From positions 62,001 through 126,000 of the forward strand of contig NZ_JAFMZK010000004.1 of the NCBI RefSeq assembly GCF_029105185.1: a stretch of DNA of 64,000 nucleotides. The letters are read 5' to 3'. The translations under genes and the position numbers were made by a program. Below are positions 1 through 64,000 of the stretch, piece by piece. The notes below the pieces were generated by a model. That model was not told where the DNA came from. It worked only from the letters and a program-made list of their open reading frames with translations, and searched no databases. The number at the start of each line of letters is the position of its first letter. Within the stretch, counting starts at the first letter, position 1. Source of the DNA: Aliiroseovarius sp. Z3 (GTDB lineage: Bacteria > Pseudomonadota > Alphaproteobacteria > Rhodobacterales > Rhodobacteraceae).

Positions 1-211
1 TATAGAAGCTGCCCAGAAGGGCCAGGTCAAATTCGGCACCGAGGTCCAAACGGGCGATGGCCAGAAACAGCAGGCAGGGAATGGCAACCGACTGTGCAAA
101 GCGCATCAATCCGTCGATCGCCCCATCGTCCAACATCTGCCGCCAGCGCACCAGATAGCCAAACCCGATCACCAAAAAGACCGGCAGGACGATGTTCACC
201 AGCGTGCTCAT
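1..211 (-). CDS. AEC family transporter, N-terminal fragment
   Basis: Only the first 70 residues are inside the window; the gene runs off the left edge. The visible part starts MSTLVNIVLPVFLVIGFGY and has two hydrophobic stretches (about residues 3-20 and 40-56), the usual start of the auxin-efflux-carrier/malonate-transporter type permeases that sit in the inner membrane. The start ATG (209-211) overlaps the TGA of the upstream MBL hydrolase gene in an ATGA junction, so the two are probably translationally coupled and this is the last visible gene of the dac-tmk-holB-tatD group. The substrate cannot be told from this piece. Confidence 0.6.
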   Translation of the reverse strand, partial: MSTLVNIVLPVFLVIGFGYLVRWRQMLDDGAIDGLMRFAQSVAIPCLLFLAIARLDLGAEFDLALLGSFY

Positions 212-1023
212 TCAAGTGGAATGCGGATGGTCATTCCGTCATAGGCTGGGGTGATGTGTGGGGGCGTTTCGGCATCGACCGTGGCATGGTCCAGGTCGAT
301 ATGCATGTTGGTCAGCACACCTTGCCGGGCACCAACGCGGTCGATCCATTCCAGCGTCTGGTCAAGATGGAAATGTGTGGGGTGTGGCGACCGGCGCAGG
401 GCATCCAGCACGAAAACATCCAGATCCTGAAGCAGCGGCAACACCTCGTCGGGGATCTCGTTCACGTCGGGCAAATACACCAATCCGCCGATGCGAAATC
501 CCAGTGAATCCATCATTCCGTGACGCACCTCGAACGGCGTCATGCGGATGTCGCCACCTACACCGCCAATAACCACATCGCCCTTGCCAACATTGATCGA
601 ATGAAGATCCAGAATGGGCGGATAGCTCGACCCCTCGGGTTGCACAAACGCATAGCTGAACCGCGCCAATAGGGCCTCTTGCGTCGGACCATCCGCCCAG
701 ACGGGCAGACGCCGTTTCATGTTGAACACCACCATGCGCAGATCGTCGATGCCATGGGTGTGGTCCGCATGGCTATGAGTGAACACGACCCCGTCCAGCG
801 TACCGACCCCTGCCGCCAAAAGCTGGTGGCGCATATCAGGGGACGTGTCGATCAGCACGCGGGTGACGCCACCATCGTCACCGGTGCGGGTAACAAGCGC
901 CGAACAGCGGGTGCGGGTGTTCTTGGGATTGTCGGGGTCGCAATCCCCCCAGTGACCGCCCAGCCGGGGCACGCCCCCGGACGAACCGCATCCCAATATG
1001 GTGAAGTCGATCTTTGCCATCAT
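208..1023 (-). CDS. MBL-fold metallo-hydrolase (PhnP-like)
   Basis: A 271-residue metallo-beta-lactamase-fold hydrolase. The zinc-binding HxHxDH motif is seen as HSHADH at residues 83-88, after an N-terminal GCGSSGGVPR strand-loop typical of the PhnP/RNase Z-like branch of the superfamily. Further His/Asp ligands occur in PTHFHLDQT near the C terminus. The gene follows tatD with an ATGA overlap (two consecutive ATG codons; the first is used here). In many alphaproteobacteria this hydrolase is found directly after tatD. A phosphodiesterase activity on a small cyclic phosphate or nucleotide is likely from the family, but the substrate is not shown by the sequence. Confidence 0.85.
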   Translation of the reverse strand: MMAKIDFTILGCGSSGGVPRLGGHWGDCDPDNPKNTRTRCSALVTRTGDDGGVTRVLIDTSPDMRHQLLAAGVGTLDGVVFTHSHADHTHGIDDLRMVVFNMKRRLPVWADGPTQEALLARFSYAFVQPEGSSYPPILDLHSINVGKGDVVIGGVGGDIRMTPFEVRHGMMDSLGFRIGGLVYLPDVNEIPDEVLPLLQDLDVFVLDALRRSPHPTHFHLDQTLEWIDRVGARQGVLTNMHIDLDHATVDAETPPHITPAYDGMTIRIPLE

Positions 1024-1823
1024 ACCCCCACCGTATGGGCCGCAGCTTTCGAGAATAACCGGTCGAAATTGGCTTGGGTTTGGGCGGCGAAATCTGCGTA
1101 GGGCAGGCCAAACACCTCGGCCCCGACCCTGGCCGTATGGGCGGAGTAGGCCGGTTCGTTGCGTCGACCACGATGAGGCGGCGGGGCAAGATAGGGCGCA
1201 TCCGTTTCAACCAGAATACGGTCCACCGGCGCGGCCGCGAAAATGTCGCGCAGGTCTTGACTGCGCGGGAATGTGGCGATGCCGGACATGGACAGATAGA
1301 AACCAAGGTCCAGTGCGGCCTTCGCAAGCTCAGCCCCCGAGCTGAAACAATGCATGACACAGGAATAGGCACCGATCTTGTGTTCTTCCGTCAGAATGCG
1401 GGCCATGTCCTCGTCCGCGTCACGCGAATGGATGATCAGCGGCAGACCTGTTTCACGCGCTGCCTGAATGTGAACGCGCAGGCTTTCGATCTGCGCCTCG
1501 CGGCTGTCAGCCGTGTAATGATAATCCAAGCCACTTTCGCCAATGCCGACAAACTTCGGATGGTCCGCCAGCGCGATCAGCTCATCAACCGTCACCATTG
1601 GTTCCGACGCTACGCTCATCGGATGGGTGGCTGCTGCGAAGAACACCGGGTCATACGTCTCGGCAATCGCGCGCACCTGATCCAGGTTCGACATCTTGGT
1701 GCAGATCGTCACCATGCGCGTCACGCCGGCTTCGGCAGCCCGCGCGATCACTTGATCCAGCTCGCCTTCGAAATCCGGAAAATCCAGATGGCAATGGCTG
1801 TCGGTGATCCGGGGCGTGCTCAT
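1020..1823 (-). CDS. tatD: TatD family metal-dependent hydrolase
   Basis: A 267-residue TIM-barrel hydrolase of the TatD family. The metal-binding SHCHLD motif is at residues 9-14, followed by GESGLDYH, a conserved HSRDAD segment and a C-terminal ETDAPYLAP motif, all hallmark TatD elements. The family comprises Mg-dependent deoxyribonucleases involved in DNA fragmentation and repair. The reading frame is open further upstream, but the ATG at 1823 is chosen because the conserved sequence begins straight after it. The gene lies 16 nt downstream of holB and overlaps the MBL gene, consistent with one operon. Confidence 0.92.
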   Translation of the reverse strand: MSTPRITDSHCHLDFPDFEGELDQVIARAAEAGVTRMVTICTKMSNLDQVRAIAETYDPVFFAAATHPMSVASEPMVTVDELIALADHPKFVGIGESGLDYHYTADSREAQIESLRVHIQAARETGLPLIIHSRDADEDMARILTEEHKIGAYSCVMHCFSSGAELAKAALDLGFYLSMSGIATFPRSQDLRDIFAAAPVDRILVETDAPYLAPPPHRGRRNEPAYSAHTARVGAEVFGLPYADFAAQTQANFDRLFSKAAAHTVGV

Positions 1824-1839
1824 AAGGGGCGTCCTTGCC

Positions 1840-2970
1840 TCAGGCGGCTTGGCGCGCCGCCGTGTCGTTGATCCTGAAAACCATATCAAGGATGAGCGCG
1901 GCAGGGTCAAGGTTCACAGCGCGACCATGGTTGGCGCGGGCCGACAGCTCTTGTTGCAGACTGGCCCAAGCGCGGGCTGCATCAGGGCCGGGCGACAGGC
2001 GGGCCAGACATGCGGCCTCGCCCGGTGCAGCCTCGGCGGACGGTGAGAAACCGGCCCCGTGGCGGGCCAGACGCGCCAGAAAGAACTCGAACAGGCGCAG
2101 GATCAGCTCGAATTTGTCGGCGTTGGCTTTCCCTACCGCGCTGTTTGCCAACTTCAAAGCCTGCGGGCGGTCAAATTCACGTCCCGCCGAAAAAATATTG
2201 ATAAGCGAGGCATAGATTGCCAGCCCGTCAAGATGTTGAAGCCGGAGCGCATCCCCCGCCGATCCCGCCGCCAACTCACCCAACCGCAAGGTGGCCTCGG
2301 CTGATGGGGTTTCATCCAGCCCTGCCATGATTTGCGCCAGATCGTCCGGGGCCAGCGGCGCAAGCCGCAATTCGCGACAGCGTGAGCGGATCGTGGGCAA
2401 CAGGCGGGACGGTTGTTGGCTGATTAGCAGCAGAACAGCGCCTTCCGGCGGCTCTTCCAGAAGTTTCAGAAGTGCATTGGCGGCCGATGTATTCATCTCA
2501 TCGGCCGCATCGACGATCACGACACGACGTCCGCCGCCGGCTGAGGACATCGCGAAAAAGTGCTTAAGCTTACGCACCTCATCGACAGTGATATCGCTTT
2601 TAAGGCGCTTGTTCTTCTCGTCCCACGGACGACGCAAAAGAAACAGGCCGGGATCCGACAGAACCCGCACCCGCCGCGCCACAGGGTGATCGTCGGGCAC
2701 ATCAAGGCTGGTGGGCGTGGGGGCCGCAAACATGCCACCATCATCTGGCGGGGTGGCCAGAAGGAACCGGGCGATGCGCCAGGCCAGCGTTGCCTTACCC
2801 ACACCACGCGGCCCGGTAATCAGCCAACCGTGATGCAAACGGTCCGAGGTATAGGCTTCCAAAAAAGCTGCCTCGGCAGGGGCTTGCCCGATCAGTTGAG
2901 GTGCCTCACGGGGGTGGGGGGCGCCTTCAATCCGATCAGATTCGGGTATGTCGTCAAGTTCCGTGCTCAT
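1840..2970 (-). CDS. holB: DNA polymerase III subunit delta'
   Basis: A 376-residue AAA+ clamp-loader subunit. The N-terminal third has the Walker A-type loop GPRGVGKAT (residues 53-61), then DITVDEVRKL and VVIVDAADEMNTSAANALLKLLEEPP, the characteristic delta' segment with sensor region SQQPSRLLPTIRSRCRELRL. Together with delta and tau/gamma it loads the beta clamp during replication. The ATG overlaps the stop of tmk by four bases. The tmk-holB-tatD order is a classic conserved block in bacteria, which supports the call and the start. Confidence 0.93.
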   Translation of the reverse strand: MSTELDDIPESDRIEGAPHPREAPQLIGQAPAEAAFLEAYTSDRLHHGWLITGPRGVGKATLAWRIARFLLATPPDDGGMFAAPTPTSLDVPDDHPVARRVRVLSDPGLFLLRRPWDEKNKRLKSDITVDEVRKLKHFFAMSSAGGGRRVVIVDAADEMNTSAANALLKLLEEPPEGAVLLLISQQPSRLLPTIRSRCRELRLAPLAPDDLAQIMAGLDETPSAEATLRLGELAAGSAGDALRLQHLDGLAIYASLINIFSAGREFDRPQALKLANSAVGKANADKFELILRLFEFFLARLARHGAGFSPSAEAAPGEAACLARLSPGPDAARAWASLQQELSARANHGRAVNLDPAALILDMVFRINDTAARQAA

Positions 2971-3605
2971 GCGCTGGACTTCAGGCTGTTCACCACTTCG
3001 TTGGCGATCCGCAGAACATCCTTGGCGACAATGTTGATGTCGCGGGTTCCGTCGATGACACGGAAGCGGTCAGGATATTGTTGGGCGAGGTCCAGAAATC
3101 CAGTGCGCATCTTCTGTTGCAAGTCGGCGCCGAAATCCTCGAACCGTTCCTCGGTGCCGCCGCGCCCCTTGGCGCGCGACAAGCCGATATCGGGATCCAT
3201 GTCGATCAGGAAAGTCAGGTCCGGTTCGCGCCCGATGACAAGCTCATGGAGCTGATCCACCATGTTGCGCAAATCGCCGGATCTGGTGCCCTGATACATG
3301 CGCGTACTGTCGGCGAAACGATCGGTGATCACGATCTTACCCTTGGCGAGAGCGGGATTGATCAGTCGTTCCAGATGGTCGCGCCGGGCGGCCGTAAACA
3401 ACAGCAGCTCGGTTTCGGCGGACCAGCGATCGGGGTCACCTTCCAGAACCAGCGACCGGATTTCCTCGGCCCCCGTGCTGCCGCCCGGTTCGCGGGTCAG
3501 GACAACATCATGCCCCGCTTCTTCCAACGCTTTCGCCAGCAGTTTGGCCTGGGTGGATTTGCCCGAGCCATCAATGCCTTCAAAACTGATAAAAAGCCCT
3601 GCCAT
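2967..3605 (-). CDS. tmk: Thymidylate kinase (dTMP kinase)
   Basis: A 212-residue P-loop kinase that phosphorylates dTMP to dTDP in the cytoplasm. The sequence starts MAGLFISFEGIDGSGKSTQ with the P-loop GIDGSGKS at residues 10-17, followed by the TMP-binding LTREPGG and the DRF(A)DST motif. The frame is open for 20 more codons upstream, but the ATG at 3605 places the P-loop at the usual distance from the N terminus and lies only 7 nt behind the carboxypeptidase stop codon. It overlaps holB by 4 nt. Confidence 0.95.
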   Translation of the reverse strand: MAGLFISFEGIDGSGKSTQAKLLAKALEEAGHDVVLTREPGGSTGAEEIRSLVLEGDPDRWSAETELLLFTAARRDHLERLINPALAKGKIVITDRFADSTRMYQGTRSGDLRNMVDQLHELVIGREPDLTFLIDMDPDIGLSRAKGRGGTEERFEDFGADLQQKMRTGFLDLAQQYPDRFRVIDGTRDINIVAKDVLRIANEVVNSLKSSA

Positions 3606-3612
3606 GCCTACG

Positions 3613-4812
3613 TCAGTTGCTTGTGGTCGGTGCTTCTGACTGGATTGCGGCAGGCGGCGCGTCATTGCCGATCACCAGCGCCAGCACGCGTTCGGCAGCC
3701 ACGGTCAGGCGCTTTCCGAACCCGGCATTTCCCACACCTTCCTCGGCGAATAACGGCACCACGGTATCATTCAGACCGTCCCGGCTGATCACCATTTCAG
3801 CCAGTTCCTGACCCTGCGCAATCGGGGCCGCAATAGGGCCATTCCAGTTGATGGTGGCTGAAATGCCCTCGCGTTGTCCGGCGGGGATCAGAAGATCGAC
3901 ATCCTGAGCGGGAACAAGACCCACCGTATCGACAGACCCCAACCAAACATCCGCTTCGGCGACGCGCTCTCCAGCCTTCATGGTTGTTTTCATGGTGAAC
4001 TGACGAAACGCCCAGTTGACGATGGCTTCTGCCTCTTCCGCGCGTTCCTTTTCCGAGTTCATACCGGATACGACAAAGACAATCCGACGATCCCCCTGAC
4101 GGGCCGAGCCGACCAGACCATACCCGGCTTCCTGCGTGTGACCGGTTTTCAGACCATCAGCACCGATGCCAAGGTCCAGCAACGGGTTGCGGTTGAAACG
4201 GTTGTCAGGTGCGCGGCCCTTGTAGTGGTATTCGGACTGGCCGAAATAGTGATACAGGTCCGGAAACTCGACGATGATGTGGCGTGCCAGAATGGCAAGG
4301 TCTTTCATCGACATGCGCTGCATGGGGTGCGGCCAGCCCGAGGAATTACCAAAGCTGGAATTCTCCATGCCCAGATCGCGTGCGCGGTCGGTCATCATAC
4401 GGGCGAATGCGTCCTCGGTCCCGGCCAGACCCTCGGCGACTGCGACGCAGGCGTCATTGCCTGACTGGACGATGATGCCCTGGATCAAATCCTCGACCGT
4501 CGGGCGGTCGGTTTGCTCCAGAAACATGGTCGACCCGCCGATGGCGGCGGCGCGCTCGGACACACCAAACGGGGTGCTCATCGTAACGCGCCCATCCGCG
4601 AGTGCTTCGAACAGCAGGTTCACGGTCATCAGTTTCGACATGGATGCAGGCGGCAAGGGTATTTCAGCGTTCTTTTCCATCAGAACCGTGCCGGTGTTGA
4701 TATCCAGCACATAGGCCGAACTTGCACGGGTTTCAAAAGCACGGGCGGGCAGGGAGGCCGCCGCCAGCAGGGATATCAGAGCAGAGAGGAACACGGTCAG
4801 ACGGATTAGCAT
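3613..4812 (-). CDS. D-alanyl-D-alanine carboxypeptidase (PBP5/6 type)
   Basis: A 399-residue low-molecular-weight penicillin-binding protein that trims the terminal D-Ala from peptidoglycan pentapeptides in the periplasm. A signal peptide ends around ARA/FET (residues 23-28). The three active-site motifs are present: SMSK at 57-60 (nucleophile Ser and general-base Lys), SGN at 117-119 and KTG at 222-224. The C-terminal PBP5_C-type beta-rich domain follows. It lies between the SPOR lipoprotein gene and tmk, so cell-wall and replication genes share one minus-strand transcription block. Confidence 0.93.
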   Translation of the reverse strand: MLIRLTVFLSALISLLAAASLPARAFETRASSAYVLDINTGTVLMEKNAEIPLPPASMSKLMTVNLLFEALADGRVTMSTPFGVSERAAAIGGSTMFLEQTDRPTVEDLIQGIIVQSGNDACVAVAEGLAGTEDAFARMMTDRARDLGMENSSFGNSSGWPHPMQRMSMKDLAILARHIIVEFPDLYHYFGQSEYHYKGRAPDNRFNRNPLLDLGIGADGLKTGHTQEAGYGLVGSARQGDRRIVFVVSGMNSEKERAEEAEAIVNWAFRQFTMKTTMKAGERVAEADVWLGSVDTVGLVPAQDVDLLIPAGQREGISATINWNGPIAAPIAQGQELAEMVISRDGLNDTVVPLFAEEGVGNAGFGKRLTVAAERVLALVIGNDAPPAAIQSEAPTTSN

Positions 4813-4860
4813 CGCAGGTCAGTGGCCTTTATTGACATTATTGAATTGCCGCTACGGGCA

Positions 4861-5718
4861 TTAGTTCGAGACTGGATAGGCATCGGTGAAGCCCATCGCG
4901 CCGGTTTTCTTCAGCGCCGCTGCGCGTTCTGCCTGAGTGCCAACCGGGCCGACCAGCACGCGCCAGAAGGATTTGCCGTCCTTTGAGCCGGGTTTGAGGG
5001 TTGCAGTCAAGCCAGCCTTCTGCAACTCGGCCACGGTTTGTTTGGCATTGGCTTCGAACGAAAAAATGCCAGCCTGGATATAGGGTTTGGACAAGGTGCT
5101 GGCGGCGGAGGCCTGCGGCGCAGTTGGTTTGGGCGGAGGGGCAGACTTTGCCGATGCCGCTTCGGTTTTGGCAAGAGCGGCAGAGGCCGCTGCAATCGGA
5201 TCGTCCAAGGATGATTGTTCGATATTTGCCGGTGCATCCAGTTCTTCGGTCGGTGCGGCAGGTTCTTCCTTTATGACCTCCTTGCGCAGGGCCGTCACGC
5301 TCAATTCGGCGGGGGCGCCCGCCAGCATACCAAGCGCTTCGGCGGCATCCGATGACACCTGAAAGCGCGGGCCGGGCACTTCGCGTTCGCGCCGGAACAG
5401 GGCGCCGACGACGGATTTTCCATTGGCCTGGTTACGGATGATCACCCGTTCGGGGTCTGTCGCGTCCGGGTGTGCCACCCAGACACCGCCAAGGCTGGGA
5501 CGACCGTCCCAAAGTCCTTTTTCAGCCAGCTGAAAAATCTCGGGCGCCTCAACGTCCCGCTCACCACTTTGAGCACGCCCGCTTTTGCCAGCAGCGGCGG
5601 AGGCCGAACCCTTGTCGTTCTTTTTCAGAAAGTCGGGAAGTTTGGCGTCGTCGCAACCCGAAAGAAACAGTGCGCTGCCCAATACAATGGCCACTTTCAG
5701 AGTGGTCTTGCTTGCCAT
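4861..5718 (-). CDS. SPOR-domain lipoprotein
   Basis: A 285-residue envelope protein. The N terminus is a lipoprotein signal with lipobox LSGC (acylated Cys 22). The middle (about residues 140-205) is a low-complexity Ala/Pro/Ser/Lys linker. The last 75 residues (PYIQAGIFSFEANAKQTVAELQKAGLTA and onward) form a SPOR domain, which binds denuded glycan strands at division septa. It sits 48 nt upstream of the D-Ala-D-Ala carboxypeptidase gene and probably shares its transcript, an arrangement that fits a peptidoglycan maturation role. RlpA-like lytic activity is not indicated: the double-psi barrel residues are not evident. Confidence 0.85.
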   Translation of the reverse strand: MASKTTLKVAIVLGSALFLSGCDDAKLPDFLKKNDKGSASAAAGKSGRAQSGERDVEAPEIFQLAEKGLWDGRPSLGGVWVAHPDATDPERVIIRNQANGKSVVGALFRREREVPGPRFQVSSDAAEALGMLAGAPAELSVTALRKEVIKEEPAAPTEELDAPANIEQSSLDDPIAAASAALAKTEAASAKSAPPPKPTAPQASAASTLSKPYIQAGIFSFEANAKQTVAELQKAGLTATLKPGSKDGKSFWRVLVGPVGTQAERAAALKKTGAMGFTDAYPVSN

Positions 5719-5917
5719 GTCTCGCCCCTAATTGTCATGCGGGCCTTGCGCCCGGAACTGCTCTGCTGTCGGGTATCGATCCCGATTAGGCGGTAGTCTA
5801 ACGATACATCGGGCGCGTGAAAAGGCTCTCGCGTAACGCGATCTTCCTGTGGGCAAAAACCAGCCCGCGAAAACCTGCTTTCAGAATCGCATAACCACCG
5901 CTATCTCTTCGCTCGTC

Positions 5918-6007
5918 GGAGGAGTGGCAGAGTGGTTGAATGCACCGGTCTTGAAAACCGACGTAGGTGAAAGTCTACCGTGGGTTCGAATCCCACCTCC
6001 TCCGCCA
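5918..6007 (+). tRNA. tRNA-Ser (anticodon TGA)
   Basis: A 90-nt cloverleaf with a 7-bp acceptor stem (GGAGGAG with CTCCTCC), D-loop, anticodon TGA at 5952-5954 within the loop CTTGAAA, a long variable arm typical of type II (serine) tRNAs, T-loop GGTTCGAATCC and an encoded CCA end. The bottom pair of the anticodon stem is a C-A mismatch, otherwise the fold is regular. A degraded gene remnant starts less than 60 nt downstream, consistent with this tRNA gene having served as an insertion point. Confidence 0.97.
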
Positions 6008-6055
6008 TCATCAAAATGCGGCCTAGCGGCAGGGTGCTGCCGCCCGAAACACCGG

Positions 6056-7290
6056 TTATCTGGCGTTGTGTTTTATCATGTCACCGGCCTGACGCAGCAA
6101 GGCCGTGTCGTCCTGATGTGCAGGACCGGGCAGGATTTCCTGGGGACGATAGTGTTTCAGCGCGGCGACTGACATTATCTGGCGCGCCTGCCGGATCGAG
6201 GCGACCGCCACCCGCTTGTCATTTTCAGCCGAAAGATAGTTCAGCTGAATTTTCGGTTGCACTGTCTGATCGGTTGATTGTGCATGGCAGCTGTCGATAC
6301 TTTCCGGCCGCAGATTGCACACCGACACGGTGATCGCCGGGAACGGATGCAGCGGATCACCCAGACGGTCTGTGGATAGTGGCTGCACATGATACTCCAA
6401 ATCCGGTGTCGCCAACGATGGGTCGGATTTCGTGAATATTCCGAACTGACTTGGCGCCATGGATAACGGGCCGCTTTGGGTCAGCATGTATTGCAGCCCC
6501 ATGCGCGCTTTTCCCCAAAATGAGTTGGCCATCGTGTTAAGGGTTTTTTGCATCCTGCACCTTGAACACCGTGCGGATTTGCAGGTGGTCCTGAAGGTTT
6601 TCGCCGACCCCCGGACAATCATGGGTGGGGGTGACGCCCAGATCAGAAAGTCTATTCGGCTGACCAATGCCCGACAGTTCGAGTATTTTCGGCGAATTGA
6701 TCGCACCCGCTGCCAGCACCACCTCGGCTGTACAAAACGCCCTGTATGATCGGCCTCTCCAGCGAAAGGTGACCCCCTTTGTGGTCTTTCCATCGAGGAC
6801 CAACGTTCGGTATGCGTCTGCGTCAGAAGACGAAGATTGGGACGATTCAGAGCGGGTCGCAGAAAGTTGGTCGCGGTGCTCCACCGAACGCCATTTTCTG
6901 GTTTACCTCGAAGAAACCCGAACCTTCGTTGTTGCCGTCGTTGAGTTCGTTGCGCGGTTGAGTGCCGTTTTCTTTTGCAGCCTCCTGAACCGCAGAAAGA
7001 ATGTCCCAGTGCAGTCGTTGTTTCGAAACCTTCCATTCGCCGCCTGTGCGGTGCATGTGGGTGTCGCCGCCGTGGTGATCTTCTGATTTCAGAAAGTAGG
7101 GCAAGACATCGTCCAATCCCCATCCGACATTTCCCATTTGCCGCCAGTTGTCATAGTCAGACGACTGTCCACGCATATAGATCATGCCATTGACCGAGGT
7201 GCAGCCGCCCACAACCTTGCCACGGGGATGAACCAGTTCACGCCCATTCAGGCCTGGCTCGGACGCGGTTTTCATCACTGCGTCATTCAA
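6056..7290 (-). pseudogene. GMC oxidoreductase (choline dehydrogenase-like) pseudogene
   Basis: A broken glucose-methanol-choline oxidoreductase. Reading the minus strand, homologous blocks occur in order but in changing frames: EPGLNGRELVHPRGKVVGGCTS and MIYMRGQSSDYDNW (about 7250-7130), then NGVRWSTATNFLRPALNRPNL in a second frame (about 6890), then VVLAAGAINSPKILELSGIGQP in a third frame (about 6720), then SGPLSMAPSQFGIF back in the second frame (about 6460). At least three frameshifts are needed. The N-terminal FAD-binding segment (about 70 residues) is missing at the right end, and the frame stops at 6056 just before the expected C-terminal histidine region. It cannot make a working enzyme. 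Confidence 0.85.
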
Positions 7291-7497
7291 ACCGCTCCCC
7301 TAGGCAGATTTTCGGCCACCGCGACGAGCCATGCGCGCCCATGCTGTGGGTTATTCTGGACCACCCTCTCTGATGGTTGTGTTAAACGCAATGACTTTCC
7401 GCTTCTTTCGGTGCCAATTCGGATATGGATACAGGGCGGGGGTTGGTCGGATCCGGATCACCCAAGCAAGATGTGCGCAAGACCTGAACTGCTACCC

Positions 7498-7779
7498 CTA
7501 TTGTCGTTGAGGGCAGGGTGGCCGACCCATATCTTCCATCATCTTTTCGTGGAACACCTCGACCGGTGTCTTCCATCAGAGACCGCCCGGATGTCGCGCT
7601 TGCGTGGAAGCCATCTGAAGCCATCTTCGGACCCGGCGATTGGTGTTCGCGACAGTGGCTTTCTGCTACGGCGAGAAGGGATCGCAAAACCACGTCTGCG
7701 TTTCGATCTCGGCTTGCAGACGCCGCCAGCTGACGAGCTCGGTGCTGCGATCGCAGGTTATGAGGTTGCGACGCCCTTA
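7498..7779 (-). mobile_element. IS30-family transposase remnant (C-terminal part)
   Basis: On the minus strand one frame, interrupted by internal stops, reads RRNLITCDRST, then WFCDPFSP followed by a stop, QKATVANTNRRVRRWL, a shifted stretch with LPRKRDIRAVS, and WKTPVEVFHEKM. This matches the layout of the C-terminal catalytic part of IS30-type transposases (the D...WQRG.NENTN..L..(Y/F)LPKGTD...GWKTP.E pattern), but the Trp of WQ and the Gly of GWKTP are stop codons. No terminal inverted repeats were found. The rest of the 7291-7906 interval shows no supported gene. Together with the adjacent GMC pseudogene this marks a decayed insertion next to tRNA-Ser. Confidence 0.6.
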
Positions 7780-7906
7780 TGTGCGAAGTTGGAACCCCAA
7801 TCGTTGAGGCCAGAACCTGTTTTTTGATCACCAAACCGTTTCGGCCCGAGCAATGTATTCTCGTTAACCGAAACGCTGGCATAATTGTTCAAGAACGCTT
7901 TACCGA

Positions 7907-9742
7907 TCACGAAGCCGGGGTTTCTGCGGGCTGGTCTTCGGTCCTTTTGTGGACCGCGCGGTGAGCATAAACCAAAATGACACTGCCGAGCACCGCCGCA
8001 ATTACCGAGGCAAGCAGGACGGAAAGTTTTACCGACTCCAATTGAATGCCCGTAAAGGCCGAGTTGGCGATGAAAATCGACATTGTGAAACCAACCCCTG
8101 CCAAACACCCCGCGCCGAGAACCTGCATCAAGTTGATCTCTGACGACAGGCGACCCAGACCGAGTTTCGCAGCGACATAGACGAACAGGAAGATGCCCAG
8201 CGGCTTGCCGACGACCAAACCCAGGATCGTACCAAGGCTTTCAGGTGCCGTGAAATGCACGCTGTCGGCAGTGATCAGAAGTCCGGTATTGAAGAATGCA
8301 AACAGCGGCAGAACAAGGAAGTTGATCCAGTTCTCCAAGGCATGTCTCACATGAACACCCGGCGCGCCAAGCCGGTCCATGATGGTTTGCAATTGCATGA
8401 AGGTCGGGGCGGCAACGATGTTTTCTGAACCGATCTGTTTGTCACGCTCGAACAGTTTTGCAGTCTGGGCAGCCACTGCGGCCCGGTTGGCCTTTGCACG
8501 GCTGGGCAAGGCAATGGCGGTCAAAACACCTGCCAGGGTCGCGTGCAGACCGCTTTCATGGATAAAATACCAAAGAACCACCCCAAGGATCAGATAGGGT
8601 GCGCGCCAATAGATCTTGCCAACATTCATTGCCATCATTGCTGCGAAGATGACGCAGGCTGTGATGAAAGCTGCAAGGTGAAATCCATGTCCATAGAATG
8701 CAGCGATGACCAGGATCGCACCCAGGTCATCCACGATGGCCAGTGCCGAGACGAATATTTTCAAAGACGTCGGCACCCGATTGCCCAGCAGCGCCAATAT
8801 GCCAAGGGTGAATGCGATGTCGGTCGCCATGGGAACGCCCCAGCCATGCACCTCTGGGGTGCCCCAGTTCAGTGCTGCATAGATCCCGGCGGGCACGAGC
8901 ATGCCACCTAATGCGGCGATGACCGGCATTGCCGCCGCCGTGCGGTTTGACAGCTCGCCCTCGACAAACTCGTGCTTGATCTCGATCCCGACCAAAAGGA
9001 AAAACAACGCCATCAGGGCATCATTGATCCAGGCCAGCAGGCTAAGCTCTAATCGCCAGCTTCCGGCAAAAAGGCCGATGCTGGTGTTTCTGAGGGCATC
9101 GAAAAAATCGAAAAACCCGACGTTGACGAACAGCAGCGCAGCCACCGTCGCAACAATCAGCGTCATGCCTGCGGACGCGGCCCAATCGATAAAGCGGTAC
9201 GCGGCGACCTCAAGCCGGACGCCCAGCGGACGCTCAATCGCTTCCAGCAGCGCGGCTTCATCCCAAACGCCCTGATAGAGCGTCCCATCGAAGAACAGAT
9301 AGGGGGCCGACGGTGGAACCTCTTTGGACAGTGAGTTGCGGTCATGTTGGATACGTTGGGCGACGTCGGGTGCGTCCAGATCCGCTTCAAATCTGGCCAG
9401 ATCGAGTCCGAGCTTGTTTGCCAGCTTGATGACGGATGGGCGCGTATATTTGGGCGGTGCTTCAAACAGTGCAGTGAACATGTCGAAAAAGCGGCCCTGT
9501 TGTCCGGCTGCGATGGCGGCCCGCGCTGCAATGTCTGCCCGTTTATCGCCTTCAGGATAGGTGAAGCGAATGGCGACCGTAACCTGATCAGGTGATAGCC
9601 GATCGGCCAGTCGCAGAATGATATCCCGAAGACGCCGGGTGGGCTTGTCGGTAAAGTCGACAAACCAGACAATCCTGCGGGCGGCGGTTTCATTGCCGAT
9701 GACGAAATCACGGTTGGGGTCGTAGTCTTTGTTCAGCACCAT
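7907..9742 (-). CDS. Thioredoxin-like/NhaA Na+/H+ antiporter fusion
   Basis: A 611-residue protein with two parts. Residues 1-175 resemble a DsbA/thioredoxin-fold domain (start RDFVIGNETAARRIVWFVDF; late VPPSAPYLFFDGTLYQG matches the cis-Pro and NGxxxxG end of DsbA-like folds) but has no CxxC: the active-site place reads DKPTRRLRD. Residues 190-600 are a full NhaA antiporter with about 12 hydrophobic segments and the key acidic residues D308 (ATDIAF) and D338-D339 (AIVDDLGAI), equivalent to the D133 and D163-D164 pair of E. coli NhaA. It should exchange Na+ for H+ across the inner membrane. Start ATG 9742 has GAAGG 7 nt upstream. Confidence 0.9.
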   Translation of the reverse strand: MVLNKDYDPNRDFVIGNETAARRIVWFVDFTDKPTRRLRDIILRLADRLSPDQVTVAIRFTYPEGDKRADIAARAAIAAGQQGRFFDMFTALFEAPPKYTRPSVIKLANKLGLDLARFEADLDAPDVAQRIQHDRNSLSKEVPPSAPYLFFDGTLYQGVWDEAALLEAIERPLGVRLEVAAYRFIDWAASAGMTLIVATVAALLFVNVGFFDFFDALRNTSIGLFAGSWRLELSLLAWINDALMALFFLLVGIEIKHEFVEGELSNRTAAAMPVIAALGGMLVPAGIYAALNWGTPEVHGWGVPMATDIAFTLGILALLGNRVPTSLKIFVSALAIVDDLGAILVIAAFYGHGFHLAAFITACVIFAAMMAMNVGKIYWRAPYLILGVVLWYFIHESGLHATLAGVLTAIALPSRAKANRAAVAAQTAKLFERDKQIGSENIVAAPTFMQLQTIMDRLGAPGVHVRHALENWINFLVLPLFAFFNTGLLITADSVHFTAPESLGTILGLVVGKPLGIFLFVYVAAKLGLGRLSSEINLMQVLGAGCLAGVGFTMSIFIANSAFTGIQLESVKLSVLLASVIAAVLGSVILVYAHRAVHKRTEDQPAETPAS

Positions 9743-9805
9743 CGCTTTACCTTCATCCTAAAGTGGCAGGTTGTCCTTCTGCGAATGGGTGTCCAGTCGG
9801 GCGCG

Positions 9806-9991
9806 TCAATCCACACTGCGGGGGCCAAACAGCAACCAGACAAGAAACCCAAATATCGGCAGCAGCAGGATAAAGACCGTCCAAAGCACCTTGGAAAGCG
9901 GCGACGAACGAGAATTCAGAGTACTGTATATGGCATATATATCAAGGGCTAAGACGATTGCGCCGCCCAAGCTCATGGTCATGTTGTTCAT
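9806..9991 (-). CDS. Small PLDc_N-type membrane protein
   Basis: A 61-residue protein with two hydrophobic helices (SLGGAIVLALDIYAIYST and VLWTVFILLLPIFGFLVWLLFGPR). The second helix with its terminal FGPR is the pattern of the phospholipase-D nuclease N-terminal (PLDc_N) domain found as short stand-alone inner-membrane proteins. The ATG at 9991 is chosen over upstream candidates because GAAAGG lies 7 nt before it. No function is known for the stand-alone forms. Confidence 0.7.
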   Translation of the reverse strand: MNNMTMSLGGAIVLALDIYAIYSTLNSRSSPLSKVLWTVFILLLPIFGFLVWLLFGPRSVD

Positions 9992-10076
9992 TGGCATGCC
10001 TTTCGTTGTCTGAACACAGATCATGCGGTGTGGCCCGCGTTTACATCATCGCACCAGGGGGTGCATCCCGACTGTG

Positions 10077-10883
10077 TCAGTCGATGTCGCGACGAACCTG
10101 CCCCCATGCGAGCATCGCGAAAATTGCTGTACCACCTACCACATTGCCCGCCAGAACCGGCAGGAAGAAACCAAACACTGCCTGTTGCAGTCCAAGCCCA
10201 CCCGTGACCATCAGGTATGCCATTTCCACCGACCCAGCGACAATATGAGTAAAATCTCCCGCGGCGATCAGCCATGTGAACAGCACGATGATCGACACAG
10301 ACGAGGCGCCGGCCTCGGGCAGCATCCAGACAATGGCGGCGACCAAGATGCCCGCCGGAATTGCTCGGGCGAAACCTTCGGCAGGCGGCATGCCGGTGGC
10401 GTGACGCGACAACTCTTCGATCGCTGGCAGGATCTCGGCAGTGATGGCGCCGCTATGGGCATAGAAAGTCGCGATTGTAAAAGCACCTATTACGTTGGCA
10501 AACAGAACGATCGCCCACAGGACAACGATCCTGTTAAGCACGGGCCAGCTTGGGCTGTGCAGAAAGGGCAGGACTGTCGTGATGGTGTTTTCCGTGAACA
10601 ACTGCATCCGCCCGATGATTACCATCACGAAACCTAAAGAGTACCCAAGATTCTCGATCAGATAGCTATACCCCGTATCGGGCAGATAGGTCCGCAACAC
10701 CGCCTCGCCCAGAACCGAGAAACTGATGACAATCCCGGCGGACACACCCGACCAGAACAGGGACCCGTTGCTGCGTTCCAGTTCTTCGTCACCGCTGCGC
10801 CGGATCACTTCGTAAACCGTAGTAGCGGCCAGTTTTCTGGCGTCTTCGATGGCCTGCTCTTTGGCGATTTCTTCTTCGGTCAT
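10077..10883 (-). CDS. Formate/nitrite transporter family channel (YfdC-like)
   Basis: A 268-residue FNT-family membrane protein. It begins with a charged cytoplasmic stretch (MTEEEIAKEQAIEDARKLA) as in the YfdC subgroup, then about six transmembrane helices including LYS-free segments such as LFWSGVSAGIVISFSVLGEAV and MQLFTENTITTVLPFL, the latter being the FNT signature. FNT channels pass small monovalent anions (formate, nitrite, hydrosulfide) or weak acids. It lies 4 nt downstream of the BON-MscS gene, with GAAGG 7 nt before its ATG, so the two are probably one transcript. The substrate is not determined. Confidence 0.85.
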   Translation of the reverse strand: MTEEEIAKEQAIEDARKLAATTVYEVIRRSGDEELERSNGSLFWSGVSAGIVISFSVLGEAVLRTYLPDTGYSYLIENLGYSLGFVMVIIGRMQLFTENTITTVLPFLHSPSWPVLNRIVVLWAIVLFANVIGAFTIATFYAHSGAITAEILPAIEELSRHATGMPPAEGFARAIPAGILVAAIVWMLPEAGASSVSIIVLFTWLIAAGDFTHIVAGSVEMAYLMVTGGLGLQQAVFGFFLPVLAGNVVGGTAIFAMLAWGQVRRDID

Positions 10884-10886
10884 GTG

Positions 10887-12275
10887 TCAGCCTTCCAATA
10901 GGTTGCTGTCTTTATCGCCTTCCACCTGCACTTGCATCTGCGGCTCCAGATTGTCCACCTCGTTTGACAGGTCTTCGTCGATCGCCGTGTGTTCTGGCGC
11001 GCGCTTGGGCGTGGGTTTTGGCGCGATTGGCGGCTTGGCCTGGTCTGCGGATTGTGCAGGTGCCAATGGAACACCCTCTGGGAAGATGATTTCGCGCGCT
11101 TCATCCGGCATGCTGATACCGGCGTCGTTCAACGCCTTCAATACGCGCCGGATCAGGACCGATTTCAGTTTCAGCGGTGAAATCGCTTCTCCATCGAACC
11201 AATAGTAGATCTTGATGATTACGGTGGATGCACCCAGCATATCGGCAAGAACCATCGGCTCGGGCTCGTTATATATCGCGTCATGTTGTGATAATTCGCG
11301 CAGAATGATTTCTTGCACGTCGCCGATCGAGGCGTCATAGCCAATGCCCACTTCGAATGATCCACGACGGCTGGGGCTGGCCGAAAAGTTTTCGATTGTC
11401 GCTTTGAAAACAGCGGCATTGGGGATCTGAATATGATTGCCCTCGGGCGAAACCAGAACTGTGCTGCGGGTGTTCATGCTGTGCACGACGCCTTGGTGCC
11501 CTGCCACGTCGACAAAGTCTCCGCGCCGAAAAGGTTGTCGCAGGCTAAGCAGCAGACTGGCCAGAAAGTTTTCGGCAATGTCACGAAAGGCGAAACCGAT
11601 GACGATCCCGATCACACCCGCACCGCCAAGAACCGAGATTGCAAGCTGCGTCAGACCCGCGATCTGAAGCACGATGTACAGCCCAACCAGAAACACTGGC
11701 AACGCGATGAAGCGCGCAGTTATGTCGCGCAGGAACGGCGAGCCGAGCCGCTCTTTCAACGCCCACCGGGCCAGCCGCGCCACGCCCGTTGACAGAAACA
11801 GCGCCACCGGCAGGATCAAGAACGCCAGCAGGATCAGTGGCGCAGCGGCGACTGTCTTGTCCCACAGGTTGCGCAGTTCCGAGATCGCCGGGTCGACCGA
11901 GAAATCCGCTTCTTGCGCTACCGCCAGTCGATTGACGACAGCGACCACGCCATCGGTTTTCGCCGCCAAGTCACGGGCCCAGTCTTGTCGCTTGGACGAG
12001 GCTGCAGTGCCGTCCAGAAAGACGATCCCGTCCTGAACCTCTACCTGAACACCCTCATACCAACCGGTTGCTTTCAGGATCGCCTGAATGGGCGCTGCAA
12101 TCTGGTCATCCCGCACGTTTTCAGTGACCGAAATGGTTTGCTCCGTATCGACCACTTCGGTTTCTATCCCGTCGTCAATCCCCTCGCTGCTGGATTGGGC
12201 CAGCACTGACCCCGACGGCAATGATGTGGCCAGAAGCAGAGCAACGGCCAAAACCTTTGTGATAGTGATCCCCAT
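10887..12275 (-). CDS. Mechanosensitive channel MscS with N-terminal BON domain
   Basis: A 462-residue MscS-family channel. It has a signal peptide (residues 1-26, ending VLAQS), a periplasmic BON domain (about residues 45-105: IQAILKATGWYEGVQVEVQDG, LDGTAASSKRQDWA), three or more transmembrane helices, the pore-lining helix GGAGVIGIVIGFAFRDIAENFLAS and the cytoplasmic beta domain starting GDFVDVAGHQGVVHSMNTRSTVL. A charged C-terminal tail follows. It should release solutes on hypo-osmotic shock. BON domains are thought to bind phospholipid, so the fusion may place the channel near the outer envelope. Divergent from creA. Confidence 0.9.
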   Translation of the reverse strand: MGITITKVLAVALLLATSLPSGSVLAQSSSEGIDDGIETEVVDTEQTISVTENVRDDQIAAPIQAILKATGWYEGVQVEVQDGIVFLDGTAASSKRQDWARDLAAKTDGVVAVVNRLAVAQEADFSVDPAISELRNLWDKTVAAAPLILLAFLILPVALFLSTGVARLARWALKERLGSPFLRDITARFIALPVFLVGLYIVLQIAGLTQLAISVLGGAGVIGIVIGFAFRDIAENFLASLLLSLRQPFRRGDFVDVAGHQGVVHSMNTRSTVLVSPEGNHIQIPNAAVFKATIENFSASPSRRGSFEVGIGYDASIGDVQEIILRELSQHDAIYNEPEPMVLADMLGASTVIIKIYYWFDGEAISPLKLKSVLIRRVLKALNDAGISMPDEAREIIFPEGVPLAPAQSADQAKPPIAPKPTPKRAPEHTAIDEDLSNEVDNLEPQMQVQVEGDKDSNLLEG

Positions 12276-12431
12276 GGTATGTCCCAGAATTACCTTTGTT
12301 TAAGAACATAAGATGACCTGAATGGTTCCCGAGGGCGATGCCTTTTTTGGGTTTGCGGCTGTAACGTTATGGGGTCGGGGTCGCCTTTCGTCTAAACTCA
12401 ACCCAAACACGCCGAAGGGAAAGCATCAAGA

Positions 12432-12914
12432 ATGGATGTCAAGCCTATGAAATCATACAAAAAAACGCTACTCTGCTTGAGCTTGTTGAGCTTTGCAGGT
12501 CTCATCCCCGCACAGGCTGAGCAGGTGGGAAATGTCGATGTCGATTGGCTGGGCAATGACATCGTCATCGAAGCGATCAAAGATCCCGATGTCGAGGGCG
12601 TTACCTGTCATGTCGCCTATTTTGAACGCGGACTGGTGGATCGTTTGTCCAACGGTAACTGGTTCGAAGACCCATCCAACAGCGCCATATCGTGCCGCCA
12701 AACCGGGCCAATTGTAATCGGTGATATTGATCGTAGTGACGAGGGCGAAGATGTATTCAGCCAGCGCATGTCGATCATCCTTAAAAGCCTGAGGGTGAAA
12801 CGCATCTTTGATGACGCCAATCAGGTGTTGATCTACATCGCACATGCCCGCGAGGTGGAAAGTGGATCAGCGAAGATGTCGATCTCGACCGTTCCGCTTT
12901 ACCGTCCGCAGTGA
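12432..12914 (+). CDS. creA: CreA family periplasmic protein
   Basis: A 160-residue exported protein (signal peptide to about PAQA/EQV). The mature part carries the CreA pattern: VGNVDVDWLGNDIVIEAIKDPDVEGVTCHVA, two Cys residues (TCHV and SCRQTGPI) and a late KRIFDDANQVLIYIAHAREVESGS. The family is widespread and conserved but its role is unknown. AAGGGA lies 11 nt before the ATG at 12432; an alternative start is the ATG at 12447, which would keep a full signal peptide. It diverges from the BON-MscS gene. Confidence 0.88.
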   Translation: MDVKPMKSYKKTLLCLSLLSFAGLIPAQAEQVGNVDVDWLGNDIVIEAIKDPDVEGVTCHVAYFERGLVDRLSNGNWFEDPSNSAISCRQTGPIVIGDIDRSDEGEDVFSQRMSIILKSLRVKRIFDDANQVLIYIAHAREVESGSAKMSISTVPLYRPQ

Positions 12915-13004
12915 ATATGGGTTTGAGAAGGAACATCATTGCTTTTTCCAACTCATGCCGCACATTGATCAAGGACATTTCTTAACCCGCCATACAGGTC
13001 CCGA

Positions 13005-14120
13005 ATGACAACATCCTTGCTTCCAGCAGAACTTGTGCCCGTTGATGGATATGACTGGCCCCGCGCGCCTGCATCCAGTTCTTTGAAGGATGGGTATCGG
13101 CGGATATGGGAGAAGCTGAGGGTGCTGGACGATCGTAATGTCGACCTGTTGCCCGATGGGCTGGAGCGGTTGCCGGAATCATTGATTCCCGACGACTTGT
13201 GGTCCGCCTTGCGCGCGCATCAGTACGCCTGTCTGGACCGCGTTTATCTGGATTGGGCGCGTCGCAAGGATGGTCCAAACACCGTTTGTGCATTTGTGAT
13301 GATGCCAAGCGTACCGCACGGCTTTCTCGCTGATTGGGCCGCAGATCGCGAGTTGGATTTGGTCGATGCCGCCGCGGTGCCGACCGGGAAAAATGCCCTG
13401 ATCGTTCCCGACATTTCATCTTTGGTTCGGCGGACGCTGGAAGGCCGGGCGGCGATGCGCGCTTATCTGACCGAACTGAATGACGCGTCGCGTAATGTGC
13501 TATTGGGGGTGTCCAGTTGGACGTGGACCTATCTTGCCCAGACCTCTGCCATCGAGGCGGTCGTGTCGGATGCGCGCTGTTTTGCGCCGTTCAGGGACCA
13601 AGATCTGGCAGAGCTGATCAAAACCCACATGGGGGAAGAAGTGTTCAAATCCGCGGAGTCTGGCGATGATATTTTGCCCAAGGATGACAGCGACGAGGTT
13701 AACGACCCGTATTTGAAAACCCTTGCTGCCCGGGCCTATGGCTGCCCCTGGGCGGCGATCAGGCTGCTGGATGCCGCGGTGAAGCGGGAAGTGGATGGTG
13801 ACGGCGAGGATGCAGACGGTGATAGAGACGGCGCGACTGATGGGGCAACCTGGTTGCAGGATCCGGCCTCGCCGCAATTGCCGGCGCGTTTCGAACGCAT
13901 CAGCTGTTTTCTGTTGCATGCGTTGCTGATTCACGGCCCGCTGGTTGCGAAAGACGTGGCGGCGGTTCTGCCGATTACGATACCGGTTGGGCTTGTCGCC
14001 GCGTTGGGGCGGATCGGATTGGTGGATGACGAGGCGGGGAAGGTATCTATCCCGCAGTCGGCCTATCCGCATGTGCGGCGCATTCTGGCCGAAGCCGGCC
14101 TGCCACTTGATCAGATTTAG
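13005..14120 (+). CDS. Hypothetical protein, paired with MscS channel
   Basis: A 371-residue protein that I do not recognise. It has no signal peptide or clear membrane helix. The first half is rich in Trp, Asp and Pro (VPVDGYDWPRAP, HQYACLDRVYLDWARRKDG, LLGVSSWTWTYLAQ). A short acidic Asp/Gly-rich linker lies near residues 264-282, followed by a C-terminal helical part (RISCFLLHALLIHGPLVAKDVAAVLP) that could be a winged-helix-like region. It ends 9 nt before the downstream MscS gene, so co-expression is likely and a role linked to the channel or to turgor is an inference only. Confidence 0.75.
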   Translation: MTTSLLPAELVPVDGYDWPRAPASSSLKDGYRRIWEKLRVLDDRNVDLLPDGLERLPESLIPDDLWSALRAHQYACLDRVYLDWARRKDGPNTVCAFVMMPSVPHGFLADWAADRELDLVDAAAVPTGKNALIVPDISSLVRRTLEGRAAMRAYLTELNDASRNVLLGVSSWTWTYLAQTSAIEAVVSDARCFAPFRDQDLAELIKTHMGEEVFKSAESGDDILPKDDSDEVNDPYLKTLAARAYGCPWAAIRLLDAAVKREVDGDGEDADGDRDGATDGATWLQDPASPQLPARFERISCFLLHALLIHGPLVAKDVAAVLPITIPVGLVAALGRIGLVDDEAGKVSIPQSAYPHVRRILAEAGLPLDQI

Positions 14121-14129
14121 GATGCTGCG

Positions 14130-14945
14130 ATGAATGCCGAGAACTACGATCTGACCCGAGTGTTTAACGAAATGTCCGGCTGGACGTTTATGCAGATCGC
14201 CCTGGTGATCCTGCTGTGTTTCCTGCTTTATCAACTGCTGCGCTATACCGTGCCGCGGGTGGCCGAGCACCTGCCTGCACGGTTCCGCCTGCTTGCCCTG
14301 AACCTGATACCGCTGGCGCGACTTATCCTGTTCGCGGTCGCCTTGGTCACGATCACTCCGATGATCTTCAATGTGACGCTAAAGAACTTCGTGTTGGTGT
14401 TGGGCACGGTGGGCGTGGCGTTGGGGTTTGCCATCAAGGATTGGGCCACCAGCGCCGTGGCTGGCATCGTGGCAATATTCGAACGTCCCTATCGCTCGGG
14501 CGACTGGATACGAATTGGCGATGACTATGGAGAAGTGATTGATATCCACACGCGGTCGGTGAAGTTGCGCACCGCTGATGACGATGTTGTCACAATTCCA
14601 CATTCCCGCATTTGGTCCGAGAACATCTCTAACGCCAATGATGGGTCAAAAACCCTGATGTGCATCGCCGAGTTCTTGGTCGCGCCAGACCGATCAACGG
14701 CAGGAATTATCGACATTCTGACCGATGTCGCCCACACCAGCCCATATCTTGATTGGTCCCGGCCCGTGAAGGTGATCATGCATAACGAGGTTTATGCCAC
14801 ACGTGTGCGATTGAAAGCCTATCCGTTCGAGCTACGGGATCAGTTCAACTTCGCGACAGACCTGACCACGCGCGGGCGTGACGCCTTGATCAATGCCGAT
14901 ATCAAGATCGTTTCGACACCGGAGTTCGGGACCACCCCAAACTGA
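14130..14945 (+). CDS. MscS family mechanosensitive ion channel
   Basis: A 271-residue small-conductance mechanosensitive channel of about the length of E. coli MscS. Hydrophobic helices occupy residues 13-32 and about 50-75; the pore helix reads LGTVGVALGFAIKDWATSAVAGIVAIFERPY, with the Gly/Ala-rich packing motif typical of TM3, followed by the beta domain GDWIRIGDDYGEVIDIHTRSVKLRT. It is the second MscS gene in 4 kb, unlike the first lacking a BON domain, and follows the unknown 371-residue gene with 9 nt spacing (AGGA before the ATG). Confidence 0.92.
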   Translation: MNAENYDLTRVFNEMSGWTFMQIALVILLCFLLYQLLRYTVPRVAEHLPARFRLLALNLIPLARLILFAVALVTITPMIFNVTLKNFVLVLGTVGVALGFAIKDWATSAVAGIVAIFERPYRSGDWIRIGDDYGEVIDIHTRSVKLRTADDDVVTIPHSRIWSENISNANDGSKTLMCIAEFLVAPDRSTAGIIDILTDVAHTSPYLDWSRPVKVIMHNEVYATRVRLKAYPFELRDQFNFATDLTTRGRDALINADIKIVSTPEFGTTPN

Positions 14946-14971
14946 TCGCGAACCCAAGGGGCTTTCGTTTC

Positions 14972-14993
14972 TTATTGCAAGTGACTGCAATAA
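14972..14993. other. Stem-loop after the MscS gene
   Basis: A perfect 8-bp inverted repeat TTATTGCA / TGCAATAA with a 6-nt loop lies 27 nt after the MscS stop codon. It is followed by AAAATAGG rather than a T tract, so it is not a textbook rho-independent terminator, but could stabilise or end the transcript. Confidence 0.4.
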
Positions 14994-15241
14994 AATAGGA
15001 ACGCCTTACCAGACTGATTCATTATACGTCTTGTTGTCGCCCTGCTGTTCATATCACTGATCAACAATGACGGCGTTCTTGCACCGCTTGGATGACCCGA
15101 CGGGCGACAGTTGCGGATTTTGCGGCAACCACGGGGCAGCTTTCAAGTTGGAGCAGTTTTGCGGCCAGTATGAGGTTACCCCGCAACGGGTGTTGTGCCT
15201 CACACAAAACGTGGGTCAACTGCTGGGCAAGGTCAGGCGCG

Positions 15242-15661
15242 TCAGTCCGGGTGGTCGGATGCCGCCGACGCCGCCTCGGCCAAGGTCAGCTCACGCAGGC
15301 CGACCGTGCCGATCAGCTCATCATCTTCCACCACCAGTGCGACATTCAGATTCAACCGTGTCAGCAAACGGATCGCATAGCGGGCCTGCATATTGCCGGA
15401 AATGTTGACGGCCGGCTTTTCCATCACTTCGTAAACGCTGACCCGTTCGGGGGCGCGGTTTCGGGCAAAGACCTGCCGTGCGATCATGCTGATCGTCAGA
15501 ACGCCGAACTCGTCATCAGGGGATCGCTTTTCGATCACCATCGTGTCGTGGCCGGATGCCTCAAAGATACGTAGTGCTTCAGCTACTGACGCTAAGCCAT
15601 TGATGATATGCGGGTCTTCCCGCACGGCGTCGCGGACGCGGGTTTCTTCCGGCTGGCTCAT
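15242..15661 (-). CDS. CBS-domain protein
   Basis: A 139-residue protein made of a CBS-domain pair: residues 18-75 (VAEALRIFEASGHDTMVIEKRSPDDEFGVLTISMIARQV) and about 76-130 (VYEVMEKPAVNISGNMQARYAIRLLTRLNLNVALVVEDDELIGTVG). CBS pairs bind adenine nucleotides and act as energy or ionic sensors. Its start overlaps the stop of the PII-like gene by 4 nt, so it is the last gene of a DUF1538-DUF1538-PII-CBS unit and probably a regulatory subunit for that putative transporter. Confidence 0.85.
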   Translation of the reverse strand: MSQPEETRVRDAVREDPHIINGLASVAEALRIFEASGHDTMVIEKRSPDDEFGVLTISMIARQVFARNRAPERVSVYEVMEKPAVNISGNMQARYAIRLLTRLNLNVALVVEDDELIGTVGLRELTLAEAASAASDHPD

Positions 15662-16011
15662 AATTCGTCCTTTTCTAACGAGGCTTTCAGGGCTTTCACC
15701 TGTGTTTCAAGCCCGATTGCGTCTTCGATGTCGATCTGGAAGACCACGCCGCGACCCGGTTCTTTCAAGAACTCGCCCGCAGTGGAAATGGTTTCAAGGA
15801 TGTTGGCGGCAAGGTGTTCCTCTACCAAAAACAGCGCCATATCCCGCTGCCCGGCAACCGTCAGGCCCAGAAAGGTCTTCTTCTTTTCCAACCCTTCACC
15901 GCGGACGCTGGTGATCACCGTGGCCCCGGTGGCGCCTGCACTGCGCGCCGCGTCAACAATGACGTCCGTATATGCATCCTGCACAAGCGAGATGATCAGC
16001 TTGAACTTCAT
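15658..16011 (-). CDS. P-II-like signalling protein
   Basis: A 117-residue ferredoxin-like-fold protein of the nitrogen regulatory PII superfamily: [40 protein letters not shown] at the N terminus, then FLGLTVAGQRDMALFLVEEHLAANILETI and GRGVVFQIDIEDAIGLE. The T-loop part (about residues 38-50) is short and Lys-rich (EGLEKKKTF) with no uridylylatable Tyr, so this is a PII-like paralogue and not GlnB/GlnK. It overlaps both neighbours by 4 nt (DUF1538 upstream, CBS downstream), which points to direct regulation of the DUF1538 membrane proteins. Confidence 0.85.
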   Translation of the reverse strand: MKFKLIISLVQDAYTDVIVDAARSAGATGATVITSVRGEGLEKKKTFLGLTVAGQRDMALFLVEEHLAANILETISTAGEFLKEPGRGVVFQIDIEDAIGLETQVKALKASLEKDEL

Positions 16012-16790
16012 TTGATGTCCTCCGTTTTGGCATCCGGCGCGGACGGTGCGTCCCGTCGCGCGCTATTCCATTGCACCAATTGCGCGTAGCCCATGACCGT
16101 GATCATGGGAAACAGGCTGGCCAATGCGATCAATCCGAAGCCGTCAAGTGCGGGGCTGCGGCCCGGCACGGTCGAGGCCAGCCCAAGCCCCAGCGCAGCA
16201 ACCAACGGAACGGTGACGGTCGACGTCGTAACGCCGCCGCTGTCATACGCCAGTGGTACGATGTTCTTCGGCGCAAAAATAGTCTGCACGATCACAACCG
16301 CATAGCCTACGATCATGTACATATAAAGCGGGGTTCCCGTGACGATACGATAAGTGCCGAACACAAGGCTGAGAGCAACGCCCACCGCAACCGCGATGCG
16401 CAACCCCCATTCCTTCACCGTTCCCCCCGAAACCTCGCGTGCCTTTATGGCCACCGCAATCAGGGATGGTTCGGCAATGGTGGTCGAAAACCCGATGGCG
16501 AAGGCGAACAGATAGGTCCAGCCATGTGCGGACCAATCCGTGGGGTCGCCCAGGAAATCGGGGTTAGTCAACTGGCGGGCCATGGCTTCGCCCAGCGGAA
16601 ACAACGCTTCCTTCAAACCGAACAGGAACAAGCCCAGACCCAGAACGACATAGACGCCGCCCACCAGAACGCTGCGCAGATGAGGCACTGGTTTGCGAAG
16701 CACCACAGCCTGAAAGAAGATCAGGACAACGAGGATCGGCAGCACATCCTTGATGGTCGCGATGAAGGTGATCAGCAATTCATGGATCAT
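16008..16790 (-). CDS. DUF1538 membrane protein, second copy
   Basis: A 260-residue multi-pass inner-membrane protein (about seven hydrophobic segments). It carries the DUF1538 hallmark [22 protein letters not shown] and [20 protein letters not shown]-type re-entrant motifs, with an ending [22 protein letters not shown]. The upstream neighbour has the same motifs, so the pair are two halves of what looks like a duplicated transporter. DUF1538 proteins are predicted transporters of unknown substrate. Both ends overlap neighbouring genes by 4 nt. Confidence 0.85.
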
Positions 16791-17557
16791 TGCATCGACC
16801 CCACGATCCCGAATCCCAGCACGAAAACGATGGGCAAAAGACTGGCAAAAGCAACAAGGCCGAATCCGTCGATCATTGGATTGCGGCCCTTGATGACGCT
16901 GGCCAGGCCGACACCCAACGCGGTTGTCAGGGGCACGGTTACGGTCGATGTCGTCACGCCGCCACTGTCATAGGCAATGCCGATGATCTCGGCTGGGGCG
17001 AAGGCGGTCATGATCACGACCAGCACATAGCCCCCGATGATCAGGTAATGGATGGGCCAGCCCAGAAGGATTCGCATGACGCCGATAACAAGGGATGACC
17101 CGACCGCCGCGGCAACCGTGTATCGCAATGCATCAGCATAGCTGGTCTGCGCCCCCTCGCTTGGGCCAACAGCCCCGATGTCGGACATGACCCGCGCGGC
17201 TTCGCGGGTGACGGCGATCAGGGCTGGCTCCGCCACGGTGGTGCCAAACCCCAGCGAGAAGGCAAAGATCAAAAGCCAGAACAGACTGCCTTTGTTGGCA
17301 AAGGCATCTGCAAGAGATTCTCCGATGGGAAACAGCGCAAGCTCCAACCCCCGAATGAAGATCGCCAGCCCGGCCATGACAAACAGCAGCCCGATCAACT
17401 TCTCGCCCACATCGTCCAGGGGTTGCCGTAGGATCAGAAACTGAAAAACAGCCACGACCGCCACAATGGGCGCCAGATCGCGAGCCGTGCCAAGTGTCAG
17501 ATACGCAAGGGATTTTATCTCGTCCAGCAACGGGTTCCTGCCATGTGCCTGGATCAA
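16787..17557 (-). CDS. DUF1538 membrane protein, first copy
   Basis: A 256-residue paralogue of the following gene with the same membrane layout and motifs: [40 protein letters not shown] and [21 protein letters not shown]. There is no ATG near the N terminus; the frame begins with TTG at 17557, and another TTG at 17530 has AGGA five nt upstream and may be the true start. As the first gene of the four-gene unit it should carry the promoter, in the 130 nt before the LysR gene end. Confidence 0.82.
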
Positions 17558-17690
17558 GCAGGTGGACCCGTCAGGTCGCGACCTCTGTCACCGTGTCATC
17601 TCGCCCGATACTAGAACCAAGCCCGTTGGCATACAATTCGGTTCTTGCCCTAATGGGCGGGCGTCAACGTCATGTTGCCCAGTCCGGCAA

Positions 17691-18599
17691 TCACGCCTTT
17701 TGCGAGAAGGGGTCTTTTGCGGTGTGCAATCTAAGGTGCCTCATGAACGCGCGTGCAACGCTTGAAGTAGGCCGGTCATCCGAGGACACGAAATAGCTGC
17801 GGTATTCAATCTGCGAGGCAAAGGGGCGAAAGACGACATCGTCGGATCTGTATTGCACAATCGGAAACGGGTTCACGATGGTCAGCCCCAAGCCTTCCTT
17901 CGCAAGATCCACCGCCGCAAACGAGGTCGAGGCTTCGGCGACAATGCGCGGCGTGCTGCGGTGCGCTTGCAGCACTTTGTCCAGTTGCGCGCGCCGGGCA
18001 TGGCGGTGCGTCAGCGCCACCACCGCCTGTTCGTGCAGATCGGCGGGATGAATGATCGGCCTGTCCGCCAGCGGGTGATCGTGCGGCATTGCACAAACCG
18101 CGCTGGCAGAGCGGTAGGGTGTCAGCTTCACACCATTCCGTGTCAACTCAACCCCGCTGACGCCCAAGTCAAATCGACGGTCGAGGATGCCGCGAATGAC
18201 GTCTTCGGACGGAGCAACATCAAGGCTCACGTAAAAATGCGGGTTTGTTTTTAGGAAGGTGGCGATGTGATGCACCAGAAACCGATGGGCATAGGTGGGA
18301 GGGGCGATCAGGCGCAGGGTTTCACGCGCCATTTCGGGCGGGCCGTCGATCCGGTCTAGCGCCTCGAACAATGGATCCAGCCGTCGGTTCATCTGTACCG
18401 CCTCGCTGGTAGGGCGCAGCCGTCCGCCTTCACGTTCGAATAAAATTCGGCCCGTGCGGGCCTCAAGGCTGGCGATGGAGCGGCTGATCGCGGATTGGGA
18501 CAAACCCAGCCTGACCGCCGCTTTTGACGTCGTGCCGCTTTCCATCAACGCGCGGAGCGCCTGATATTCGGGCAGACTGTGCCAGGATTTGGTCGGCAT
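17691..18599 (-). CDS. LysR family transcriptional regulator
   Basis: A 302-residue LysR-type regulator. The N-terminal helix-turn-helix (residues 9-66: YQALRALMESGTTSKAAVRLGLSQSAISRSIASLEARTGRILFEREGGRLRPT) is followed by a periplasmic-binding-protein-like effector domain. It is transcribed away from the M19 dipeptidase and peptide ABC importer genes, so it most likely controls them in response to a peptide or amino-acid ligand, with an operator in the 115-nt divergent gap. Confidence 0.92.
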   Translation of the reverse strand: MPTKSWHSLPEYQALRALMESGTTSKAAVRLGLSQSAISRSIASLEARTGRILFEREGGRLRPTSEAVQMNRRLDPLFEALDRIDGPPEMARETLRLIAPPTYAHRFLVHHIATFLKTNPHFYVSLDVAPSEDVIRGILDRRFDLGVSGVELTRNGVKLTPYRSASAVCAMPHDHPLADRPIIHPADLHEQAVVALTHRHARRAQLDKVLQAHRSTPRIVAEASTSFAAVDLAKEGLGLTIVNPFPIVQYRSDDVVFRPFASQIEYRSYFVSSDDRPTSSVARAFMRHLRLHTAKDPFSQKA

Positions 18600-18611
18600 A
18601 AGGGCCTCTCT

Positions 18612-18656
18612 TCATAAGTGTAATCATTCTATGAGAAAATATCATGTATATTTCTC
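18612..18656. promoter_or_regulatory. Candidate LysR operator in divergent gap
   Basis: Two inverted repeats lie between the LysR and dipeptidase genes: TCATA-N13-TATGA (18612-18634) and, overlapping it, GAGAAA-N12-TTTCTC (18633-18656). LysR regulators bind dyad sites of this size next to their own gene; which of the two is used is not decidable by eye. Confidence 0.4.
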
Positions 18657-18714
18657 TCGTCCATGAGGAAACCTGTCATAAGCTGACGCGGTGTTGCCTT
18701 GGGGGAATTCAAAC

Positions 18715-19776
18715 GTGACAGGCCAAACCACACCTTTGGTGTTTGACGGGCACAATGATGTCTTGCTGAAGCTCTATCGGGCTGGCGGCAAGTCCGCGTC
18801 GCGCACATTCTTGACAGGCCGCGACGGAGCGATTGATGTGCTGCGGGCGCGGGCAGGTGGCTTCGGGGGCGGCTTCTTCGCTGTTTACATTCCATCGCCG
18901 GTCGATGCGGATTTCAAGATGGAGGAGATGGCGAAGCCCAGCTATGATCTGCCGCTGCCCGATCCCATCGACTGGGAAGACGGGTTTCCCGTGGCGATGG
19001 CGCAGATCGCCATTCTGTTTGATCTTCAGGATCGTGGCGCACTGACCGTGTGCCGCACGGCTGCACAAATCCGCAAGACACTCGACGCAGGCCACATCGC
19101 CGCAATCCTTCACATTGAAGGGGCAGAGGCGATTGACGCTGAACTGAATACGCTTGAAGTGCTGTATCAAGCGGGTCTGCGCTCACTCGGCCCGGTTTGG
19201 AGCCGGTCGACGATATTCGGTCATGGTGTTCCATTTCGCTATCCCGCCACGCCTGATATTGGGGATGGTTTGACCGATCACGGGTTACATCTGGTCCGTC
19301 GGTGCAATGAACTGGGTATCATGATAGACTTGTCCCACCTGAACGAAGCCGGGTTCTGGGATGTCGCCCGTCATTCCACCAAGCCTTTGGTCGCGACCCA
19401 TTCGAACGCCCATGCGATTTGCCCCCATAGCCGCAATCTGACGGACAAGCAGCTGGCCGCAATCCGCGAAAGCGATGGGATGGTCGGGCTGAACTTTGCC
19501 GTGGCTTTTCTGCGAGGTGACGGTCGAATGCTGGCCGATGTTCCGCTGACGCAAATGCTGCGCCATCTGGACCACTTGATCGAGCATCTGGGGGAAGATC
19601 GGGTTGGATTGGGGTCAGACTATGATGGGGCCGTTGTGCCGGAAGACCTGACGACTTGTGCCGATCTGCCGAAACTCAGGCAGGCGATGGAACAACACGG
19701 ATATGGCGAGGCGCTGATAACCAAGCTTTGCCATGAAAACTGGCTGCGTGTGCTGGAAAAAACATGGGGGGAATAA
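18715..19776 (+). CDS. Membrane-dipeptidase family hydrolase (peptidase M19)
   Basis: A 353-residue zinc dipeptidase of the renal-dipeptidase family. It starts with the metal-binding FDGHNDVLLKL (H13, D15), then HIEGAEAIDAEL (bridging Glu), IDLSHLNEAGFWDV, and VATHSNAHAICPHSRNLTD, the further zinc-site motifs, ending with GLGSDYDGA. The GTG at 18715 is chosen because GGGGGA sits 8 nt before it; no ATG is available. With the peptide ABC importer 52 nt downstream, it should cleave an imported dipeptide in the cytoplasm. Confidence 0.9.
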   Translation: MTGQTTPLVFDGHNDVLLKLYRAGGKSASRTFLTGRDGAIDVLRARAGGFGGGFFAVYIPSPVDADFKMEEMAKPSYDLPLPDPIDWEDGFPVAMAQIAILFDLQDRGALTVCRTAAQIRKTLDAGHIAAILHIEGAEAIDAELNTLEVLYQAGLRSLGPVWSRSTIFGHGVPFRYPATPDIGDGLTDHGLHLVRRCNELGIMIDLSHLNEAGFWDVARHSTKPLVATHSNAHAICPHSRNLTDKQLAAIRESDGMVGLNFAVAFLRGDGRMLADVPLTQMLRHLDHLIEHLGEDRVGLGSDYDGAVVPEDLTTCADLPKLRQAMEQHGYGEALITKLCHENWLRVLEKTWGE

Positions 19777-19827
19777 CCCCAACCGGCATGCAGCCCAAAT
19801 GATAACTGAACAGGAGAGGTTCAAAAT

Positions 19828-21423
19828 ATGAATACCATCAACAGATTGCTGACAAGCGCCGCGATCGGTGTGGCCGTGGGGGTATCGTCCTTTGCAGCTT
19901 ATGCCGAAACGCCCGCAAATATGCTGGTCATCGCTAACCGTATTGACGATGTGACCACGCTGGACCCGGCAGAAAGCTTTGAATTCGCTGGCTCGGACAT
20001 CAGCCGCAATGTGTATAGCCGTCTGGTCTATCTGGATCCGCTTGATCTGGCTGCCGGCTATAAACCCGGACTTGCCGAAAGCTGGGAGGTCAGCGAGGAC
20101 GGCAAGACCATCACCTTCACCATGCGTGAAGGCGTCACTTTCCATTCGGGCAACCCGGTTCGGGCAGAAGACGCCGCGTTCTCGTTGCAACGAGCGGTGA
20201 TCCTGAACAAAACGCCTGCCTTCATCCTTACCCAATTCGGGTTTACGCCGGAAAATGTCGCCGAGACGATCAAGGCGGACGGCAATAAACTGATGATCAC
20301 CACGGACCAGCAATATGCGACCTCGTTTGTGCTGAACTGTCTGACCGCCACCATTGGCGCGATCGTCGACAAGGAAACCGTTATGGCCAACGAGGTCGAC
20401 GGCGACATGGGCAACACCTGGCTGAAAACCAACTCGGCTGGCTCGGGCCCCTATGTGCTGGACAGCTGGAAACCGAATGAAAGCGTCACGCTGACCTCTA
20501 ACCCCGATTATTATGGCGGTGCACCGGCGATGGAGCGGGTGATCGTGCGTCACGTGCTGGAAAGTGCCTCTCAACGTCTGCTTCTGGAACGCGGTGACAT
20601 CGACATCGCCCGCAACCTGAACCCGGAAGATATTGCCGGTGTGATGGAAGCTGGCGGGATCAAGGTCGAAGACGAGCTGAAAGGCCGTCTGATGTATTTT
20701 TCCCTGAACCAGAAACACCCGGAACTGTCCAAGCCCGAGGTCCGTCAGGCGTTCAAATATCTTGTCGATTACGAGGGTATGAAAAACAGCTTCCTGAAGG
20801 GGCAGTATACGATCCATCAGAACTTCCTGCCCGCGACCTATCTGGGGGCATCGGAAGAAAACCCGTTCTCGCTGGATATCGAGAAAGCCAAGGAACTGCT
20901 GGCCGCCGCGGGTGTTGAAGGGCTGGAAATCGAAGCCGGTGTGCGCGAGGCGCAGGAACGGATCGAGATCGCGCAATCCCTGCAAAACACGCTGGCGCAG
21001 GTCGGGATCACGCTGAATATCACCGTCGGCACGGCGAAACAGATCCTTGCCCGCTATCGCGCGCGTGAATTGGACTTGTATCTTGGGGCATGGGGCCCGG
21101 ACTATCCCGACCCGCAAACCAACGCCGGGACCTTTGCCTATAACCCCGACAACAGCGACGAGGCACAGGCCACCGGCCTTCTGGCCTGGCGCAACGCCTG
21201 GGATGCCGGTGGGCTGACGCCGAAGGTCGAGGCTGCCGTGACCGAAGGCGACCGCGACAAACGCATCCAGATGTATCAGGACATTCAGGCCGAATTTCGC
21301 GACATCTCGCCCTTCGGGATCATGTTCCAGCAGATCGAACAATCTGCCCTTCGCGAGAACGTGATGAACTGGTCGACCGGACAGGCCGTGACCTCGGCCG
21401 CTTACTGGCAGGTCACCAAGTAA
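19828..21423 (+). CDS. Peptide ABC transporter substrate-binding protein
   Basis: A 531-residue solute-binding protein of family 5 (DppA/OppA type). A signal peptide ends at about AYA/ET (residue 27). Family landmarks are DVTTLDPAESFEF, LAESWEVSEDGKTITFTMREGVTFHSG, SAGSGPYVLDSWKPNESVTL and LDLYLGAWGPDYPDPQTNAGTFAYN. A strong AGGAGAGG lies before the ATG. First gene of a dppABCDF-like operon; the upstream dipeptidase suggests dipeptides or modified dipeptides as the cargo. Confidence 0.92.
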   Translation: MNTINRLLTSAAIGVAVGVSSFAAYAETPANMLVIANRIDDVTTLDPAESFEFAGSDISRNVYSRLVYLDPLDLAAGYKPGLAESWEVSEDGKTITFTMREGVTFHSGNPVRAEDAAFSLQRAVILNKTPAFILTQFGFTPENVAETIKADGNKLMITTDQQYATSFVLNCLTATIGAIVDKETVMANEVDGDMGNTWLKTNSAGSGPYVLDSWKPNESVTLTSNPDYYGGAPAMERVIVRHVLESASQRLLLERGDIDIARNLNPEDIAGVMEAGGIKVEDELKGRLMYFSLNQKHPELSKPEVRQAFKYLVDYEGMKNSFLKGQYTIHQNFLPATYLGASEENPFSLDIEKAKELLAAAGVEGLEIEAGVREAQERIEIAQSLQNTLAQVGITLNITVGTAKQILARYRARELDLYLGAWGPDYPDPQTNAGTFAYNPDNSDEAQATGLLAWRNAWDAGGLTPKVEAAVTEGDRDKRIQMYQDIQAEFRDISPFGIMFQQIEQSALRENVMNWSTGQAVTSAAYWQVTK

Positions 21424-22497
21424 ATGGCCCTGAGCGAAGACAATCACGAGAGGCGCCCGCCAAGGGCGCCTCTTTCTGACGTGGTGTGGCCGGTGGCGCG
21501 CACCACGCTGCGGACCTTTGGATCAATCGCGGTGACGCTGCTCGGGCTGTTGTTCGTGACATTCATCATCGGGCGGGTCATGCCGATTGATCCGGTGTTG
21601 TCAATCGTGGGTGAGCGCGCCTCGCAATCAACCTATGACGCGGTCTATCAGCAGCTTGGGTTGGACAAGCCTCTGATTGTACAGTTTCTTTACTATATCT
21701 GGGATGTGCTGCATCTGGATTTCGGCATTTCGCTTCTGAACGCGCGCCCGGTGTCCGAGGATATCGCGCGGGTGTTCCCAGCCACGCTGGAGCTTGCCAC
21801 GCTGGGCATCCTGTTCGGCGTCGTTCTGGGCGTGCCGCTGGGGGTGCTGGCCGCCGTGCGCAAGGGATCGTGGATCGACCAGGTCGCGCGGGTCGTTGCG
21901 CTTGTTGGATATTCCATGCCGATTTTTTGGCTGGGCCTGATGGGGCTGCTTGTTTTCTATGGAATACTTGGCTGGGTCGGTGGACCGGGCCGCGTGGGTA
22001 TCTTCTATGTTGATGTGGTGCCCAGCGTCACCGGATTGTTGCTTGTGGACGCCGTGCTTGACGGGAACTGGGATGTGTTCAAGGACGCGTTTTCCCACAT
22101 CATCCTGCCTGCATCGCTTCTGGGCTATTACTCATTGGCCTATATCAGCCGGATGACCCGGTCGTTCATGCTGGAACAACTCAGCGCCGAATACGTCACA
22201 ACAGCGCGCGTCAAGGGCATGTCGGAATGGGACGTGATCTGGAAACACGCGTTCAAGAACATCCGCGTGCAGCTGATCACCGTGATCGCGCTGAGCTATG
22301 CGGGCCTTCTGGAAGGCTCGGTCCTGACCGAGATCATCTTTTCCTGGCCTGGCATCGGCAGCTATATCACCACCGCGCTTCTGTCTGCTGACATGAATGC
22401 GGTGCTTGGCGGCACCGTCGTGGTCGGGCTGGTCTTCATCCTGCTCAATATCTTCTCGGACCTGCTCTACAAGGTCTTTGATCCACGCGCGAAATAG
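21424..22497 (+). CDS. Peptide ABC transporter permease (DppB-type)
   Basis: A 357-residue inner-membrane permease. The N-terminal helix TFGSIAVTLLGLLFVTFIIGRVMPIDPV is the DppB/OppB signature; about six membrane segments follow, with the EAA loop YVTTARVKGMSEWDVIWKHAFKNI that docks on the ATPases. The ATG at 21424 directly follows the upstream stop codon; because a strong hairpin lies within the first codons, a GTG at about 21481 is a possible alternative start, which would shorten the hydrophilic N-terminal tail to a few residues. Confidence 0.9.
   Translation: MALSEDNHERRPPRAPLSDVVWPVARTTLRTFGSIAVTLLGLLFVTFIIGRVMPIDPVLSIVGERASQSTYDAVYQQLGLDKPLIVQFLYYIWDVLHLDFGISLLNARPVSEDIARVFPATLELATLGILFGVVLGVPLGVLAAVRKGSWIDQVARVVALVGYSMPIFWLGLMGLLVFYGILGWVGGPGRVGIFYVDVVPSVTGLLLVDAVLDGNWDVFKDAFSHIILPASLLGYYSLAYISRMTRSFMLEQLSAEYVTTARVKGMSEWDVIWKHAFKNIRVQLITVIALSYAGLLEGSVLTEIIFSWPGIGSYITTALLSADMNAVLGGTVVVGLVFILLNIFSDLLYKVFDPRAK
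21449..21477 (+). terminator. GC-rich hairpin between binding-protein and permease genes
   Basis: A perfect 10-bp stem AGAGGCGCCC / GGGCGCCTCT with a 5-nt loop, followed by TTCT, begins 26 nt after the stop codon of the binding-protein gene. Such hairpins at this place usually protect the binding-protein mRNA from 3' decay and reduce read-through into the permease genes. Here it falls inside the annotated N terminus of the permease. Confidence 0.6.
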
Positions 22498-22511
22498 GCG
22501 GGACACAATCA

Positions 22512-23420
22512 ATGACCGAACAAACACTAAAACAATGGCTGCTGACGGATACGCCGACCTCGCGTCGCCACGCGAAGATCTCGGCGTTCTATCAGGGCTG
22601 GCTGTCGTTTCGCAGCAACACGATGGCGATGATCGGACTGGGCATTCTGGTGGCGCTGGTGGTGATTGCCGCCGCTGCGCCCCTGCTGGCACCGCATGAC
22701 CCGTTCGTGCAGGACCTTGGCAACCGGCTGGCGCCTTTGGGGTCGGAAAACCACGTCTTCGGCACTGACAGTCTGGGCCGGGATATCCTGTCGCGGCTGA
22801 TCTATGGGGCGCGGATCACGCTTTACATCGTGGCGCTGGTCGCGCTGATTGCGCCCGTGGCCGGGCTGCTGGTCGGCACGATCTCGGGTTATGTCGGGGG
22901 CTGGACAGATACGATCCTGATGCGGATCACCGACATCTTTCTGGCCTTCCCCCGTCTGGTTCTGGCGCTGGCCTTCGTGGCGGCGCTGGGCGCGGGGATC
23001 GAGAATGCGGTGCTGGCCATTTCGCTGACCGCATGGCCGCCATACGCGCGGATTGCGCGGGCTGAAACGCTGACAATCCGGTCATCGGATTATATCAGCG
23101 CGATCAAGCTGCAAGGGGCGGGGGCGCTTCGCATCATCACCAAACACATATGGCCGCTTTGTATTTCGTCGCTGATCGTGCGGGTGACGCTGGACATGGC
23201 GGGGATCATTCTGGCGGCAGCCGGTCTGGGCTTCCTTGGTCTTGGCGCACAACCCCCCAGCCCGGAATGGGGCGCGATGATTTCCGAAGGGCGTCGGTTC
23301 ATTCTGGATCACTGGTGGGTTGCCACCATGCCCGGACTTGCCATTTTCACGGTGTCCTTGGCGTTCAATCTTCTTGGCGACGGTTTGCGTGATGTCCTAG
23401 ATCCGAAGGCAGGTGAATGA
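22512..23420 (+). CDS. Peptide ABC transporter permease (DppC-type)
   Basis: A 302-residue inner-membrane permease of the DppC/OppC type: SNTMAMIGLGILVALVVIAAAAPLLAPHDPF as the first helix and periplasmic start, HVFGTDSLGRDILSRLIYGAR (family signature), and the EAA-loop segment YISAIKLQGAGALRIITKHIWP. It pairs with the DppB-type permease to form the channel. It lies 14 nt after the DppB-type gene and its stop overlaps the next ATG. Confidence 0.92.
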   Translation: MTEQTLKQWLLTDTPTSRRHAKISAFYQGWLSFRSNTMAMIGLGILVALVVIAAAAPLLAPHDPFVQDLGNRLAPLGSENHVFGTDSLGRDILSRLIYGARITLYIVALVALIAPVAGLLVGTISGYVGGWTDTILMRITDIFLAFPRLVLALAFVAALGAGIENAVLAISLTAWPPYARIARAETLTIRSSDYISAIKLQGAGALRIITKHIWPLCISSLIVRVTLDMAGIILAAAGLGFLGLGAQPPSPEWGAMISEGRRFILDHWWVATMPGLAIFTVSLAFNLLGDGLRDVLDPKAGE

Positions 23421-24277
23421 TGAGTGTGCTTCTTGATGTCGAAAACCTGTGGGTAAAGTTCCCGTCCCGCCACGGTGTGTTTGACGCAGTGCGCGGGGTA
23501 TCCTTCACGCTGGGACGCGAGCGGTTGGGGATCGTGGGCGAAAGCGGTTCGGGCAAATCCATGACCGGGCGCGCCATTTTGCGCCTGATCCGCCCGCCCG
23601 GGATTGTCGAGGCGGATCATATCAACCTTGAAGGTGTGAACCTGCTGGACAAGACCGAGAAGGAAATGCGCGACGTGCGCGGGCAGCGGATCAGTATGGT
23701 GATGCAGGATCCGAAATTTTCGCTTAATCCCGTGATGACGATTGGTGATCAGATCATCGAGGCATACCGCTTGCACAGCAAAGCCTCGAAAGCCGAGGCT
23801 TACAAAAAATCGCTGGAGATGCTGGAAGCGGTGTCGATCCGTGACCCCGAACGCGTTATGCGCGCCTATCCACATGAAATGTCGGGTGGGATGGGGCAGC
23901 GGATCATGATCGCCATGATGCTGATCCCGAACCCCCAGATCCTCATCGCGGACGAACCGACCTCGGCTTTGGATGTGTCGGTGCAGCGACAAGTTCTTGA
24001 TATCATGGATAAGCTGGTCAAGGATCGCGGTATGGGGCTGATTTTCATCAGCCATGACCTGAACCTTGTCGCCGATTTCTGCGACCGGGTGCTGATCATG
24101 TATGCAGGACGGATTGTCGAGGTATGTGACGCTGAAAAGCTGCATGCAGCAAAGCACCCCTATACCCGCGGGCTGCTGAATTCCCTTCCCCGGCTGGATG
24201 CGCCCCGCGACCGTCTGGAGGTGTTACAACGTGACCCGGCATGGTCCGAGGCGCCAAGTGTGAGTGGACGCGTATGA
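23417..24277 (+). CDS. Peptide ABC transporter ATP-binding protein (DppD-type)
   Basis: A 286-residue ABC ATPase. Walker A is VGESGSGKSMTG (about residues 39-50), the signature motif reads MSGGMGQRIMIAMML (Met replaces the usual Gln after SGG) and Walker B is ILIADEPTSALDV, followed by H-loop FISHDLNLV. A C-terminal oligopeptide-transporter extension (HPYTRGLLNSLPRL) is present. Two consecutive-frame ATGs (23417 and 23420) are possible starts. Overlaps both neighbours by a few bases. Confidence 0.92.
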   Translation: MMSVLLDVENLWVKFPSRHGVFDAVRGVSFTLGRERLGIVGESGSGKSMTGRAILRLIRPPGIVEADHINLEGVNLLDKTEKEMRDVRGQRISMVMQDPKFSLNPVMTIGDQIIEAYRLHSKASKAEAYKKSLEMLEAVSIRDPERVMRAYPHEMSGGMGQRIMIAMMLIPNPQILIADEPTSALDVSVQRQVLDIMDKLVKDRGMGLIFISHDLNLVADFCDRVLIMYAGRIVEVCDAEKLHAAKHPYTRGLLNSLPRLDAPRDRLEVLQRDPAWSEAPSVSGRV

Positions 24278-25014
24278 AGATGTTGGAAGTTCAGGACCTG
24301 AACGTTTGGTTCGGTGGCGGTCGCGACCGGGTGGACGCCGTCAAACATGCCTCATTCGATGTGGCGCAGGGCGAGAGTTTCGGTCTGGTCGGCGAAAGCG
24401 GGTCGGGAAAGTCCACGATCTTGCGTGCCATCACCGGATTGGCGCCTGATTGGTCAGGCAAGATCATGGTCGAGGGGCAAGCGATTGGGCACAAGCGACC
24501 CAGGACATTTTTCAAGACCGTTCAGATGGTGTTTCAGGATCCATATGCTTCGCTTCATCCACGCCATTCGGTTGATCAGGTGCTGGGTGAAACCCTGCAG
24601 CTGCATGGGTTCAAGGATATTGATGCGCGGGTAGTGAAGCTGCTGGACGATGTTGGGTTGGGGCAGAAGTTCCGTTTCCGTTATCCGCATCAGCTGTCTG
24701 GTGGTCAACGACAACGCGTGGCGATCGCCCGCGCTCTTGCGCCTGAACCTGATCTGCTTTTGCTGGACGAACCCACTTCGGCGCTGGATGTGTCGGTGCA
24801 GGCGGAAATCCTGAACCTGCTGGCTGACCTGCGCACGGAACACAATCTGACCTATGTAATGGTGTCCCATGACCTGTCTGTGGTCGGCCATATGTGCGAC
24901 CGGCTGGCGGTCATGAAGGATGGCGAGATCGTCGAGGTGCTGGATGTCGATGTGCTGAGACACCTGAATGCCGAACATCCGTATTCAAGGCAGCTATTGG
25001 AAGCCTCGCTTTGA
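24274..25014 (+). CDS. Peptide ABC transporter ATP-binding protein (DppF-type)
   Basis: A 246-residue ABC ATPase, partner of the DppD-type protein. Motifs: Walker A VGESGSGKSTILRAI, Q-loop VQMVFQDPYASLHPRHSVDQ (typical for DppF), signature LSGGQRQRVAIARAL, Walker B LLLLDEPTSALDV and H-loop VSHDLSVVGHMCD. The ATG at 24274 overlaps the previous stop codon as ATGA and gives the family N terminus MKMLEVQDLNVWFGG; a longer upstream reading frame exists but has no homology. Last gene of the operon. Confidence 0.92.
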   Translation: MKMLEVQDLNVWFGGGRDRVDAVKHASFDVAQGESFGLVGESGSGKSTILRAITGLAPDWSGKIMVEGQAIGHKRPRTFFKTVQMVFQDPYASLHPRHSVDQVLGETLQLHGFKDIDARVVKLLDDVGLGQKFRFRYPHQLSGGQRQRVAIARALAPEPDLLLLDEPTSALDVSVQAEILNLLADLRTEHNLTYVMVSHDLSVVGHMCDRLAVMKDGEIVEVLDVDVLRHLNAEHPYSRQLLEASL

Positions 25015-25077
25015 CAGGTCTCTGGTCGTTCCTGGTTGATCCCGACGACCGACGCTAACATGTTTCCCTTCACAGCC

Positions 25078-25097
25078 ATCTGATTTAAGCATCAGAT
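25078..25097. promoter_or_regulatory. Palindrome upstream of Crp/Fnr gene
   Basis: A perfect dyad ATCTGAT-N6-ATCAGAT ends 49 nt before the Crp/Fnr-type gene. Its half sites resemble Fnr-type TTGAT/ATCAA halves, so an autoregulatory operator is plausible. No T tract follows, so it is not a clear terminator for the upstream ABC operon. Confidence 0.35.
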
Positions 25098-25146
25098 CAG
25101 TTTTGCAACGCCAGATGCATACTGTCTGAGGGTTCGGGGGGATACA

Positions 25147-25800
25147 ATGGTCATTGAAGCGCTAGAGCGTCAGACGTTTGAACTTCTTGCGGGGAAGGGG
25201 CGGCGGCGTGACTTCAAGAAGGGCGCGCAGATTTTCAGTCATGGCGAGCCTGGGGCATCGTTGCTGATCGTGGAAACCGGTCGGGCTGAAGTCAGCATCA
25301 CAACCGCAACGGGCCAGAAGTCCATTTTGGGCCTTGTCGGCACCGGTGATGTCATCGGTGATATTGCCTGTCTGGATGGCGGACCGCGCAGTGCAGATGT
25401 GGTCGCCATCGAGCCGCTAACCGGTCTGGAGGTTGCCCGCCGGGATGTCCTGCAAATCCTGAAAGAGGATGGCGACAGCGCCATTCTTGTCATCATGGCC
25501 CTATGCCAGAAAGCCCGTAATGCGTCCGAGATGTTCGAGCTGAAGGCGCTGGCCAGTGGCCGGTCGCGTCTGGCCAGCTGCATCCTGCGTTTGTTGAAGG
25601 ATCAGAACGGTGAAGCCGGTGTAAGCCGGGTTCAGGTCAGCCAAAGTTGGTTGGGGGCTTATGCGGGTCTGACACGCGAAAACGTAAACAGGCAGCTGCG
25701 GATGTGGGCCACGGACGGCATCGCGCAGTTTGAAAAGGGGGCGGTCGTCGTTAAGAACCTTGGTGCTTTGGAAGATATCGCGCTGAACGATGGCGACTGA
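25147..25800 (+). CDS. Crp/Fnr family transcriptional regulator
   Basis: A 217-residue regulator with an N-terminal cyclic-nucleotide-binding-type beta roll (about residues 5-115: FKKGAQIFSHGEPGASLLIVETGRAEVSI, GTGDVIGDIACLDGGPRSADVVAIEPLTG) and a C-terminal winged helix with recognition helix QSWLGAYAGLTRENVNRQLRMWATDG. There is no N-terminal Cys cluster, so it is not an oxygen-sensing Fnr. It stands alone after the peptide importer; its targets are unknown. Confidence 0.88.
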   Translation: MVIEALERQTFELLAGKGRRRDFKKGAQIFSHGEPGASLLIVETGRAEVSITTATGQKSILGLVGTGDVIGDIACLDGGPRSADVVAIEPLTGLEVARRDVLQILKEDGDSAILVIMALCQKARNASEMFELKALASGRSRLASCILRLLKDQNGEAGVSRVQVSQSWLGAYAGLTRENVNRQLRMWATDGIAQFEKGAVVVKNLGALEDIALNDGD

Positions 25801-26110
25801 GAAATCGCGAGTGGCCGCAGCTTTCAGGAAATAATCACATATTTGCTGCAAACATGGCTGAATGTGTGACCTGCGTCACAAGTTTTGACGCATTTGATGG
25901 TTATACACAGAACTGGAAGCGCTGAAGGCCCTAACACAAAAGGTTTTTTAGCACGATAACTTAGCAAGGTATCGCTTTGGGTGGCCGCTTCGCGGCGTTG
26001 GAGCGACATTAAGTCCCGGCATATGCCGGACATTTCCGGGGTGCTTCCGCCTGACAGATGACGGTCGGGTAGGGCTACATCAATTTTGGTGGCCGTGAGT
26101 GGTGAAGGCG
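25801..26110. other. Intergenic region, 310 nt
   Basis: This gap lies between the convergent Crp/Fnr and cyclase/ATPase genes. I find no coding sequence or RNA gene. The only regular structure is a perfect 14-nt palindrome CCGGCATATGCCGG (26016-26029), of unknown meaning. Confidence 0.5.
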
Positions 26111-28993
26111 CTACGTCAGCTCCGGGTTGTCCGACCCGGAGGCGCCGACCGCCCCTCTTTCTATTTCTTCACGGATCGCTTCGAAACGGGACGACCATTC
26201 ACGTTCGCCGCGTGTTTCGATCATCTCTGAGGCTTGTTGGATCAGGTTTCGTGCATCTTCAATATCGCCCTGCGCGGCCTTCATCTTCGCCAACACCGCA
26301 TTATAAAATGGTAGGTTCAACTGGGCGCCTATGGCGCTGGCGTGGCTGATGTAACCTTCGAACTCCGGCGCAGCATCAAGATTGCCGTCGTAAACTCTCA
26401 GCAGAGATTGCCACAACCGCCCGATCAATGACCAAAATCCAGCGTTCTGTTCATCTGCAATCTCTATTCCGGTCTGAATTTCAGAGAAGGCAAGCGGCAG
26501 GTGGCCGCCTTCGAAAAAGGCCTGCGCCCCGAAGATATGAATCCAAGGCAATTGGGTTGTCGCGCCGATCAGGTTCAAATGGCTCTTCGCCGCCTCGATC
26601 GCGGCCACGGCACCGTCCTTGTCGCCTTTGCGAATAAGTATATGCGCATCTGCCGACAGGACGGACGCCAGCGGGTCCGCGCCAATTTCGACAAACAGCA
26701 TCCCGTGGTCTTCGGTGCGATAAAGTTTCTTCAATGCGTTGCTGCTGTATTCCGCAGCCTCGAAATCTCCGGAATACAGTTCTTGAGCCGTCTTATTGAC
26801 CAGCCACAGGACAGAGAGTTCGTCAGGCCCGTCCTTGGCCATCTTCGCCATTTGGTCAACCAGTTCACGGCTGGCACGGACTTCACCGCTGATGATGCGG
26901 TGCGCGAACAAGCCATAGAGCGTGATCATCCGTTGTCGGTTGGTGCCCTTGGCATAGCTGACAGCGCTTTCCAGCTTCTTGTAGCTGTCCAGGACGGTCG
27001 GATGTGAGAATCCCAGCCGCTGTACCAACGCGCTGGCGAGCAGCGAAAGAACCGGAAGATACTCGTCGCGTGCAACGTCTTTCCCCTTCGCCTGCTTCTC
27101 CATATCCTTTTGCGCACTGTCCAGATACTTGATGGCGGGATCGAAGTTTGCCGCCATGAGCATTCGGATACCCGCAGCGATACAGGCAGACGGGATCTGG
27201 TCATGAGCTTTTGCAGCCAGAATGTGGTCGGCAAGAAGCTCTGGCAGACGGGCAACAAGATCCGGATCTTTCTGACGTAGCTGATCGGCAAACTGCAAAT
27301 GAAGGGCGCGGCGGCGTTTGCCAGGCAGCATTTCATAGGCAGCGTCGCGTAAAAGGATGTGATCAAAGGTCAGTCCATCCCGCCGCTTGTGTAGAACTCC
27401 GTTGATGGTCAGCACTCGCAGTTCGTCCTCGATACTGCTGCGGTCAGGTAGCAGAAAGCCCGCATGTTCAGGATCAACAACGCGTCCAAGAACCGACAGG
27501 CATTGCACCACATCCTTCAAAGGACCAAGCCCGTTGATGATGGCCTGAAAGGTTGCTTCGATGGTTTGGGGCAGGGGCCGTTTACCGGCTTGATTGCCCA
27601 GCTGGCGGGCGCGTTCTGCAAGGGCCAACAGAAACAGCGGGTTGCCTTCTGCGCCGGAAATGATGTTGCGTCGCGTTTCGTCCGTCAGCTCTGCATAAGC
27701 GGAAAGTGCCACATATGCCGCTGCATCAGACAATGGCTGAAGGTCGATGGCGTGTATGTCAGTTTCTTCGATCAGCGCGGTCATCTGTTCGCAGCGTCGG
27801 CTGGTGATGATCATCCGGTTTGCGAAATCCGGATCGTCGATCAGATTACGCAGGACGGCGGCGCTTTCTTCATCGACCCAATGGAAGTCGTCGAATGCCA
27901 AAGCCGCTTTGTTATGCTGCGCAATTTTCTTTAGGGCCTCGGTCATCAAGGCGATCCGATGTGCCTTTTGTTGTTCCGGTGGAAGGGGCACGGGCGTCGC
28001 GTCATGCAGACCCAAAACGGATGCCATCAAATTCAGGTCTTGGTCACTTGGGGCGATGCCAATGCCCGACAGGTCAGCCTGCAACGTGGCCGAGGTCGAG
28101 GTGTCGGTCAGCGAAAGCTCGTTTCGCACGGCTTCAACAACAGGGAGAAGCGCCGTTTGGCTGAGGTTGGCGCGTGCGTAAAGGCTGATGACCGGTGTTG
28201 GATCAAGCCGGTGGTCCAGTTCGCTTAATACCGCTGATTTGCCGATCCCGGCAGGTCCAACCAGTGCGAAGGTTTTCGCCGTACCTCCCATGAGGACTGA
28301 CAGTTCGCTCTCGCGCTCAAGAAGCGCCCGACCCGTGTCTGGCTGCTCAAGAAACGTGAAACCGGATACGCCGATTACATCAACGGGTTGGTCGATGCCT
28401 TTCAGCAGAAGTTGATCGTGCGACGTGATTTCGACGTCTGCCAGCCGGGACAGGAATGATTGTGTTTCCCCCGAGATGACGACGCCGCCGGTGGGGGCTT
28501 GTTCCTGCAGGCGGGCCGCGCGATTCACATGCAATCCGGCCAGCTGCGGAAACAGAGTGCCGGATTGACCGACCCGGCACATGACCTGACCGCTGTCGAT
28601 CCCGACCCGGACATTCTGTCCATGCAGTTTTCCCGGTGCGTTTTTTGCAATGGACAGGCCTGCGGCAATGGCTGAAAGCGCGGAATCTTCCCCGTCATGG
28701 CCCAGCCCGAAACACGACAGCACACCATCGCCGTAGCGTTGCAAGACAGTGCCGCGATATGTGGTGACAACGTCGCTGACCAATGCGTGAAAAGCTGCGA
28801 TAGTGTCGTCGTAATCCTCAATCTCGGCTGAACTTGCAAAGGCGGTCGACCCGACCAGATCGATAAACTGGATCGTCAGAACGCGCAGCTCGGGGTTTTG
28901 CGCATCCAGAACCGCTTCTGCACCACAATTTCCACAGAATTTCGCGCCCTGGGCCAAAGGCTCGGAGCAGACCAAGCAATTTTTTACCTGCAT
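26111..28993 (-). CDS. Class III adenylate/guanylate cyclase-AAA ATPase-TPR signalling protein
   Basis: A 960-residue multi-domain protein. Residues 6-23 form a zinc ribbon (C6, C9, C20, C23). Residues 37-210 are a class III nucleotide cyclase domain with metal-binding Asp in FIDLVGST (D45) and RYGDGV (D89). A STAND/AAA-type ATPase follows with Walker A GPAGIGKS (246-253) and Walker B-like ALAFDDFHWVDEE, then a long helical TPR-like region to the C terminus. This architecture is that of ATP-driven signalling hubs. The ATG at 28993 is chosen: its GAGG ribosome site overlaps the stop codon of the upstream oxidoreductase gene, so the two are translationally coupled. cAMP or cGMP product not determinable. 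Confidence 0.88.
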   Translation of the reverse strand: MQVKNCLVCSEPLAQGAKFCGNCGAEAVLDAQNPELRVLTIQFIDLVGSTAFASSAEIEDYDDTIAAFHALVSDVVTTYRGTVLQRYGDGVLSCFGLGHDGEDSALSAIAAGLSIAKNAPGKLHGQNVRVGIDSGQVMCRVGQSGTLFPQLAGLHVNRAARLQEQAPTGGVVISGETQSFLSRLADVEITSHDQLLLKGIDQPVDVIGVSGFTFLEQPDTGRALLERESELSVLMGGTAKTFALVGPAGIGKSAVLSELDHRLDPTPVISLYARANLSQTALLPVVEAVRNELSLTDTSTSATLQADLSGIGIAPSDQDLNLMASVLGLHDATPVPLPPEQQKAHRIALMTEALKKIAQHNKAALAFDDFHWVDEESAAVLRNLIDDPDFANRMIITSRRCEQMTALIEETDIHAIDLQPLSDAAAYVALSAYAELTDETRRNIISGAEGNPLFLLALAERARQLGNQAGKRPLPQTIEATFQAIINGLGPLKDVVQCLSVLGRVVDPEHAGFLLPDRSSIEDELRVLTINGVLHKRRDGLTFDHILLRDAAYEMLPGKRRRALHLQFADQLRQKDPDLVARLPELLADHILAAKAHDQIPSACIAAGIRMLMAANFDPAIKYLDSAQKDMEKQAKGKDVARDEYLPVLSLLASALVQRLGFSHPTVLDSYKKLESAVSYAKGTNRQRMITLYGLFAHRIISGEVRASRELVDQMAKMAKDGPDELSVLWLVNKTAQELYSGDFEAAEYSSNALKKLYRTEDHGMLFVEIGADPLASVLSADAHILIRKGDKDGAVAAIEAAKSHLNLIGATTQLPWIHIFGAQAFFEGGHLPLAFSEIQTGIEIADEQNAGFWSLIGRLWQSLLRVYDGNLDAAPEFEGYISHASAIGAQLNLPFYNAVLAKMKAAQGDIEDARNLIQQASEMIETRGEREWSSRFEAIREEIERGAVGASGSDNPELT

Positions 28994-29000
28994 GACATCC

Positions 29001-31913
29001 TCAATCGTTGCGCCTGACCCAGGACCGTGCCTCTGCCGCATGTCTGACGCGGCGGCTGTCCAACGGGTTGGTCATGGACCACGAGCACCAGATGCGGAAT
29101 GCGCCAGGAAGCCCCATGCCGCGATGATCCAATAAGGGTCCGACATCCATGCTTGTGTCGGGAAAGCCATCCGCGCTGGGATCCGAGACCGAAACCTCGC
29201 CAGTGACCGGCGCAACATAGGATCGGTCCAGCTGCAAATCGAAAGCGTTATAGAACATACGACCGCGGGCATTTCGGGTCACGAAGGTCATGTCCAGAAG
29301 GTCCGATATGGCTCCGTGGGCTGCATGGCCGGAGAGGGCGACCGGATCGCGATGCTGCTGGGCACAGAAATCGATGGACAATCCGTCCGCATTCGTGGCG
29401 GTGAAGCGGGTGTTCTCGACATTGATATCAGCTTCGGATTTCGGCATCGCATAGAAAAACTTGCCCGCAAAGATGGCCGAAGAATTGTTGACGTAAAGCC
29501 GCCGTGGATACAGAAGCGGCGCCGCTCGCCCCTCGTCCGTATGCGTATAGGGGATGGCGAATGTCGCTTCGCCATAGGGGCGCATTGCCAAGAAGTTCGG
29601 AATGAACGACCCGCGCACATTGTGATAGCTGCAAAAAGACATGCCAACCGGGTGATAACCCGGCCGCACCATTGGGCAGTGGCCCAGATGGATACCGTCG
29701 GGCAGCATTGCCGCCACTTCATCACGAGGTCGTTCATAGAAGAAGAACACGCCCGTCATCTCGCCCCGTGCAAAGAACGGGGTCAGCGGCCAGGAGGTTC
29801 CGGAAATCGAGTTCGTCTGAAACATCGCCTTTTCAGGCAGGGTGTTTTCGCGCGGGATATCGTCAGCGCCGACATTGGGAAGCTCGACCCCGGTGATGGC
29901 CGATGCACAGGCGATCCCGGACATTGTGGCCCCCTCAACGCAGCCTGCGTTCAGCCCGCAACGGGTCCAGTCCCCTGCAAGATACAAGTTGGAAAACCCG
30001 CTCTCGGATGGGGCGAGGCGATGATAGACACTGTTGGTAACAGAGAGAACATAGCGTTCAGACCCATACATGTTGACGCGCGAATATACTGCCGCCTCGG
30101 GGCTTTGATAGAAAAGCCCCTTGTCGAACTTGCCGCGTTTCTTGGCCTTGGGCCATATGTCCGGCAGGTCTTTGTCCATCCATGTTGCGACATGGCTGTC
30201 GAACTCATCCAATGTTTCTCCATCCAGCGCAGGTGCACAGAAATACGAGATCGACGTGGGGCCGGGATCGGGCCAGGCCTCGTGTGGGATCAGGTGGGAC
30301 ATGTCTGCCCAGGTGTCCAACGGTTCGGCAAATCCGGTGATGATCGTCCGCATCGGGGAAGGGGGGATTGCCTTAGGATTGTTGTGGGCTTCTACCTGAC
30401 CGTCCCATCCCAAGTCCTTGGCGGACTTGGTCAGCCAAAGCTGTGCGGCGTGGGTTCCAACAGTTTTCACCCTGTCCAGCATGAGGCGCCAACGGTCTGA
30501 CGCCGCCGACAACTCGCGCGTCATGTATGGCAGAGACCCCAGCGACGCCCCCAACAGAACGATGTCGAAATCCTTGCCGCGTTCCAACACGAATGGTGCG
30601 CCGGTAGGCGGCGATTTTTCGCATTCGAAATCGACGCCCCGCGCCTTCAGCTTTGCGCCGTCCACAAGTTGCGACCAAAGCGGCTCGGACGGCCAGCAGG
30701 GCAGGCCGCCGACATCGACCAATGGCTGGTAAGGCCCCGATTTCACCTCGGCCTGACGGACCATTGACAGGCGATCGACACGGGTGCCGCTGTCGTTCAA
30801 ATGCAGATCGCGGGCCGCACAGAAAAACTCGAACTTAACGCCCAAGGCAGAAAGTACTTGATAGTAGGGGCCGAAAATCGTGTCTCCCATCCCGGCCTGC
30901 ATCTTGTGAAAGATCGACGTGGAGTAGGTGAAAATCAGGCGCGACATGGCGCGGATCGCGGTGCCTGCACCGGTGTCCCCCTGCCGATCCGTGTTGCCTT
31001 GCGGAAAGCCGAACACGAAGTCATAGCAGCCACGAATGGCAACCCAATCCAGTGCCTGATCGCTTGCGTTGTTCATTCGCAACCAGTCTGTGAACTCCCA
31101 CTGATCAAGCACATCATAGCCGCTGGTGAACGTGTCGGACCCAACGACCCCGCGCATATAGGCCAGTCCGATATCCACCAGATAAAGGCCGCGGCGTTTT
31201 GCGTCGTCTTGCAGGTTTTCAGGCGTTTCCATCGCATGGACGGCGTTCTGCGCGTCAATGATGAAGTCCAGAAGGATGTTCGTATCGCGCGCGGAGTGCT
31301 TTGCCGGGTTAGCGGGCATTGCCGTCACATGGCGGTGAATGGCCTGATGATGGTCAAGCAGACCGGACGGAAGCGCGATCCCCAACTGGTGATGAGGGCC
31401 GTCTTCCAGCTCGCCTTTCTTCATGAACTCGATGACGATCTCGAGGATGCGCATCATCATCTGGAACGGGCCGGGGACTTTGGTTTCGGAACCCGGCTGT
31501 TTGGTGTTGCCGGGCAGGTCAATCACCCATGGGCGCCATTGGTTGTCATCCAGGGCCGTGGTCGGAACGCGTTCGGCCAGGAACAGGTGGGACAGGGGTT
31601 TGAAGGCCTTGTCCATCGTGCCGAGTGGATCGCTTGCTTTGCGAAGCCCCAGCTCGACCAACTGTTCATAGCAACGTCGCATGTTGCGAAAGGCGTTGTC
31701 ATAGAAACCCGCCCATACATGCAAACCGTGTTCTTCGATCCTTTGACCAAACTCGGCATTGCGACCGCTGGCACCTTTGCCTCCGTTGCGCCATCCCATT
31801 TGGTAAATCGTGATGTCGTATTTCTTGTCCCAGTCCGGCGTTTGCGTGATGGCATATACTGCCGTAATCGCACCTACACCGCCGCCAATCACGGCAATCT
31901 TCTGTTTGGCCAT
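29001..31913 (-). CDS. FAD-dependent oxidoreductase fused to acetoacetate-decarboxylase-like domain
   Basis: A 970-residue fusion. Residues 1-690 form a flavin amine-oxidase/phytoene-desaturase-like oxidoreductase: dinucleotide motif IAVIGGGVGAITAVYA at 6-21, MGWRNGGKGASGRN, and the C-terminal FAD contact LYLAGDWTRCGLNAGCVEGA. Residues about 697-970 resemble acetoacetate decarboxylase (FARGEMTGVFFFYERPRDEVAAMLPDG, GKFFYAMPKSEADI); K825 in AMPKS occupies the place of the Schiff-base Lys, while the neighbouring second Lys of the usual PKK is Ser. Start choice is between ATGs at 31919 and 31913. The substrate is unknown; a redox step followed by decarboxylation or hydrolysis of a ketone-like product is an inference. 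Confidence 0.82.
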   Translation of the reverse strand: MAKQKIAVIGGGVGAITAVYAITQTPDWDKKYDITIYQMGWRNGGKGASGRNAEFGQRIEEHGLHVWAGFYDNAFRNMRRCYEQLVELGLRKASDPLGTMDKAFKPLSHLFLAERVPTTALDDNQWRPWVIDLPGNTKQPGSETKVPGPFQMMMRILEIVIEFMKKGELEDGPHHQLGIALPSGLLDHHQAIHRHVTAMPANPAKHSARDTNILLDFIIDAQNAVHAMETPENLQDDAKRRGLYLVDIGLAYMRGVVGSDTFTSGYDVLDQWEFTDWLRMNNASDQALDWVAIRGCYDFVFGFPQGNTDRQGDTGAGTAIRAMSRLIFTYSTSIFHKMQAGMGDTIFGPYYQVLSALGVKFEFFCAARDLHLNDSGTRVDRLSMVRQAEVKSGPYQPLVDVGGLPCWPSEPLWSQLVDGAKLKARGVDFECEKSPPTGAPFVLERGKDFDIVLLGASLGSLPYMTRELSAASDRWRLMLDRVKTVGTHAAQLWLTKSAKDLGWDGQVEAHNNPKAIPPSPMRTIITGFAEPLDTWADMSHLIPHEAWPDPGPTSISYFCAPALDGETLDEFDSHVATWMDKDLPDIWPKAKKRGKFDKGLFYQSPEAAVYSRVNMYGSERYVLSVTNSVYHRLAPSESGFSNLYLAGDWTRCGLNAGCVEGATMSGIACASAITGVELPNVGADDIPRENTLPEKAMFQTNSISGTSWPLTPFFARGEMTGVFFFYERPRDEVAAMLPDGIHLGHCPMVRPGYHPVGMSFCSYHNVRGSFIPNFLAMRPYGEATFAIPYTHTDEGRAAPLLYPRRLYVNNSSAIFAGKFFYAMPKSEADINVENTRFTATNADGLSIDFCAQQHRDPVALSGHAAHGAISDLLDMTFVTRNARGRMFYNAFDLQLDRSYVAPVTGEVSVSDPSADGFPDTSMDVGPLLDHRGMGLPGAFRIWCSWSMTNPLDSRRVRHAAEARSWVRRND

Positions 31914-31986
31914 CCCCATGTCCTTGTTATTATAAGAAAACCCGTCTCGTTGTGGCATTCTGTTGGTGCCAGACAGCTCTCCTTCT

Positions 31987-32029
31987 GGTTAATTTCTACA
32001 TTAACACTCGGTTAATTTCTACGTTAACG
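31987..32029. promoter_or_regulatory. Tandem palindromic operators upstream of oxidoreductase operon
   Basis: Two near-identical 20-nt units (31987-32006 and 32010-32029, period 23 bp) each contain an inverted repeat, GTTAAT-N6-ATTAAC in the first and GTTAAT-N6-GTTAAC in the second. They lie 74-116 nt before the start of the oxidoreductase gene on the minus strand. This is what a binding site for a pair of dimeric regulators on one DNA face looks like; the nearby MarR-type regulator is one candidate. Confidence 0.55.
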
Positions 32030-32318
32030 ATTTCCGTAAACGCGAATATCGAGCATGCAGACAGGGCGAAGGGCTGACTGATCTTTTTTGTTTTATGCGT
32101 GTCAATCGCGGCGCTGTTTGGGCCAAATCTAGTAAAAGTTGCGAAGGTTTTGACTTAATATCTCGAGGCGAGAGTGACGTCTTCCCAAGGCCCGGCTTGG
32201 TGCGCCACCGGTAAATCTGAACTCGTGCCGTGTTCCCGGTGTCCCTATTGCAAGTTAACGGTTGAACAAGGTCGCCGTCGCTTTTCTTATGTCAGGAACA
32301 TGAGTTCAAGGAGCATTG
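32030..32318. other. Intergenic region upstream of MarR gene
   Basis: The rest of the 405-nt divergent gap between the oxidoreductase and MarR-type genes holds no gene that I can support. A GTTAAC motif recurs at about 32254, within 70 nt of the MarR start, which weakly links that gene to the tandem palindromes. Confidence 0.4.
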
Positions 32319-32771
32319 ATGTCCAAACCGTCAAAAGGGCCGACTGAGGCCAAGCTGCCACCGACCAGCCGTTCCCTTCCGATTGCGTTGATTCGTGCCC
32401 GCGAGAAGGTTATGGGGCCGGTGCGCGAGATGCTCGCTCCGATAGGTATCACCGAGCAACAATGGCGCATTCTTCGCGTATTGTCAGAGCACGGTCGACA
32501 GGATGCGACGCATCTGGGCGAGCGGACCGGTCTGCTTCTACCCAGTCTGACGCGGATTATTCAGTCGATGGTTGAAAACGGGTTCGTGACGCGCACGCAG
32601 GATACATCTGACCGGCGACGACAACTGCTCGCGATTACGGCGGCGGGGCAGCAGATTATCGACGACAATCTGAAACAGGCTGGGCAGATTGCGGACAGCT
32701 ATGTGCGCCACCTTGGGCGGGAACAATACGAAGCGTTGTTGGACGCGTTAGAGCAGCTCGAGAGTTTATAA
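32319..32771 (+). CDS. MarR/HpaR-type transcriptional regulator
   Basis: A 150-residue winged-helix regulator similar to HpaR (regulator of homoprotocatechuate genes): SLPIALIRAREKVMGPVREMLAPIGITEQQWRILRVLSEHG, DATHLGERTGLLLPSLTRIIQSMVENGFV and DTSDRRRQLLAIT, the MarR wing. AAGGAG lies five nt before the ATG at 32319. No hpa catabolic genes are next to it. It is divergent from the FAD oxidoreductase/cyclase operon, which is its most likely target, and the same family occurs again at 60910. Confidence 0.88.
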   Translation: MSKPSKGPTEAKLPPTSRSLPIALIRAREKVMGPVREMLAPIGITEQQWRILRVLSEHGRQDATHLGERTGLLLPSLTRIIQSMVENGFVTRTQDTSDRRRQLLAITAAGQQIIDDNLKQAGQIADSYVRHLGREQYEALLDALEQLESL

Positions 32772-32833
32772 CACATAGAAAAGAGATGATTACGTTTGCG
32801 GATATATTGGGGCATCAGTAGGGGTGATAAATC

Positions 32834-32876
32834 TGATAAAAAAAATCAGGAATGCTTTACCTGACTAAAAAACTCA
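32834..32876 (+). promoter_or_regulatory. Two TGA-N9-TCA boxes upstream of imelysin gene (iron-type operator)
   Basis: Two copies of TGA-N9-TCA lie at 32834-32848 (within CTGATAAAAAAAATCAG) and 32862-32876 (within CTGACTAAAAAACTCAT), 28 bp apart and 37-79 nt before the imelysin start. TGA-N9-TCA is the core of RirA/iron-responsive boxes in alphaproteobacteria. Iron repression of the imelysin gene is inferred. Confidence 0.55.
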
Positions 32877-32913
32877 TCTATAGCGAGCCGGAACACAGAA
32901 AAACGAGGGCTCC

Positions 32914-34164
32914 ATGTTTCGAACGACGCTTTTCACAACCACAGCACTTATTTGCTGTACCGTTTTTGCACAGGCATCCACGCCGGAAGACATCCTGAAA
33001 AACTATGCTGATATCGCGCAGGCCGGGTATGAAGACAGCCTTGCCCTTGCGCAAAAACTGAACACTGCGGTTGATGCGCTTCTGGCGTCTCCGACCGATG
33101 CCAACTTGGCAGCGGCCAAGGCGGCTTGGCTGGCCGCCCGCGTTCCCTATCAGCAGACCGAGGCGTTTCGGTTCGGCAACCCGTCGGTCGATGAATGGGA
33201 AGGCAAGGTGAATGCTTGGCCGCTGGACGAAGGTCTGATTGACTATGTGTCTGCCGACCTGGGTGCCAACGATGAAAACCCCTTCTCGACTGCAAACGTC
33301 ATTGCGAACCCCGAACTAACCGTGGCGGGCGCAACAATTGATGCCGCTGAGATCACACCCGCCCTTCTGGAAAGCCTGCACGAGGTCGAAGGGATCGAGG
33401 CCAACGTGGCAACCGGCTATCACGCCATCGAATTCCTGCTCTGGGGGCAAGATCTGTCCGGCACCGATCATGGTGCTGGCCAGCGTCCCGTGACCGATTT
33501 CGATACGGCCAACTGCACCGGTGGCAACTGCGATCGACGCGCGGCGTATCTGAAGGCAGCAACTGATCTGCTGATCGCGGACCTTCAGGACGCAGTGGCC
33601 AACTGGTCCGAAGGCGGGCAGGGGCGCACTGATGCGACCGCAGATGCAAGCCGGGGCATTGTCATGGCCTTCACGGGGTTGGGCAGCCTTTCTTATGGCG
33701 AACAGGCCGGCGAGCGGATGAAGCTGGGCCTGCTGCTGAACGACCCGGAAGAAGAACATGACTGCTTCTCGGACAACACCCACAATTCGCATTACTTCGA
33801 CGGGTTGGGCATTCGCAATGTCTATACCGGGCGCTACGTGCGGGTCGATGGTTCGGTTGTGGAAGGGCCGTCCCTGTATGATCTGGTGAAGGAACAGGAC
33901 GAAACGTTGGCCAACAACCTGTTGGGTGACATGGATAAAACCATGGTCGCGCTGGGCGATATCCGCACCGCCGCCGAGGCAGGCACCTCCTACGATCAGA
34001 TGTTGGGCGCGGGGCATCCGGGCGGGGCATTGGTGCAGAACGCGATTGACCATCTGGTTGCGCAGACCCGCAACATCGAACGCGCCGTGGCGCTGGTCGG
34101 GGCTGACGGCGTGACGATCGAAGGATCGGACAGCCTGGACAACCCGAACGCCGTGTTCGAGTAA
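32914..34164 (+). CDS. Imelysin family periplasmic protein (M75-like, iron-related)
   Basis: A 416-residue exported protein (signal peptide to about AQA/STPE, residue 21-22). It has two helical imelysin repeats and the GxHxxE motif as GYHAIE (residues 168-173), plus WGQDLSGTDHGAGQRPVTDF, which are family hallmarks. Imelysin/ICMP proteins bind iron and act in its uptake. Usually a di-heme thiol oxidoreductase gene and a second imelysin follow; here the gene stands alone, ending in a strong terminator. The two upstream TGA-N9-TCA boxes support iron control. Confidence 0.9.
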   Translation: MFRTTLFTTTALICCTVFAQASTPEDILKNYADIAQAGYEDSLALAQKLNTAVDALLASPTDANLAAAKAAWLAARVPYQQTEAFRFGNPSVDEWEGKVNAWPLDEGLIDYVSADLGANDENPFSTANVIANPELTVAGATIDAAEITPALLESLHEVEGIEANVATGYHAIEFLLWGQDLSGTDHGAGQRPVTDFDTANCTGGNCDRRAAYLKAATDLLIADLQDAVANWSEGGQGRTDATADASRGIVMAFTGLGSLSYGEQAGERMKLGLLLNDPEEEHDCFSDNTHNSHYFDGLGIRNVYTGRYVRVDGSVVEGPSLYDLVKEQDETLANNLLGDMDKTMVALGDIRTAAEAGTSYDQMLGAGHPGGALVQNAIDHLVAQTRNIERAVALVGADGVTIEGSDSLDNPNAVFE

Positions 34165-34187
34165 CACGTCGAAACTGACAGAACCGG

Positions 34188-34218
34188 AAAGGGCAGGCGT
34201 TGCGCGTCTGCCCTTTTT
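34188..34218. terminator. Bidirectional terminator
   Basis: The stem AAAGGGCAGGCG with CGTCTGCCCTTT (one mismatch or G-T pair near the loop) is followed by T runs on both strands. It separates the convergent imelysin and CaiB-type genes and can serve both. Confidence 0.85.
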
Positions 34219-35322
34219 CTATTTCGGCAAGACGGGCGCAGATTTACCGAGCTTCAGGTCTGCGTCCGAAAACACCCACGGCCCACGCAGGCCGGGCACA
34301 CCTTCTGGCGCGATCTGCATATCCCGATACTGTATCTGCGGGTTGGCGAAGGTCTGTTCCATTGTGTTGATCGGCCCAGCGGGAACGGTGGCATCCTCCA
34401 ACGCGGTCAGGATATCGGCCATGGTCCAGTTTGAAAGACTTGCTTCGATCTCGGGCGTCAATGCAGTGCGGTTTGCGACGCGATCCTGATTGGTGGCAAA
34501 GCGAGTGTCCCCTGCCAGATCATCCCGCCCAATTACGGAGCAGAAACGTTGGAATTGCCCGTCATTGCCCACGGCCAGAATGATATACCCGTCTTTCACC
34601 GGGCAGACCTGATAAGGCGCGATGTTCGGGTGTTCATTGCCCATGCGCGTCGGGCTGTTACCTGTCGCAAGAAAATTCATCGCTTGGTTGGCCATCATCG
34701 CGGTGGCGCAGTCCAGTAGGCTCATGTCCACATGTTGCCCGCGCCCGGTGCGGTGGCGTTGCTCGACCGCGGCCAGAATGCCAATCGTGCCGTAAAGACC
34801 GGTGACGATATCGGTGATCGCGACGCCGACTTTCTGGGGTTGGCCCGCAGGGTCGCCGGTGACGGACATCAGCCCGGACAACCCTTGCAGAAGAAAGTCA
34901 TATCCAGCGCGCTTTGCCCAAGGCCCATCCTGCCCGAACCCGGTGACGGAGCAATAGATCAGGCGCGGGTTGATGGCAGACAGGCTGTCATAGTCCAGCC
35001 CGTATTTTGCCAGACCGCCCACCTTGAAGTTTTCGATCAGGATGTCGGCATCCTTGATCAGATCGCGCACGGTCTGCTGACCCTCGGGCGTGCGGAAGTC
35101 TGCGGTGACGCAGTCCTTGCCCCGGTTCGCGCAATAGTAATAAGCGGCGGTCTTATCGCCATCCCGTTCAATGAAGGGCGGGCCCCATTTGCGCGTGTCG
35201 TCGCCATCGGGGCTTTCGACCTTCACCACCTCGGCCCCCAGATCGGCCAGCGATTGGCCGATCCACGGCCCTGCCAGAATGCGGGCAAGTTCAACGACTT
35301 TCAGTCCTTCAAGCGGGTGCAT
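34219..35322 (-). CDS. CaiB/BaiF family CoA-transferase (probably glutarate:CoA)
   Basis: A 367-residue family III CoA-transferase: MHPLEGLKVVELARILAGPWIGQSLADLGAEVVKVESP at the N terminus, GDDTRKWGPPF, and LDCATAMMANQAMNF, with NPRLIYCSVTGFGQDGPWAKRAGYDFLLQGLSG, the typical CaiB core containing the catalytic-Asp region. It moves CoA from a donor such as succinyl-CoA to a dicarboxylate. Position next to glutaryl-CoA dehydrogenase and a GabT/DavT-type aminotransferase makes glutarate the best guess (GcdG/SUGCT role). It follows the XRE-cupin gene by 8 nt. Confidence 0.85.
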   Translation of the reverse strand: MHPLEGLKVVELARILAGPWIGQSLADLGAEVVKVESPDGDDTRKWGPPFIERDGDKTAAYYYCANRGKDCVTADFRTPEGQQTVRDLIKDADILIENFKVGGLAKYGLDYDSLSAINPRLIYCSVTGFGQDGPWAKRAGYDFLLQGLSGLMSVTGDPAGQPQKVGVAITDIVTGLYGTIGILAAVEQRHRTGRGQHVDMSLLDCATAMMANQAMNFLATGNSPTRMGNEHPNIAPYQVCPVKDGYIILAVGNDGQFQRFCSVIGRDDLAGDTRFATNQDRVANRTALTPEIEASLSNWTMADILTALEDATVPAGPINTMEQTFANPQIQYRDMQIAPEGVPGLRGPWVFSDADLKLGKSAPVLPK

Positions 35323-35330
35323 GGCGGCTC

Positions 35331-35912
35331 CTAGAGATATGGGGGGGTGCAGGCGGACACGACGCGGGCAGGCCGGTCCGATATGTTGCGAAAGCGATGA
35401 GGCTCGCGCGAGTTGAACAGATAGGCGTCGCCGGCTTTCAGCACGCGGGTGGCGTCGCCCACGGTGATTTCCAACTCGCCTTCGATCACGATGCCGCCTT
35501 CATTGGCCTCGTGTTCGATCATGGTTTCACCCGTGTCCGCGCCGGGTTCATAGAGTTCCTGCAAGACCTGAAGCCCGTGCGCCTTGGCGTCGCCCACCTG
35601 CTTGATGGTGATCATCCGCCGCGCGGCATCGTTGTCCTGATACAGCGCCGATGTCAGGTCGCGCAGTTCGGTCGGGGTAAAGAACACCTGGTGAGTCGCG
35701 GGGGCTTCGGGTTCAAAAAACTCGGACATGGACATGTTCAACCCGCCCAATATCTTGCGCAAAGAGGCGACGGAGGGTGAGGAGTGGTTTCGTTCGATCA
35801 TCGAAATCTGCCCGTGCGGCACATTCGCCGCCTCGGCCAACTGTCTTTGAGATAAGCCAAATTGCTGTCTCAGCGTTTTCAGCCGTGTGCCGACGTCGAA
35901 CTCATCCTGCAT
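35331..35912 (-). CDS. XRE-cupin transcriptional regulator (PuuR-like)
   Basis: A 193-residue regulator: an N-terminal XRE helix-turn-helix (residues 8-62: VGTRLKTLRQQFGLSQRQLAEAANVPHGQISMIERNHSSPSVASLRKILGGLNM) and a C-terminal cupin (about 115-190: EANEGGIVIEGELEITVGDATRVLKAGDAYLFNSREPHRFRNI). AGGAGG five nt before the ATG at 35912 fixes the start. PuuR-type regulators respond to amines or amino acids. It is co-oriented with the CoA-transferase and divergent from the aminotransferase, with a dyad operator between. Confidence 0.9.
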   Translation of the reverse strand: MQDEFDVGTRLKTLRQQFGLSQRQLAEAANVPHGQISMIERNHSSPSVASLRKILGGLNMSMSEFFEPEAPATHQVFFTPTELRDLTSALYQDNDAARRMITIKQVGDAKAHGLQVLQELYEPGADTGETMIEHEANEGGIVIEGELEITVGDATRVLKAGDAYLFNSREPHRFRNISDRPARVVSACTPPYL

Positions 35913-35972
35913 CCCATCCTCCTCCTGCTGCTGCCATCGGGCAGGCTGCGCCGGTTTCCGCTTTCGCAAATC

Positions 35973-36013
35973 TTGCGCAAAATTTTGATAGCATTGCTCA
36001 GAATTTTGCGCAA
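35973..36013. promoter_or_regulatory. Inverted-repeat operator between regulator and aminotransferase genes
   Basis: Two 15-nt arms, TTGCGCAAAATTTTG (35973-35987) and CAGAATTTTGCGCAA (35999-36013), are inverted copies with 14 of 15 positions matching, spaced by 11 nt. Each arm itself holds the palindromes TTGCGCAA and, in the first, AAAATTTT. The position, 37 nt before the aminotransferase start, suits repression by the XRE-cupin protein. Confidence 0.6.
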
Positions 36014-36049
36014 TATGGGGCGGAATCAAATTTCTCGATGGGGGATCGC

Positions 36050-37345
36050 ATGTCGAACACCGAACAATTGAAGGCGCGGCGCGCGGACGCTGTTGCCAAT
36101 GGGGTTGCCACCCGCGGCATCTATGCCGCCCGTGCCGAAAACGCCGAGCTGTGGGACGTGGATGGCAAGCGTTTTATCGACTTTGCCGTCGGGATTGCCG
36201 TGAACAACACCGGCCATCGTCACCCCAAGATTATGGCAGCGGTGGCCCAGCAGGCCGAGGCGTTCACCCATACCTGTTTCCACGTCGCCCCTTATGAGGG
36301 TTATGTGAAGCTGGCCGAGCGTCTGAATGCGGCGACGCCTGGAGATTTTGCCAAGAAAACCATGCTGGTTACAACCGGCGCTGAAGCGGTTGAGAATGCC
36401 GTGAAGATGGCGCGCGCCTTCACCGGTCGCTCTGGTGTCATAGCCTTCACTGGCGCATTTCACGGGCGCACCCTGATGGGGATGGCGCTATGTGGCAAGG
36501 TGACGCCCTACAAGAAAGCCTTCGGTGCCATGCCGCCCGAAGTCGTGCACGTGCCCTTCCCGAACGCGTTTCACGGCGTGACTGTCGAGCAATCCCTGTC
36601 GGTGCTGGACAACATGTTCAAAAGCTCGATCGACCCCGAGCGGGTTGCCGCGATGATCATCGAGCCGGTGCAAGGGGAAGGGGGCTTCAACATTGCGCCG
36701 CCCGAGTTCCTGCGCGCCTTGCGAAAGATTTGCGACGAGCATGGCATTGTTCTGATTGCCGATGAAGTGCAGGCTGGTATGGCCCGAACCGGCAAGATGT
36801 TCGCCTTTGAGCATTCGGGCGTGGCAGCCGATCTTGTGACCATGGCCAAGGGGCTGGCAGGGGGCTTTCCGCTGTCGGCTGTGACGGGCCGTGCCGAGGT
36901 GGTGGATGCCGCCCCGGTGGGCGGGATCGGTGGCACTTATGCGGGCAACCCGTTGGCGGTTGCGGCCTCGCACGCTGTGCTGGATGTGATCGACGAGGAA
37001 AACCTGTGCACCCGTGCGACCGAGATTGGCGACAGGATCACTGCACGTCTGACCGACATCGCCGCCCGTCAGGGGATGGAAGCCATCGGTGATGTGCGCG
37101 GATTGGGCGCGATGGTCGCCTTTGAACTGGTCACAGATCGCGACACGAACGCGCCCGACACCGCGCTGACGCAAGCCATCGTGGCCGAGGCCGAAGCGCG
37201 TGGACTGATCATTCTGCCCTGCGGTACGCGCGCCAATGCCGTGCGACTGCTACCCCCGTTGACAGTTCCGATGGATCAGTTGGACGAAGCCCTCGATATT
37301 CTGGAGGCTTCCATCGAAGCCGCCATCAACGCGAAAGGAGCCTGA
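36050..37345 (+). CDS. gabT: 4-aminobutyrate/5-aminovalerate aminotransferase
   Basis: A 431-residue class III aminotransferase. Landmarks: IDFAVGIAVNNTGHRHPKI, TTGAEAVENAVKMARAFTGRSGVIAFTGAFHGRTLMGMAL, VLIADEVQAGMARTGKMFAFEHSGV and the PLP-Lys segment VTMAKGLAGGFPLSAV. This is the GabT/DavT pattern, moving the terminal amino group of GABA or 5-aminovalerate to 2-oxoglutarate. The glutaryl-CoA dehydrogenase gene 3 nt downstream favours 5-aminovalerate. The ATG at 36050 follows GGGGG; a longer frame upstream runs back through the regulator and is not used. Confidence 0.9.
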   Translation: MSNTEQLKARRADAVANGVATRGIYAARAENAELWDVDGKRFIDFAVGIAVNNTGHRHPKIMAAVAQQAEAFTHTCFHVAPYEGYVKLAERLNAATPGDFAKKTMLVTTGAEAVENAVKMARAFTGRSGVIAFTGAFHGRTLMGMALCGKVTPYKKAFGAMPPEVVHVPFPNAFHGVTVEQSLSVLDNMFKSSIDPERVAAMIIEPVQGEGGFNIAPPEFLRALRKICDEHGIVLIADEVQAGMARTGKMFAFEHSGVAADLVTMAKGLAGGFPLSAVTGRAEVVDAAPVGGIGGTYAGNPLAVAASHAVLDVIDEENLCTRATEIGDRITARLTDIAARQGMEAIGDVRGLGAMVAFELVTDRDTNAPDTALTQAIVAEAEARGLIILPCGTRANAVRLLPPLTVPMDQLDEALDILEASIEAAINAKGA

Positions 37346-37348
37346 GAT

Positions 37349-38560
37349 ATGGCCCATCTTGCCCCTCAATCCCGCCCCGAACTGTCCAGCTTCAACTGGG
37401 AAGACCCCTTTCTGCTGGAAGACCAGTTGAATGAAGATGAGCGCATGGTGCGCGATGCGGCGAAAGCCTATTGCGCCGAGAAACTGGCCCCGCGCGTGAC
37501 CGAGGCCTATGCCACCGAAACCACCGACCCGGAGATTTTCGCAGAAATGGGCGAGATGGGCCTTCTGGGCACCACCATCCCCGAGGAATATGGCGGCATC
37601 GGCGCAGGCTATGTGACCTATGGTCTGGTCGCCCGCGAAGTCGAAGGCATCGACAGCGGCTATCGTTCGATGATGTCGGTGCAGTCGTCGCTGGTGATGT
37701 ACCCGATCTATGCCTATGGCTCGGAAGAACAGCGCAAGAAGTACCTGCCCAAGCTGGCCTCGGGCGAGTGGATCGGCTGTTTTGGTCTGACCGAACCTGA
37801 TGCGGGCTCGGACCCCGGTAGCATGAAAACCATGGCCAAGAAGGTCGATGGGGGCTATGTGCTGAATGGCTCGAAAATGTGGATCTCGAACGCGCCGATT
37901 GCGGATGTGTTTGTGGTCTGGGCCAAGTCGGACGCCCATGACGGTAAAATCCGTGGCTTCGTACTGGACAAGGGCATGAAAGGCCTGTCCGCGCCGAAAA
38001 TCGAAAACAAACTCAGCCTGCGCGCATCCATTACGGGCGAGATCGTGTTGGACGGTGTGGAAGTGTCGGAAGATGCGCTGCTGCCCAATGTCGAAGGCCT
38101 GAAAGGTCCGTTCGGCTGTCTGAACCGTGCCCGTTATGGCATCGCATGGGGCGCCATGGGCGCGGCCGAAAGCTGCTGGCACGCCGCGCGTCAATACGGT
38201 CTGGACCGCAAACAGTTCGGCAAGCCTTTGGCGCAAACGCAGCTGTTCCAACTGAAGCTCGCCAATATGCAGACCGAGATCGCGCTGGGCCTGCAAGCCG
38301 CCTTGCGCGTCGGTCGCCTGATGGACGAAGCCAAAGCCGCGCCCGAGATGGTTTCGATCATCAAGCGCAACAACTGTGGCAAGGCGCTGGACATCGCCCG
38401 CCACGCCCGTGACATGCATGGCGGCAACGGTATCTCGCTGGAATTCAACGTGATCCGCCATATGGTGAACCTTGAGACGGTGAACACCTATGAAGGCACC
38501 CATGACGTCCACGCCCTGATCCTGGGCCGGGCGCAAACCGGGCTGCAGGCGTTTTTCTAA
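37349..38560 (+). CDS. gcdH: Glutaryl-CoA dehydrogenase
   Basis: A 403-residue acyl-CoA dehydrogenase with the GcdH start [31 protein letters not shown]/substrate loop [16 protein letters not shown], and the catalytic-Glu region [21 protein letters not shown] close to the C terminus. It oxidises and decarboxylates glutaryl-CoA to crotonyl-CoA, passing electrons to ETF. Directly follows the aminotransferase gene; together with the CaiB-type CoA-transferase this completes 5-aminovalerate/glutarate breakdown except for the semialdehyde dehydrogenase, which is not here. Confidence 0.92.
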
Positions 38561-38578
38561 GTCACCTAAACGAATGCG

Positions 38579-38602
38579 AAAGGGCGCCGGACGGCGCCCT
38601 TT
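38579..38602 (+). terminator. Rho-independent terminator after gcdH
   Basis: A stem AAAGGGCGCC / GGCGCCCTTT with a 4-nt loop follows gcdH by 18 nt. The A and T edges make it usable in both directions, so it may also end the reading of the znuA remnant. Confidence 0.75.
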
Positions 38603-38613
38603 GTGTTTGGTGA

Positions 38614-38841
38614 TCAGCTATCCGTTCCGTTCAGGCAATCTGACAATGCATCGGCCTGCTGGCGCAGCAGTTGAAGATAGAGCTTGGGCTTGGGCGTCAG
38701 GTTGGTTCCGATAGGGTCCAGAATGCCGAACCCGTCCTCGGTTCCCTTCACCAGGTCACGCATCATATCCTCACCTTTAGTTGCGTCCGCGAATGCGCAA
38801 TGGACTTTGCCGCAGGAGAGAAGTTCGCTGATTTCGGTCAA
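38614..38841 (-). pseudogene. znuA remnant (zinc ABC binding protein, C-terminal quarter)
   Basis: About 75 codons reading ISELLSCGKVHCAFADATK, LDPIGTNLTPKPKLYLQLL and ALSDCLNG, which match the last quarter of ZnuA (the region with FAEPQF-like, LDPLG and YxxLLRxLAxxLxxCL features). The signal peptide and the metal-binding His residues are all missing; there is no ribosome site. The piece is divergent from znuC/znuB scraps just to the right, as in intact Rhodobacterales znu loci, so this is a deletion remnant. Confidence 0.65.
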
Positions 38842-38862
38842 ACGAGCGGCCGAGGGCGGCGC

Positions 38863-39184
38863 GCTGGTTCTTTACCATGCGGATTTCTTCAATGATCGGG
38901 GCGAGATCGTGGCCATCGTCGGTCCCAACCGGTCAGGAAAGTCCACATTGCTGTGTGCACTTCTGATCGCCGCGATGTTGATCATTCCAGCCGCGGCTGC
39001 ACGTCTGGCGTCGGCAAGCCCGGTTGCCATGGCAGTGACGGCGGTGGTGATTGGCTGGATTGCCAGTCTGGCTGGACTTTGGGGATCGTTGCGGTATGAC
39101 ACCCCGGCGGGGCCATCAATCATCGTGGCGGCTGCGTTGATTTACCTGGTGTTGACGGGGTGCAGCACTCTGCGAAACACCTGA
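38863..39184 (+). pseudogene. znuC'-znuB' deletion fusion remnant
   Basis: One frame joins two unrelated pieces of a zinc ABC importer. The first reads GEIVAIVGPNRSGKSTLL (38900-38953), the Walker A part of the ATPase ZnuC with Gly replaced by Arg in PNGSGKS. The second (from 38954) reads ALLIAAMLIIPAAAARLAS and LWGSLRYDTPAGPSIIVAAAL, the last two helices of the permease ZnuB. About 200 codons of znuC and 170 of znuB are gone at the joint. With the divergent znuA scrap it marks a collapsed znuA-znuCB locus. Confidence 0.7.
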
Positions 39185-39203
39185 CCTGGCTGAAGGAGCT
39201 TGC

Positions 39204-40076
39204 ATGTCCGCCCTTGATCGCGCCACCCAAATCGCTCGGTCGGCCAAAGCCCGCGTCATTCTGCCCGAACGCGACGACCCGCGCATTGCTGTCGCTTCTG
39301 ACCGATTGCAGAGCGAAGGGCTGGCCGTGCCCGTGCCCTTGTCCGAACTCGGCGGTCATCATGTAGACGCGTTGATGAAAGCACGACCGATGCGCGACAG
39401 CATTGCAACCCGGATGCTGGAGCGCCCTTTGATGCGGGCCGCGGCCATGGTGGCAACCGGAGAGGCTGACATTCTGGTCGCAGGCGCCATCGCCCCATCG
39501 CGCCGCGTGATCGAAGCGGCGTCGATGGTGATCGGGTTGGATAAGGGCGCCACCACGCCGTCCAGTTTCTTTCTGATGGTCATGCCCGATGGGCGTGAGT
39601 TGATTTTCGCCGATTGCGCGGTCAACGTGGACCCGGACCCCGCGCAGTTGGCGGATATTGCGCAGGTGTCATTGATCTCGGCCCAACGGCTTCTGGGCAA
39701 TGCAAGCGTTGCGATGCTGTCCTATTCGACTGGTCAATCCGGCAGCGGTGCTTCGGTCGACAAGGTTGCGCAAGCGGCGCAACGATCGGGGTTTCCCGGC
39801 CCCGTTCAAGGCGATGCGGCGCTGAATCGCGCTGTGGCTGCGCAGAAGGGAAGCACCGGAGAGGGGGATGCCAACGTGTTGATCTTTCCCAATCTGGATG
39901 CGGGCAACATAGCTTACAAGCTGATGGTTGAACTGGCAGGCGCGTGCGCTTTCGGGCCGATCCTGCAAGGGTTCAAGCGCCCGGTCTGCGATCTGTCACG
40001 CGGGGCGACGGTTGATGACATCGTCGCCAGCACCGTTTTGGCGATCGCTGCGGATCAGATCGCACAGGCGGATTAG
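39204..40076 (+). CDS. Phosphate acyltransferase (Pta/Ptb family), short paralogue
   Basis: A 290-residue phosphate acetyl/butyryl-transferase. It has RVILPERDDPRIAVASDRL at the N terminus, ADILVAGAIAPSRRVIEAA, and the C-terminal core DANVLIFPNLDAGNIAYKLMVELAGACAFGPILQGFKRPVCDLSRGAT. AAGGAG precedes the ATG. It is about 45 residues shorter than the oppositely oriented pta, mainly in the first domain, and shares its core. The genes overlap tail to tail by 4 nt (TTAG). Whether it is an active enzyme or a regulatory paralogue is open. Confidence 0.82.
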   Translation: MSALDRATQIARSAKARVILPERDDPRIAVASDRLQSEGLAVPVPLSELGGHHVDALMKARPMRDSIATRMLERPLMRAAAMVATGEADILVAGAIAPSRRVIEAASMVIGLDKGATTPSSFFLMVMPDGRELIFADCAVNVDPDPAQLADIAQVSLISAQRLLGNASVAMLSYSTGQSGSGASVDKVAQAAQRSGFPGPVQGDAALNRAVAAQKGSTGEGDANVLIFPNLDAGNIAYKLMVELAGACAFGPILQGFKRPVCDLSRGATVDDIVASTVLAIAADQIAQAD

Positions 40077-41077
40077 GTCGTCGCGCTGGCCTGGGCGGCG
40101 GTGACGGCGATCATGTGCAGAATATCCTCGGATGTGCAGCCGCGCGACAGGTCATTGGCGGGTTTGGACAATCCTTGAAGGATCGGGCCAATCGCGGTTG
40201 CACTCCCAACACGCTGGGCGATCTTGTAGGCGATGTTGCCGCTTTCCAGGTTTGGAAAAATGAACACATTGGCGGCCCCTTCCAGCGGACTGTCTTCGGC
40301 CTTTCGGGCCGCCACATCCGGTACGAAAGCGGCGTCAAACTGCAATTCTCCGTCGATCAGCAGGTCTGGGGCGTGATCCTTGGCAATGCCAGTGGCGGTG
40401 ACCACCTTCGACACCGAATGATGGTCCGCGCTCCCCCGTGTCGAAAAGGACAGCATTGCAACGCGGGGCACCTCTCCCGTCAGTGTTTTGAAAGAGTCTG
40501 CCGATGACAGTGCGATCTTCGCCATTTCTTCGGCTGTTGGGTCCACGACCAAACCGCTATCGGCAAAGATCATCGCGCCTTTACGGGCATGATGCGCTTC
40601 ACAAAACAGCATCAGGAAGAAGCTGGACACAAGCGTGTTGCCCGGCTTCGTGCCAATGATCTGGATGGCGGTGCGCACAATCTCGGCGGTGGTGGCCACC
40701 GCGCCGCCCACCGTGCCATCTGCGTGCCCGGCCTTTACCATCAGGGCGGCAAAGGCATGTGGGTTCAATACCGCAGTCTCAGCATCGGCACGGGTAACCC
40801 CTTTGTGCCGGCGCAGGTCGTGGTAAAGGGCGGTCAGTTCGGGCAGGTGGGTGGACGTGGCCGGATCGTGGAGCGTGATTCCGTCAACGATATTCAAGCC
40901 GAGGGCTCTGAATTTATCTTCGATTTCGCCCGGATTTCCGACCAAACCGATCTGTGCAATCCCCTGCGCGGCTGCGTCATGGGCCGCTTGCACCACACGT
41001 AACGCGGTGCCTTCAGACAGCATGATCCTGTGACGAGACCGTGCGGCATTGCGCAGGAGTGTTTCCAGCGGCTTCAT
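40073..41077 (-). CDS. pta: Phosphate acetyltransferase (taurine pathway)
   Basis: A 334-residue phosphotransacetylase: RHRIMLSEGTALRVVQAAHDAA, VTRADAETAVLNPHAFAALMVKAGHADGTVGGA, SSFFLMLFCEAHHARKGAMIFADSGLVVDPTAEEMA and NVFIFPNLESGNIAYKIAQRVG, all standard for the bacterial enzyme. It converts the acetyl phosphate released by Xsc to acetyl-CoA. It follows xsc by about 107 nt on the same strand, the usual xsc-pta order. The ATG at 41077 is used; a GTG 9 nt upstream is an alternative. Confidence 0.9.
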   Translation of the reverse strand: MKPLETLLRNAARSRHRIMLSEGTALRVVQAAHDAAAQGIAQIGLVGNPGEIEDKFRALGLNIVDGITLHDPATSTHLPELTALYHDLRRHKGVTRADAETAVLNPHAFAALMVKAGHADGTVGGAVATTAEIVRTAIQIIGTKPGNTLVSSFFLMLFCEAHHARKGAMIFADSGLVVDPTAEEMAKIALSSADSFKTLTGEVPRVAMLSFSTRGSADHHSVSKVVTATGIAKDHAPDLLIDGELQFDAAFVPDVAARKAEDSPLEGAANVFIFPNLESGNIAYKIAQRVGSATAIGPILQGLSKPANDLSRGCTSEDILHMIAVTAAQASATT

Positions 41078-41184
41078 TGAGGACACGCCTTCTGTTCAGG
41101 ACCGGTTCACAGGTGTCGGTTTTCGTCCCGCCACCGTTGCGCCGGTCAGATTGGCCGGGCGTCAACACAACGCCGGCCCTGTCT

Positions 41185-42957
41185 TCAGACCTTCTGCGGT
41201 CGCATGTCGTCCTTGCTGATCCCGGCGACAACAACCGGTTTTTTCATCGCATCGCGGCGGAACGGTTCGCCAAGTTCCTGATTGATCATTGCTTCGATGA
41301 TCGTGGTCTTGCCGTCCTTCTGATCCTTGATCGCCTGATCCAGTGCAGCGGTCAATTCGTCCATTGTGCGGGCAACGACGCCTTGCAGTCCGCAGGCCTT
41401 TGCGATGCCAGCATAGCTGACCTGAGTGTCTAGTTCGGTACCGACGAAGTTATCGTCATACCACAGGGTCGAGTTTCGCTTCTCGGCCCCCCACTGGTAG
41501 TTGCGGAACACGATCTGCGTTACAGCGGGCCATTCCTCGCGACCAATTGCGGTCAACTCCGTGACGGCGATGCCGAACGCACCGTCGCCCGAGAAACCAA
41601 CGACCGGCGTGTCTGGGCAACCGATCTTGGCACCGACAACAGCAGGCAGGCCATAACCGCAGGGACCAAAAAGACCGGGTGCCAGATATTTCCGGCCAGC
41701 CTCGAATGTTGGATAGGCGTTGCCGATGGCGCAGTTGTTGCCAATGTCGGATGAAATGATCGCCTCTTTCGGCAATGCAGCCTGAATGGCGCGCCATGCC
41801 ATGCGGGGGCTCATCCAATCCGGTTTTGCGCCGCGGGCACGTTCGTTCCATGTGGTGCCGGGATCATCTTCTTCGTGATCCATGGATGACAATTGCTGTG
41901 CCCATGCCGATTTGGTCTGCGCGATCACTGATCTCCGCTCTTCCCGCCCGTCATCGCCCGCGTCTGCGGTCAGTTTGTGCAGCAGAGTCGAGGCGACCTT
42001 CTTAGCATCGCCGACGATACCGACACTGATCTTCTTGGTCAGGCCGATGCGGTCGGGGTTAATGTCCACCTGAATGATCTTGGCGTCTTTGGGCCAATAA
42101 TCCAGCCCGTAACCCGGCAAGGTCGAAAAGGGGTTCAGTCGGGTGCCAAGTGCCAGAACCACGTCTGCTTTCTGGATCAGCTCCATCCCCGCCTTGTTGC
42201 CGTTGTAACCCAACGGACCGGCGAAAAGGGGGTGGCTACCGGGGAAGGCATCATTGTGTTGATACCCTACGCAAACCGGGGCATCGAGCCGTTCGGCCAA
42301 TTCCATGGATTCGGCAATCGCGCCACCCAGCACCACGCCCGCACCGTTCAGGATAACCGGAAATTTGGCGTTGGACAGAAGGTCAGCCGCCTCTGACAGT
42401 GCCTGTTCGCCGCCAGCAGGGCGTTCGAATTCTGTTATAGCGGGCAGGTCGATGTCGATCACCTGTGTCCAGTAATCACGAGGCATGTTGATCTGTGCAG
42501 GGGCACTGGCGCGCTTTGCATTTATGATGACGCGGTTCAGCACTTCGGCGACGCGTGAAGGGTCGCGGACTTCTTCCTGATAGGCCACGCAATCGGCGAA
42601 CATGTTCATCTGCTCGATTTCCTGGAACCCGCCCTGACCAATGGTCTTGTTGGCTGCCTGAGGCGTTACCAGCAACAGGGGTGTGTGGTTCCAATAGGCG
42701 GTTTTCACGGCTGTTACGAAATTCGCGATACCGGGGCCGTTCTGAGCGATCATCATGCTCATCTTGCCCGTGGCGCGGGTGTAGCCATCGGCCATCATGC
42801 CGCCAGACCCTTCATGGGCGCAGTCCCAGAAAGTGATGCCAGCGGCTGGGAAATTGTCGGAAATCGGCATGAAGGCCGAGCCGATAATGCCAAACGCGTG
42901 CTCGATTCCGTGCAGCTGCAGCGTTTTTACAAAGGCTTCTTCCGTGGTCATCTTCAT
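41185..42957 (-). CDS. xsc: Sulfoacetaldehyde acetyltransferase
   Basis: A 590-residue thiamine-diphosphate enzyme that converts sulfoacetaldehyde and phosphate to acetyl phosphate and sulfite. It starts MKMTTEEAFVKTLQLHGIEHAFGIIGSAFMPISD and continues with the TPP-binding catalytic-Glu region CAHEGSGGMMADGYTRATGK, IGQGGFQEIEQMNMF and the C-terminal GDGAFGIAVTELTAIGREEWP (metal/diphosphate site). The ATG at 42957 has GGGAG upstream and gives the family length. It lies between tauR and pta, all on the minus strand. Confidence 0.95.
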   Translation of the reverse strand: MKMTTEEAFVKTLQLHGIEHAFGIIGSAFMPISDNFPAAGITFWDCAHEGSGGMMADGYTRATGKMSMMIAQNGPGIANFVTAVKTAYWNHTPLLLVTPQAANKTIGQGGFQEIEQMNMFADCVAYQEEVRDPSRVAEVLNRVIINAKRASAPAQINMPRDYWTQVIDIDLPAITEFERPAGGEQALSEAADLLSNAKFPVILNGAGVVLGGAIAESMELAERLDAPVCVGYQHNDAFPGSHPLFAGPLGYNGNKAGMELIQKADVVLALGTRLNPFSTLPGYGLDYWPKDAKIIQVDINPDRIGLTKKISVGIVGDAKKVASTLLHKLTADAGDDGREERRSVIAQTKSAWAQQLSSMDHEEDDPGTTWNERARGAKPDWMSPRMAWRAIQAALPKEAIISSDIGNNCAIGNAYPTFEAGRKYLAPGLFGPCGYGLPAVVGAKIGCPDTPVVGFSGDGAFGIAVTELTAIGREEWPAVTQIVFRNYQWGAEKRNSTLWYDDNFVGTELDTQVSYAGIAKACGLQGVVARTMDELTAALDQAIKDQKDGKTTIIEAMINQELGEPFRRDAMKKPVVVAGISKDDMRPQKV

Positions 42958-43063
42958 CTGGTACTCTCCCTTGGAAATAACACGTGTCGCCGGGTTGGAC
43001 GGCGTGTCTTTGAGAATAGTGTTAGGCAGCGGAAGAGGGAGACTATAGGGCCAGTTGACTAAG

Positions 43064-44542
43064 CTATTTGGCGCCAGATTGTCGCATGGCTGCGATCTCT
43101 TCCCCAATCAGGGAAATTCCCTTGGGAATACGCGCGGCGGGGATCGAACTGTAGGCGATGCGGTAGTAATTGCGTGGCGGTGTGGGGCTGCCGAAAAAGG
43201 GTGCGCCGGGTTCGATGACAACCTCTTTGGTCATCAGCCGGTCCGCCAGCACACGGGTGTCAATATCGCCGGGCGCTCGCATCCAGAATGCCGACCCACC
43301 AAAAACACCGCGCCCGGCGATGGTCAGTTTGCTGTCTTCAATGGCTTCGTTCATCACGTCGCGCCGTTCATGATACGCTGCGCCAATTCGGCGGATCAGG
43401 GCGTCGTAATGACCAAGTGACAGGAAATGAGATACCGTGCGCTGGATCAGGCCGGGGGGGTGACGCAGCACGACAGATCGCAAGGCGCGCGCTTCACGGA
43501 TGAAGGGTTCCGACCCGACCAGATACCCAAGGCGCAATCCCGGAAACAGGGATTTCGAGAAACTGCCGACATAGATCACCCGGCCTTCGCGATCCAGCGA
43601 CTTCAAAGCAGGCGAAGGCGGGTTCAAAAATGACATCTCGAAATCATAGTCGTCCTCGACCACCACCGCCTCCAGTTCGCGCGCACGTTTCAGAAGCGCC
43701 TTGCGGCGCTCCAGCGGCATCGTGGCGGTTGTCGGGCTTTGGTGGCTGGGCGTGGTATAGATGACATCCGTGCCATCAGGCACAGCCTCTGGGGCAAGCC
43801 CGCCGCGATCCACGGGGATCTTTACCAAGTGGCATCGGCTTTGCGTTAGAATGTCACGAAGCGAATAATAGCATGGGTCTTCAATGGCAGCCGTGCGTCG
43901 TTGTGTCAGCAACACCTGCGCGGTCAGCCACAATGCGTTCTGCGCGCCAAGCGTGATCAGAATTTCCTCGGGGCGGGCCAGAATGCCACGACGTGGCAGA
44001 ATGTGGCGGGCGATGAATTCGATCAGTTGCGGGTCATCTTGATCGTAATAATCGCGCATCATCGCGGGGTGATCTTTTTGCCCCAATGCACGAAGCGCGC
44101 ATAACCGCCAGGAATTGTGGTCGAACAGCGTGGGATCGGCTTGGCCATAGATGAATGGGTATTTCATCCGCCGCCAATCAAGTGGCTTGGTCGGTGTGCT
44201 GCCCCCGGTGAAATTGGTGCCTATGGCGCGGCCCCAATCCACTTTATCCTCACCACGTGTGCGCAATTTGAAAGATGGGGGTTCGGGCGCGTTTTCAGAT
44301 ACATAAAACCCGCTGCGGCCTTTCGAGGATAAATAGTCATTCGCTTGCAATTCCGTATAAGCAAGCGTGACCGTGATCCGGCTGACCCCCAGATGGGCTG
44401 CCAGCCGCCGGGTCGATGGAAGCTTCTCGCCTCGTGGCAGACGACCGGACAGGATCGCCTCGGCGATCATCTGTTGGATTTGCGCCTGAAGCGTGCCTTG
44501 GGCGTCTTGATCCAGAAAAAAGGTCTCTACGGGTGCGGCCAT
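43064..44542 (-). CDS. tauR: Taurine catabolism regulator TauR (MocR/GntR type)
   Basis: A 492-residue MocR-type regulator: an N-terminal GntR winged helix (residues 16-84: LQAQIQQMIAEAILSGRLPRGEKLPSTRRLAAHLGVSRITVTLAYTELQANDYL) and a class I aminotransferase-like domain with PLP-Lys segment VYVGSFSKSLFPGLRLGYLV. Context with xsc, pta and tpa identifies it as TauR, which activates taurine genes. It is upstream of xsc by 106 nt. TauR-type direct repeats lie just before its own start. Confidence 0.9.
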   Translation of the reverse strand: MAAPVETFFLDQDAQGTLQAQIQQMIAEAILSGRLPRGEKLPSTRRLAAHLGVSRITVTLAYTELQANDYLSSKGRSGFYVSENAPEPPSFKLRTRGEDKVDWGRAIGTNFTGGSTPTKPLDWRRMKYPFIYGQADPTLFDHNSWRLCALRALGQKDHPAMMRDYYDQDDPQLIEFIARHILPRRGILARPEEILITLGAQNALWLTAQVLLTQRRTAAIEDPCYYSLRDILTQSRCHLVKIPVDRGGLAPEAVPDGTDVIYTTPSHQSPTTATMPLERRKALLKRARELEAVVVEDDYDFEMSFLNPPSPALKSLDREGRVIYVGSFSKSLFPGLRLGYLVGSEPFIREARALRSVVLRHPPGLIQRTVSHFLSLGHYDALIRRIGAAYHERRDVMNEAIEDSKLTIAGRGVFGGSAFWMRAPGDIDTRVLADRLMTKEVVIEPGAPFFGSPTPPRNYYRIAYSSIPAARIPKGISLIGEEIAAMRQSGAK

Positions 44543-44557
44543 GTGGGCGACCGTAAC

Positions 44558-44589
44558 GTGGACTTAGATGCAAAGCAATCTGGACCTAC
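44558..44589 (+). promoter_or_regulatory. TauR-type direct repeats upstream of tauR
   Basis: GTGGACTTAG (44558-44567) and CTGGACCTAC (44580-44589) are direct repeats with a start-to-start distance of 22 bp, matching the CTGGAC(C/T)TAA repeats reported for Rhodobacter TauR. They lie 16-47 nt before the tauR start and fit autoregulation. The same spacing occurs upstream of tpa. Confidence 0.65.
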
Positions 44590-44597
44590 GCTTGCCC

Positions 44598-44900
44598 CTA
44601 ACGATTGGACGAAATCCACGCGGACATCAAGCCTGCATCACGGAAGCATTCATCCGGGATGGCGCGGCGTTTTGCCCGTGCGATGCGTTCGGCAAATGCG
44701 ACCTGTCGCGAGGTCGCCCGGCCATCCGTCTTTCGCTGGGTGGATGAGTTAAGCCGAGCTTGATGCTCTCCGATCCAGCCTGAAAGGGCGGCACGATCGC
44801 TGATCTTGTCCGCCGGGATGCTGGCACCCAAGCGGGCCGCAATATGGCGGGCGTAATCGACCTGTTTCGGAGTCGGCGGCAAAATGCGGGCAGCTTGCAT
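44598..44900 (-). CDS. Small protein with two tandem TPKQ-type repeats, SOS-box controlled
   Basis: A 100-residue basic protein built of two related units: residues 10-46 (TPKQVDYARHIAARLGASIP, then DRAALSGWI) and 62-98 (ATSRQVAFAERIARAKRRAIP, then DAGLMSAWI). Each unit has T/S-x-x-Q-V-x-(Y/F)-A-x-x-IA, an IP turn and a terminal (S/A)xWI. Similar single units occur at the ends of plasmid topoisomerases and other DNA enzymes, so nucleic-acid binding is an inference. AGGAGG precedes the ATG, and a perfect GTTC-N7-GTTC LexA box lies 45 nt upstream. It sits between the taurine genes without an obvious link to them. Confidence 0.72.
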   Translation of the reverse strand: MQAARILPPTPKQVDYARHIAARLGASIPADKISDRAALSGWIGEHQARLNSSTQRKTDGRATSRQVAFAERIARAKRRAIPDECFRDAGLMSAWISSNR

Positions 44901-44944
44901 GTTCGATCCTCCTGTTCCTGATCTGTTTCATGGCAATCTCATGA

Positions 44945-44959
44945 GAACAAATATAGAAC
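44945..44959 (-). promoter_or_regulatory. LexA (SOS) box
   Basis: On the plus strand GAACAAATATAGAAC, that is GTTC-N7-GTTC on the minus strand, is the exact alphaproteobacterial LexA operator. It is 45 nt before the start of the small TPKQ-repeat gene and can serve only that gene, because the gene to the right ends at this side. Confidence 0.72.
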
Positions 44960-45020
44960 ATTTTGGTGAAATGTCCAGTCTGCGTGGCGAAACCGGTGTT
45001 TGCCATGGTGCCAGATGCCA

Positions 45021-45611
45021 TTACCCGCGGGGCTGTTCCAATCTCCATGTCAGATTGGTACGCACGGCGGGCCATTCCGACGCAATGATCGAATAGACGG
45101 CTGTATCGCGTATTGCGCCACCCGGTCCGATCATGTGGCTGCGCAGGATGCCATCCAGCTTTGCGCCCAGCCGTTCTATCGCGCGACGGCTTTGCTGGTT
45201 CATGAAGTGGGTGCGGAATTCGACCGCGATGCAATCCAACTTGTCGAACGCATGGGACAACAACAGGCGTTTGGCCTCGGTGTTCAATGGGCTGCGCTGC
45301 ACCGAGCGGCGATACCATGTGGATCCGATCTCGACTCGTCGATTGGCGGCGTCGATGTTCATGTAGGTGGTCATGCCGACAGGGGTTTCATCCGGTGTCA
45401 TCACGCAGAAGGGCAGCATGGACCCCGCTTTCTGAAGGTCAAGCCGTCGGTCGATCTCGGCCTCCGTCCCTTCGGGGCTGGGAACCGACGTGTACCAGAG
45501 CCTGTGCAATGCGCCATCGGCGCAGGCTTCGCGCAGGGCAGGGGCATGATCCGGCGTCAGCGGGGCAAGAATGACATGCTGTCCGGTCAGGGTAACGGGG
45601 GCGGGCCACAT
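45021..45611 (-). CDS. GNAT family N-acetyltransferase
   Basis: A 196-residue acetyltransferase of the RimJ/RimL-like group. It starts WPAPVTLTGQHVILAPLTPDHAPALREAC and has the strand MTTYMNIDAANRRVEIGSTWYRRSVQRSPLNTEAKRLLLSHAFDKL, the acetyl-CoA binding region with helix, then VEFRTHFMNQQSRRAIERLGAKLDGILRSHM. The ATG at 45611 begins the conserved part; a longer open frame upstream runs over a terminator and into tpa and is not used. The acceptor is unknown. It is separated from tpa by that terminator. Confidence 0.85.
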   Translation of the reverse strand: MWPAPVTLTGQHVILAPLTPDHAPALREACADGALHRLWYTSVPSPEGTEAEIDRRLDLQKAGSMLPFCVMTPDETPVGMTTYMNIDAANRRVEIGSTWYRRSVQRSPLNTEAKRLLLSHAFDKLDCIAVEFRTHFMNQQSRRAIERLGAKLDGILRSHMIGPGGAIRDTAVYSIIASEWPAVRTNLTWRLEQPRG

Positions 45612-45663
45612 GGGGCTGTCCTTCTTGGTTGGGATGGAAAACGTATCATGTCCAGAAAGCAAG

Positions 45664-45692
45664 AAAGCGGGCCAATGAAGAGGCCCGCTTTT
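45664..45692 (-). terminator. Rho-independent terminator after tpa
   Basis: A stem AAAGCGGGCC / GGCCCGCTTT with an 8-nt loop lies 21 nt downstream of the tpa stop (minus strand). After it the minus strand reads CTTGC, so the T tract is mainly within the stem. Confidence 0.75.
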
Positions 45693-45712
45693 CCAGCGTT
45701 TCAGAAAGGTGA

Positions 45713-47110
45713 CTAGCCAAAGACCTTGGTCAGCGCCTTGTCGACGGCATCCGTGATCCGGTCCACATCCTCGGCGGTCACGATCAGTGCGGGGCTGAAG
45801 CACAACACGTTGTTGCGCCCGGGAATCGACCGGTTGCTTGCCCCGATGATCACACCCAGCGCACCGCATTCGCCCACAACTGCGGCGATGTCCTTTTCCG
45901 CCACGGGTTCTTTCGTCTCGCGATCCTTCACAAGTTCGACCCCAAGGAACAGACCCTTGCCCCGCACATCGCCCATCACGCCGTGTTTTTCCATCAGGGC
46001 TTGCAGGTTGCCAAGCATCCGCTCGCCCATCTTCGTGGTGTTTTCAAGCAGCCCTTCATCTTCGATGATGCGCATGTTTTCCAGCGCAGCAGCCGGGCCA
46101 GCGGTACAACCCCCGAAGGTCGAGATGTCGCGGAAATGGTTCATGATATCGCCGGAATCGTCCTTGAACATCTCGAACACTTTTTCGGTGGTGACGCAGC
46201 AGGCAATCGCCGCATAGCCGGACGCTACCCCCTTGGCCATTGTGACGAAATCGGGCTGGATGCCGTAGTGCTGGTATCCAAACCACGTGCCCGTGCGACC
46301 AAGTCCGCAGACGACCTCGTCAATATGCAGAAGGATGTCATAGGTGTCGCAAATCTCGCGCACCCGATCCCAATAGCCTTCGGGCGCTTCGATCACGCCG
46401 CCGCCTGCGGTGATTGGCTCAAGGCACAATGCACCGACAGTGTCTGGTCCTTCGCGCAGGATCACCTCTTCGATCAGGTCGGCCGCAGCGCGACCCAGCT
46501 CGGCGCCGGACAGATGACCAAGCCCGATTTCATCCTTGCGATACTCCATACAATGCGGCACGCGCACGAAATCCGGCGCGAACGGGCCATATTGCATGTT
46601 GCGTTCATCCTGCCCGCCTGCCGACATCGCCGCCAGGGTTGATCCGTGATAGTCGCGGTCGCGATACAGGATCTTTGTCTTCTTCCCGCCGTAACGTTTA
46701 TGGGCGATTTGGCGGATCATCTTGAAGGCTTTCTCGTTCGCCTCTGAGCCTGAATTCGTGATGTAAACACGGCTCATTCCCGGCATTTTCGAGATCAGCT
46801 TTTCCGAGAACATCGCGCCCGGAATGGACCCCGCCGAACCAGCAAAATAGTTCAGCTTTACCAGTTGGTCGCGGACAACATCGGCGATGCTTTCGCGGCC
46901 ATAGCCAACATTGACGGTCCAGACGCCGCCGGACACCGCATCGATGTATTCTTTGCCGTTCTGATCCCAAACGCGCATCCCTTTGCCTTCAACGATGATC
47001 CGGGGATCAACCGTTTCAAATGGCTTGTGCTGGGTCAGGTGGTGCCAAACGTGTGCTTTATCTGCTTCGACAACGTGCGAGATGTCATTTTCTTTCAGGG
47101 CGCCGTCCAT
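45713..47110 (-). CDS. tpa: Taurine:pyruvate aminotransferase
   Basis: A 465-residue class III aminotransferase that moves the amino group of taurine to pyruvate, giving sulfoacetaldehyde and alanine. It starts with HVVEADKAHVWHHLTQHKPFE and has RVYITNSGSEANEKAFKMIRQI, ILYRDRDYHGSTLAAMSAGG and the PLP-Lys segment VTMAKGVASGYAAIACCV, matching Tpa. GGAGG five nt before the ATG at 47110 decides the start. Product feeds Xsc in the same region. TauR-type direct repeats lie about 96-127 nt upstream of the start. Confidence 0.92.
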   Translation of the reverse strand: MDGALKENDISHVVEADKAHVWHHLTQHKPFETVDPRIIVEGKGMRVWDQNGKEYIDAVSGGVWTVNVGYGRESIADVVRDQLVKLNYFAGSAGSIPGAMFSEKLISKMPGMSRVYITNSGSEANEKAFKMIRQIAHKRYGGKKTKILYRDRDYHGSTLAAMSAGGQDERNMQYGPFAPDFVRVPHCMEYRKDEIGLGHLSGAELGRAAADLIEEVILREGPDTVGALCLEPITAGGGVIEAPEGYWDRVREICDTYDILLHIDEVVCGLGRTGTWFGYQHYGIQPDFVTMAKGVASGYAAIACCVTTEKVFEMFKDDSGDIMNHFRDISTFGGCTAGPAAALENMRIIEDEGLLENTTKMGERMLGNLQALMEKHGVMGDVRGKGLFLGVELVKDRETKEPVAEKDIAAVVGECGALGVIIGASNRSIPGRNNVLCFSPALIVTAEDVDRITDAVDKALTKVFG

Positions 47111-47205
47111 TTTATCCTCCAACGCTTGGTGATCCCGGTGCGCTAGGCAAAGGGAGACTCAGTATCTTTGATCAAAAAACAGGATCGCATTTCTGGTTCT
47201 GAAAA

Positions 47206-47237
47206 ATAGGTCCAGCGCTATCTTGTTTTAAATCCAG
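47206..47237 (-). promoter_or_regulatory. TauR-type direct repeats upstream of tpa
   Basis: On the minus strand CTGGATTTAA (47228-47237) is followed by CTGGACCTAT (47206-47215), 22 bp apart start to start, like the pair at tauR and close to the known TauR repeat CTGGAC(C/T)TAA. They lie 96 nt and more upstream of the tpa start, suitable for activation. Confidence 0.7.
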
Positions 47238-47344
47238 TTTAGGGGCGTAGCGGGTGGTCGTTCAATAGGCGCGGCAGGTGGACGAAATGCTGCGGAGCTG
47301 TGGCAAGGGCTGGATTTCACCGCTGTTATTGCTTAACTCGCAGT

Positions 47345-47995
47345 ATGGCCGGACAAACAGAAACAGTCTTGAATGCGATCCTGTTAGGGATTGATCGTGG
47401 GGAGCTAAATCCCGGCGATCCAATCGACGAAAACGCGCTGATTGAGAAGTATGAAGTATCGCGCACCCCGCTGCGCGAGGCGTTGTTGCGATTGGCGGCG
47501 ATGGGGTTGATCCAGCGCCAGCCCCGCAAGGGCGCTGTATTGTTCAAGCCGACGCTTGAGGAGTTTCTGGCCATTCTTGAGGTTCATGCGCGGCTGGAGG
47601 GGCAGGCGGCAGGGCTTGCGGCGCGGCGCATATCTCGTCCGTCCGCTGATCGTCTGATGCAGATTGTCGAGGCCTGTGAGGCTCATGCATCTGATCAAGG
47701 GGATGGCGACCCGGATGGTTATTATGCGTTGAACCTTGAGTTCCACAAACTAGTTGGCGAAGCGTCTGGTAATCCGTTTCTTTTGGACATGATAAAGATG
47801 AACGCGCGCAAATTGCTGGCCTATTACCGCGCACGATATGCCTATCCGGGTGCAATTGCGCAAAGCGCACAGGAGCATCGGCAGATCGCCGAACTGATAT
47901 TGTCACGTAAAGCTGACGAGGCTGAAGCCCTGATGGTGCGCCATGTTCAGTTTGACCGGGTGACGGTAATGGACCTTCTGGCGGCGCTGGCCTGA
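47345..47995 (+). CDS. GntR family (FCD type) transcriptional regulator
   Basis: A 216-residue regulator with an N-terminal winged helix (residues 1-66: ETVLNAILLGIDRGELNPGDPIDENALIEKYEVSRTPLREALLRLAAMGLIQRQPRKGAVLF) and a C-terminal all-helical FCD ligand domain (HARLEGQAAGLAARRIS, LEFHKLVGEASGNPFLLDMI, EHRQIAELILSRKADEAEALMVRH). The ATG at 47345 begins the conserved part. It is convergent with the class I amidotransferase gene and adjacent to the P450/ligase cluster, whose divergent promoter it may control. Divergent from tpa. Confidence 0.88.
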   Translation: MAGQTETVLNAILLGIDRGELNPGDPIDENALIEKYEVSRTPLREALLRLAAMGLIQRQPRKGAVLFKPTLEEFLAILEVHARLEGQAAGLAARRISRPSADRLMQIVEACEAHASDQGDGDPDGYYALNLEFHKLVGEASGNPFLLDMIKMNARKLLAYYRARYAYPGAIAQSAQEHRQIAELILSRKADEAEALMVRHVQFDRVTVMDLLAALA

Positions 47996-48001
47996 TTAGC
48001 G

Positions 48002-48709
48002 TCAGGTCGCCCGCTTCTGTTCGAAAAACCTGATGATACAGTCCGAGAACAAACCGTTATCGGCGGACATCGGCAACGATGCGCGGGCTTTCGCGATTAC
48101 GTCGGCGGGTTTGCTGGACGCCAGTTCCTCGACCAGAGCGGCAATGAAATCATGGGTCATTTCCGGGTGGTTTTGCGTCGTGAAAACGTGGTTGCCGATC
48201 CGGAAACCACCGATCGGACAACCGTCGTGACGCAAGACGATTTCGGCGTCGTCGGGCAGTCTGGTCACCTGTTCAATATGCGCACCGTATTGCCAGAAAC
48301 GGCGCGCTTCCATCCAAGCCGGGCGTGCGGTCGCCTCTACTTCGACCGACCCCAAAACCCAGCCATCCGGGTTTTGACCGACCTCACCACCCAATGCCAG
48401 GGCGATGGCTTGATGGCCGAAGCAGGCGCCGAACAGCGGTTTCTTTGACGCCTCAATACGGGTGATCAGGTGCAGCAAGCGGGCAATCCACGGTGAGTCG
48501 TCATTCACGGAAGCAGGGCTGCCAGTGACGATCCAGCCATCATATTTCGACTCGTTTTTTGGAAACTCGTCATCTTTCACGGAATAGACGGTGAAGCGCC
48601 AATCCGGGCGTTTCGGGGAAAGAAGTGCCTTCCACTTGTCGCCATCTTTCGGATGTTGCTGAGAAAACTCGCTTTCATCGGTGTTTGTCATCAAGATCGC
48701 GATACGCAT
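48002..48709 (-). CDS. Class I glutamine amidotransferase-like hydrolase
   Basis: A 235-residue protein with a class I GATase fold. The catalytic triad is visible: C96 in GACFGHQAIA, H181 and E183 in QNHPEM. No synthetase domain is attached, so it should act as a hydrolase of gamma-glutamyl amides, like PuuD or the small hydrolases of aniline and alkylamine gamma-glutamylation clusters. It diverges from the P450 gene with an 87-nt AT-rich promoter region, and the P450 operon holds a GS-like ligase that could make its substrate. Confidence 0.85.
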   Translation of the reverse strand: MRIAILMTNTDESEFSQQHPKDGDKWKALLSPKRPDWRFTVYSVKDDEFPKNESKYDGWIVTGSPASVNDDSPWIARLLHLITRIEASKKPLFGACFGHQAIALALGGEVGQNPDGWVLGSVEVEATARPAWMEARRFWQYGAHIEQVTRLPDDAEIVLRHDGCPIGGFRIGNHVFTTQNHPEMTHDFIAALVEELASSKPADVIAKARASLPMSADNGLFSDCIIRFFEQKRAT

Positions 48710-48796
48710 GATTTCTCCGCTTTACATATTTAACACGTTATATAATATATTTAGGAACGCGCAAGATACAACCATATTACAATCAGGGAGGCGCGC

Positions 48797-50056
48797 ATGA
48801 CGGTCTGGACCCCTAATGACGACGGATTTGCCGATCTGTCCAGTCACGACACTTTCGTAAACGGTGCTCCGCACAACACCTTCGCACGCTTGCGTCGGGA
48901 CGATCCGGTCAGTTGGTTGGACTGGGATGGCGGTAAGGGGTTCTGGAACATCGTGCGCCATGCCGACATTTCTGAGCTGAACCGGAATTATCAGGTGATG
49001 TCCTCGGCACGTGGTATTCGGATGGAAGATCAAACCTACGAAGAATATCTTGCGCGGCGCACCTTTCAGGAGACCGACCCGCCAGAGCATATGAAAACGC
49101 GGGTGAAGGTGGGCAAAGCGTTCTCGCGCCCGGTGGTGACGGGGTTTGAGCAACAAATTCGCGATTTGTGCCACCCCATCCTTGATGCGGCGCTGGACAA
49201 GGGCACCTTCGACGCCACCAAGGAAATCGCGCGGCAATTGCCGATGATGATGCTGGGGCGGATCATCGGGACGCCTGACGAAGACCTGCCGTGGCTGGTC
49301 GAAAAGGGGGATGCCCTGATCGCAAACACAGACCCGGACTTCACCGATCACGTGTTGGACAAGATGGACACCGACGAATACCGGATGATGCCGTTCAACA
49401 GCCCGGCGGGGGCAGAGTTGTTTGACTATGCCAAGCGGCTGATTGAGGAAAAGAACCGCAAGGGCGACACGGACGGTGTGCTGCACATGATCCTGCAACC
49501 TGACAAGGACGGCAACGTGATGCCCGAGCAGGAGTTCCGCAACTTCTTTTGCCTGCTCGTGGCGGCGGGCAACGACACCACGCGCTATTCGATTGCGGCG
49601 GGTATTCAGGCCATGTGTCACCAGCCCGAGCTTCTGGGTCAGATGCAGGAGGGTGGCGACATCTGGGCCACTGCCCCTGACGAGATCATCCGCTGGGCGA
49701 CGCCCGCGCTTTATTTCCGGCGCACCGCAACCTGCGATCACGAGTTGCACGGCAAAACCATCCGCGAAGGCGACAAGGTGCTGTATTGGTGGATATCGGC
49801 CAATCGCGATGAAGAGGTGTTCGACAATCCGAACCGCGTTGACCTTAACCGCAGCCCCAACCGGCACATGTCGTTTGGGCAGGGAGGGCCGCATGTCTGT
49901 CTTGGAATGCATTTGGCGCGGTTGGAGGTGCGGGTTTTGTTTGAAGAACTCGCAAAACGCGTCAAACTGGTGGAACCGGCAGGAGAGCATAAGTTTCTGC
50001 GGTCCAACTTTGTCGGTGGCATAAAGGAATTGCCTGTCACGATGCAGGCCCAATAG
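48797..50056 (+). CDS. Cytochrome P450
   Basis: A 419-residue bacterial class I P450. The heme-ligand loop is SFGQGGPHVCLGMHLAR with C368; the I-helix oxygen motif is AAGNDTT (in LLVAAGNDTTRYSIAAG); the ExxR motif lies in DEIIRWATPALYFRR as the usual region. It needs electrons from a ferredoxin, which is encoded two genes downstream. GGGAGG lies before the ATG. First gene of P450-GS-ferredoxin-VOC, so it should oxidise the product of the GS-like ligase or its precursor; the ring or alkyl amine substrate is unknown. Confidence 0.93.
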   Translation: MTVWTPNDDGFADLSSHDTFVNGAPHNTFARLRRDDPVSWLDWDGGKGFWNIVRHADISELNRNYQVMSSARGIRMEDQTYEEYLARRTFQETDPPEHMKTRVKVGKAFSRPVVTGFEQQIRDLCHPILDAALDKGTFDATKEIARQLPMMMLGRIIGTPDEDLPWLVEKGDALIANTDPDFTDHVLDKMDTDEYRMMPFNSPAGAELFDYAKRLIEEKNRKGDTDGVLHMILQPDKDGNVMPEQEFRNFFCLLVAAGNDTTRYSIAAGIQAMCHQPELLGQMQEGGDIWATAPDEIIRWATPALYFRRTATCDHELHGKTIREGDKVLYWWISANRDEEVFDNPNRVDLNRSPNRHMSFGQGGPHVCLGMHLARLEVRVLFEELAKRVKLVEPAGEHKFLRSNFVGGIKELPVTMQAQ

Positions 50057-50102
50057 CCCGGTCAATCGGGATGGCCCGCCGAAAGTCGGGCAGGGAGGTT
50101 AG

Positions 50103-51392
50103 ATGAAAGACCGTTTGCGCGCCCTTTGGTGTGATCACTTGAGCATTTTGCGCGGCAAGTACCTGCCCAACCACAAGATCGAGGATGGAAATACTCGTTT
50201 CTGTCGGTCCACTTTCGGCGTCCACTACGACAAGGATTTGCTGGACGCTCCTGGCGCAATGATGAAGCAGGGTCTGCCGGATATGGAACTGCGCTGGCGC
50301 GAGGCGGATATTCGCGACAGTTGGGAAAGCGCGACCCAGATCGTGATCGGTGATCTTTACGATCAGGACGGCGCACCGTTGGAACTGTGCGGACGGCAGG
50401 CGTTGAAGCGCGCGATTTCGGCGTGGCAGGCGCGGGGCCTGACGCCCATGGTCGGGATCGAGCTGGAATGCTATGCGCTGATGGCCAACGAGATTGGCCG
50501 CCTTGTGCCCTATGATGCGCCGGGTGGTGTGGTCTATGGGACGGGCCCGTTTTCGGACCCGCTCCGGTTCACCGATGATATCTGGGAACGTGCGGACAAT
50601 CTGGGCTTTAAGCTGGACATGGTCACGGCGGAATACGACAGCCCGCAGTTTGAGTTTACGCTCACCTTCGACGAGGCGCTGAAGCAGCTTGATGATATTG
50701 TCCTGTTCCGTCAGATGGCACGCGAGGTCGCGTTGGAGCACGGATTGGTCCTGACCTTCATGCCCAAACCGATTGCCGAGGCGGGCGGATCGGGGATGCA
50801 TATCAACTTCAGCTTCCAGGATCAGGATGGGCGCAACGCGTTGGACAACGGTCCGGTCGGCGGGCCGGACAACATGAACGATCTGGCGCGGGGCTGTATT
50901 GCGGGGTTGATGCATCACCACAAGGGGCTGTCCGGTCTGGTGGCACCGACATCGAATTCCTATCAGCGTTTGCAGCCCGGATCGCTGTCTGGCTACTGGC
51001 GTAACTGGGGGGGCGACCACCGCAACGTCACGACGCGCATTTCAGGTGAGGGTGGCGCGAAAACCCGGCTTGAGCACCGGATGGCAGACGCCACGGCGAA
51101 CCCCTATACGGCGGTCGCGGCTGTTCTTCAGGCATCTCTTCTGGGGCTTGAGAACGAATATGCGCTTGGGCCGATGGAGACAGGCGATGGGTTTGACCGT
51201 ACGGATGCCACGGAAGGTACGGCGGTGGACCTGAAACGCGCGATGAATGATCTGGAAGCGGACCGCGTCCTGGGCGACGCAGTCGGCCGCTTGCTGGTCG
51301 ATAACCATGTTTTCATGAAGCGCAAGGAAGTCATCAAAACCCGCGATCTGGAAGGCGACGGGCTTCGGGATTTCTACGTGCATTTCGTCTAA
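50103..51392 (+). CDS. Glutamine synthetase-like gamma-glutamyl ligase
   Basis: A 429-residue GS-family protein: MVGIELECYALMANE and VTAEYDSPQFEFTLTF hold metal-binding Glu residues, FMPKPIAEAGGSGMHINFSFQD matches the GS GSGMHxHxS loop, and ISGEGGAKTRLEHRMADATANPYTAVAAVLQA is the ATP-site region. The N-terminal beta-grasp domain is short and atypical, and the late tyrosine adenylylation segment of GlnA is absent. It most likely ligates glutamate to an amine other than ammonia (as PuuA, GMAS and IpuC do). 46 nt after the P450 gene. Confidence 0.88.
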   Translation: MKDRLRALWCDHLSILRGKYLPNHKIEDGNTRFCRSTFGVHYDKDLLDAPGAMMKQGLPDMELRWREADIRDSWESATQIVIGDLYDQDGAPLELCGRQALKRAISAWQARGLTPMVGIELECYALMANEIGRLVPYDAPGGVVYGTGPFSDPLRFTDDIWERADNLGFKLDMVTAEYDSPQFEFTLTFDEALKQLDDIVLFRQMAREVALEHGLVLTFMPKPIAEAGGSGMHINFSFQDQDGRNALDNGPVGGPDNMNDLARGCIAGLMHHHKGLSGLVAPTSNSYQRLQPGSLSGYWRNWGGDHRNVTTRISGEGGAKTRLEHRMADATANPYTAVAAVLQASLLGLENEYALGPMETGDGFDRTDATEGTAVDLKRAMNDLEADRVLGDAVGRLLVDNHVFMKRKEVIKTRDLEGDGLRDFYVHFV

Positions 51393-51419
51393 CCGGCGGA
51401 AAGAAAAAGGAGAAAAGAT

Positions 51420-51737
51420 ATGAAAGTGACCTGGGTCTTGCCTGGGGGCGAGGAAGTTGTGGCTGACGTCAAGGAAGGCGTGAACATGATGGAAGCCGCC
51501 GTTGCCAACAATGTCGCCGGTATTCAGGGCGAATGTGGTGGGTCGTTGTCCTGTGCCACCTGCCACGTGCATGTTGACGGTGATTGGCTGGAGAAAACTG
51601 GGGAAAAGGGCGATTTCGAAGAGGCGATGCTGGACATGGCCGATGGCGAAGTCACCGGGGCGTCGCGTTTGTCCTGCCAGATCACAGCGTCAAATGAACT
51701 GGATGGAATTAGGTTGATGGTACCCGAGGCGTTCTGA
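51420..51737 (+). CDS. [2Fe-2S] ferredoxin (adrenodoxin type)
   Basis: A 105-residue plant/vertebrate-type ferredoxin. The cluster ligands are C39, C45, C48 and C86 (GECGGSLSCATCHVHV and RLSCQITA), the CX5CX2CX37C spacing of adrenodoxin/putidaredoxin. It should carry electrons from a reductase (not found here) to the P450 two genes upstream. AAGGAG precedes the start; 27 nt after the ligase gene. Confidence 0.93.
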   Translation: MKVTWVLPGGEEVVADVKEGVNMMEAAVANNVAGIQGECGGSLSCATCHVHVDGDWLEKTGEKGDFEEAMLDMADGEVTGASRLSCQITASNELDGIRLMVPEAF

Positions 51738-51785
51738 CCGCGCTGGTCTGTGATACACTGCATTGACACAACGGAGGATCACATC

Positions 51786-52154
51786 ATGCAACTTGGCGCA
51801 TTTTCAGTCAGTCTGGGGGTCAAAGACCTGTCAAAATCCCGCGCGTTTTACGAGACGCTGGGATTTACCACCTATGCCGGGACGGAAGAACATAACTACC
51901 TGATCATGAAAAACGGCGACATGCTGGTGGGGCTGTTTCAGGGGATGTTCGAAGGCACGATGCTGACCTTCAACCCGGGTTGGGATCAGTCCGCGCAGAA
52001 TGTTGACCCGTTCGAAGATGCGCGGCAGATCAAGGAACGGCTGAAAGCCGCGGGGCTGGAGATCACGCAAGAACAGGGGGGTGATGACGGACCGGCCAGC
52101 TTTGTGGTTGTTGACCCGGATGGTGTGCCGATTCTGATTGACCAGCACCGTTAA
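51786..52154 (+). CDS. VOC superfamily protein (glyoxalase/bleomycin-resistance fold)
   Basis: A 122-residue vicinal-oxygen-chelate protein: MQLGAFSVSLGVKDLSKSRAFYETLGF, YLIMKNGDMLVGLFQGMFEGTMLTFNPGWDQ and a C-terminal ASFVVVDPDGVPILIDQHR strand. It is last in the P450 operon, 48 nt after the ferredoxin, and followed by a terminator. VOC proteins of this size are dioxygenases, lyases or binding proteins; a role in the P450 pathway is inferred from position. The ATG at 51786 begins the conserved part. Confidence 0.85.
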   Translation: MQLGAFSVSLGVKDLSKSRAFYETLGFTTYAGTEEHNYLIMKNGDMLVGLFQGMFEGTMLTFNPGWDQSAQNVDPFEDARQIKERLKAAGLEITQEQGGDDGPASFVVVDPDGVPILIDQHR

Positions 52155-52156
52155 GC

Positions 52157-52186
52157 AAAAGCCGCCCGGACGGGGCGGCTTTCCAT
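52157..52186. terminator. Bidirectional terminator
   Basis: AAAGCCGCCC / GGGGCGGCTTT with a short GGAC-type loop lies directly after the VOC gene stop, before the convergent aminotransferase gene ending at 52204. A and T runs flank it on both strands. Confidence 0.85.
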
Positions 52187-52203
52187 CTTTTGCCTGACCG
52201 CGA

Positions 52204-53556
52204 TCAGACCGCGGCCAATCCGGCTTTCAACGCGTCAACGATGGTGGTGACGTCATCCGTCGTCAAAACAAGGGGCGGCGACAGAATGATGTTGGGTCCA
52301 GAGACACGCACCATCGCACCGTTTTGGTAGGCGACCTCTTGAATGGTGCCGATGCTCTTCTTGTCGATCGGCGTTTTCGTGGCTGGGTCCGACACAAGTT
52401 CCATGGCGCACATCAGCCCGTGGCCACCGCGCACGTCCCCGATGATGTCATGGGCCGCGCCGATCTCTTGCAACCCGGCAAACAATTCGGCCCCGCGCGC
52501 GGCGGCGTTTTCGTTGACCTTCAGGCGCAGGGTTTCCCCAAGGCAGGCGATGGCGGCAGCGGCGCCAACGGGGTGACCCGAATAGGTGTAGCCGTGACCA
52601 ATGGCGGCTTTGCCCGTCGTGTCGGCTTCGAAGGTTTCGACCACGTGATCGGCGATCATCACAGCACCGAAGGGGAAATATCCGTTGGTAATAGCCTTGG
52701 CGGTGCACATGAAATCGGGCTGGACACTCCAGTAGCGGCTTCCGCTCCACCCGCCGGTGCGGCCGAAGGCGGTGATGACTTCGTCCGCGATCAACAGGAT
52801 GCCGTGGCGCGAACAGATCTCGCGCACGCCCGGCATGAAGCTTTCATGGGGTGGGATGACACCACCGGCCCCAAGAATCGGTTCCATGATGAAGGCGGCG
52901 ATGGTGTTTGCGCCTTGGAATGCGATCTCGTCTTCCATCGCTTGCAGGCACAGCTGGGCCAGGCGCTCGGGGTCGGTTTCGTTGAACGGGTTGCGATAGG
53001 TATAGGGCGCCGGGATGTGGAAGCAGCCGGGCAGAAGTGGCTCGTACTGGGTGCGGAAATTGGCGTTTCCGTTCACCGAGGCCCCGCCCATATGTGTGCC
53101 GTGATAGCCTTTTTTCAGGCTCAGAAACTTGGTGCGCCCTGTGTCGCCCTTCACCTTGTGATACTGGCGCGCAAGGCGCAGAGCGGTTTCGACGCTGTCC
53201 GACCCGCCCGAGGTGTAAAACGCGCGGGTCAGCCCGTCGGGCGCAAAAAACTCGCGCAGCATTTCGGACAGCTCGATCACCTTGTCATTCGTCGTGCCGC
53301 GGAAAGTTGAGTAGTAGGGCAGCTGGTCAAGCTGTGCTGCAATCGCATCTTTGATGGGCTGGCAGGAAAACCCAAGGTTGACGTTCCAAAGGCCACCGAC
53401 ACCATCGACCACCTCGTGACCGTCGACATCCGTGATCCGAACCCCCTGCGCCCCGGTGACGATGGTGGGCGGATTGGCCAGACTGTCCGCCGGATGCGCC
53501 ATGGGATGCCAAAGCGATCGGGCGTTCTTTTCTTTCAGAAAGTTGGAGTCTTTCAT
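52204..53556 (-). CDS. Class III aminotransferase (SpuC-like, omega-amine:pyruvate type)
   Basis: A 450-residue aminotransferase with the PLP-Lys segment MCTAKAITNGYFPFGAVM, ILLIADEVITAFGRTGGWSGSRYW and RAFYTSGGSDSVETALRLARQYH, plus KFLSLKKGYHGTHMGGASVNG, the pattern of putrescine/cadaverine:pyruvate and omega-amino-acid aminotransferases. It starts 1 nt after the IclR gene ends, on the same strand, so the regulator and enzyme are co-transcribed. It is also convergent with the P450 operon and may share an amine substrate with it. Confidence 0.88.
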   Translation of the reverse strand: MKDSNFLKEKNARSLWHPMAHPADSLANPPTIVTGAQGVRITDVDGHEVVDGVGGLWNVNLGFSCQPIKDAIAAQLDQLPYYSTFRGTTNDKVIELSEMLREFFAPDGLTRAFYTSGGSDSVETALRLARQYHKVKGDTGRTKFLSLKKGYHGTHMGGASVNGNANFRTQYEPLLPGCFHIPAPYTYRNPFNETDPERLAQLCLQAMEDEIAFQGANTIAAFIMEPILGAGGVIPPHESFMPGVREICSRHGILLIADEVITAFGRTGGWSGSRYWSVQPDFMCTAKAITNGYFPFGAVMIADHVVETFEADTTGKAAIGHGYTYSGHPVGAAAAIACLGETLRLKVNENAAARGAELFAGLQEIGAAHDIIGDVRGGHGLMCAMELVSDPATKTPIDKKSIGTIQEVAYQNGAMVRVSGPNIILSPPLVLTTDDVTTIVDALKAGLAAV

Positions 53557-53557
53557 T

Positions 53558-54358
53558 TCAAGCCTCTCTCAGTAGCGAGTTTTGCGGTTCGTAGGGGGGA
53601 AAGCCATCGGGTGGAAAACCACCAAGAATGCGGGTTGTCTGACGCGCGTGGATCATCAGTTTGTCGCAAATATCCTGACGTAGCTCGTCGGTCATGCGCG
53701 ATACGGGTGCGGCAACGGCCATGGCGCCGATGCACGCCGAACGTGCATCAAAAATTGGCACGGCATAAGAAATCACGTCTTCTTCGAACCCGCCTGTCGA
53801 GGTTGCCATCCCCCGCTTGCGGATGGCTGGCAGCAGCGCGCGAATTTCAGCAGGATCTGTGAGTGTCTTCGAAGTCCGGGCGATCAATGGGCGCGACAGG
53901 GTTTCATTCACGAAACGCGTTGGCGAAAAGGCCAGTACGGCCAGCCCTGAGCCGGTGGAATGAAGCTCCAGAACTTCGGCATCTTCCATCATCACCATCG
54001 TGCCGTGGCGGTTGGAATAGGCATAGGCAAGGTTGGACAGGACATCACCGTTTAGCAGCGACATATGGGCGGTCTCTCCGGTCTTGGTGCTGAGTTCAGT
54101 GAGTTGTTGCAGGGCAACTTCGCGCATTGGAACCTGCTTTTCTCGTAATGCAGCAAGGCGCAGAAAGGCCGGACCCAGACGATATTCACGCCCGGCCCCG
54201 ACTTGTTCGACGAATCCATGTGACGTGAGTTCGGCAAGCAAACGATGCACCGTGGCCTTGTTCAACCCCGACAGGCGCGCCAATTCGCTCAGCCCGATCT
54301 GCGGGGTGGCGCGGCTGAAATGATTCAGCAATGACAGTGCTTTAGAGGTTGTTCCCAT
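53558..54358 (-). CDS. IclR family transcriptional regulator
   Basis: A 266-residue IclR regulator: a winged helix (TTSKALSLLNHFSRATPQIGLSELARLSGLNKATVHRLLAELTSHGFVEQ) and a GAF-like effector domain with SYAVPIFDARSACIGAMAVAAPVSRM. The ATG at 54358 begins the conserved part. It is transcribed divergently from the TctCBA-aldehyde dehydrogenase genes across a 169-nt gap holding two dyads, so it likely controls both directions. Confidence 0.9.
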   Translation of the reverse strand: MGTTSKALSLLNHFSRATPQIGLSELARLSGLNKATVHRLLAELTSHGFVEQVGAGREYRLGPAFLRLAALREKQVPMREVALQQLTELSTKTGETAHMSLLNGDVLSNLAYAYSNRHGTMVMMEDAEVLELHSTGSGLAVLAFSPTRFVNETLSRPLIARTSKTLTDPAEIRALLPAIRKRGMATSTGGFEEDVISYAVPIFDARSACIGAMAVAAPVSRMTDELRQDICDKLMIHARQTTRILGGFPPDGFPPYEPQNSLLREA

Positions 54359-54432
54359 CGGTGATCCCAAATTATTGCGAGGCGGAGGTGAAGGCGCAGC
54401 CCGCAAAATTACTTCGCATGTTCATTGTTTTC

Positions 54433-54493
54433 TTGACAGGAATAACCCGGCTCTGTCAATCTAAATTAAAACCAATGGTTCAAATAATGAACC
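54433..54493 (+). promoter_or_regulatory. Two dyads in IclR/tctC divergent region
   Basis: TTGACAG (54433-54439) and CTGTCAA (54453-54459) form a perfect inverted repeat whose left half contains a consensus -35 box TTGACA. A second perfect dyad GGTTCA-N5-TGAACC (54477-54493) lies 34 nt before the tctC start, where a repressor would block transcription. Both are candidate IclR operators; GGTTCA-N5-TGAACC is the likelier one. Confidence 0.5.
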
Positions 54494-54527
54494 GATACAG
54501 AAAATACGACGTAACAGGGAGATCGTT

Positions 54528-55469
54528 ATGAACACCAAGACCATTATCGCAGGGGCGGTTGCGCTGACTGCCGCAGCGCTTGCTGGCCCGGCGCTGGCTG
54601 AATACCCGGAAAAACCTGTCAGTTTCATCGTGCCATGGCCTCCGGGCGATCTGGAAGATGTGCTGACACGGATGATTGCCGAGGACTTTCAAACCGAATA
54701 CGGCGTATCTGCCGCTGTGGTGAACAAGCCCGGCGGTGGCGGTGGGCCGTTCCCCGGTGCGATCGACGTGGCAACCGCGCCCGCCGACGGTTACACTATC
54801 GGTAGCTTCGTGCCCGCCGTGCCTGTGATCGGTCACGAGATCGGCATTGACGAGCTGTCGCCTGCCAAGTTCGACCCGATCGGCATTTTCCTGACCTATC
54901 CGTTTGTCATCGCGACCGGCAAGGATGCGCCCTATAGCTCGATGGAAGAGCTTGCCGCCTATGCCAAGGAAAATGATGTTGCATTGGGCCATTTCGGCGA
55001 TGTGCTGACGCCCACACAGGTGACGAAAGCCTATGCAATCAATGCCGGTTTCAGTTGGGGGTCGGATGCGGCATTCGATGCGCTGGATTGCAACACGCTT
55101 GCCTCGGGGGACGCGGATGTCATCAACACCACGTTGCAGTTGATCCTGCCCTGCCTTGACAGTGTTAAGGTGTTGATGGCCGTCACCGACGAGCGGATCA
55201 GCCTGATCCCAGACGTGCCGACCATCGGTGAGCTGGATGAAGACCTGAACATCGCGCTTTGGAACGGGCTTTTCGTAACCAAGGACACGCCGGCGGATGT
55301 GCGCGAGAAGATCGCGGCAGTTGCCTCGAAAACCGTGATGAGCGAACGCGCACAGGCTGTTGCCAAGGAAACCGGCGCTTTGGTCTATTGGATGGATGCA
55401 GAGGCGTCAGCCGCCCGTATTGCCACGGATCAAGAAACCGGCGCACGGATCGGCAAGATCCTGGAGTAA
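54528..55469 (+). CDS. tctC: Tripartite tricarboxylate transporter substrate-binding protein
   Basis: A 313-residue periplasmic binding protein. Signal peptide to about ALA/EYPEKP (residue 24). Family landmarks: VSFIVPWPPGDLEDVLTRMIAEDF and VVNKPGGGGGPFPGAIDVATAPADGYTIG, the TctC carboxylate-binding loop, though the usual GGxTD is replaced by PPGDLED. GGGAG lies before the ATG. First gene of tctC-tctB-tctA. The cargo is a carboxylate that the following aldehyde dehydrogenase may hint at, but which one is not visible. Confidence 0.9.
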   Translation: MNTKTIIAGAVALTAAALAGPALAEYPEKPVSFIVPWPPGDLEDVLTRMIAEDFQTEYGVSAAVVNKPGGGGGPFPGAIDVATAPADGYTIGSFVPAVPVIGHEIGIDELSPAKFDPIGIFLTYPFVIATGKDAPYSSMEELAAYAKENDVALGHFGDVLTPTQVTKAYAINAGFSWGSDAAFDALDCNTLASGDADVINTTLQLILPCLDSVKVLMAVTDERISLIPDVPTIGELDEDLNIALWNGLFVTKDTPADVREKIAAVASKTVMSERAQAVAKETGALVYWMDAEASAARIATDQETGARIGKILE

Positions 55470-55524
55470 TGCAAACGGAGCAGGGCTGGCACAGTCCGGC
55501 CCTGTGGTTTTGTTGGGGGCGGGC

Positions 55525-56214
55525 ATGAGCGACGAAATCTCAGAACATCCGGATCGTCCACAACGTGGGCAGGTGTTGTTTGCTGCGTTGTTTCTGATCT
55601 GTGCGACGCTGTTGATTGCCGCGTTGGGGGATCAAACCAAGTGGCTGAAGGGTAAAGAGTTTTTCGCTCAGCCACGGTTCTGGCCCGCGATTGGCGTGGG
55701 TGGTATGGTGATCTTCTCAGCTTTGCATTTCTGGCATTTGCCCCGCAAACCCCGCCGCCTTCCGCGCTGGATGCGCGAAGCGGACTGGTTGCAGTGGGCC
55801 GAAAGCCTGTTTTGGGCGGTTTTGGCCATCGTTCTGTCCCTTTGGCTGGGCCCGATCGCCGCCGCGCCAATCGTGTTCCTTGTGGCGACCATTCGGGTGA
55901 CATGGTTGTACCAACATTGGACAGATCGGCGTGAAGCCAAGATCTGGGCGTCGATCTTTGAATGGGCTGCCTGGTTTCTGGCCTATGTTCTTTTGGTCCC
56001 GATCATCGGGTATCTTCCTGTCACCGTGGCCTTCACTGTGCTTTTGACATGGCGGGTGGGCTATCGCGACCGCATCATGACGATAAGCGCGGTTTTGTTC
56101 GCGATTGCCGTCGTGGTGGTGTTCAAGAGCTTCTTGCAGGTCAAAATACCGGGCGCAGCTCTCTACGAATATCTGCCCGGCGCCCTGCGCTCGTTTTTCA
56201 TCCTGAACTTCTGA
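55525..56214 (+). CDS. tctB: Tripartite tricarboxylate transporter small permease
   Basis: A 229-residue membrane protein of the TctB type with four or five hydrophobic helices (GQVLFAALFLICATLLIAALG, FWPAIGVGGMVIFSALHFW, AESLFWAVLAIVLSLWLGPIAAAPIVFLVATIRVTWL, WAAWFLAYVLLVPIIGYLPVTVAFTVLL). It is longer than many TctB proteins (about 150-180). The ATG at 55525 is used because the open frame before it overlaps tctC. It sits between tctC and tctA. Confidence 0.85.
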   Translation: MSDEISEHPDRPQRGQVLFAALFLICATLLIAALGDQTKWLKGKEFFAQPRFWPAIGVGGMVIFSALHFWHLPRKPRRLPRWMREADWLQWAESLFWAVLAIVLSLWLGPIAAAPIVFLVATIRVTWLYQHWTDRREAKIWASIFEWAAWFLAYVLLVPIIGYLPVTVAFTVLLTWRVGYRDRIMTISAVLFAIAVVVVFKSFLQVKIPGAALYEYLPGALRSFFILNF

Positions 56215-56221
56215 GGGGCCA

Positions 56222-57862
56222 ATGGACCTGATTTTTGATTTTCTTGCACAGGTTCAGGCCAGTTCGAACTACCTGGCGCGATGGGACGTCGTTCTGGCGC
56301 TTCTGGTGGGGTCGATGGGCGGCGTGATCATCGGGGCAATCCCGGGTGTGGGACCAGCGGTGGCCATCGCCATCCTGCTGCCCGCCACGTTCTCGATGGA
56401 CCCGATTGTCGGTCTGACGGTGCTTTTGGGAATATACGGAAGCTCGATGTATGGTGGGTCGATACCAGCGATCCTGATCAACACGCCGGGCACTGCTGTC
56501 AATGCGCTGACCACCTATGACGGCTATCCAATGACCACGCGGGGCGAGGCGCGGCGCGCTTTGTCGCTGGCTTACAGTTCGTCGTTTTTTGGCGGTTTGT
56601 TTTCGGTGATGTGCCTGATCTTCTTTGCGCCTGTGCTGGCCAAAGTGGCCCCGATGTTCGGTAGTCGAGAGATCTTTCTGGCGGCCCTGTTGGGGATCAT
56701 CCTTGTGGTGACGGCCCATCGCAAACACACGTTGATTGCCGCTGCCATGGCGTGTTTCGGCATCTGGCTGAACACGATCGGGCTTCACTCTGCCAGCTAT
56801 TCAAAACGCTATACCTTTGACCAAAGCTGGTTGTCTGGGGGCGTGAACCTGATTGTGGTCGTGTTGGGGCTGTTTGCGCTCAGCCAGGCGTTTACGCTGT
56901 TACACGGGGACGACGAAAAGGTGCGCCTGACACGGTTGAAAGGCAGCTTCTTTCAGGGGTTCCGCGAACTTGCGCGCCATCCTCGCATCGCGGGTGTGTC
57001 CGCGTCATTCGGGGTTGTTATGGGCATGATCCCGGGCGTGGGAGAGTTTACAGCGCAGTTCATGTCTTACACCTACGCGCAGAAATCCTCGAAACGGCCC
57101 GAGGATTTCGGGCATGGCTCAAGCGAGGGTTTGATCGCGGCGGAAACCGCCAACAACGCGGTGCCTGCGGCAGCGATGGTGCCGCTGCTTGCACTGGGTA
57201 TCCCCGGCGAGGCGCTGACCGCGATGATGCTGTCTGTCTTTTACGTTCATAATGTCATCCCCGGCCCCCAGCTTTTCCAGAATGACATGGATTTTGTCGT
57301 GGCGTTGTATCTGGCGCTGCTGGTCCTGAATGTTCTGGTCGTGGTTTTCTTGTTGGTTGCGACCAACCAGTTGATCAAGGTGGTGAAAATCCCTAACCGG
57401 TTCCTAGGCGTCTGCATCCTGATCCTCAGCTTCGTGGGGGTCTATAGCCTGCGCAACTCGCTGACCGACTGCATCATTGCCGCCGGTTTCGGCATCTTCG
57501 GCTTCATCATGAAACGCATGCAGCTGCCCGTCGTGCCCATCGTGCTGGGCATGGTTCTGGGCGGCATCATGGAGGTCAAACTGCGCAGCGCAATGGCGCG
57601 CGTGAAATCCCCCCTGGACTTTGTTGATCGCCCTGTCGCGGCGATCCTGTTTGGAATGATCGTTCTGGTTCTGGCCCTGCATTTCCGCCGGGTCTGGCTG
57701 GACTATAAGGAAAGAAAGAAAGACGAATGGCAGATCAGTCACGCATCAACGAGCTTTCCCGCCATCCTGTCGCGCCGCAGAAACTTTATATTGACGGAGC
57801 GTGGCAAGACGCTGAGGGCGAAGCGCAAGACGTTCTCTCGCCGATTGACGGACAAAGACTGA
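56222..57862 (+). CDS. tctA: Tripartite tricarboxylate transporter large permease
   Basis: A 546-residue, about 12-helix membrane protein. Characteristic TctA motifs are GAIPGVGPAVAIAILLP, YGSSMYGGSIPAILINTPGT, GMIPGVGEFTAQFMSYTYAQK and ALGIPGEALTAMMLSVFYVHNVIPGP. The normal family end would be near residue 502 (KERKKDEW); here the frame runs on for 45 residues, overlapping the aldehyde dehydrogenase gene by 136 nt. It imports the carboxylate bound by TctC using the ion gradient. Confidence 0.9.
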   Translation: MDLIFDFLAQVQASSNYLARWDVVLALLVGSMGGVIIGAIPGVGPAVAIAILLPATFSMDPIVGLTVLLGIYGSSMYGGSIPAILINTPGTAVNALTTYDGYPMTTRGEARRALSLAYSSSFFGGLFSVMCLIFFAPVLAKVAPMFGSREIFLAALLGIILVVTAHRKHTLIAAAMACFGIWLNTIGLHSASYSKRYTFDQSWLSGGVNLIVVVLGLFALSQAFTLLHGDDEKVRLTRLKGSFFQGFRELARHPRIAGVSASFGVVMGMIPGVGEFTAQFMSYTYAQKSSKRPEDFGHGSSEGLIAAETANNAVPAAAMVPLLALGIPGEALTAMMLSVFYVHNVIPGPQLFQNDMDFVVALYLALLVLNVLVVVFLLVATNQLIKVVKIPNRFLGVCILILSFVGVYSLRNSLTDCIIAAGFGIFGFIMKRMQLPVVPIVLGMVLGGIMEVKLRSAMARVKSPLDFVDRPVAAILFGMIVLVLALHFRRVWLDYKERKKDEWQISHASTSFPAILSRRRNFILTERGKTLRAKRKTFSRRLTDKD

Positions 57863-59211
57863 CCACGATTGCGCGCGCTTCCGCGGCAGATGTGGACCGG
57901 GCCGTTGCGGCGGCCCGGCGGGCGTTTGACGACGGGCGCTGGTCGCGGGCAGACCCCGCGCATCGCAAGAAGATCCTGCACAAGCTGGCGGATTTGATCG
58001 AGGCGAACGCGCTGGAGCTGGCGGTTCTGGGCGTGCGCGACAACGGGACCGAGATCGGCATGGCCCTGAAGGCCGAGCCGGGATCGGCGGCGGGCACGTT
58101 TCGCTACTATGCCGAGGCGCTGGATAAGGTTTACGGCGAGATCGCCCCGACAGCGCCGGGTATCCTGGGGCTGGTCCACAAGGAGCCTGTGGGCGTGGTG
58201 GGCGCAATCGTGCCGTGGAACTTCCCCTTGATGATTGGTGCGTGGAAACTGGCACCTGCCTTGGCGGCGGGCAATTCGGTTGTCTTGAAGCCCGCCGAAA
58301 CCGCATCCCTGACCCTGTTGCGGCTTGCTGAACTGGCCACAGAGGCCGGGTTGCCGGATGGCGTCTTGAACGTCGTAACCGGCGCAGGATCGGTCACCGG
58401 CGAAGCCCTGGCCATGTCGATGGATGTGGATGTTCTGGTCTTCACGGGCTCGGGTGGGGTGGGACGCAGGCTTCTGGAATACTCGGCGCGGTCAAACCTG
58501 AAACGCTGCTATCTGGAGCTTGGGGGCAAGTCGCCCAACGTGGTCTTTGCCGATGCGCCGGATCTGGAACAGGCGGCGAAGGTGTCGGCCGCTGGCATTT
58601 TTCGCAACGCAGGCCAGGTCTGTGTGGCCGGGTCGCGATTGTTGGTGGAAAAGGCCGTGCATGACGAGTTTGTCGAGGCATTGTCGCGTCATGCCGCCGC
58701 GATGAAAGTGGGCGATCCGTTGGACCTGAGCACCAATATCGGGGCGGTGAACAACATTCCGCAGCTTGAGGGCAACCTGGGTTTCGTCGCCCGCGCAGTC
58801 GAGGAAGGAGCCACACTGGCCCTTGGCGGGTCGCGTATTCTGGAAGACACCGGTGGATATTATATGGAGCCGACGGTGCTGACTGGTGTGACCCCTAAGG
58901 ATCATGTGGCCCAGAACGAGGTGTTCGGGCCAGTGCTGGCCGTGACCTCCTTCACGTCGGATGAAGAAGCAGTGCAGATCGCCAATTCTACAAAATTTGG
59001 TTTGGCAGCAGGGGTTTGGACGTCGAACCTAAGCCGTGCGCACAGGGTGGTGCGTGATATTCAGGCAGGTGTCGTACACGTGAACACATATGGTGGCCCG
59101 GATGGCACGGTGCCGTTGGGCGGCGTCAAGCAATCGGGCAACGGTCATGACAAGTCGATGCACGCTTTCGACAAGTATTTCGACCTCAAGACAGCATGGA
59201 TGCAGCTATGA
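57727..59211 (+). CDS. NAD(P)+-dependent aldehyde dehydrogenase
   Basis: A 494-residue aldehyde dehydrogenase. It shows LYIDGAWQDAEGEAQDVLSPIDG, the cofactor-binding VVGAIVPWNFPLMIGAWKLAPALAAGNSVVLKPAE, GSGGVGRRLLEYSA, LELGGKSPNVVFADAPD and catalytic Cys in RNAGQVCVAGSRLLVEKAVHDEF. AAGGAAAG-type ribosome site before the ATG. It should oxidise an aldehyde arising from the substrate of the TctCBA system. Its stop overlaps the next start (ATGA). Confidence 0.92.
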   Translation: MADQSRINELSRHPVAPQKLYIDGAWQDAEGEAQDVLSPIDGQRLTTIARASAADVDRAVAAARRAFDDGRWSRADPAHRKKILHKLADLIEANALELAVLGVRDNGTEIGMALKAEPGSAAGTFRYYAEALDKVYGEIAPTAPGILGLVHKEPVGVVGAIVPWNFPLMIGAWKLAPALAAGNSVVLKPAETASLTLLRLAELATEAGLPDGVLNVVTGAGSVTGEALAMSMDVDVLVFTGSGGVGRRLLEYSARSNLKRCYLELGGKSPNVVFADAPDLEQAAKVSAAGIFRNAGQVCVAGSRLLVEKAVHDEFVEALSRHAAAMKVGDPLDLSTNIGAVNNIPQLEGNLGFVARAVEEGATLALGGSRILEDTGGYYMEPTVLTGVTPKDHVAQNEVFGPVLAVTSFTSDEEAVQIANSTKFGLAAGVWTSNLSRAHRVVRDIQAGVVHVNTYGGPDGTVPLGGVKQSGNGHDKSMHAFDKYFDLKTAWMQL

Positions 59212-60440
59212 GCGATAAGGTAATTCTGGTCGTCGGCACCTATGACACCAAAGATGACGAACTGAACTATATCGCCGATGTGATCCGGGCGCAGGGTGGT
59301 GGCGTGGCCACGATGGACATCTCGGTTCTGGGGGATCCAAGCGCGCCGTGCGACTATACCAAACACGATGTGGCCGAGGCCGGAGGGTCGTCCATCCAAG
59401 CCGCCATCGACAGCGGGGACGAGAACACGGCCATGCAGATCATGGCCCAAGGCTCTGCCGCATTGGCGTTGAAACTCTATCGCGAAGGCCTGTTTGACGG
59501 GTTGATTGTTCTGGGTGGAACGATGGGCACCGACGCCGCGCTGGACCTGTGTCAGGCGCTGCCGATTGGGGTGCCGAAATACGTCGTGTCTACGGTCAGC
59601 TTCTCACCCTTGATCCCGCCTGAACGTCTGCCTGCCGATGTGCAGATGATCCTCTGGGCCGGGGGGCTCTACGGGCTGAACTCGATCTGCAAAGCGTCGC
59701 TGTCACAAGCCGCTGGTGCCGTGCTGGGTGCAGCCCGTGCGGTCGAAAAACCGGACTTCCAAAAACCACTCATCGGCATGACCAGCTTCGGAAAAACGGT
59801 TCTGCGCTACATGGTCAGCCTGAAACCAGCGCTGGAAGAACGTGGGTTCGAGGTTGCGGTGTTTCACGCAACTGGCATGGGAGGGCGCGCCTTTGAATGC
59901 CTGGCGGGTGAGGGCGCTTTTGCCGCCGTTCTGGACTTCGCCCCGCAGGAACTTGGCAACCACATCATGGGATCGACAATTTCTGCGGGGGCGGACCGGA
60001 TGACCAATGCGGGCGCCTCCGCCACTCCGCAGATGGTGTCCATTGGCTGTTATGACCTGGTGGATTTCATCGGCTGGCAGGACGTGCCGCCGAAACTGGC
60101 AGGCCAAGAGGTGCATGCGCATAACCGCCTGCTATCCTCGGTGATGATGACCCCCGACCAGCGGCGCGAAATGGCGCGGGCCATATGCACGCAGCTGGCC
60201 GGCGCGAAAGGCCCGGTGAACCTGATCCTGCCGCTTGAGGGTGGCAATGAATGGGACCGTCCCGGTGGGCCTTTGCACGACGCCGAGGGACTTGCCGCCT
60301 TTATCGACGAACTCCGCGTCCGTTGCCCCGACAACGTGACCCTGATCGAACTAGACAGCCATATCAACGACGCGGCGTTCTCGGACCGGGTGCTGGCGGA
60401 GTTTGACGCATGGGTCGCCGCGGGCGTGATCACCCCCTGA
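59208..60440 (+). CDS. Tm-1-like ATP-binding domain protein (UPF0261)
   Basis: A 410-residue Tm-1-like protein (named after the tomato antiviral protein domain). Landmarks: VILVVGTYDTKDDELNYIADVIRAQG, LIVLGGTMGTDAALDLCQALPIGVPKYVVSTVSFSPL, MTSFGKTVLRYMVSLKPALEERGFEVAVFHATGMGGRAFE and GAKGPVNLILPLEGGNEWDRPGGPLHD. The ATG at 59208 overlaps the aldehyde dehydrogenase stop. Usually a PEP-hydrolase-like partner gene lies beside it; none is here. The function in bacteria is not established; position suggests a role in the same catabolic route. Confidence 0.85.
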   Translation: MSDKVILVVGTYDTKDDELNYIADVIRAQGGGVATMDISVLGDPSAPCDYTKHDVAEAGGSSIQAAIDSGDENTAMQIMAQGSAALALKLYREGLFDGLIVLGGTMGTDAALDLCQALPIGVPKYVVSTVSFSPLIPPERLPADVQMILWAGGLYGLNSICKASLSQAAGAVLGAARAVEKPDFQKPLIGMTSFGKTVLRYMVSLKPALEERGFEVAVFHATGMGGRAFECLAGEGAFAAVLDFAPQELGNHIMGSTISAGADRMTNAGASATPQMVSIGCYDLVDFIGWQDVPPKLAGQEVHAHNRLLSSVMMTPDQRREMARAICTQLAGAKGPVNLILPLEGGNEWDRPGGPLHDAEGLAAFIDELRVRCPDNVTLIELDSHINDAAFSDRVLAEFDAWVAAGVITP

Positions 60441-60514
60441 GACAACTTGTTGCACCTGCAATGATTTGCAATTTCCGAAAGACAGGTATTTATTACCAGT
60501 GTTAAGGAGTGAAC

Positions 60515-60913
60515 ATGCCACACCTGTCTTTCGAGTTTAGCTACGGGTTGGGCCAGCAGGCAGACCTGCGGGCCTTGACCGAGACCATGCGTGCCGCATT
60601 GGCTGCAACCGGGCATTGTCCCGTGGGCGGCATCCGCGTGCGCGGGTTCGAGGCTGACATCGACGCCATTGGCGACGGGGCGGGCGGGTATCACTTCCTT
60701 GATATGATCCTGAGGCTTGGGCAGGGTCGGGACGAGGTGACGCGCGACGCCATCGCCGACCAACTTTACGGCGCAGTTGAGGCTGCCCTACGCCCGCAAA
60801 TGGGGGGCACCCCCTTCATTCTCAGCCTTGAGGTTCAGGAAATCGAAACCCGTTTCAGCCGTAAAAGCTGGAGCACGATCCACGCGGCACTCCGCGAAAA
60901 GGAACCGGAATGA
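60515..60913 (+). CDS. 5-carboxymethyl-2-hydroxymuconate isomerase-like protein
   Basis: A 132-residue tautomerase-superfamily protein of the CHMI type. It starts with MPHLSFEFSYGL so Pro 2 is the predicted catalytic N-terminal proline, followed by ATGHCPVGGIRVRGFEADIDAIGDGAGGYHFLDMILRLGQGRDEVTRDAIADQLYGAVEAAL. AAGGAG and a 5-nt spacer precede the ATG at 60515; the upstream in-frame GTG is not used because it would bury Pro. Overlaps the HpaR-type gene by 4 nt. Other hpa genes are not in the window. Confidence 0.88.
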   Translation: MPHLSFEFSYGLGQQADLRALTETMRAALAATGHCPVGGIRVRGFEADIDAIGDGAGGYHFLDMILRLGQGRDEVTRDAIADQLYGAVEAALRPQMGGTPFILSLEVQEIETRFSRKSWSTIHAALREKEPE

Positions 60914-61335
60914 GAAAACTTGAACGCGCGCTTCCCATCGCGCTGCTTCACGCGCGCGAAGCCACGCTGAAACCCTTTCGCCACGAACTGGATCAGATTG
61001 ACCTGACCGTTCAGCAGTGGCGCGTTATCCGTGTGTTGGCCGAGGGGAAACCCTGCTGCGCCACGGAACTGGCCGAACGCTGCGTGCTTATGCCGCCCAG
61101 CCTGAGCCGCATCCTGAAAAACCTGACGGAACGCGAGCTGATCGAACGCGTGGACGACAATGATGGTCGCCGCCGCAAGGTGCAGATCGCGCCCGCAGGC
61201 TGTGCGAAGTACACGCAGATGTCTGGCAAGGCGGCGAAGATTTATGAAGATCTTGAAACCCGCTTCGGGCACGAGAAGATGGAAACACTTCTGGACCTTT
61301 TGAACGAGCTTTACGCGGTCGCGGGGGCGGACTGA
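60910..61335 (+). CDS. HpaR-like MarR family regulator
   Basis: A 141-residue winged-helix regulator: MRKLERALPIALLHAREATLKPFRHELDQIDLTVQQWRVIRVLAEG, CATELAERCVLMPPSLSRILKNLTERELIERVDDNDGRRRKVQIAPAG. It begins inside the last codons of the CHMI-type isomerase gene, so the two are translationally coupled, which matches the HpaR role in homoprotocatechuate degradation. The rest of that pathway must lie elsewhere. The second paralogue in the window is at 32319. Confidence 0.9.
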   Translation: MRKLERALPIALLHAREATLKPFRHELDQIDLTVQQWRVIRVLAEGKPCCATELAERCVLMPPSLSRILKNLTERELIERVDDNDGRRRKVQIAPAGCAKYTQMSGKAAKIYEDLETRFGHEKMETLLDLLNELYAVAGAD

Positions 61336-61407
61336 CGCTGCGATCCGCTTGCGCCCGGGTGGCGTGCGCCTTACCCATGGGAAAGATCATTTCTGGACGA
61401 GGTTCTC

Positions 61408-61797
61408 ATGAGCGACCATCACTCTGCGCCGGAAGGCGAAATCATACTGCGCACGCTGGCGATGCCGAAAGACACCAATACGGCGGGCGATATCTTCGGC
61501 GGTTGGGTGATGAGCCAGATGGACATCGCCGGTGGCATCATCGCAGGTGAACGCGCACAGGGGCGCGTGGCGACCGTGGCGGTGAACGCGATGAAATTCA
61601 TCCAGCCGGTGAAAGTGGGCGATGTGCTGTGCATCTATGGCCGCGTGGGGCGCGTCGGCACCACGTCGATGTCGATCGAGTTGGACGCCTGGGTCAAACG
61701 CGACCGCATGGGGGAGCGCCACAAAGTGACCGAAGGCGTGTTCGTGTTTGTGGCGTTGGATGAGGATGGGAAGCCCGTGGCGGTGGACAAGGACTGA
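61408..61797 (+). CDS. Acyl-CoA thioesterase (YciA type)
   Basis: A 129-residue hotdog-fold thioesterase: AMPKDTNTAGDIFGGWVMSQMDIAGGIIAGERAQGRVATVAVNAMKFIQPVKVGDVLCIYGRV, with the YciA-type GDIFGGW and Asp of the active site in SQMDIAG, then RHKVTEGVFVFVALDEDGKPV. It hydrolyses short-chain acyl-CoA esters in the cytoplasm. GAGG lies before the ATG. Convergent with the histidine phosphatase gene, one nt between the stop codons. Confidence 0.92.
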   Translation: MSDHHSAPEGEIILRTLAMPKDTNTAGDIFGGWVMSQMDIAGGIIAGERAQGRVATVAVNAMKFIQPVKVGDVLCIYGRVGRVGTTSMSIELDAWVKRDRMGERHKVTEGVFVFVALDEDGKPVAVDKD

Positions 61798-61798
61798 C

Positions 61799-62290
61799 CT
61801 AAACGGCTGGCCCGTGATGTCGCCGGTCAATATGCAGCCCCGCCAACCTGTCGGACGTCACGATGAACAGGTCGCCATAGTTAAGCGGCGGTTCACCACC
61901 TGCGCCCAGGGCGTCCCAGATCTCGCGCAGATTGCCCTTGTTCCCGATCCAGACCACGGTTTTGCCAGCGGCTTCGTTGATCAGCCGCGCCGCCATGCCG
62001 TTGGCAGGCAGACGGTTGATCGGCAAATCACGGTCAGTGGCGAGCGGCTGAGCCGTGTCGAGATTGCGCTGCACACTCGGGGCATAGATCGCGTCGACCC
62101 CGACCCCTTCCATTGCGCCCACCAACGCCTTCGCCCGTGCACGCCCTGTGGCGTTCAGATCCGGCCCACTCCGATCCCCATGCCTGAGGATAATCAATGT
62201 GGTACCCGGTGTGAGTCTTTGATGCCCCGAACGCGCGCAAGCGGCCACGATCCCGACGCCCGTCAGCGCCAGAAACACCCGTCTTTTCAT
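61799..62290 (-). CDS. Histidine phosphatase family protein, exported
   Basis: A 163-residue phosphoglycerate-mutase-like phosphatase. The RHG catalytic motif is seen as LIILRHGDRSG (His as nucleophile), with YAPSVQRNLDTAQPLA as the second Arg region and VVWIGNKGNLREIWDALG in place of the usual late His segment (the second His of GHxxNI is replaced by Asn). A basic start KRRVFLALTGVGIVAACARSG points to export, and AAC could be a lipobox. Because the GHxxN histidine is missing the enzyme may be impaired. Role unknown. Confidence 0.75.
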   Translation of the reverse strand: MKRRVFLALTGVGIVAACARSGHQRLTPGTTLIILRHGDRSGPDLNATGRARAKALVGAMEGVGVDAIYAPSVQRNLDTAQPLATDRDLPINRLPANGMAARLINEAAGKTVVWIGNKGNLREIWDALGAGGEPPLNYGDLFIVTSDRLAGLHIDRRHHGPAV

Positions 62291-62429
62291 AATGTTTCCC
62301 CTCTTCTTAATGAGGGAAGTGTAAGGTGCGGAGGGAGGGTGGTCTACTTGACGGAAAGGTCAGGTGTCGGTGGTGAGAGACTGGTTGTTCTTATCTGTGA
62401 GCTTCCGCCCCGGTCGATGTCGATAGGCC

Positions 62430-62517
62430 GGACAGCGCCCGACCCTCCCCGTCGTGCCGGAGGCACGCCTTCGGCGTGACGGGGCGCTTCACGCCTACCC
62501 AGGGTCAGGCGCTGTCC
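62430..62517. repeat. 88-bp palindromic element
   Basis: Terminal arms GGACAGCGCCCGACCCT (62430-62446) and AGGGTCAGGCGCTGTCC (62501-62517) are inverted copies with 16 of 17 matches. The inside folds into a second stem-loop (CCCCGTC with GACGGGG around the small hairpin CACGCC TTC GGCGTG). This is the form of a REP/MITE-like dispersed element. It lies 25 nt after the stop of the AT-rich gene at 62543. Confidence 0.6.
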
Positions 62518-62542
62518 TTTGCTAGTTTGTCGCTCAGTGCGA

Positions 62543-63388
62543 TCAGTTCAGCATTGCATCTAGGTACATGCGAATTTCAGTGGCTATGTTTGGTTGTCCC
62601 ATTCCTTTTCCGGAAATTTCAATGTGGTACTCTCCGCTACCTACATGAATTCGATTAATCAAAACCTCTTTTCGAGAAGATGCCAACAAGTCGTTAGCCA
62701 ATTCTTCTGCAATCTCGGCTTTCCGCTCAGAAACGCCATTCAAGATAACCAGTGTAGTGTGTTCGTTCGGTTGAATGGTCTCTACCTTCGATCCGGACTG
62801 GTAGAGTGATGCCAACGCATTTCTTGGGCGAATAGAAGTGTTGACCATTTGCCTTTCAATTTTTTCCAATCTTTCGAGAATGAGCTCTGCTGCTGGAACG
62901 CTAGCACTTTCTACATCTGGAATATGAAATGGGCCAAGTTGGCCAATGAAACTGTTCTCTTTGGATTGTTTGGAGGTTTTCTCAATTGAGGCAGAAAGGT
63001 CTTTTTTGAACTTCTCTATTACCGGATGACGCATATCGCGCGGATATTGTATATAACGATTTGGGCCTGTGTCGAACGGGTAGGATGTAACTTCATCTTT
63101 AATAATAACCGTGGGCTTTTGTGTCGCCATTCGAATGCCAAGTTCGAAGAATACATTGGGGTTACGGCCGCTGACATCACAGATGATCAAGTCATCATTG
63201 TAGATATTTTGTAAAATTTCTTTGTGAATCAGGTTAGATTCAAAGGTGTCGGAGACAAGCCGCGTTTCAAACCCTGCTTCTGATGCTACACCTTCCACTA
63301 TTTTTCTTACGTCGCCCCAATGAGATGCGCCTAGTCCATCACACTCGGAGATTGGCATAACAATTCCACATGTCTTTTTCTTGGCCAT
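62543..63388 (-). CDS. Predicted nucleoside 2-deoxyribosyltransferase/TIR-like domain protein
   Basis: A 281-residue protein. The N-terminal 120 residues resemble the deoxyribosyltransferase/TIR-like fold of putative NADase effectors: CGIVMPISECDGLG, IVEGVASEAGFETRLVSD, and DDLIICDVSGRNPNVFFELGIRMATQKPTVIIKDE, with the conserved acidic residue E82 in FELG as the candidate catalytic Glu and D71. The C-terminal part is charged and helical (AELILERLEKIERQM) and ends with a small unknown domain. GGAGG precedes the ATG at 63388. The gene is clearly more AT-rich than its neighbours, an indication of transfer. Relation to phage defence is inferred from the fold only. Confidence 0.7.
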   Translation of the reverse strand: MAKKKTCGIVMPISECDGLGASHWGDVRKIVEGVASEAGFETRLVSDTFESNLIHKEILQNIYNDDLIICDVSGRNPNVFFELGIRMATQKPTVIIKDEVTSYPFDTGPNRYIQYPRDMRHPVIEKFKKDLSASIEKTSKQSKENSFIGQLGPFHIPDVESASVPAAELILERLEKIERQMVNTSIRPRNALASLYQSGSKVETIQPNEHTTLVILNGVSERKAEIAEELANDLLASSRKEVLINRIHVGSGEYHIEISGKGMGQPNIATEIRMYLDAMLN

Positions 63389-63471
63389 TAGGTCCTCCCC
63401 GAAGAATTCTTGCTCGATCAATAAACCTATGCGCGCACCCGGATTTGAAGTTAAATCCACTGCCTCACGCC

Positions 63472-63500
63472 GATGAAAAACGGCCCCCGAAGGGGCCGCT
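63472..63500 (-). terminator. Rho-independent terminator after ettA
   Basis: On the minus strand the stem GGCCCC TTCG GGGGCC is followed by GTTTTTCATC, within 25 nt of the ettA stop codon. A regular terminator. Confidence 0.85.
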
Positions 63501-63503
63501 CTC

Positions 63504-64000
63504 TCACCTCGTAAACTTCTTATGCTTCAACCGCTTGGGCTCCAAAGCATCCGGTCCCAGCCTGCGCTTCTTGTCCTCTTCGTAATCCTCGAAGTTGCCT
63601 TCGAACCACTCCACATGCGCTTCTCCTTCGAAGGCGAGGATGTGGGTGCAGATACGGTCGAGGAAGAAGCGGTCGTGCGAGATGACCACGGCGCAGCCGG
63701 CGAAGTCGACCAGCGCGTCTTCCAGTGCGCGCAGGGTTTCGACGTCAAGGTCGTTGGTGGGTTCGTCGAGAAGGAGGACGTTGCCGCCCTCTTTCAGAAG
63801 CCGCGCCATATGGACACGGTTGCGTTCGCCGCCGGACAGCAGCGACAGTTTCTTTTGCTGATCGCCACCTTTGAAGTTGAAGGACGAGCAGTAAGCCCTT
63901 GAATTAACTTGTGCGTCGCCCAGTTCGATCAACTCGGCACCGCCGGAAATGGCTTCCCACACGGTGTCATTCGCGTTCAGGTCGTCGCGCGACTGGTCCA
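63504..64000 (-). CDS. ettA: Energy-dependent translational throttle ABC-F protein, C-terminal part
   Basis: The last 165 residues of an ABC-F protein; the gene continues past the right edge. The signature [15 protein letters not shown], Walker [25 protein letters not shown], switch His in [22 protein letters not shown] and the C-terminal [13 protein letters not shown] all match EttA, whose second nucleotide-binding domain ends this way. EttA binds the ribosomal E site and gates the first translation steps by ATP level. The terminator lies right after its stop codon. Confidence 0.93.

Follow-up and report, generated by a model that had tools for sequence, protein, structure and literature searches.

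Gene content and conservation of the locus

The question raised by this locus is what a glutamine synthetase (GS)-like ligase, a cytochrome P450, a ferredoxin and a class I amidotransferase (GATase)-like enzyme do when encoded together, and on which amine they act. The window, meaning the whole stretch of 64,000 nt analysed, is from Aliiroseovarius sp. Z3 (NZ_JAFMZK010000004.1, 62,001 to 126,000), and all coordinates are positions in it. A preliminary description had proposed a gamma-glutamylation-dependent P450 pathway in the interval 47345-53556. The genes that it named were found as open frames at the coordinates given below and in the families stated (GntR, GATase, P450, GS-like, ferredoxin, VOC, aminotransferase); the interval itself was too short, as the conserved unit extends to approximately 61335.

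The unit includes a GntR/FCD regulator (47345..47995, plus strand; Pfam GntR and FCD) and the GATase-like gene (48002..48709, minus strand; Pfam GATase 3.1e-16). The P450 (48797..50056; Pfam p450), the ligase (50103..51392; Pfam Gln-synt_C 2.1e-72), the [2Fe-2S] ferredoxin (51420..51737; Pfam Fer2) and a single-domain VOC protein (51786..52154; Pfam Glyoxalase 1.4e-6) follow on the plus strand with intergenic gaps of 46, 27 and 48 bp. On the minus strand are a class III omega-aminotransferase, AT2 (52204..53556; PRK07481), and an IclR regulator (53558..54406; Pfam IclR_C and HTH_IclR). The remainder is on the plus strand: a TctC-TctB-TctA tripartite tricarboxylate transporter (TTT, 54528..57862), a PuuC-like aldehyde dehydrogenase (57727..59211), a UPF0261 (Tm-1-like) protein (59196..60440; Pfam UPF0261 N and C domains), a 5-carboxymethyl-2-hydroxymuconate isomerase (CHMI) family gene (60509..60913; Pfam CHMI 9.4e-28, above cut-off) and the homoprotocatechuate operon regulator HpaR (60910..61335; TIGR02337, 127.3 bits against a cut-off of 121.2). 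The last two are located about 7 kb past the interval first described.

Neighbours of the ligase were counted, at a threshold of at least 40% identity and half coverage, in 55 loci from other genomes; 14 of the loci are from the genus group of the window, and a few are short contig ends (3-5 kb). The GATase-like gene was present in 52 and the P450 in 51 of the 55 loci, followed by the ferredoxin (37/55), the GntR regulator (36/55), AT2 (35/55), TctC (34/55), the IclR regulator (33/55), the aldehyde dehydrogenase (30/55) and UPF0261 (26/55). In a genome of another class (L112) the order GATase-P450-GS-Fd-ALDH-AT2 forms a single run. The gene arrangement is not due to chance. The aminotransferase had been regarded as a mere flank, a view that its co-conservation and its place within the run of L112 contradict.

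The ligase, the P450 and the GATase-like enzyme

The window ligase scored 168.8 bits with the GlnA model TIGR00653, for which the cut-off is 429, and was below the cut-off of all five NCBIfam models matched, including GlnA, GlnII, PuuA-type and type III. A separate GlnA with 641 bits (TIGR00653) is encoded in the same genome. When the ligase was aligned to this GlnA and read by eye, the FDGSS loop corresponded to a gap and GFEAP to GSLSG, so that the ammonia-site Asp and Glu, located as in Salmonella GS, are missing from the ligase. Ten residues (E120, E122, E177, E184, H233, R289, R307, R312, E324 and R326) were invariant in 28 aligned orthologues of the ligase and shared with the GlnA of the same genome; they correspond to GS catalytic residues. 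An identity as ordinary GlnA is ruled out by the scores below cut-off and the two GlnA motifs missing in the alignment. The ligase is predicted to be a gamma-glutamyl organic amine ligase of the GoaS type. The preliminary description had named an ordinary ammonia-dependent GlnA, and a ligase unlinked to the P450 in other genomes, as findings that would speak against it; given the scores and the linkage in many genomes neither does so, as far as sequence tells.

The P450, a proposed ring hydroxylase of a gamma-glutamyl amide, has intact AGNDTT and heme-Cys motifs in the alignment and its best PDB matches were CYP125MRCA, CYP268A2 and CYP124A1; the ferredoxin is its proposed electron donor. The best PDB match of the GATase-like enzyme was gamma-glutamyl peptidase 1 (6.5e-18), a plant enzyme. 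The triad C96/H181/E183 had been read correctly and is conserved across the 28 aligned GATases, with C in 28/28 and H and E in 27/28, the sole exception being a gap in L069. The GATase-like enzyme is predicted to hydrolyse a gamma-glutamyl amide. Together with the non-GlnA ligase and the linked P450 and ferredoxin, this likeness to a gamma-glutamyl peptidase lends support to the logic originally suggested, in which an amine would be glutamylated, oxidised and deglutamylated.

Relation to described pathways

The Puu putrescine pathway comprises glutamylation, oxidation, the aldehyde dehydrogenase PuuC and hydrolysis. The proposed window route would likewise include glutamylation, oxidation, a PuuC-like aldehyde dehydrogenase and hydrolysis, but it would use another oxidant, and the window ligase and aldehyde dehydrogenase are far below the cut-offs of gamma-glutamylputrescine synthetase and PuuC. 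The aniline and 1-naphthylamine pathways (AtdA1/NpaA1) share a GoaS ligase, a GATase-like enzyme and a route from an aromatic amine to a catechol-type product; according to the available descriptions they employ a Rieske-type dioxygenase, whereas a P450 is present here.

The closest precedent is the isopropylamine (Ipu) pathway of Arthrobacter aurescens TC1, for which PMC6776027 describes IpuC, a multicomponent P450, a ferredoxin, a reductase and a postulated amidotransferase. There the ligase makes a gamma-glutamyl amide and the P450 oxidises it, with release of the product postulated for the amidotransferase. A P450 in a glutamylation pathway had been thought undescribed; this claim to novelty is withdrawn, as the combination of ligase, P450, ferredoxin and GATase is already found in TC1 and is encoded together in the window too. 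The window proteins are, however, only 26-30% identical to those of pTC1 (ligase 29%, P450 26%, GATase 30%), and the ligase and P450 are placed apart in trees and did not qualify as orthologues. The TC1 cluster includes a ferredoxin reductase, whereas no reductase is among the module genes of the window, and AT2, the TTT transporter, the aldehyde dehydrogenase and hpa genes are here in place of the TC1 neighbours. The novelty lies in the genomic setting, as the module of relatives is accompanied by an aromatic amino acid decarboxylase and by hpa genes for ring cleavage.

Association with homoprotocatechuate genes

Equivalogs of HpaD_Fe, HpaE, HpaH, HpaR and VOC-type HpaD were found above cut-off at most 10 kb from the ligase in relatives, and hpaD, E, G, H and I occurred together with the module. 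Several relatives also encode an aromatic amino acid decarboxylase adjacent to it. The most complete run, on one strand of L123, reads HpaH-HpaG-AADC-VOC-type HpaD-HpaE-CHMI-GS-P450-GATase-TctC-TctA, with a GATase of 31% identity which passes only a laxer criterion than that of 40% identity and half coverage. More loosely, the link of ligase and hpa genes recurs on Novosphingobium and Streptomyces plasmids. Of 38 stretches, 15 had hpa or decarboxylase genes close to the ligase, compared to none of 20 control stretches, with hpa probes taken from loci of the same set after the carriers had been seen; the 38 leave out L116 and L117 (short contigs, from a set of 20). Within the flanks of the 55 loci, 31 had no hpa or decarboxylase gene. 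The decarboxylase was encoded in 19 of 20 chosen genomes (G000 included), all of them ligase carriers.

Among 394 genomes of the window's family, some of them probably of the same species as the named loci, an HpaH match was present in 67 of 72 ligase carriers and in 79 of 322 others. The E-value limits were 1e-80 for HpaH, 1e-60 for HpaD, 1e-20 for HpaB and 1e-90 for the ligase; 17 of the 146 HpaH matches were below the family cut-off, and with only matches above it the counts became 61/72 and 68/322. The p-values for association treat genomes as independent. The flavin hydroxylase HpaB had no match at E 1e-20 in 57 of the 67 genomes with ligase and HpaH. HpaB was not significantly rarer there (10/67) than in the other homoprotocatechuate (HPC) genomes (16/79; p 0.52, phylogeny ignored), and the idea that the P450 replaces HpaB therefore lacks a clean statistical signal. 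The absence of HpaB was rejected as proof of such a replacement, since similarly few HPC genomes carry HpaB whether or not they have the ligase.

A proposed tyramine route

The genes observed, their conserved residues, their linkage and their association across genomes are best accounted for, with a probability of about 0.55, by a gamma-glutamylation-dependent route that would prepare an aromatic phenethylamine for the HPC pathway, tyramine being the most likely one. Of the two kinds of amine suggested initially, the aromatic one stands and the osmolyte-derived one does not, as the linked genes point to a phenethylamine-type amine feeding HPC. We infer every reaction, the identity of the amine and the oxidised carbon from sequence and may depict the route as follows. 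Tyrosine would be converted to tyramine by the aromatic L-amino acid decarboxylase (step 0), and the ligase would join tyramine with glutamate, using ATP, to gamma-Glu-tyramine (step 1). The ferredoxin-fed P450, as a counterpart of HpaBC acting on 4-hydroxyphenylacetate, would hydroxylate the ring to give gamma-Glu-dopamine (step 2), from which the GATase-like hydrolase would release dopamine and glutamate (step 3). AT2 would transaminate the freed dopamine to the aldehyde (step 4), the PuuC-like dehydrogenase would yield homoprotocatechuate (step 5) and Hpa enzymes would cleave the ring (step 6). The glutamyl tag may position the substrate for the P450 and shield the catecholamine from cyclisation and oxidation. 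The presence of hpaR and a CHMI gene with the module, and of hpaD, E, G, H and I in relatives, resembles the hpa pathway, but the proposed entry is a glutamylated amine with a P450, not free 4-hydroxyphenylacetate with HpaBC.

If correct, marine bacteria would gain another entry to HPC, via a P450 acting on a glutamate-tagged biogenic amine, and the 57 genomes above without detected HpaB would in part be explained. Glutamylation chemistry, known for aniline and isopropylamine, would also cover amines of the neurotransmitter type, and a P450 that forms catechols from protected amines would be on offer. Among the matches listed, no title or abstract opening describes bacterial catabolism of tyramine or dopamine by way of glutamylation, which is weak evidence of absence with subscription papers mostly outside. 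Tyramine is respired by Phaeobacter inhibens DSM 17395 and not by P. gallaeciensis CIP 105210T, according to one report (PMC4148982).

The genome of the window has candidate genes for steps 0-5, the decarboxylase being encoded away from the module, and none were found for ring cleavage. HpaH and VOC-type HpaD were without a match at E 0.001, the search for HpaD_Fe relatives at 1e-60 was empty, with a DOPA-dioxygenase-like LigB that scores under the cut-off as the nearest candidate, and no HpaE was above cut-off; the full route can therefore not be claimed there, and it ends earlier or relies on unrecognised enzymes. One could accordingly think of detoxification or nitrogen scavenging in such genomes, which keep the upper genes, HpaR and the CHMI-family gene, with a tagged catecholamine or freed nitrogen as the outcome and no ring cleavage. 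In a genome of the same genus (G373), however, HpaH exceeds the cut-off and an HpaD relative of 43% is encoded, so loss of the lower pathway in one lineage is simpler, and detoxification is improbable. The missing HpaD and HpaH would also suit a pathway of the Ipu kind that handles a small aliphatic amine (isopropylamine type), with which the four-part set and its logic are shared and to which the hpa neighbours would be incidental. The excess of HpaH in ligase genomes, the hpa adjacency repeated in several lineages and the low identity to the TC1 proteins argue against it, and we consider it improbable to the same degree.

Other substrates would lead to the same Hpa pathway. Tyrosine itself could be glutamylated, hydroxylated as gamma-Glu-tyrosine to gamma-Glu-DOPA and released as DOPA, which would be decarboxylated to dopamine. 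By best PDB matches, a linked decarboxylase (the L073 protein) resembles DOPA decarboxylase (2.5e-112) at least as well as tyrosine decarboxylase (9e-94), although such a match cannot separate the two, and uptake of an acid would agree with the co-conserved TTT transporter. The GoaS ligases known from the available descriptions, those for aniline, chloroaniline, 1-naphthylamine, isopropylamine and putrescine, take simple amines, however, which leaves glutamylation of tyrosine rather unlikely, if less so than the aliphatic amine. Between these two in probability, and thus doubtful as well, is a methoxylated or unhydroxylated phenethylamine (3-methoxytyramine, phenethylamine) that the P450 would O-demethylate or hydroxylate to a catechol for Hpa. 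The same genomic evidence applies and only the product needs to reach the HPC pathway, but the adjacent decarboxylase points to a tyrosine or DOPA source. The tyramine route might also exist in two solutions, a Roseobacter type that untags before ring cleavage (GATase, AT2 and true HpaD) and a Novosphingobium/Streptomyces/G401 type that cleaves the ring of gamma-glutamyl-dopamine. In stretches of the latter type (L090, L091 and L111) no GATase or AT2 relative was detected by tblastn at E 0.001, the LigB dioxygenase is only remotely related to HpaD (127-142 bits, cut-off 316) and the gene set also includes a protein of the acetoacetate decarboxylase family. We know of no parallel for tagged aromatic catabolism through meta-cleavage. 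This division is unlikely, yet ranks above the other substrates, and the same applies to its second part, glutamate being carried as a handle through meta-cleavage.

Accompanying genes

AT2 was above cut-off with PRK07481 (737 bits, cut-off 575), had the omega transaminase 5lh9 as best PDB match and would form the aldehyde from the released amine. The aldehyde dehydrogenase had PuuC as its best model, at 560 bits below the cut-off of 850, and the CHMI-family protein was below that of the NCBIfam equivalog (57 bits, cut-off 215). For the IclR regulator the best NCBIfam model was that of the PcaR/PcaU/PobR subfamily, at 123.5 bits below the cut-off of 284.75. TctC matches solved TTT binding proteins, TTT subunits are annotated in the orthologous TM1040 locus and TctB was named from position only. 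A TTT transporter points to import of a carboxylate, which tyramine is not.

Outside the Aliiroseovarius group, neither a second aminotransferase, AT1 (45713-47122), nor the VOC protein, which is small, adjoins the module (13/55 and 12/55 loci, all of that group); both were left out of the core. The VOC protein as a single-domain extradiol dioxygenase, an idea modelled on the lincomycin L-DOPA dioxygenase, was not adopted; the family match is weak. In G005 a relative of AT1 (82%) was encoded apart from the module, in control stretch L150.

The module and its ligase

The genes of the module (window 47345-53556) were borne out as named in the preliminary description, with open frames present and positions and families as given there; these are genes for a GntR regulator, a class I glutamine amidotransferase-like protein (GATase), a P450, a GS-like ligase, a [2Fe-2S] ferredoxin, a VOC protein and the class III aminotransferase AT2 (52204-53556). 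The host is an Aliiroseovarius-type Roseobacter, and the four loci with 95-96% ligase identity belong to three Aliiroseovarius and one MAG.

The ligase is a Gln-synt_C protein scoring under the cut-off of all five NCBIfam models that it matched, including GlnA, type III and gamma-glutamylputrescine synthetase. The same genome displayed four further GS-family matches, one of them a clear GlnA (641 bits). In the alignment with this GlnA the GS catalytic residues were kept in the ligase, whereas the FDGSS loop was replaced by a gap and GFEAP by GSLSG, two segments which we take to be ammonia-site residues of GlnA. Because the catalytic residues are kept, the two GlnA motifs are replaced or missing and the scores lie below the model cut-offs, the protein fits a predicted gamma-glutamyl organic amine ligase. 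In the GATase the catalytic triad was intact across 28 aligned sequences, bar one gap, and the best solved relative was gamma-glutamyl peptidase 1, presumably a plant enzyme. Both the oxygen-activation motif and the heme motif of the P450 are of the ordinary form, and its nearest PDB entries were CYP125MRCA, CYP268A2 and CYP124A1. We read the module as a gamma-glutamyl amine P450 module, with a probability of about 0.85.

The preliminary description knew of no earlier P450 in a glutamylation pathway, but the combination of ligase, P450, ferredoxin and GATase is already known from the isopropylamine (Ipu) pathway of Arthrobacter aurescens TC1. According to PMC6776027, IpuC converts isopropylamine to gamma-glutamyl-isopropylamide, which is hydroxylated by a multicomponent cytochrome P450, and an amidotransferase is postulated for the release of L-alaninol. 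In the record of plasmid pTC1 the genes for GATase, P450, ferredoxin, ferredoxin reductase and ipuC adjoin one another. The window proteins are not orthologous to those of TC1 (29% identity for the ligase, 26% for the P450 and 30% for the GATase) and stood apart from them in FastTree trees. We class the module as a new form of this kind of pathway, in which a P450 acts on a gamma-glutamylated amine; its predicted substrate is tyramine or a close relative, and it is predicted to feed homoprotocatechuate (HPC).

Conservation of the neighbourhood

Neighbours were counted at 40% identity and half coverage in 55 loci (54 ligase loci and Ruegeria sp. TM1040), some being short contig ends and 14 coming from the genus group of the window, of which 12 bear the name Aliiroseovarius and the other two are MAGs (95% and 90%). 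The ligase was accompanied by the GATase in 52 and the P450 in 51 of these, followed by ferredoxin (37), GntR (36), TctA (36), AT2 (35), TctC (34), IclR (33), a PuuC-like ALDH (30) and a UPF0261 (Tm-1-like) protein (26; window 59196-60440). Ruegeria loci such as L073 displayed the order TctC-TctA-P450-GS-GATase-IclR-AT2 on one strand, and a genome of another class in the phylum sample (G615) the order GATase-P450-GS-Fd-ALDH-AT2-UPF0261, also on a single strand.

Individual loci deviated. That of Ruegeria profundi retained ligase, transporter, GATase match, AT2 and hpa (HPC ring-cleavage) genes, with no P450 match in the usual place or elsewhere within the locus. The usual position of the ferredoxin gene is taken in Ruegeria sp. 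TM1040 by a gene for an FkbM methyltransferase (L089 16430-17176). A more distant ligase-GATase-P450 run (P450 39%) on a Sagittula stellata plasmid (L092 7920-11227) adjoined an aromatic acid gene cluster and probably acts on a different substrate from the window module. Upstream of the module, a second class III aminotransferase, AT1 (window 45713-47122), was found beside it solely in the Aliiroseovarius group (13/55 loci), and a MocR/PdxR-type regulator (43064-44542) was assigned by eye from the sequence.

Association with the homoprotocatechuate pathway

In relatives, genes beside the module scored over the NCBIfam equivalog cut-offs for HpaD_Fe (448 vs 316), HpaE (762 vs 638), HpaH (380 vs 351.5), HpaR (121.9 vs 121.2) and VOC-type HpaD (410 vs 321); a protein of the 5-carboxymethyl-2-hydroxymuconate isomerase (CHMI) family was also present, as were HpaI and HpaG relatives under their cut-offs. 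In two stretches (L123, L124) much of the HPC pathway was encoded on the same strand as the ligase. A PLP decarboxylase, best matched in the PDB by DOPA decarboxylase 7xin, adjoined the module in 6/55 named loci and 8/38 further stretches. One or more hpa or decarboxylase genes occurred in 24/55 named loci and in 15/38 further ligase-centred stretches; 13 of the 24 belong to the genus group of the window, where CHMI and/or HpaR were the sole genes of this kind; none was found in 20 arbitrary 20-kb control stretches from ligase-bearing genomes. The window itself carries HpaR (127.3 bits, cut-off 121.2) and a CHMI-family gene (Pfam 9.4e-28; NCBIfam equivalog 57, under the cut-off of 215) at 60509-61335, beyond the interval of the preliminary description.

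The family sample comprised 394 genomes from 393 genera. The ligase was detected in 72, with ≥59% identity in 61 and no more than 43-51% in the other 11. At E 1e-80 HpaH was present in 146 (129 over the family cut-off); LigB HpaD was present in 44 and HpaB in 40. HpaH occurred in 67/72 ligase genomes versus 79/322 others (Fisher p 2e-28, phylogeny ignored), or 61/72 versus 68/322 when counted over the cut-off only (p 3e-24, phylogeny likewise ignored); for the 61 close orthologues the figures were 56/61 versus 90/333. HpaD followed the ligase (25/72 vs 19/322; p 7e-10), with no significant link among HpaH genomes (25/67 vs 19/79, p 0.10), both tests again ignoring phylogeny. HpaB did not differ significantly between ligase genomes and others (10/72 vs 30/322, p 0.28, phylogeny ignored here too), nor was it significantly rarer in HPC genomes with the ligase (10/67) than without (16/79), the latter result counting against the model. 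The module family is likely to feed the HPC pathway.

Substrate and lower pathway

Tyramine, with ring hydroxylation, is somewhat favoured as the substrate; it would be glutamylated, oxidised by the P450, deglutamylated and passed to HPC. The decarboxylase occurs in the window's genome with 56% identity (C6:210946-212331). Tripartite tricarboxylate transporters typically carry carboxylates, which tyramine is not, and the transporter counts against the tyramine model.

Five ligase genomes of the family sample were without HpaH at E 1e-80, among them that of the window, where VOC HpaD (E 0.001), HpaE over its cut-off and HpaB (1e-20) were not found either; these absences count against the model. 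The sole LigB match there was DOPA-dioxygenase-like (149.9 bits, under the cut-off of 233), and the best HpaG relative was 33% identical. A genome of the same genus (G373) does have HpaH (385 bits), and the lower HPC pathway therefore seems either to have been lost in the lineage of the window or to be performed by other proteins.

Relatives outside the family

In the phylum sample the ligase was present in 5/398 genomes (1e-70), two of them in the window's genus. A ligase-P450 pair (31% and 40% identity) on a Streptomyces canus plasmid adjoined opposite-strand genes for a ferredoxin, an ADC-family protein, an HpaE-like ALDH (under cut-off), a LigB dioxygenase and an FAH protein, and Novosphingobium EMRT-2 and G401 displayed a similar gene set. 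In all three, and in G682 (L113) as well, the LigB protein matched HpaD_Fe only, at 127-142 bits (under the cut-off of 316). Stretches L090, L091 and L111 contained no GATase or AT2 relative at E 0.001, and L113 weak ones only (25% and 30%). In each of L090, L091 and L111, which represent three lineages, the ligase-P450 pair adjoins genes for LigB, FAH and ALDH proteins and for an acetoacetate decarboxylase-family protein, a recurring set that possibly constitutes an undescribed meta-cleavage branch.
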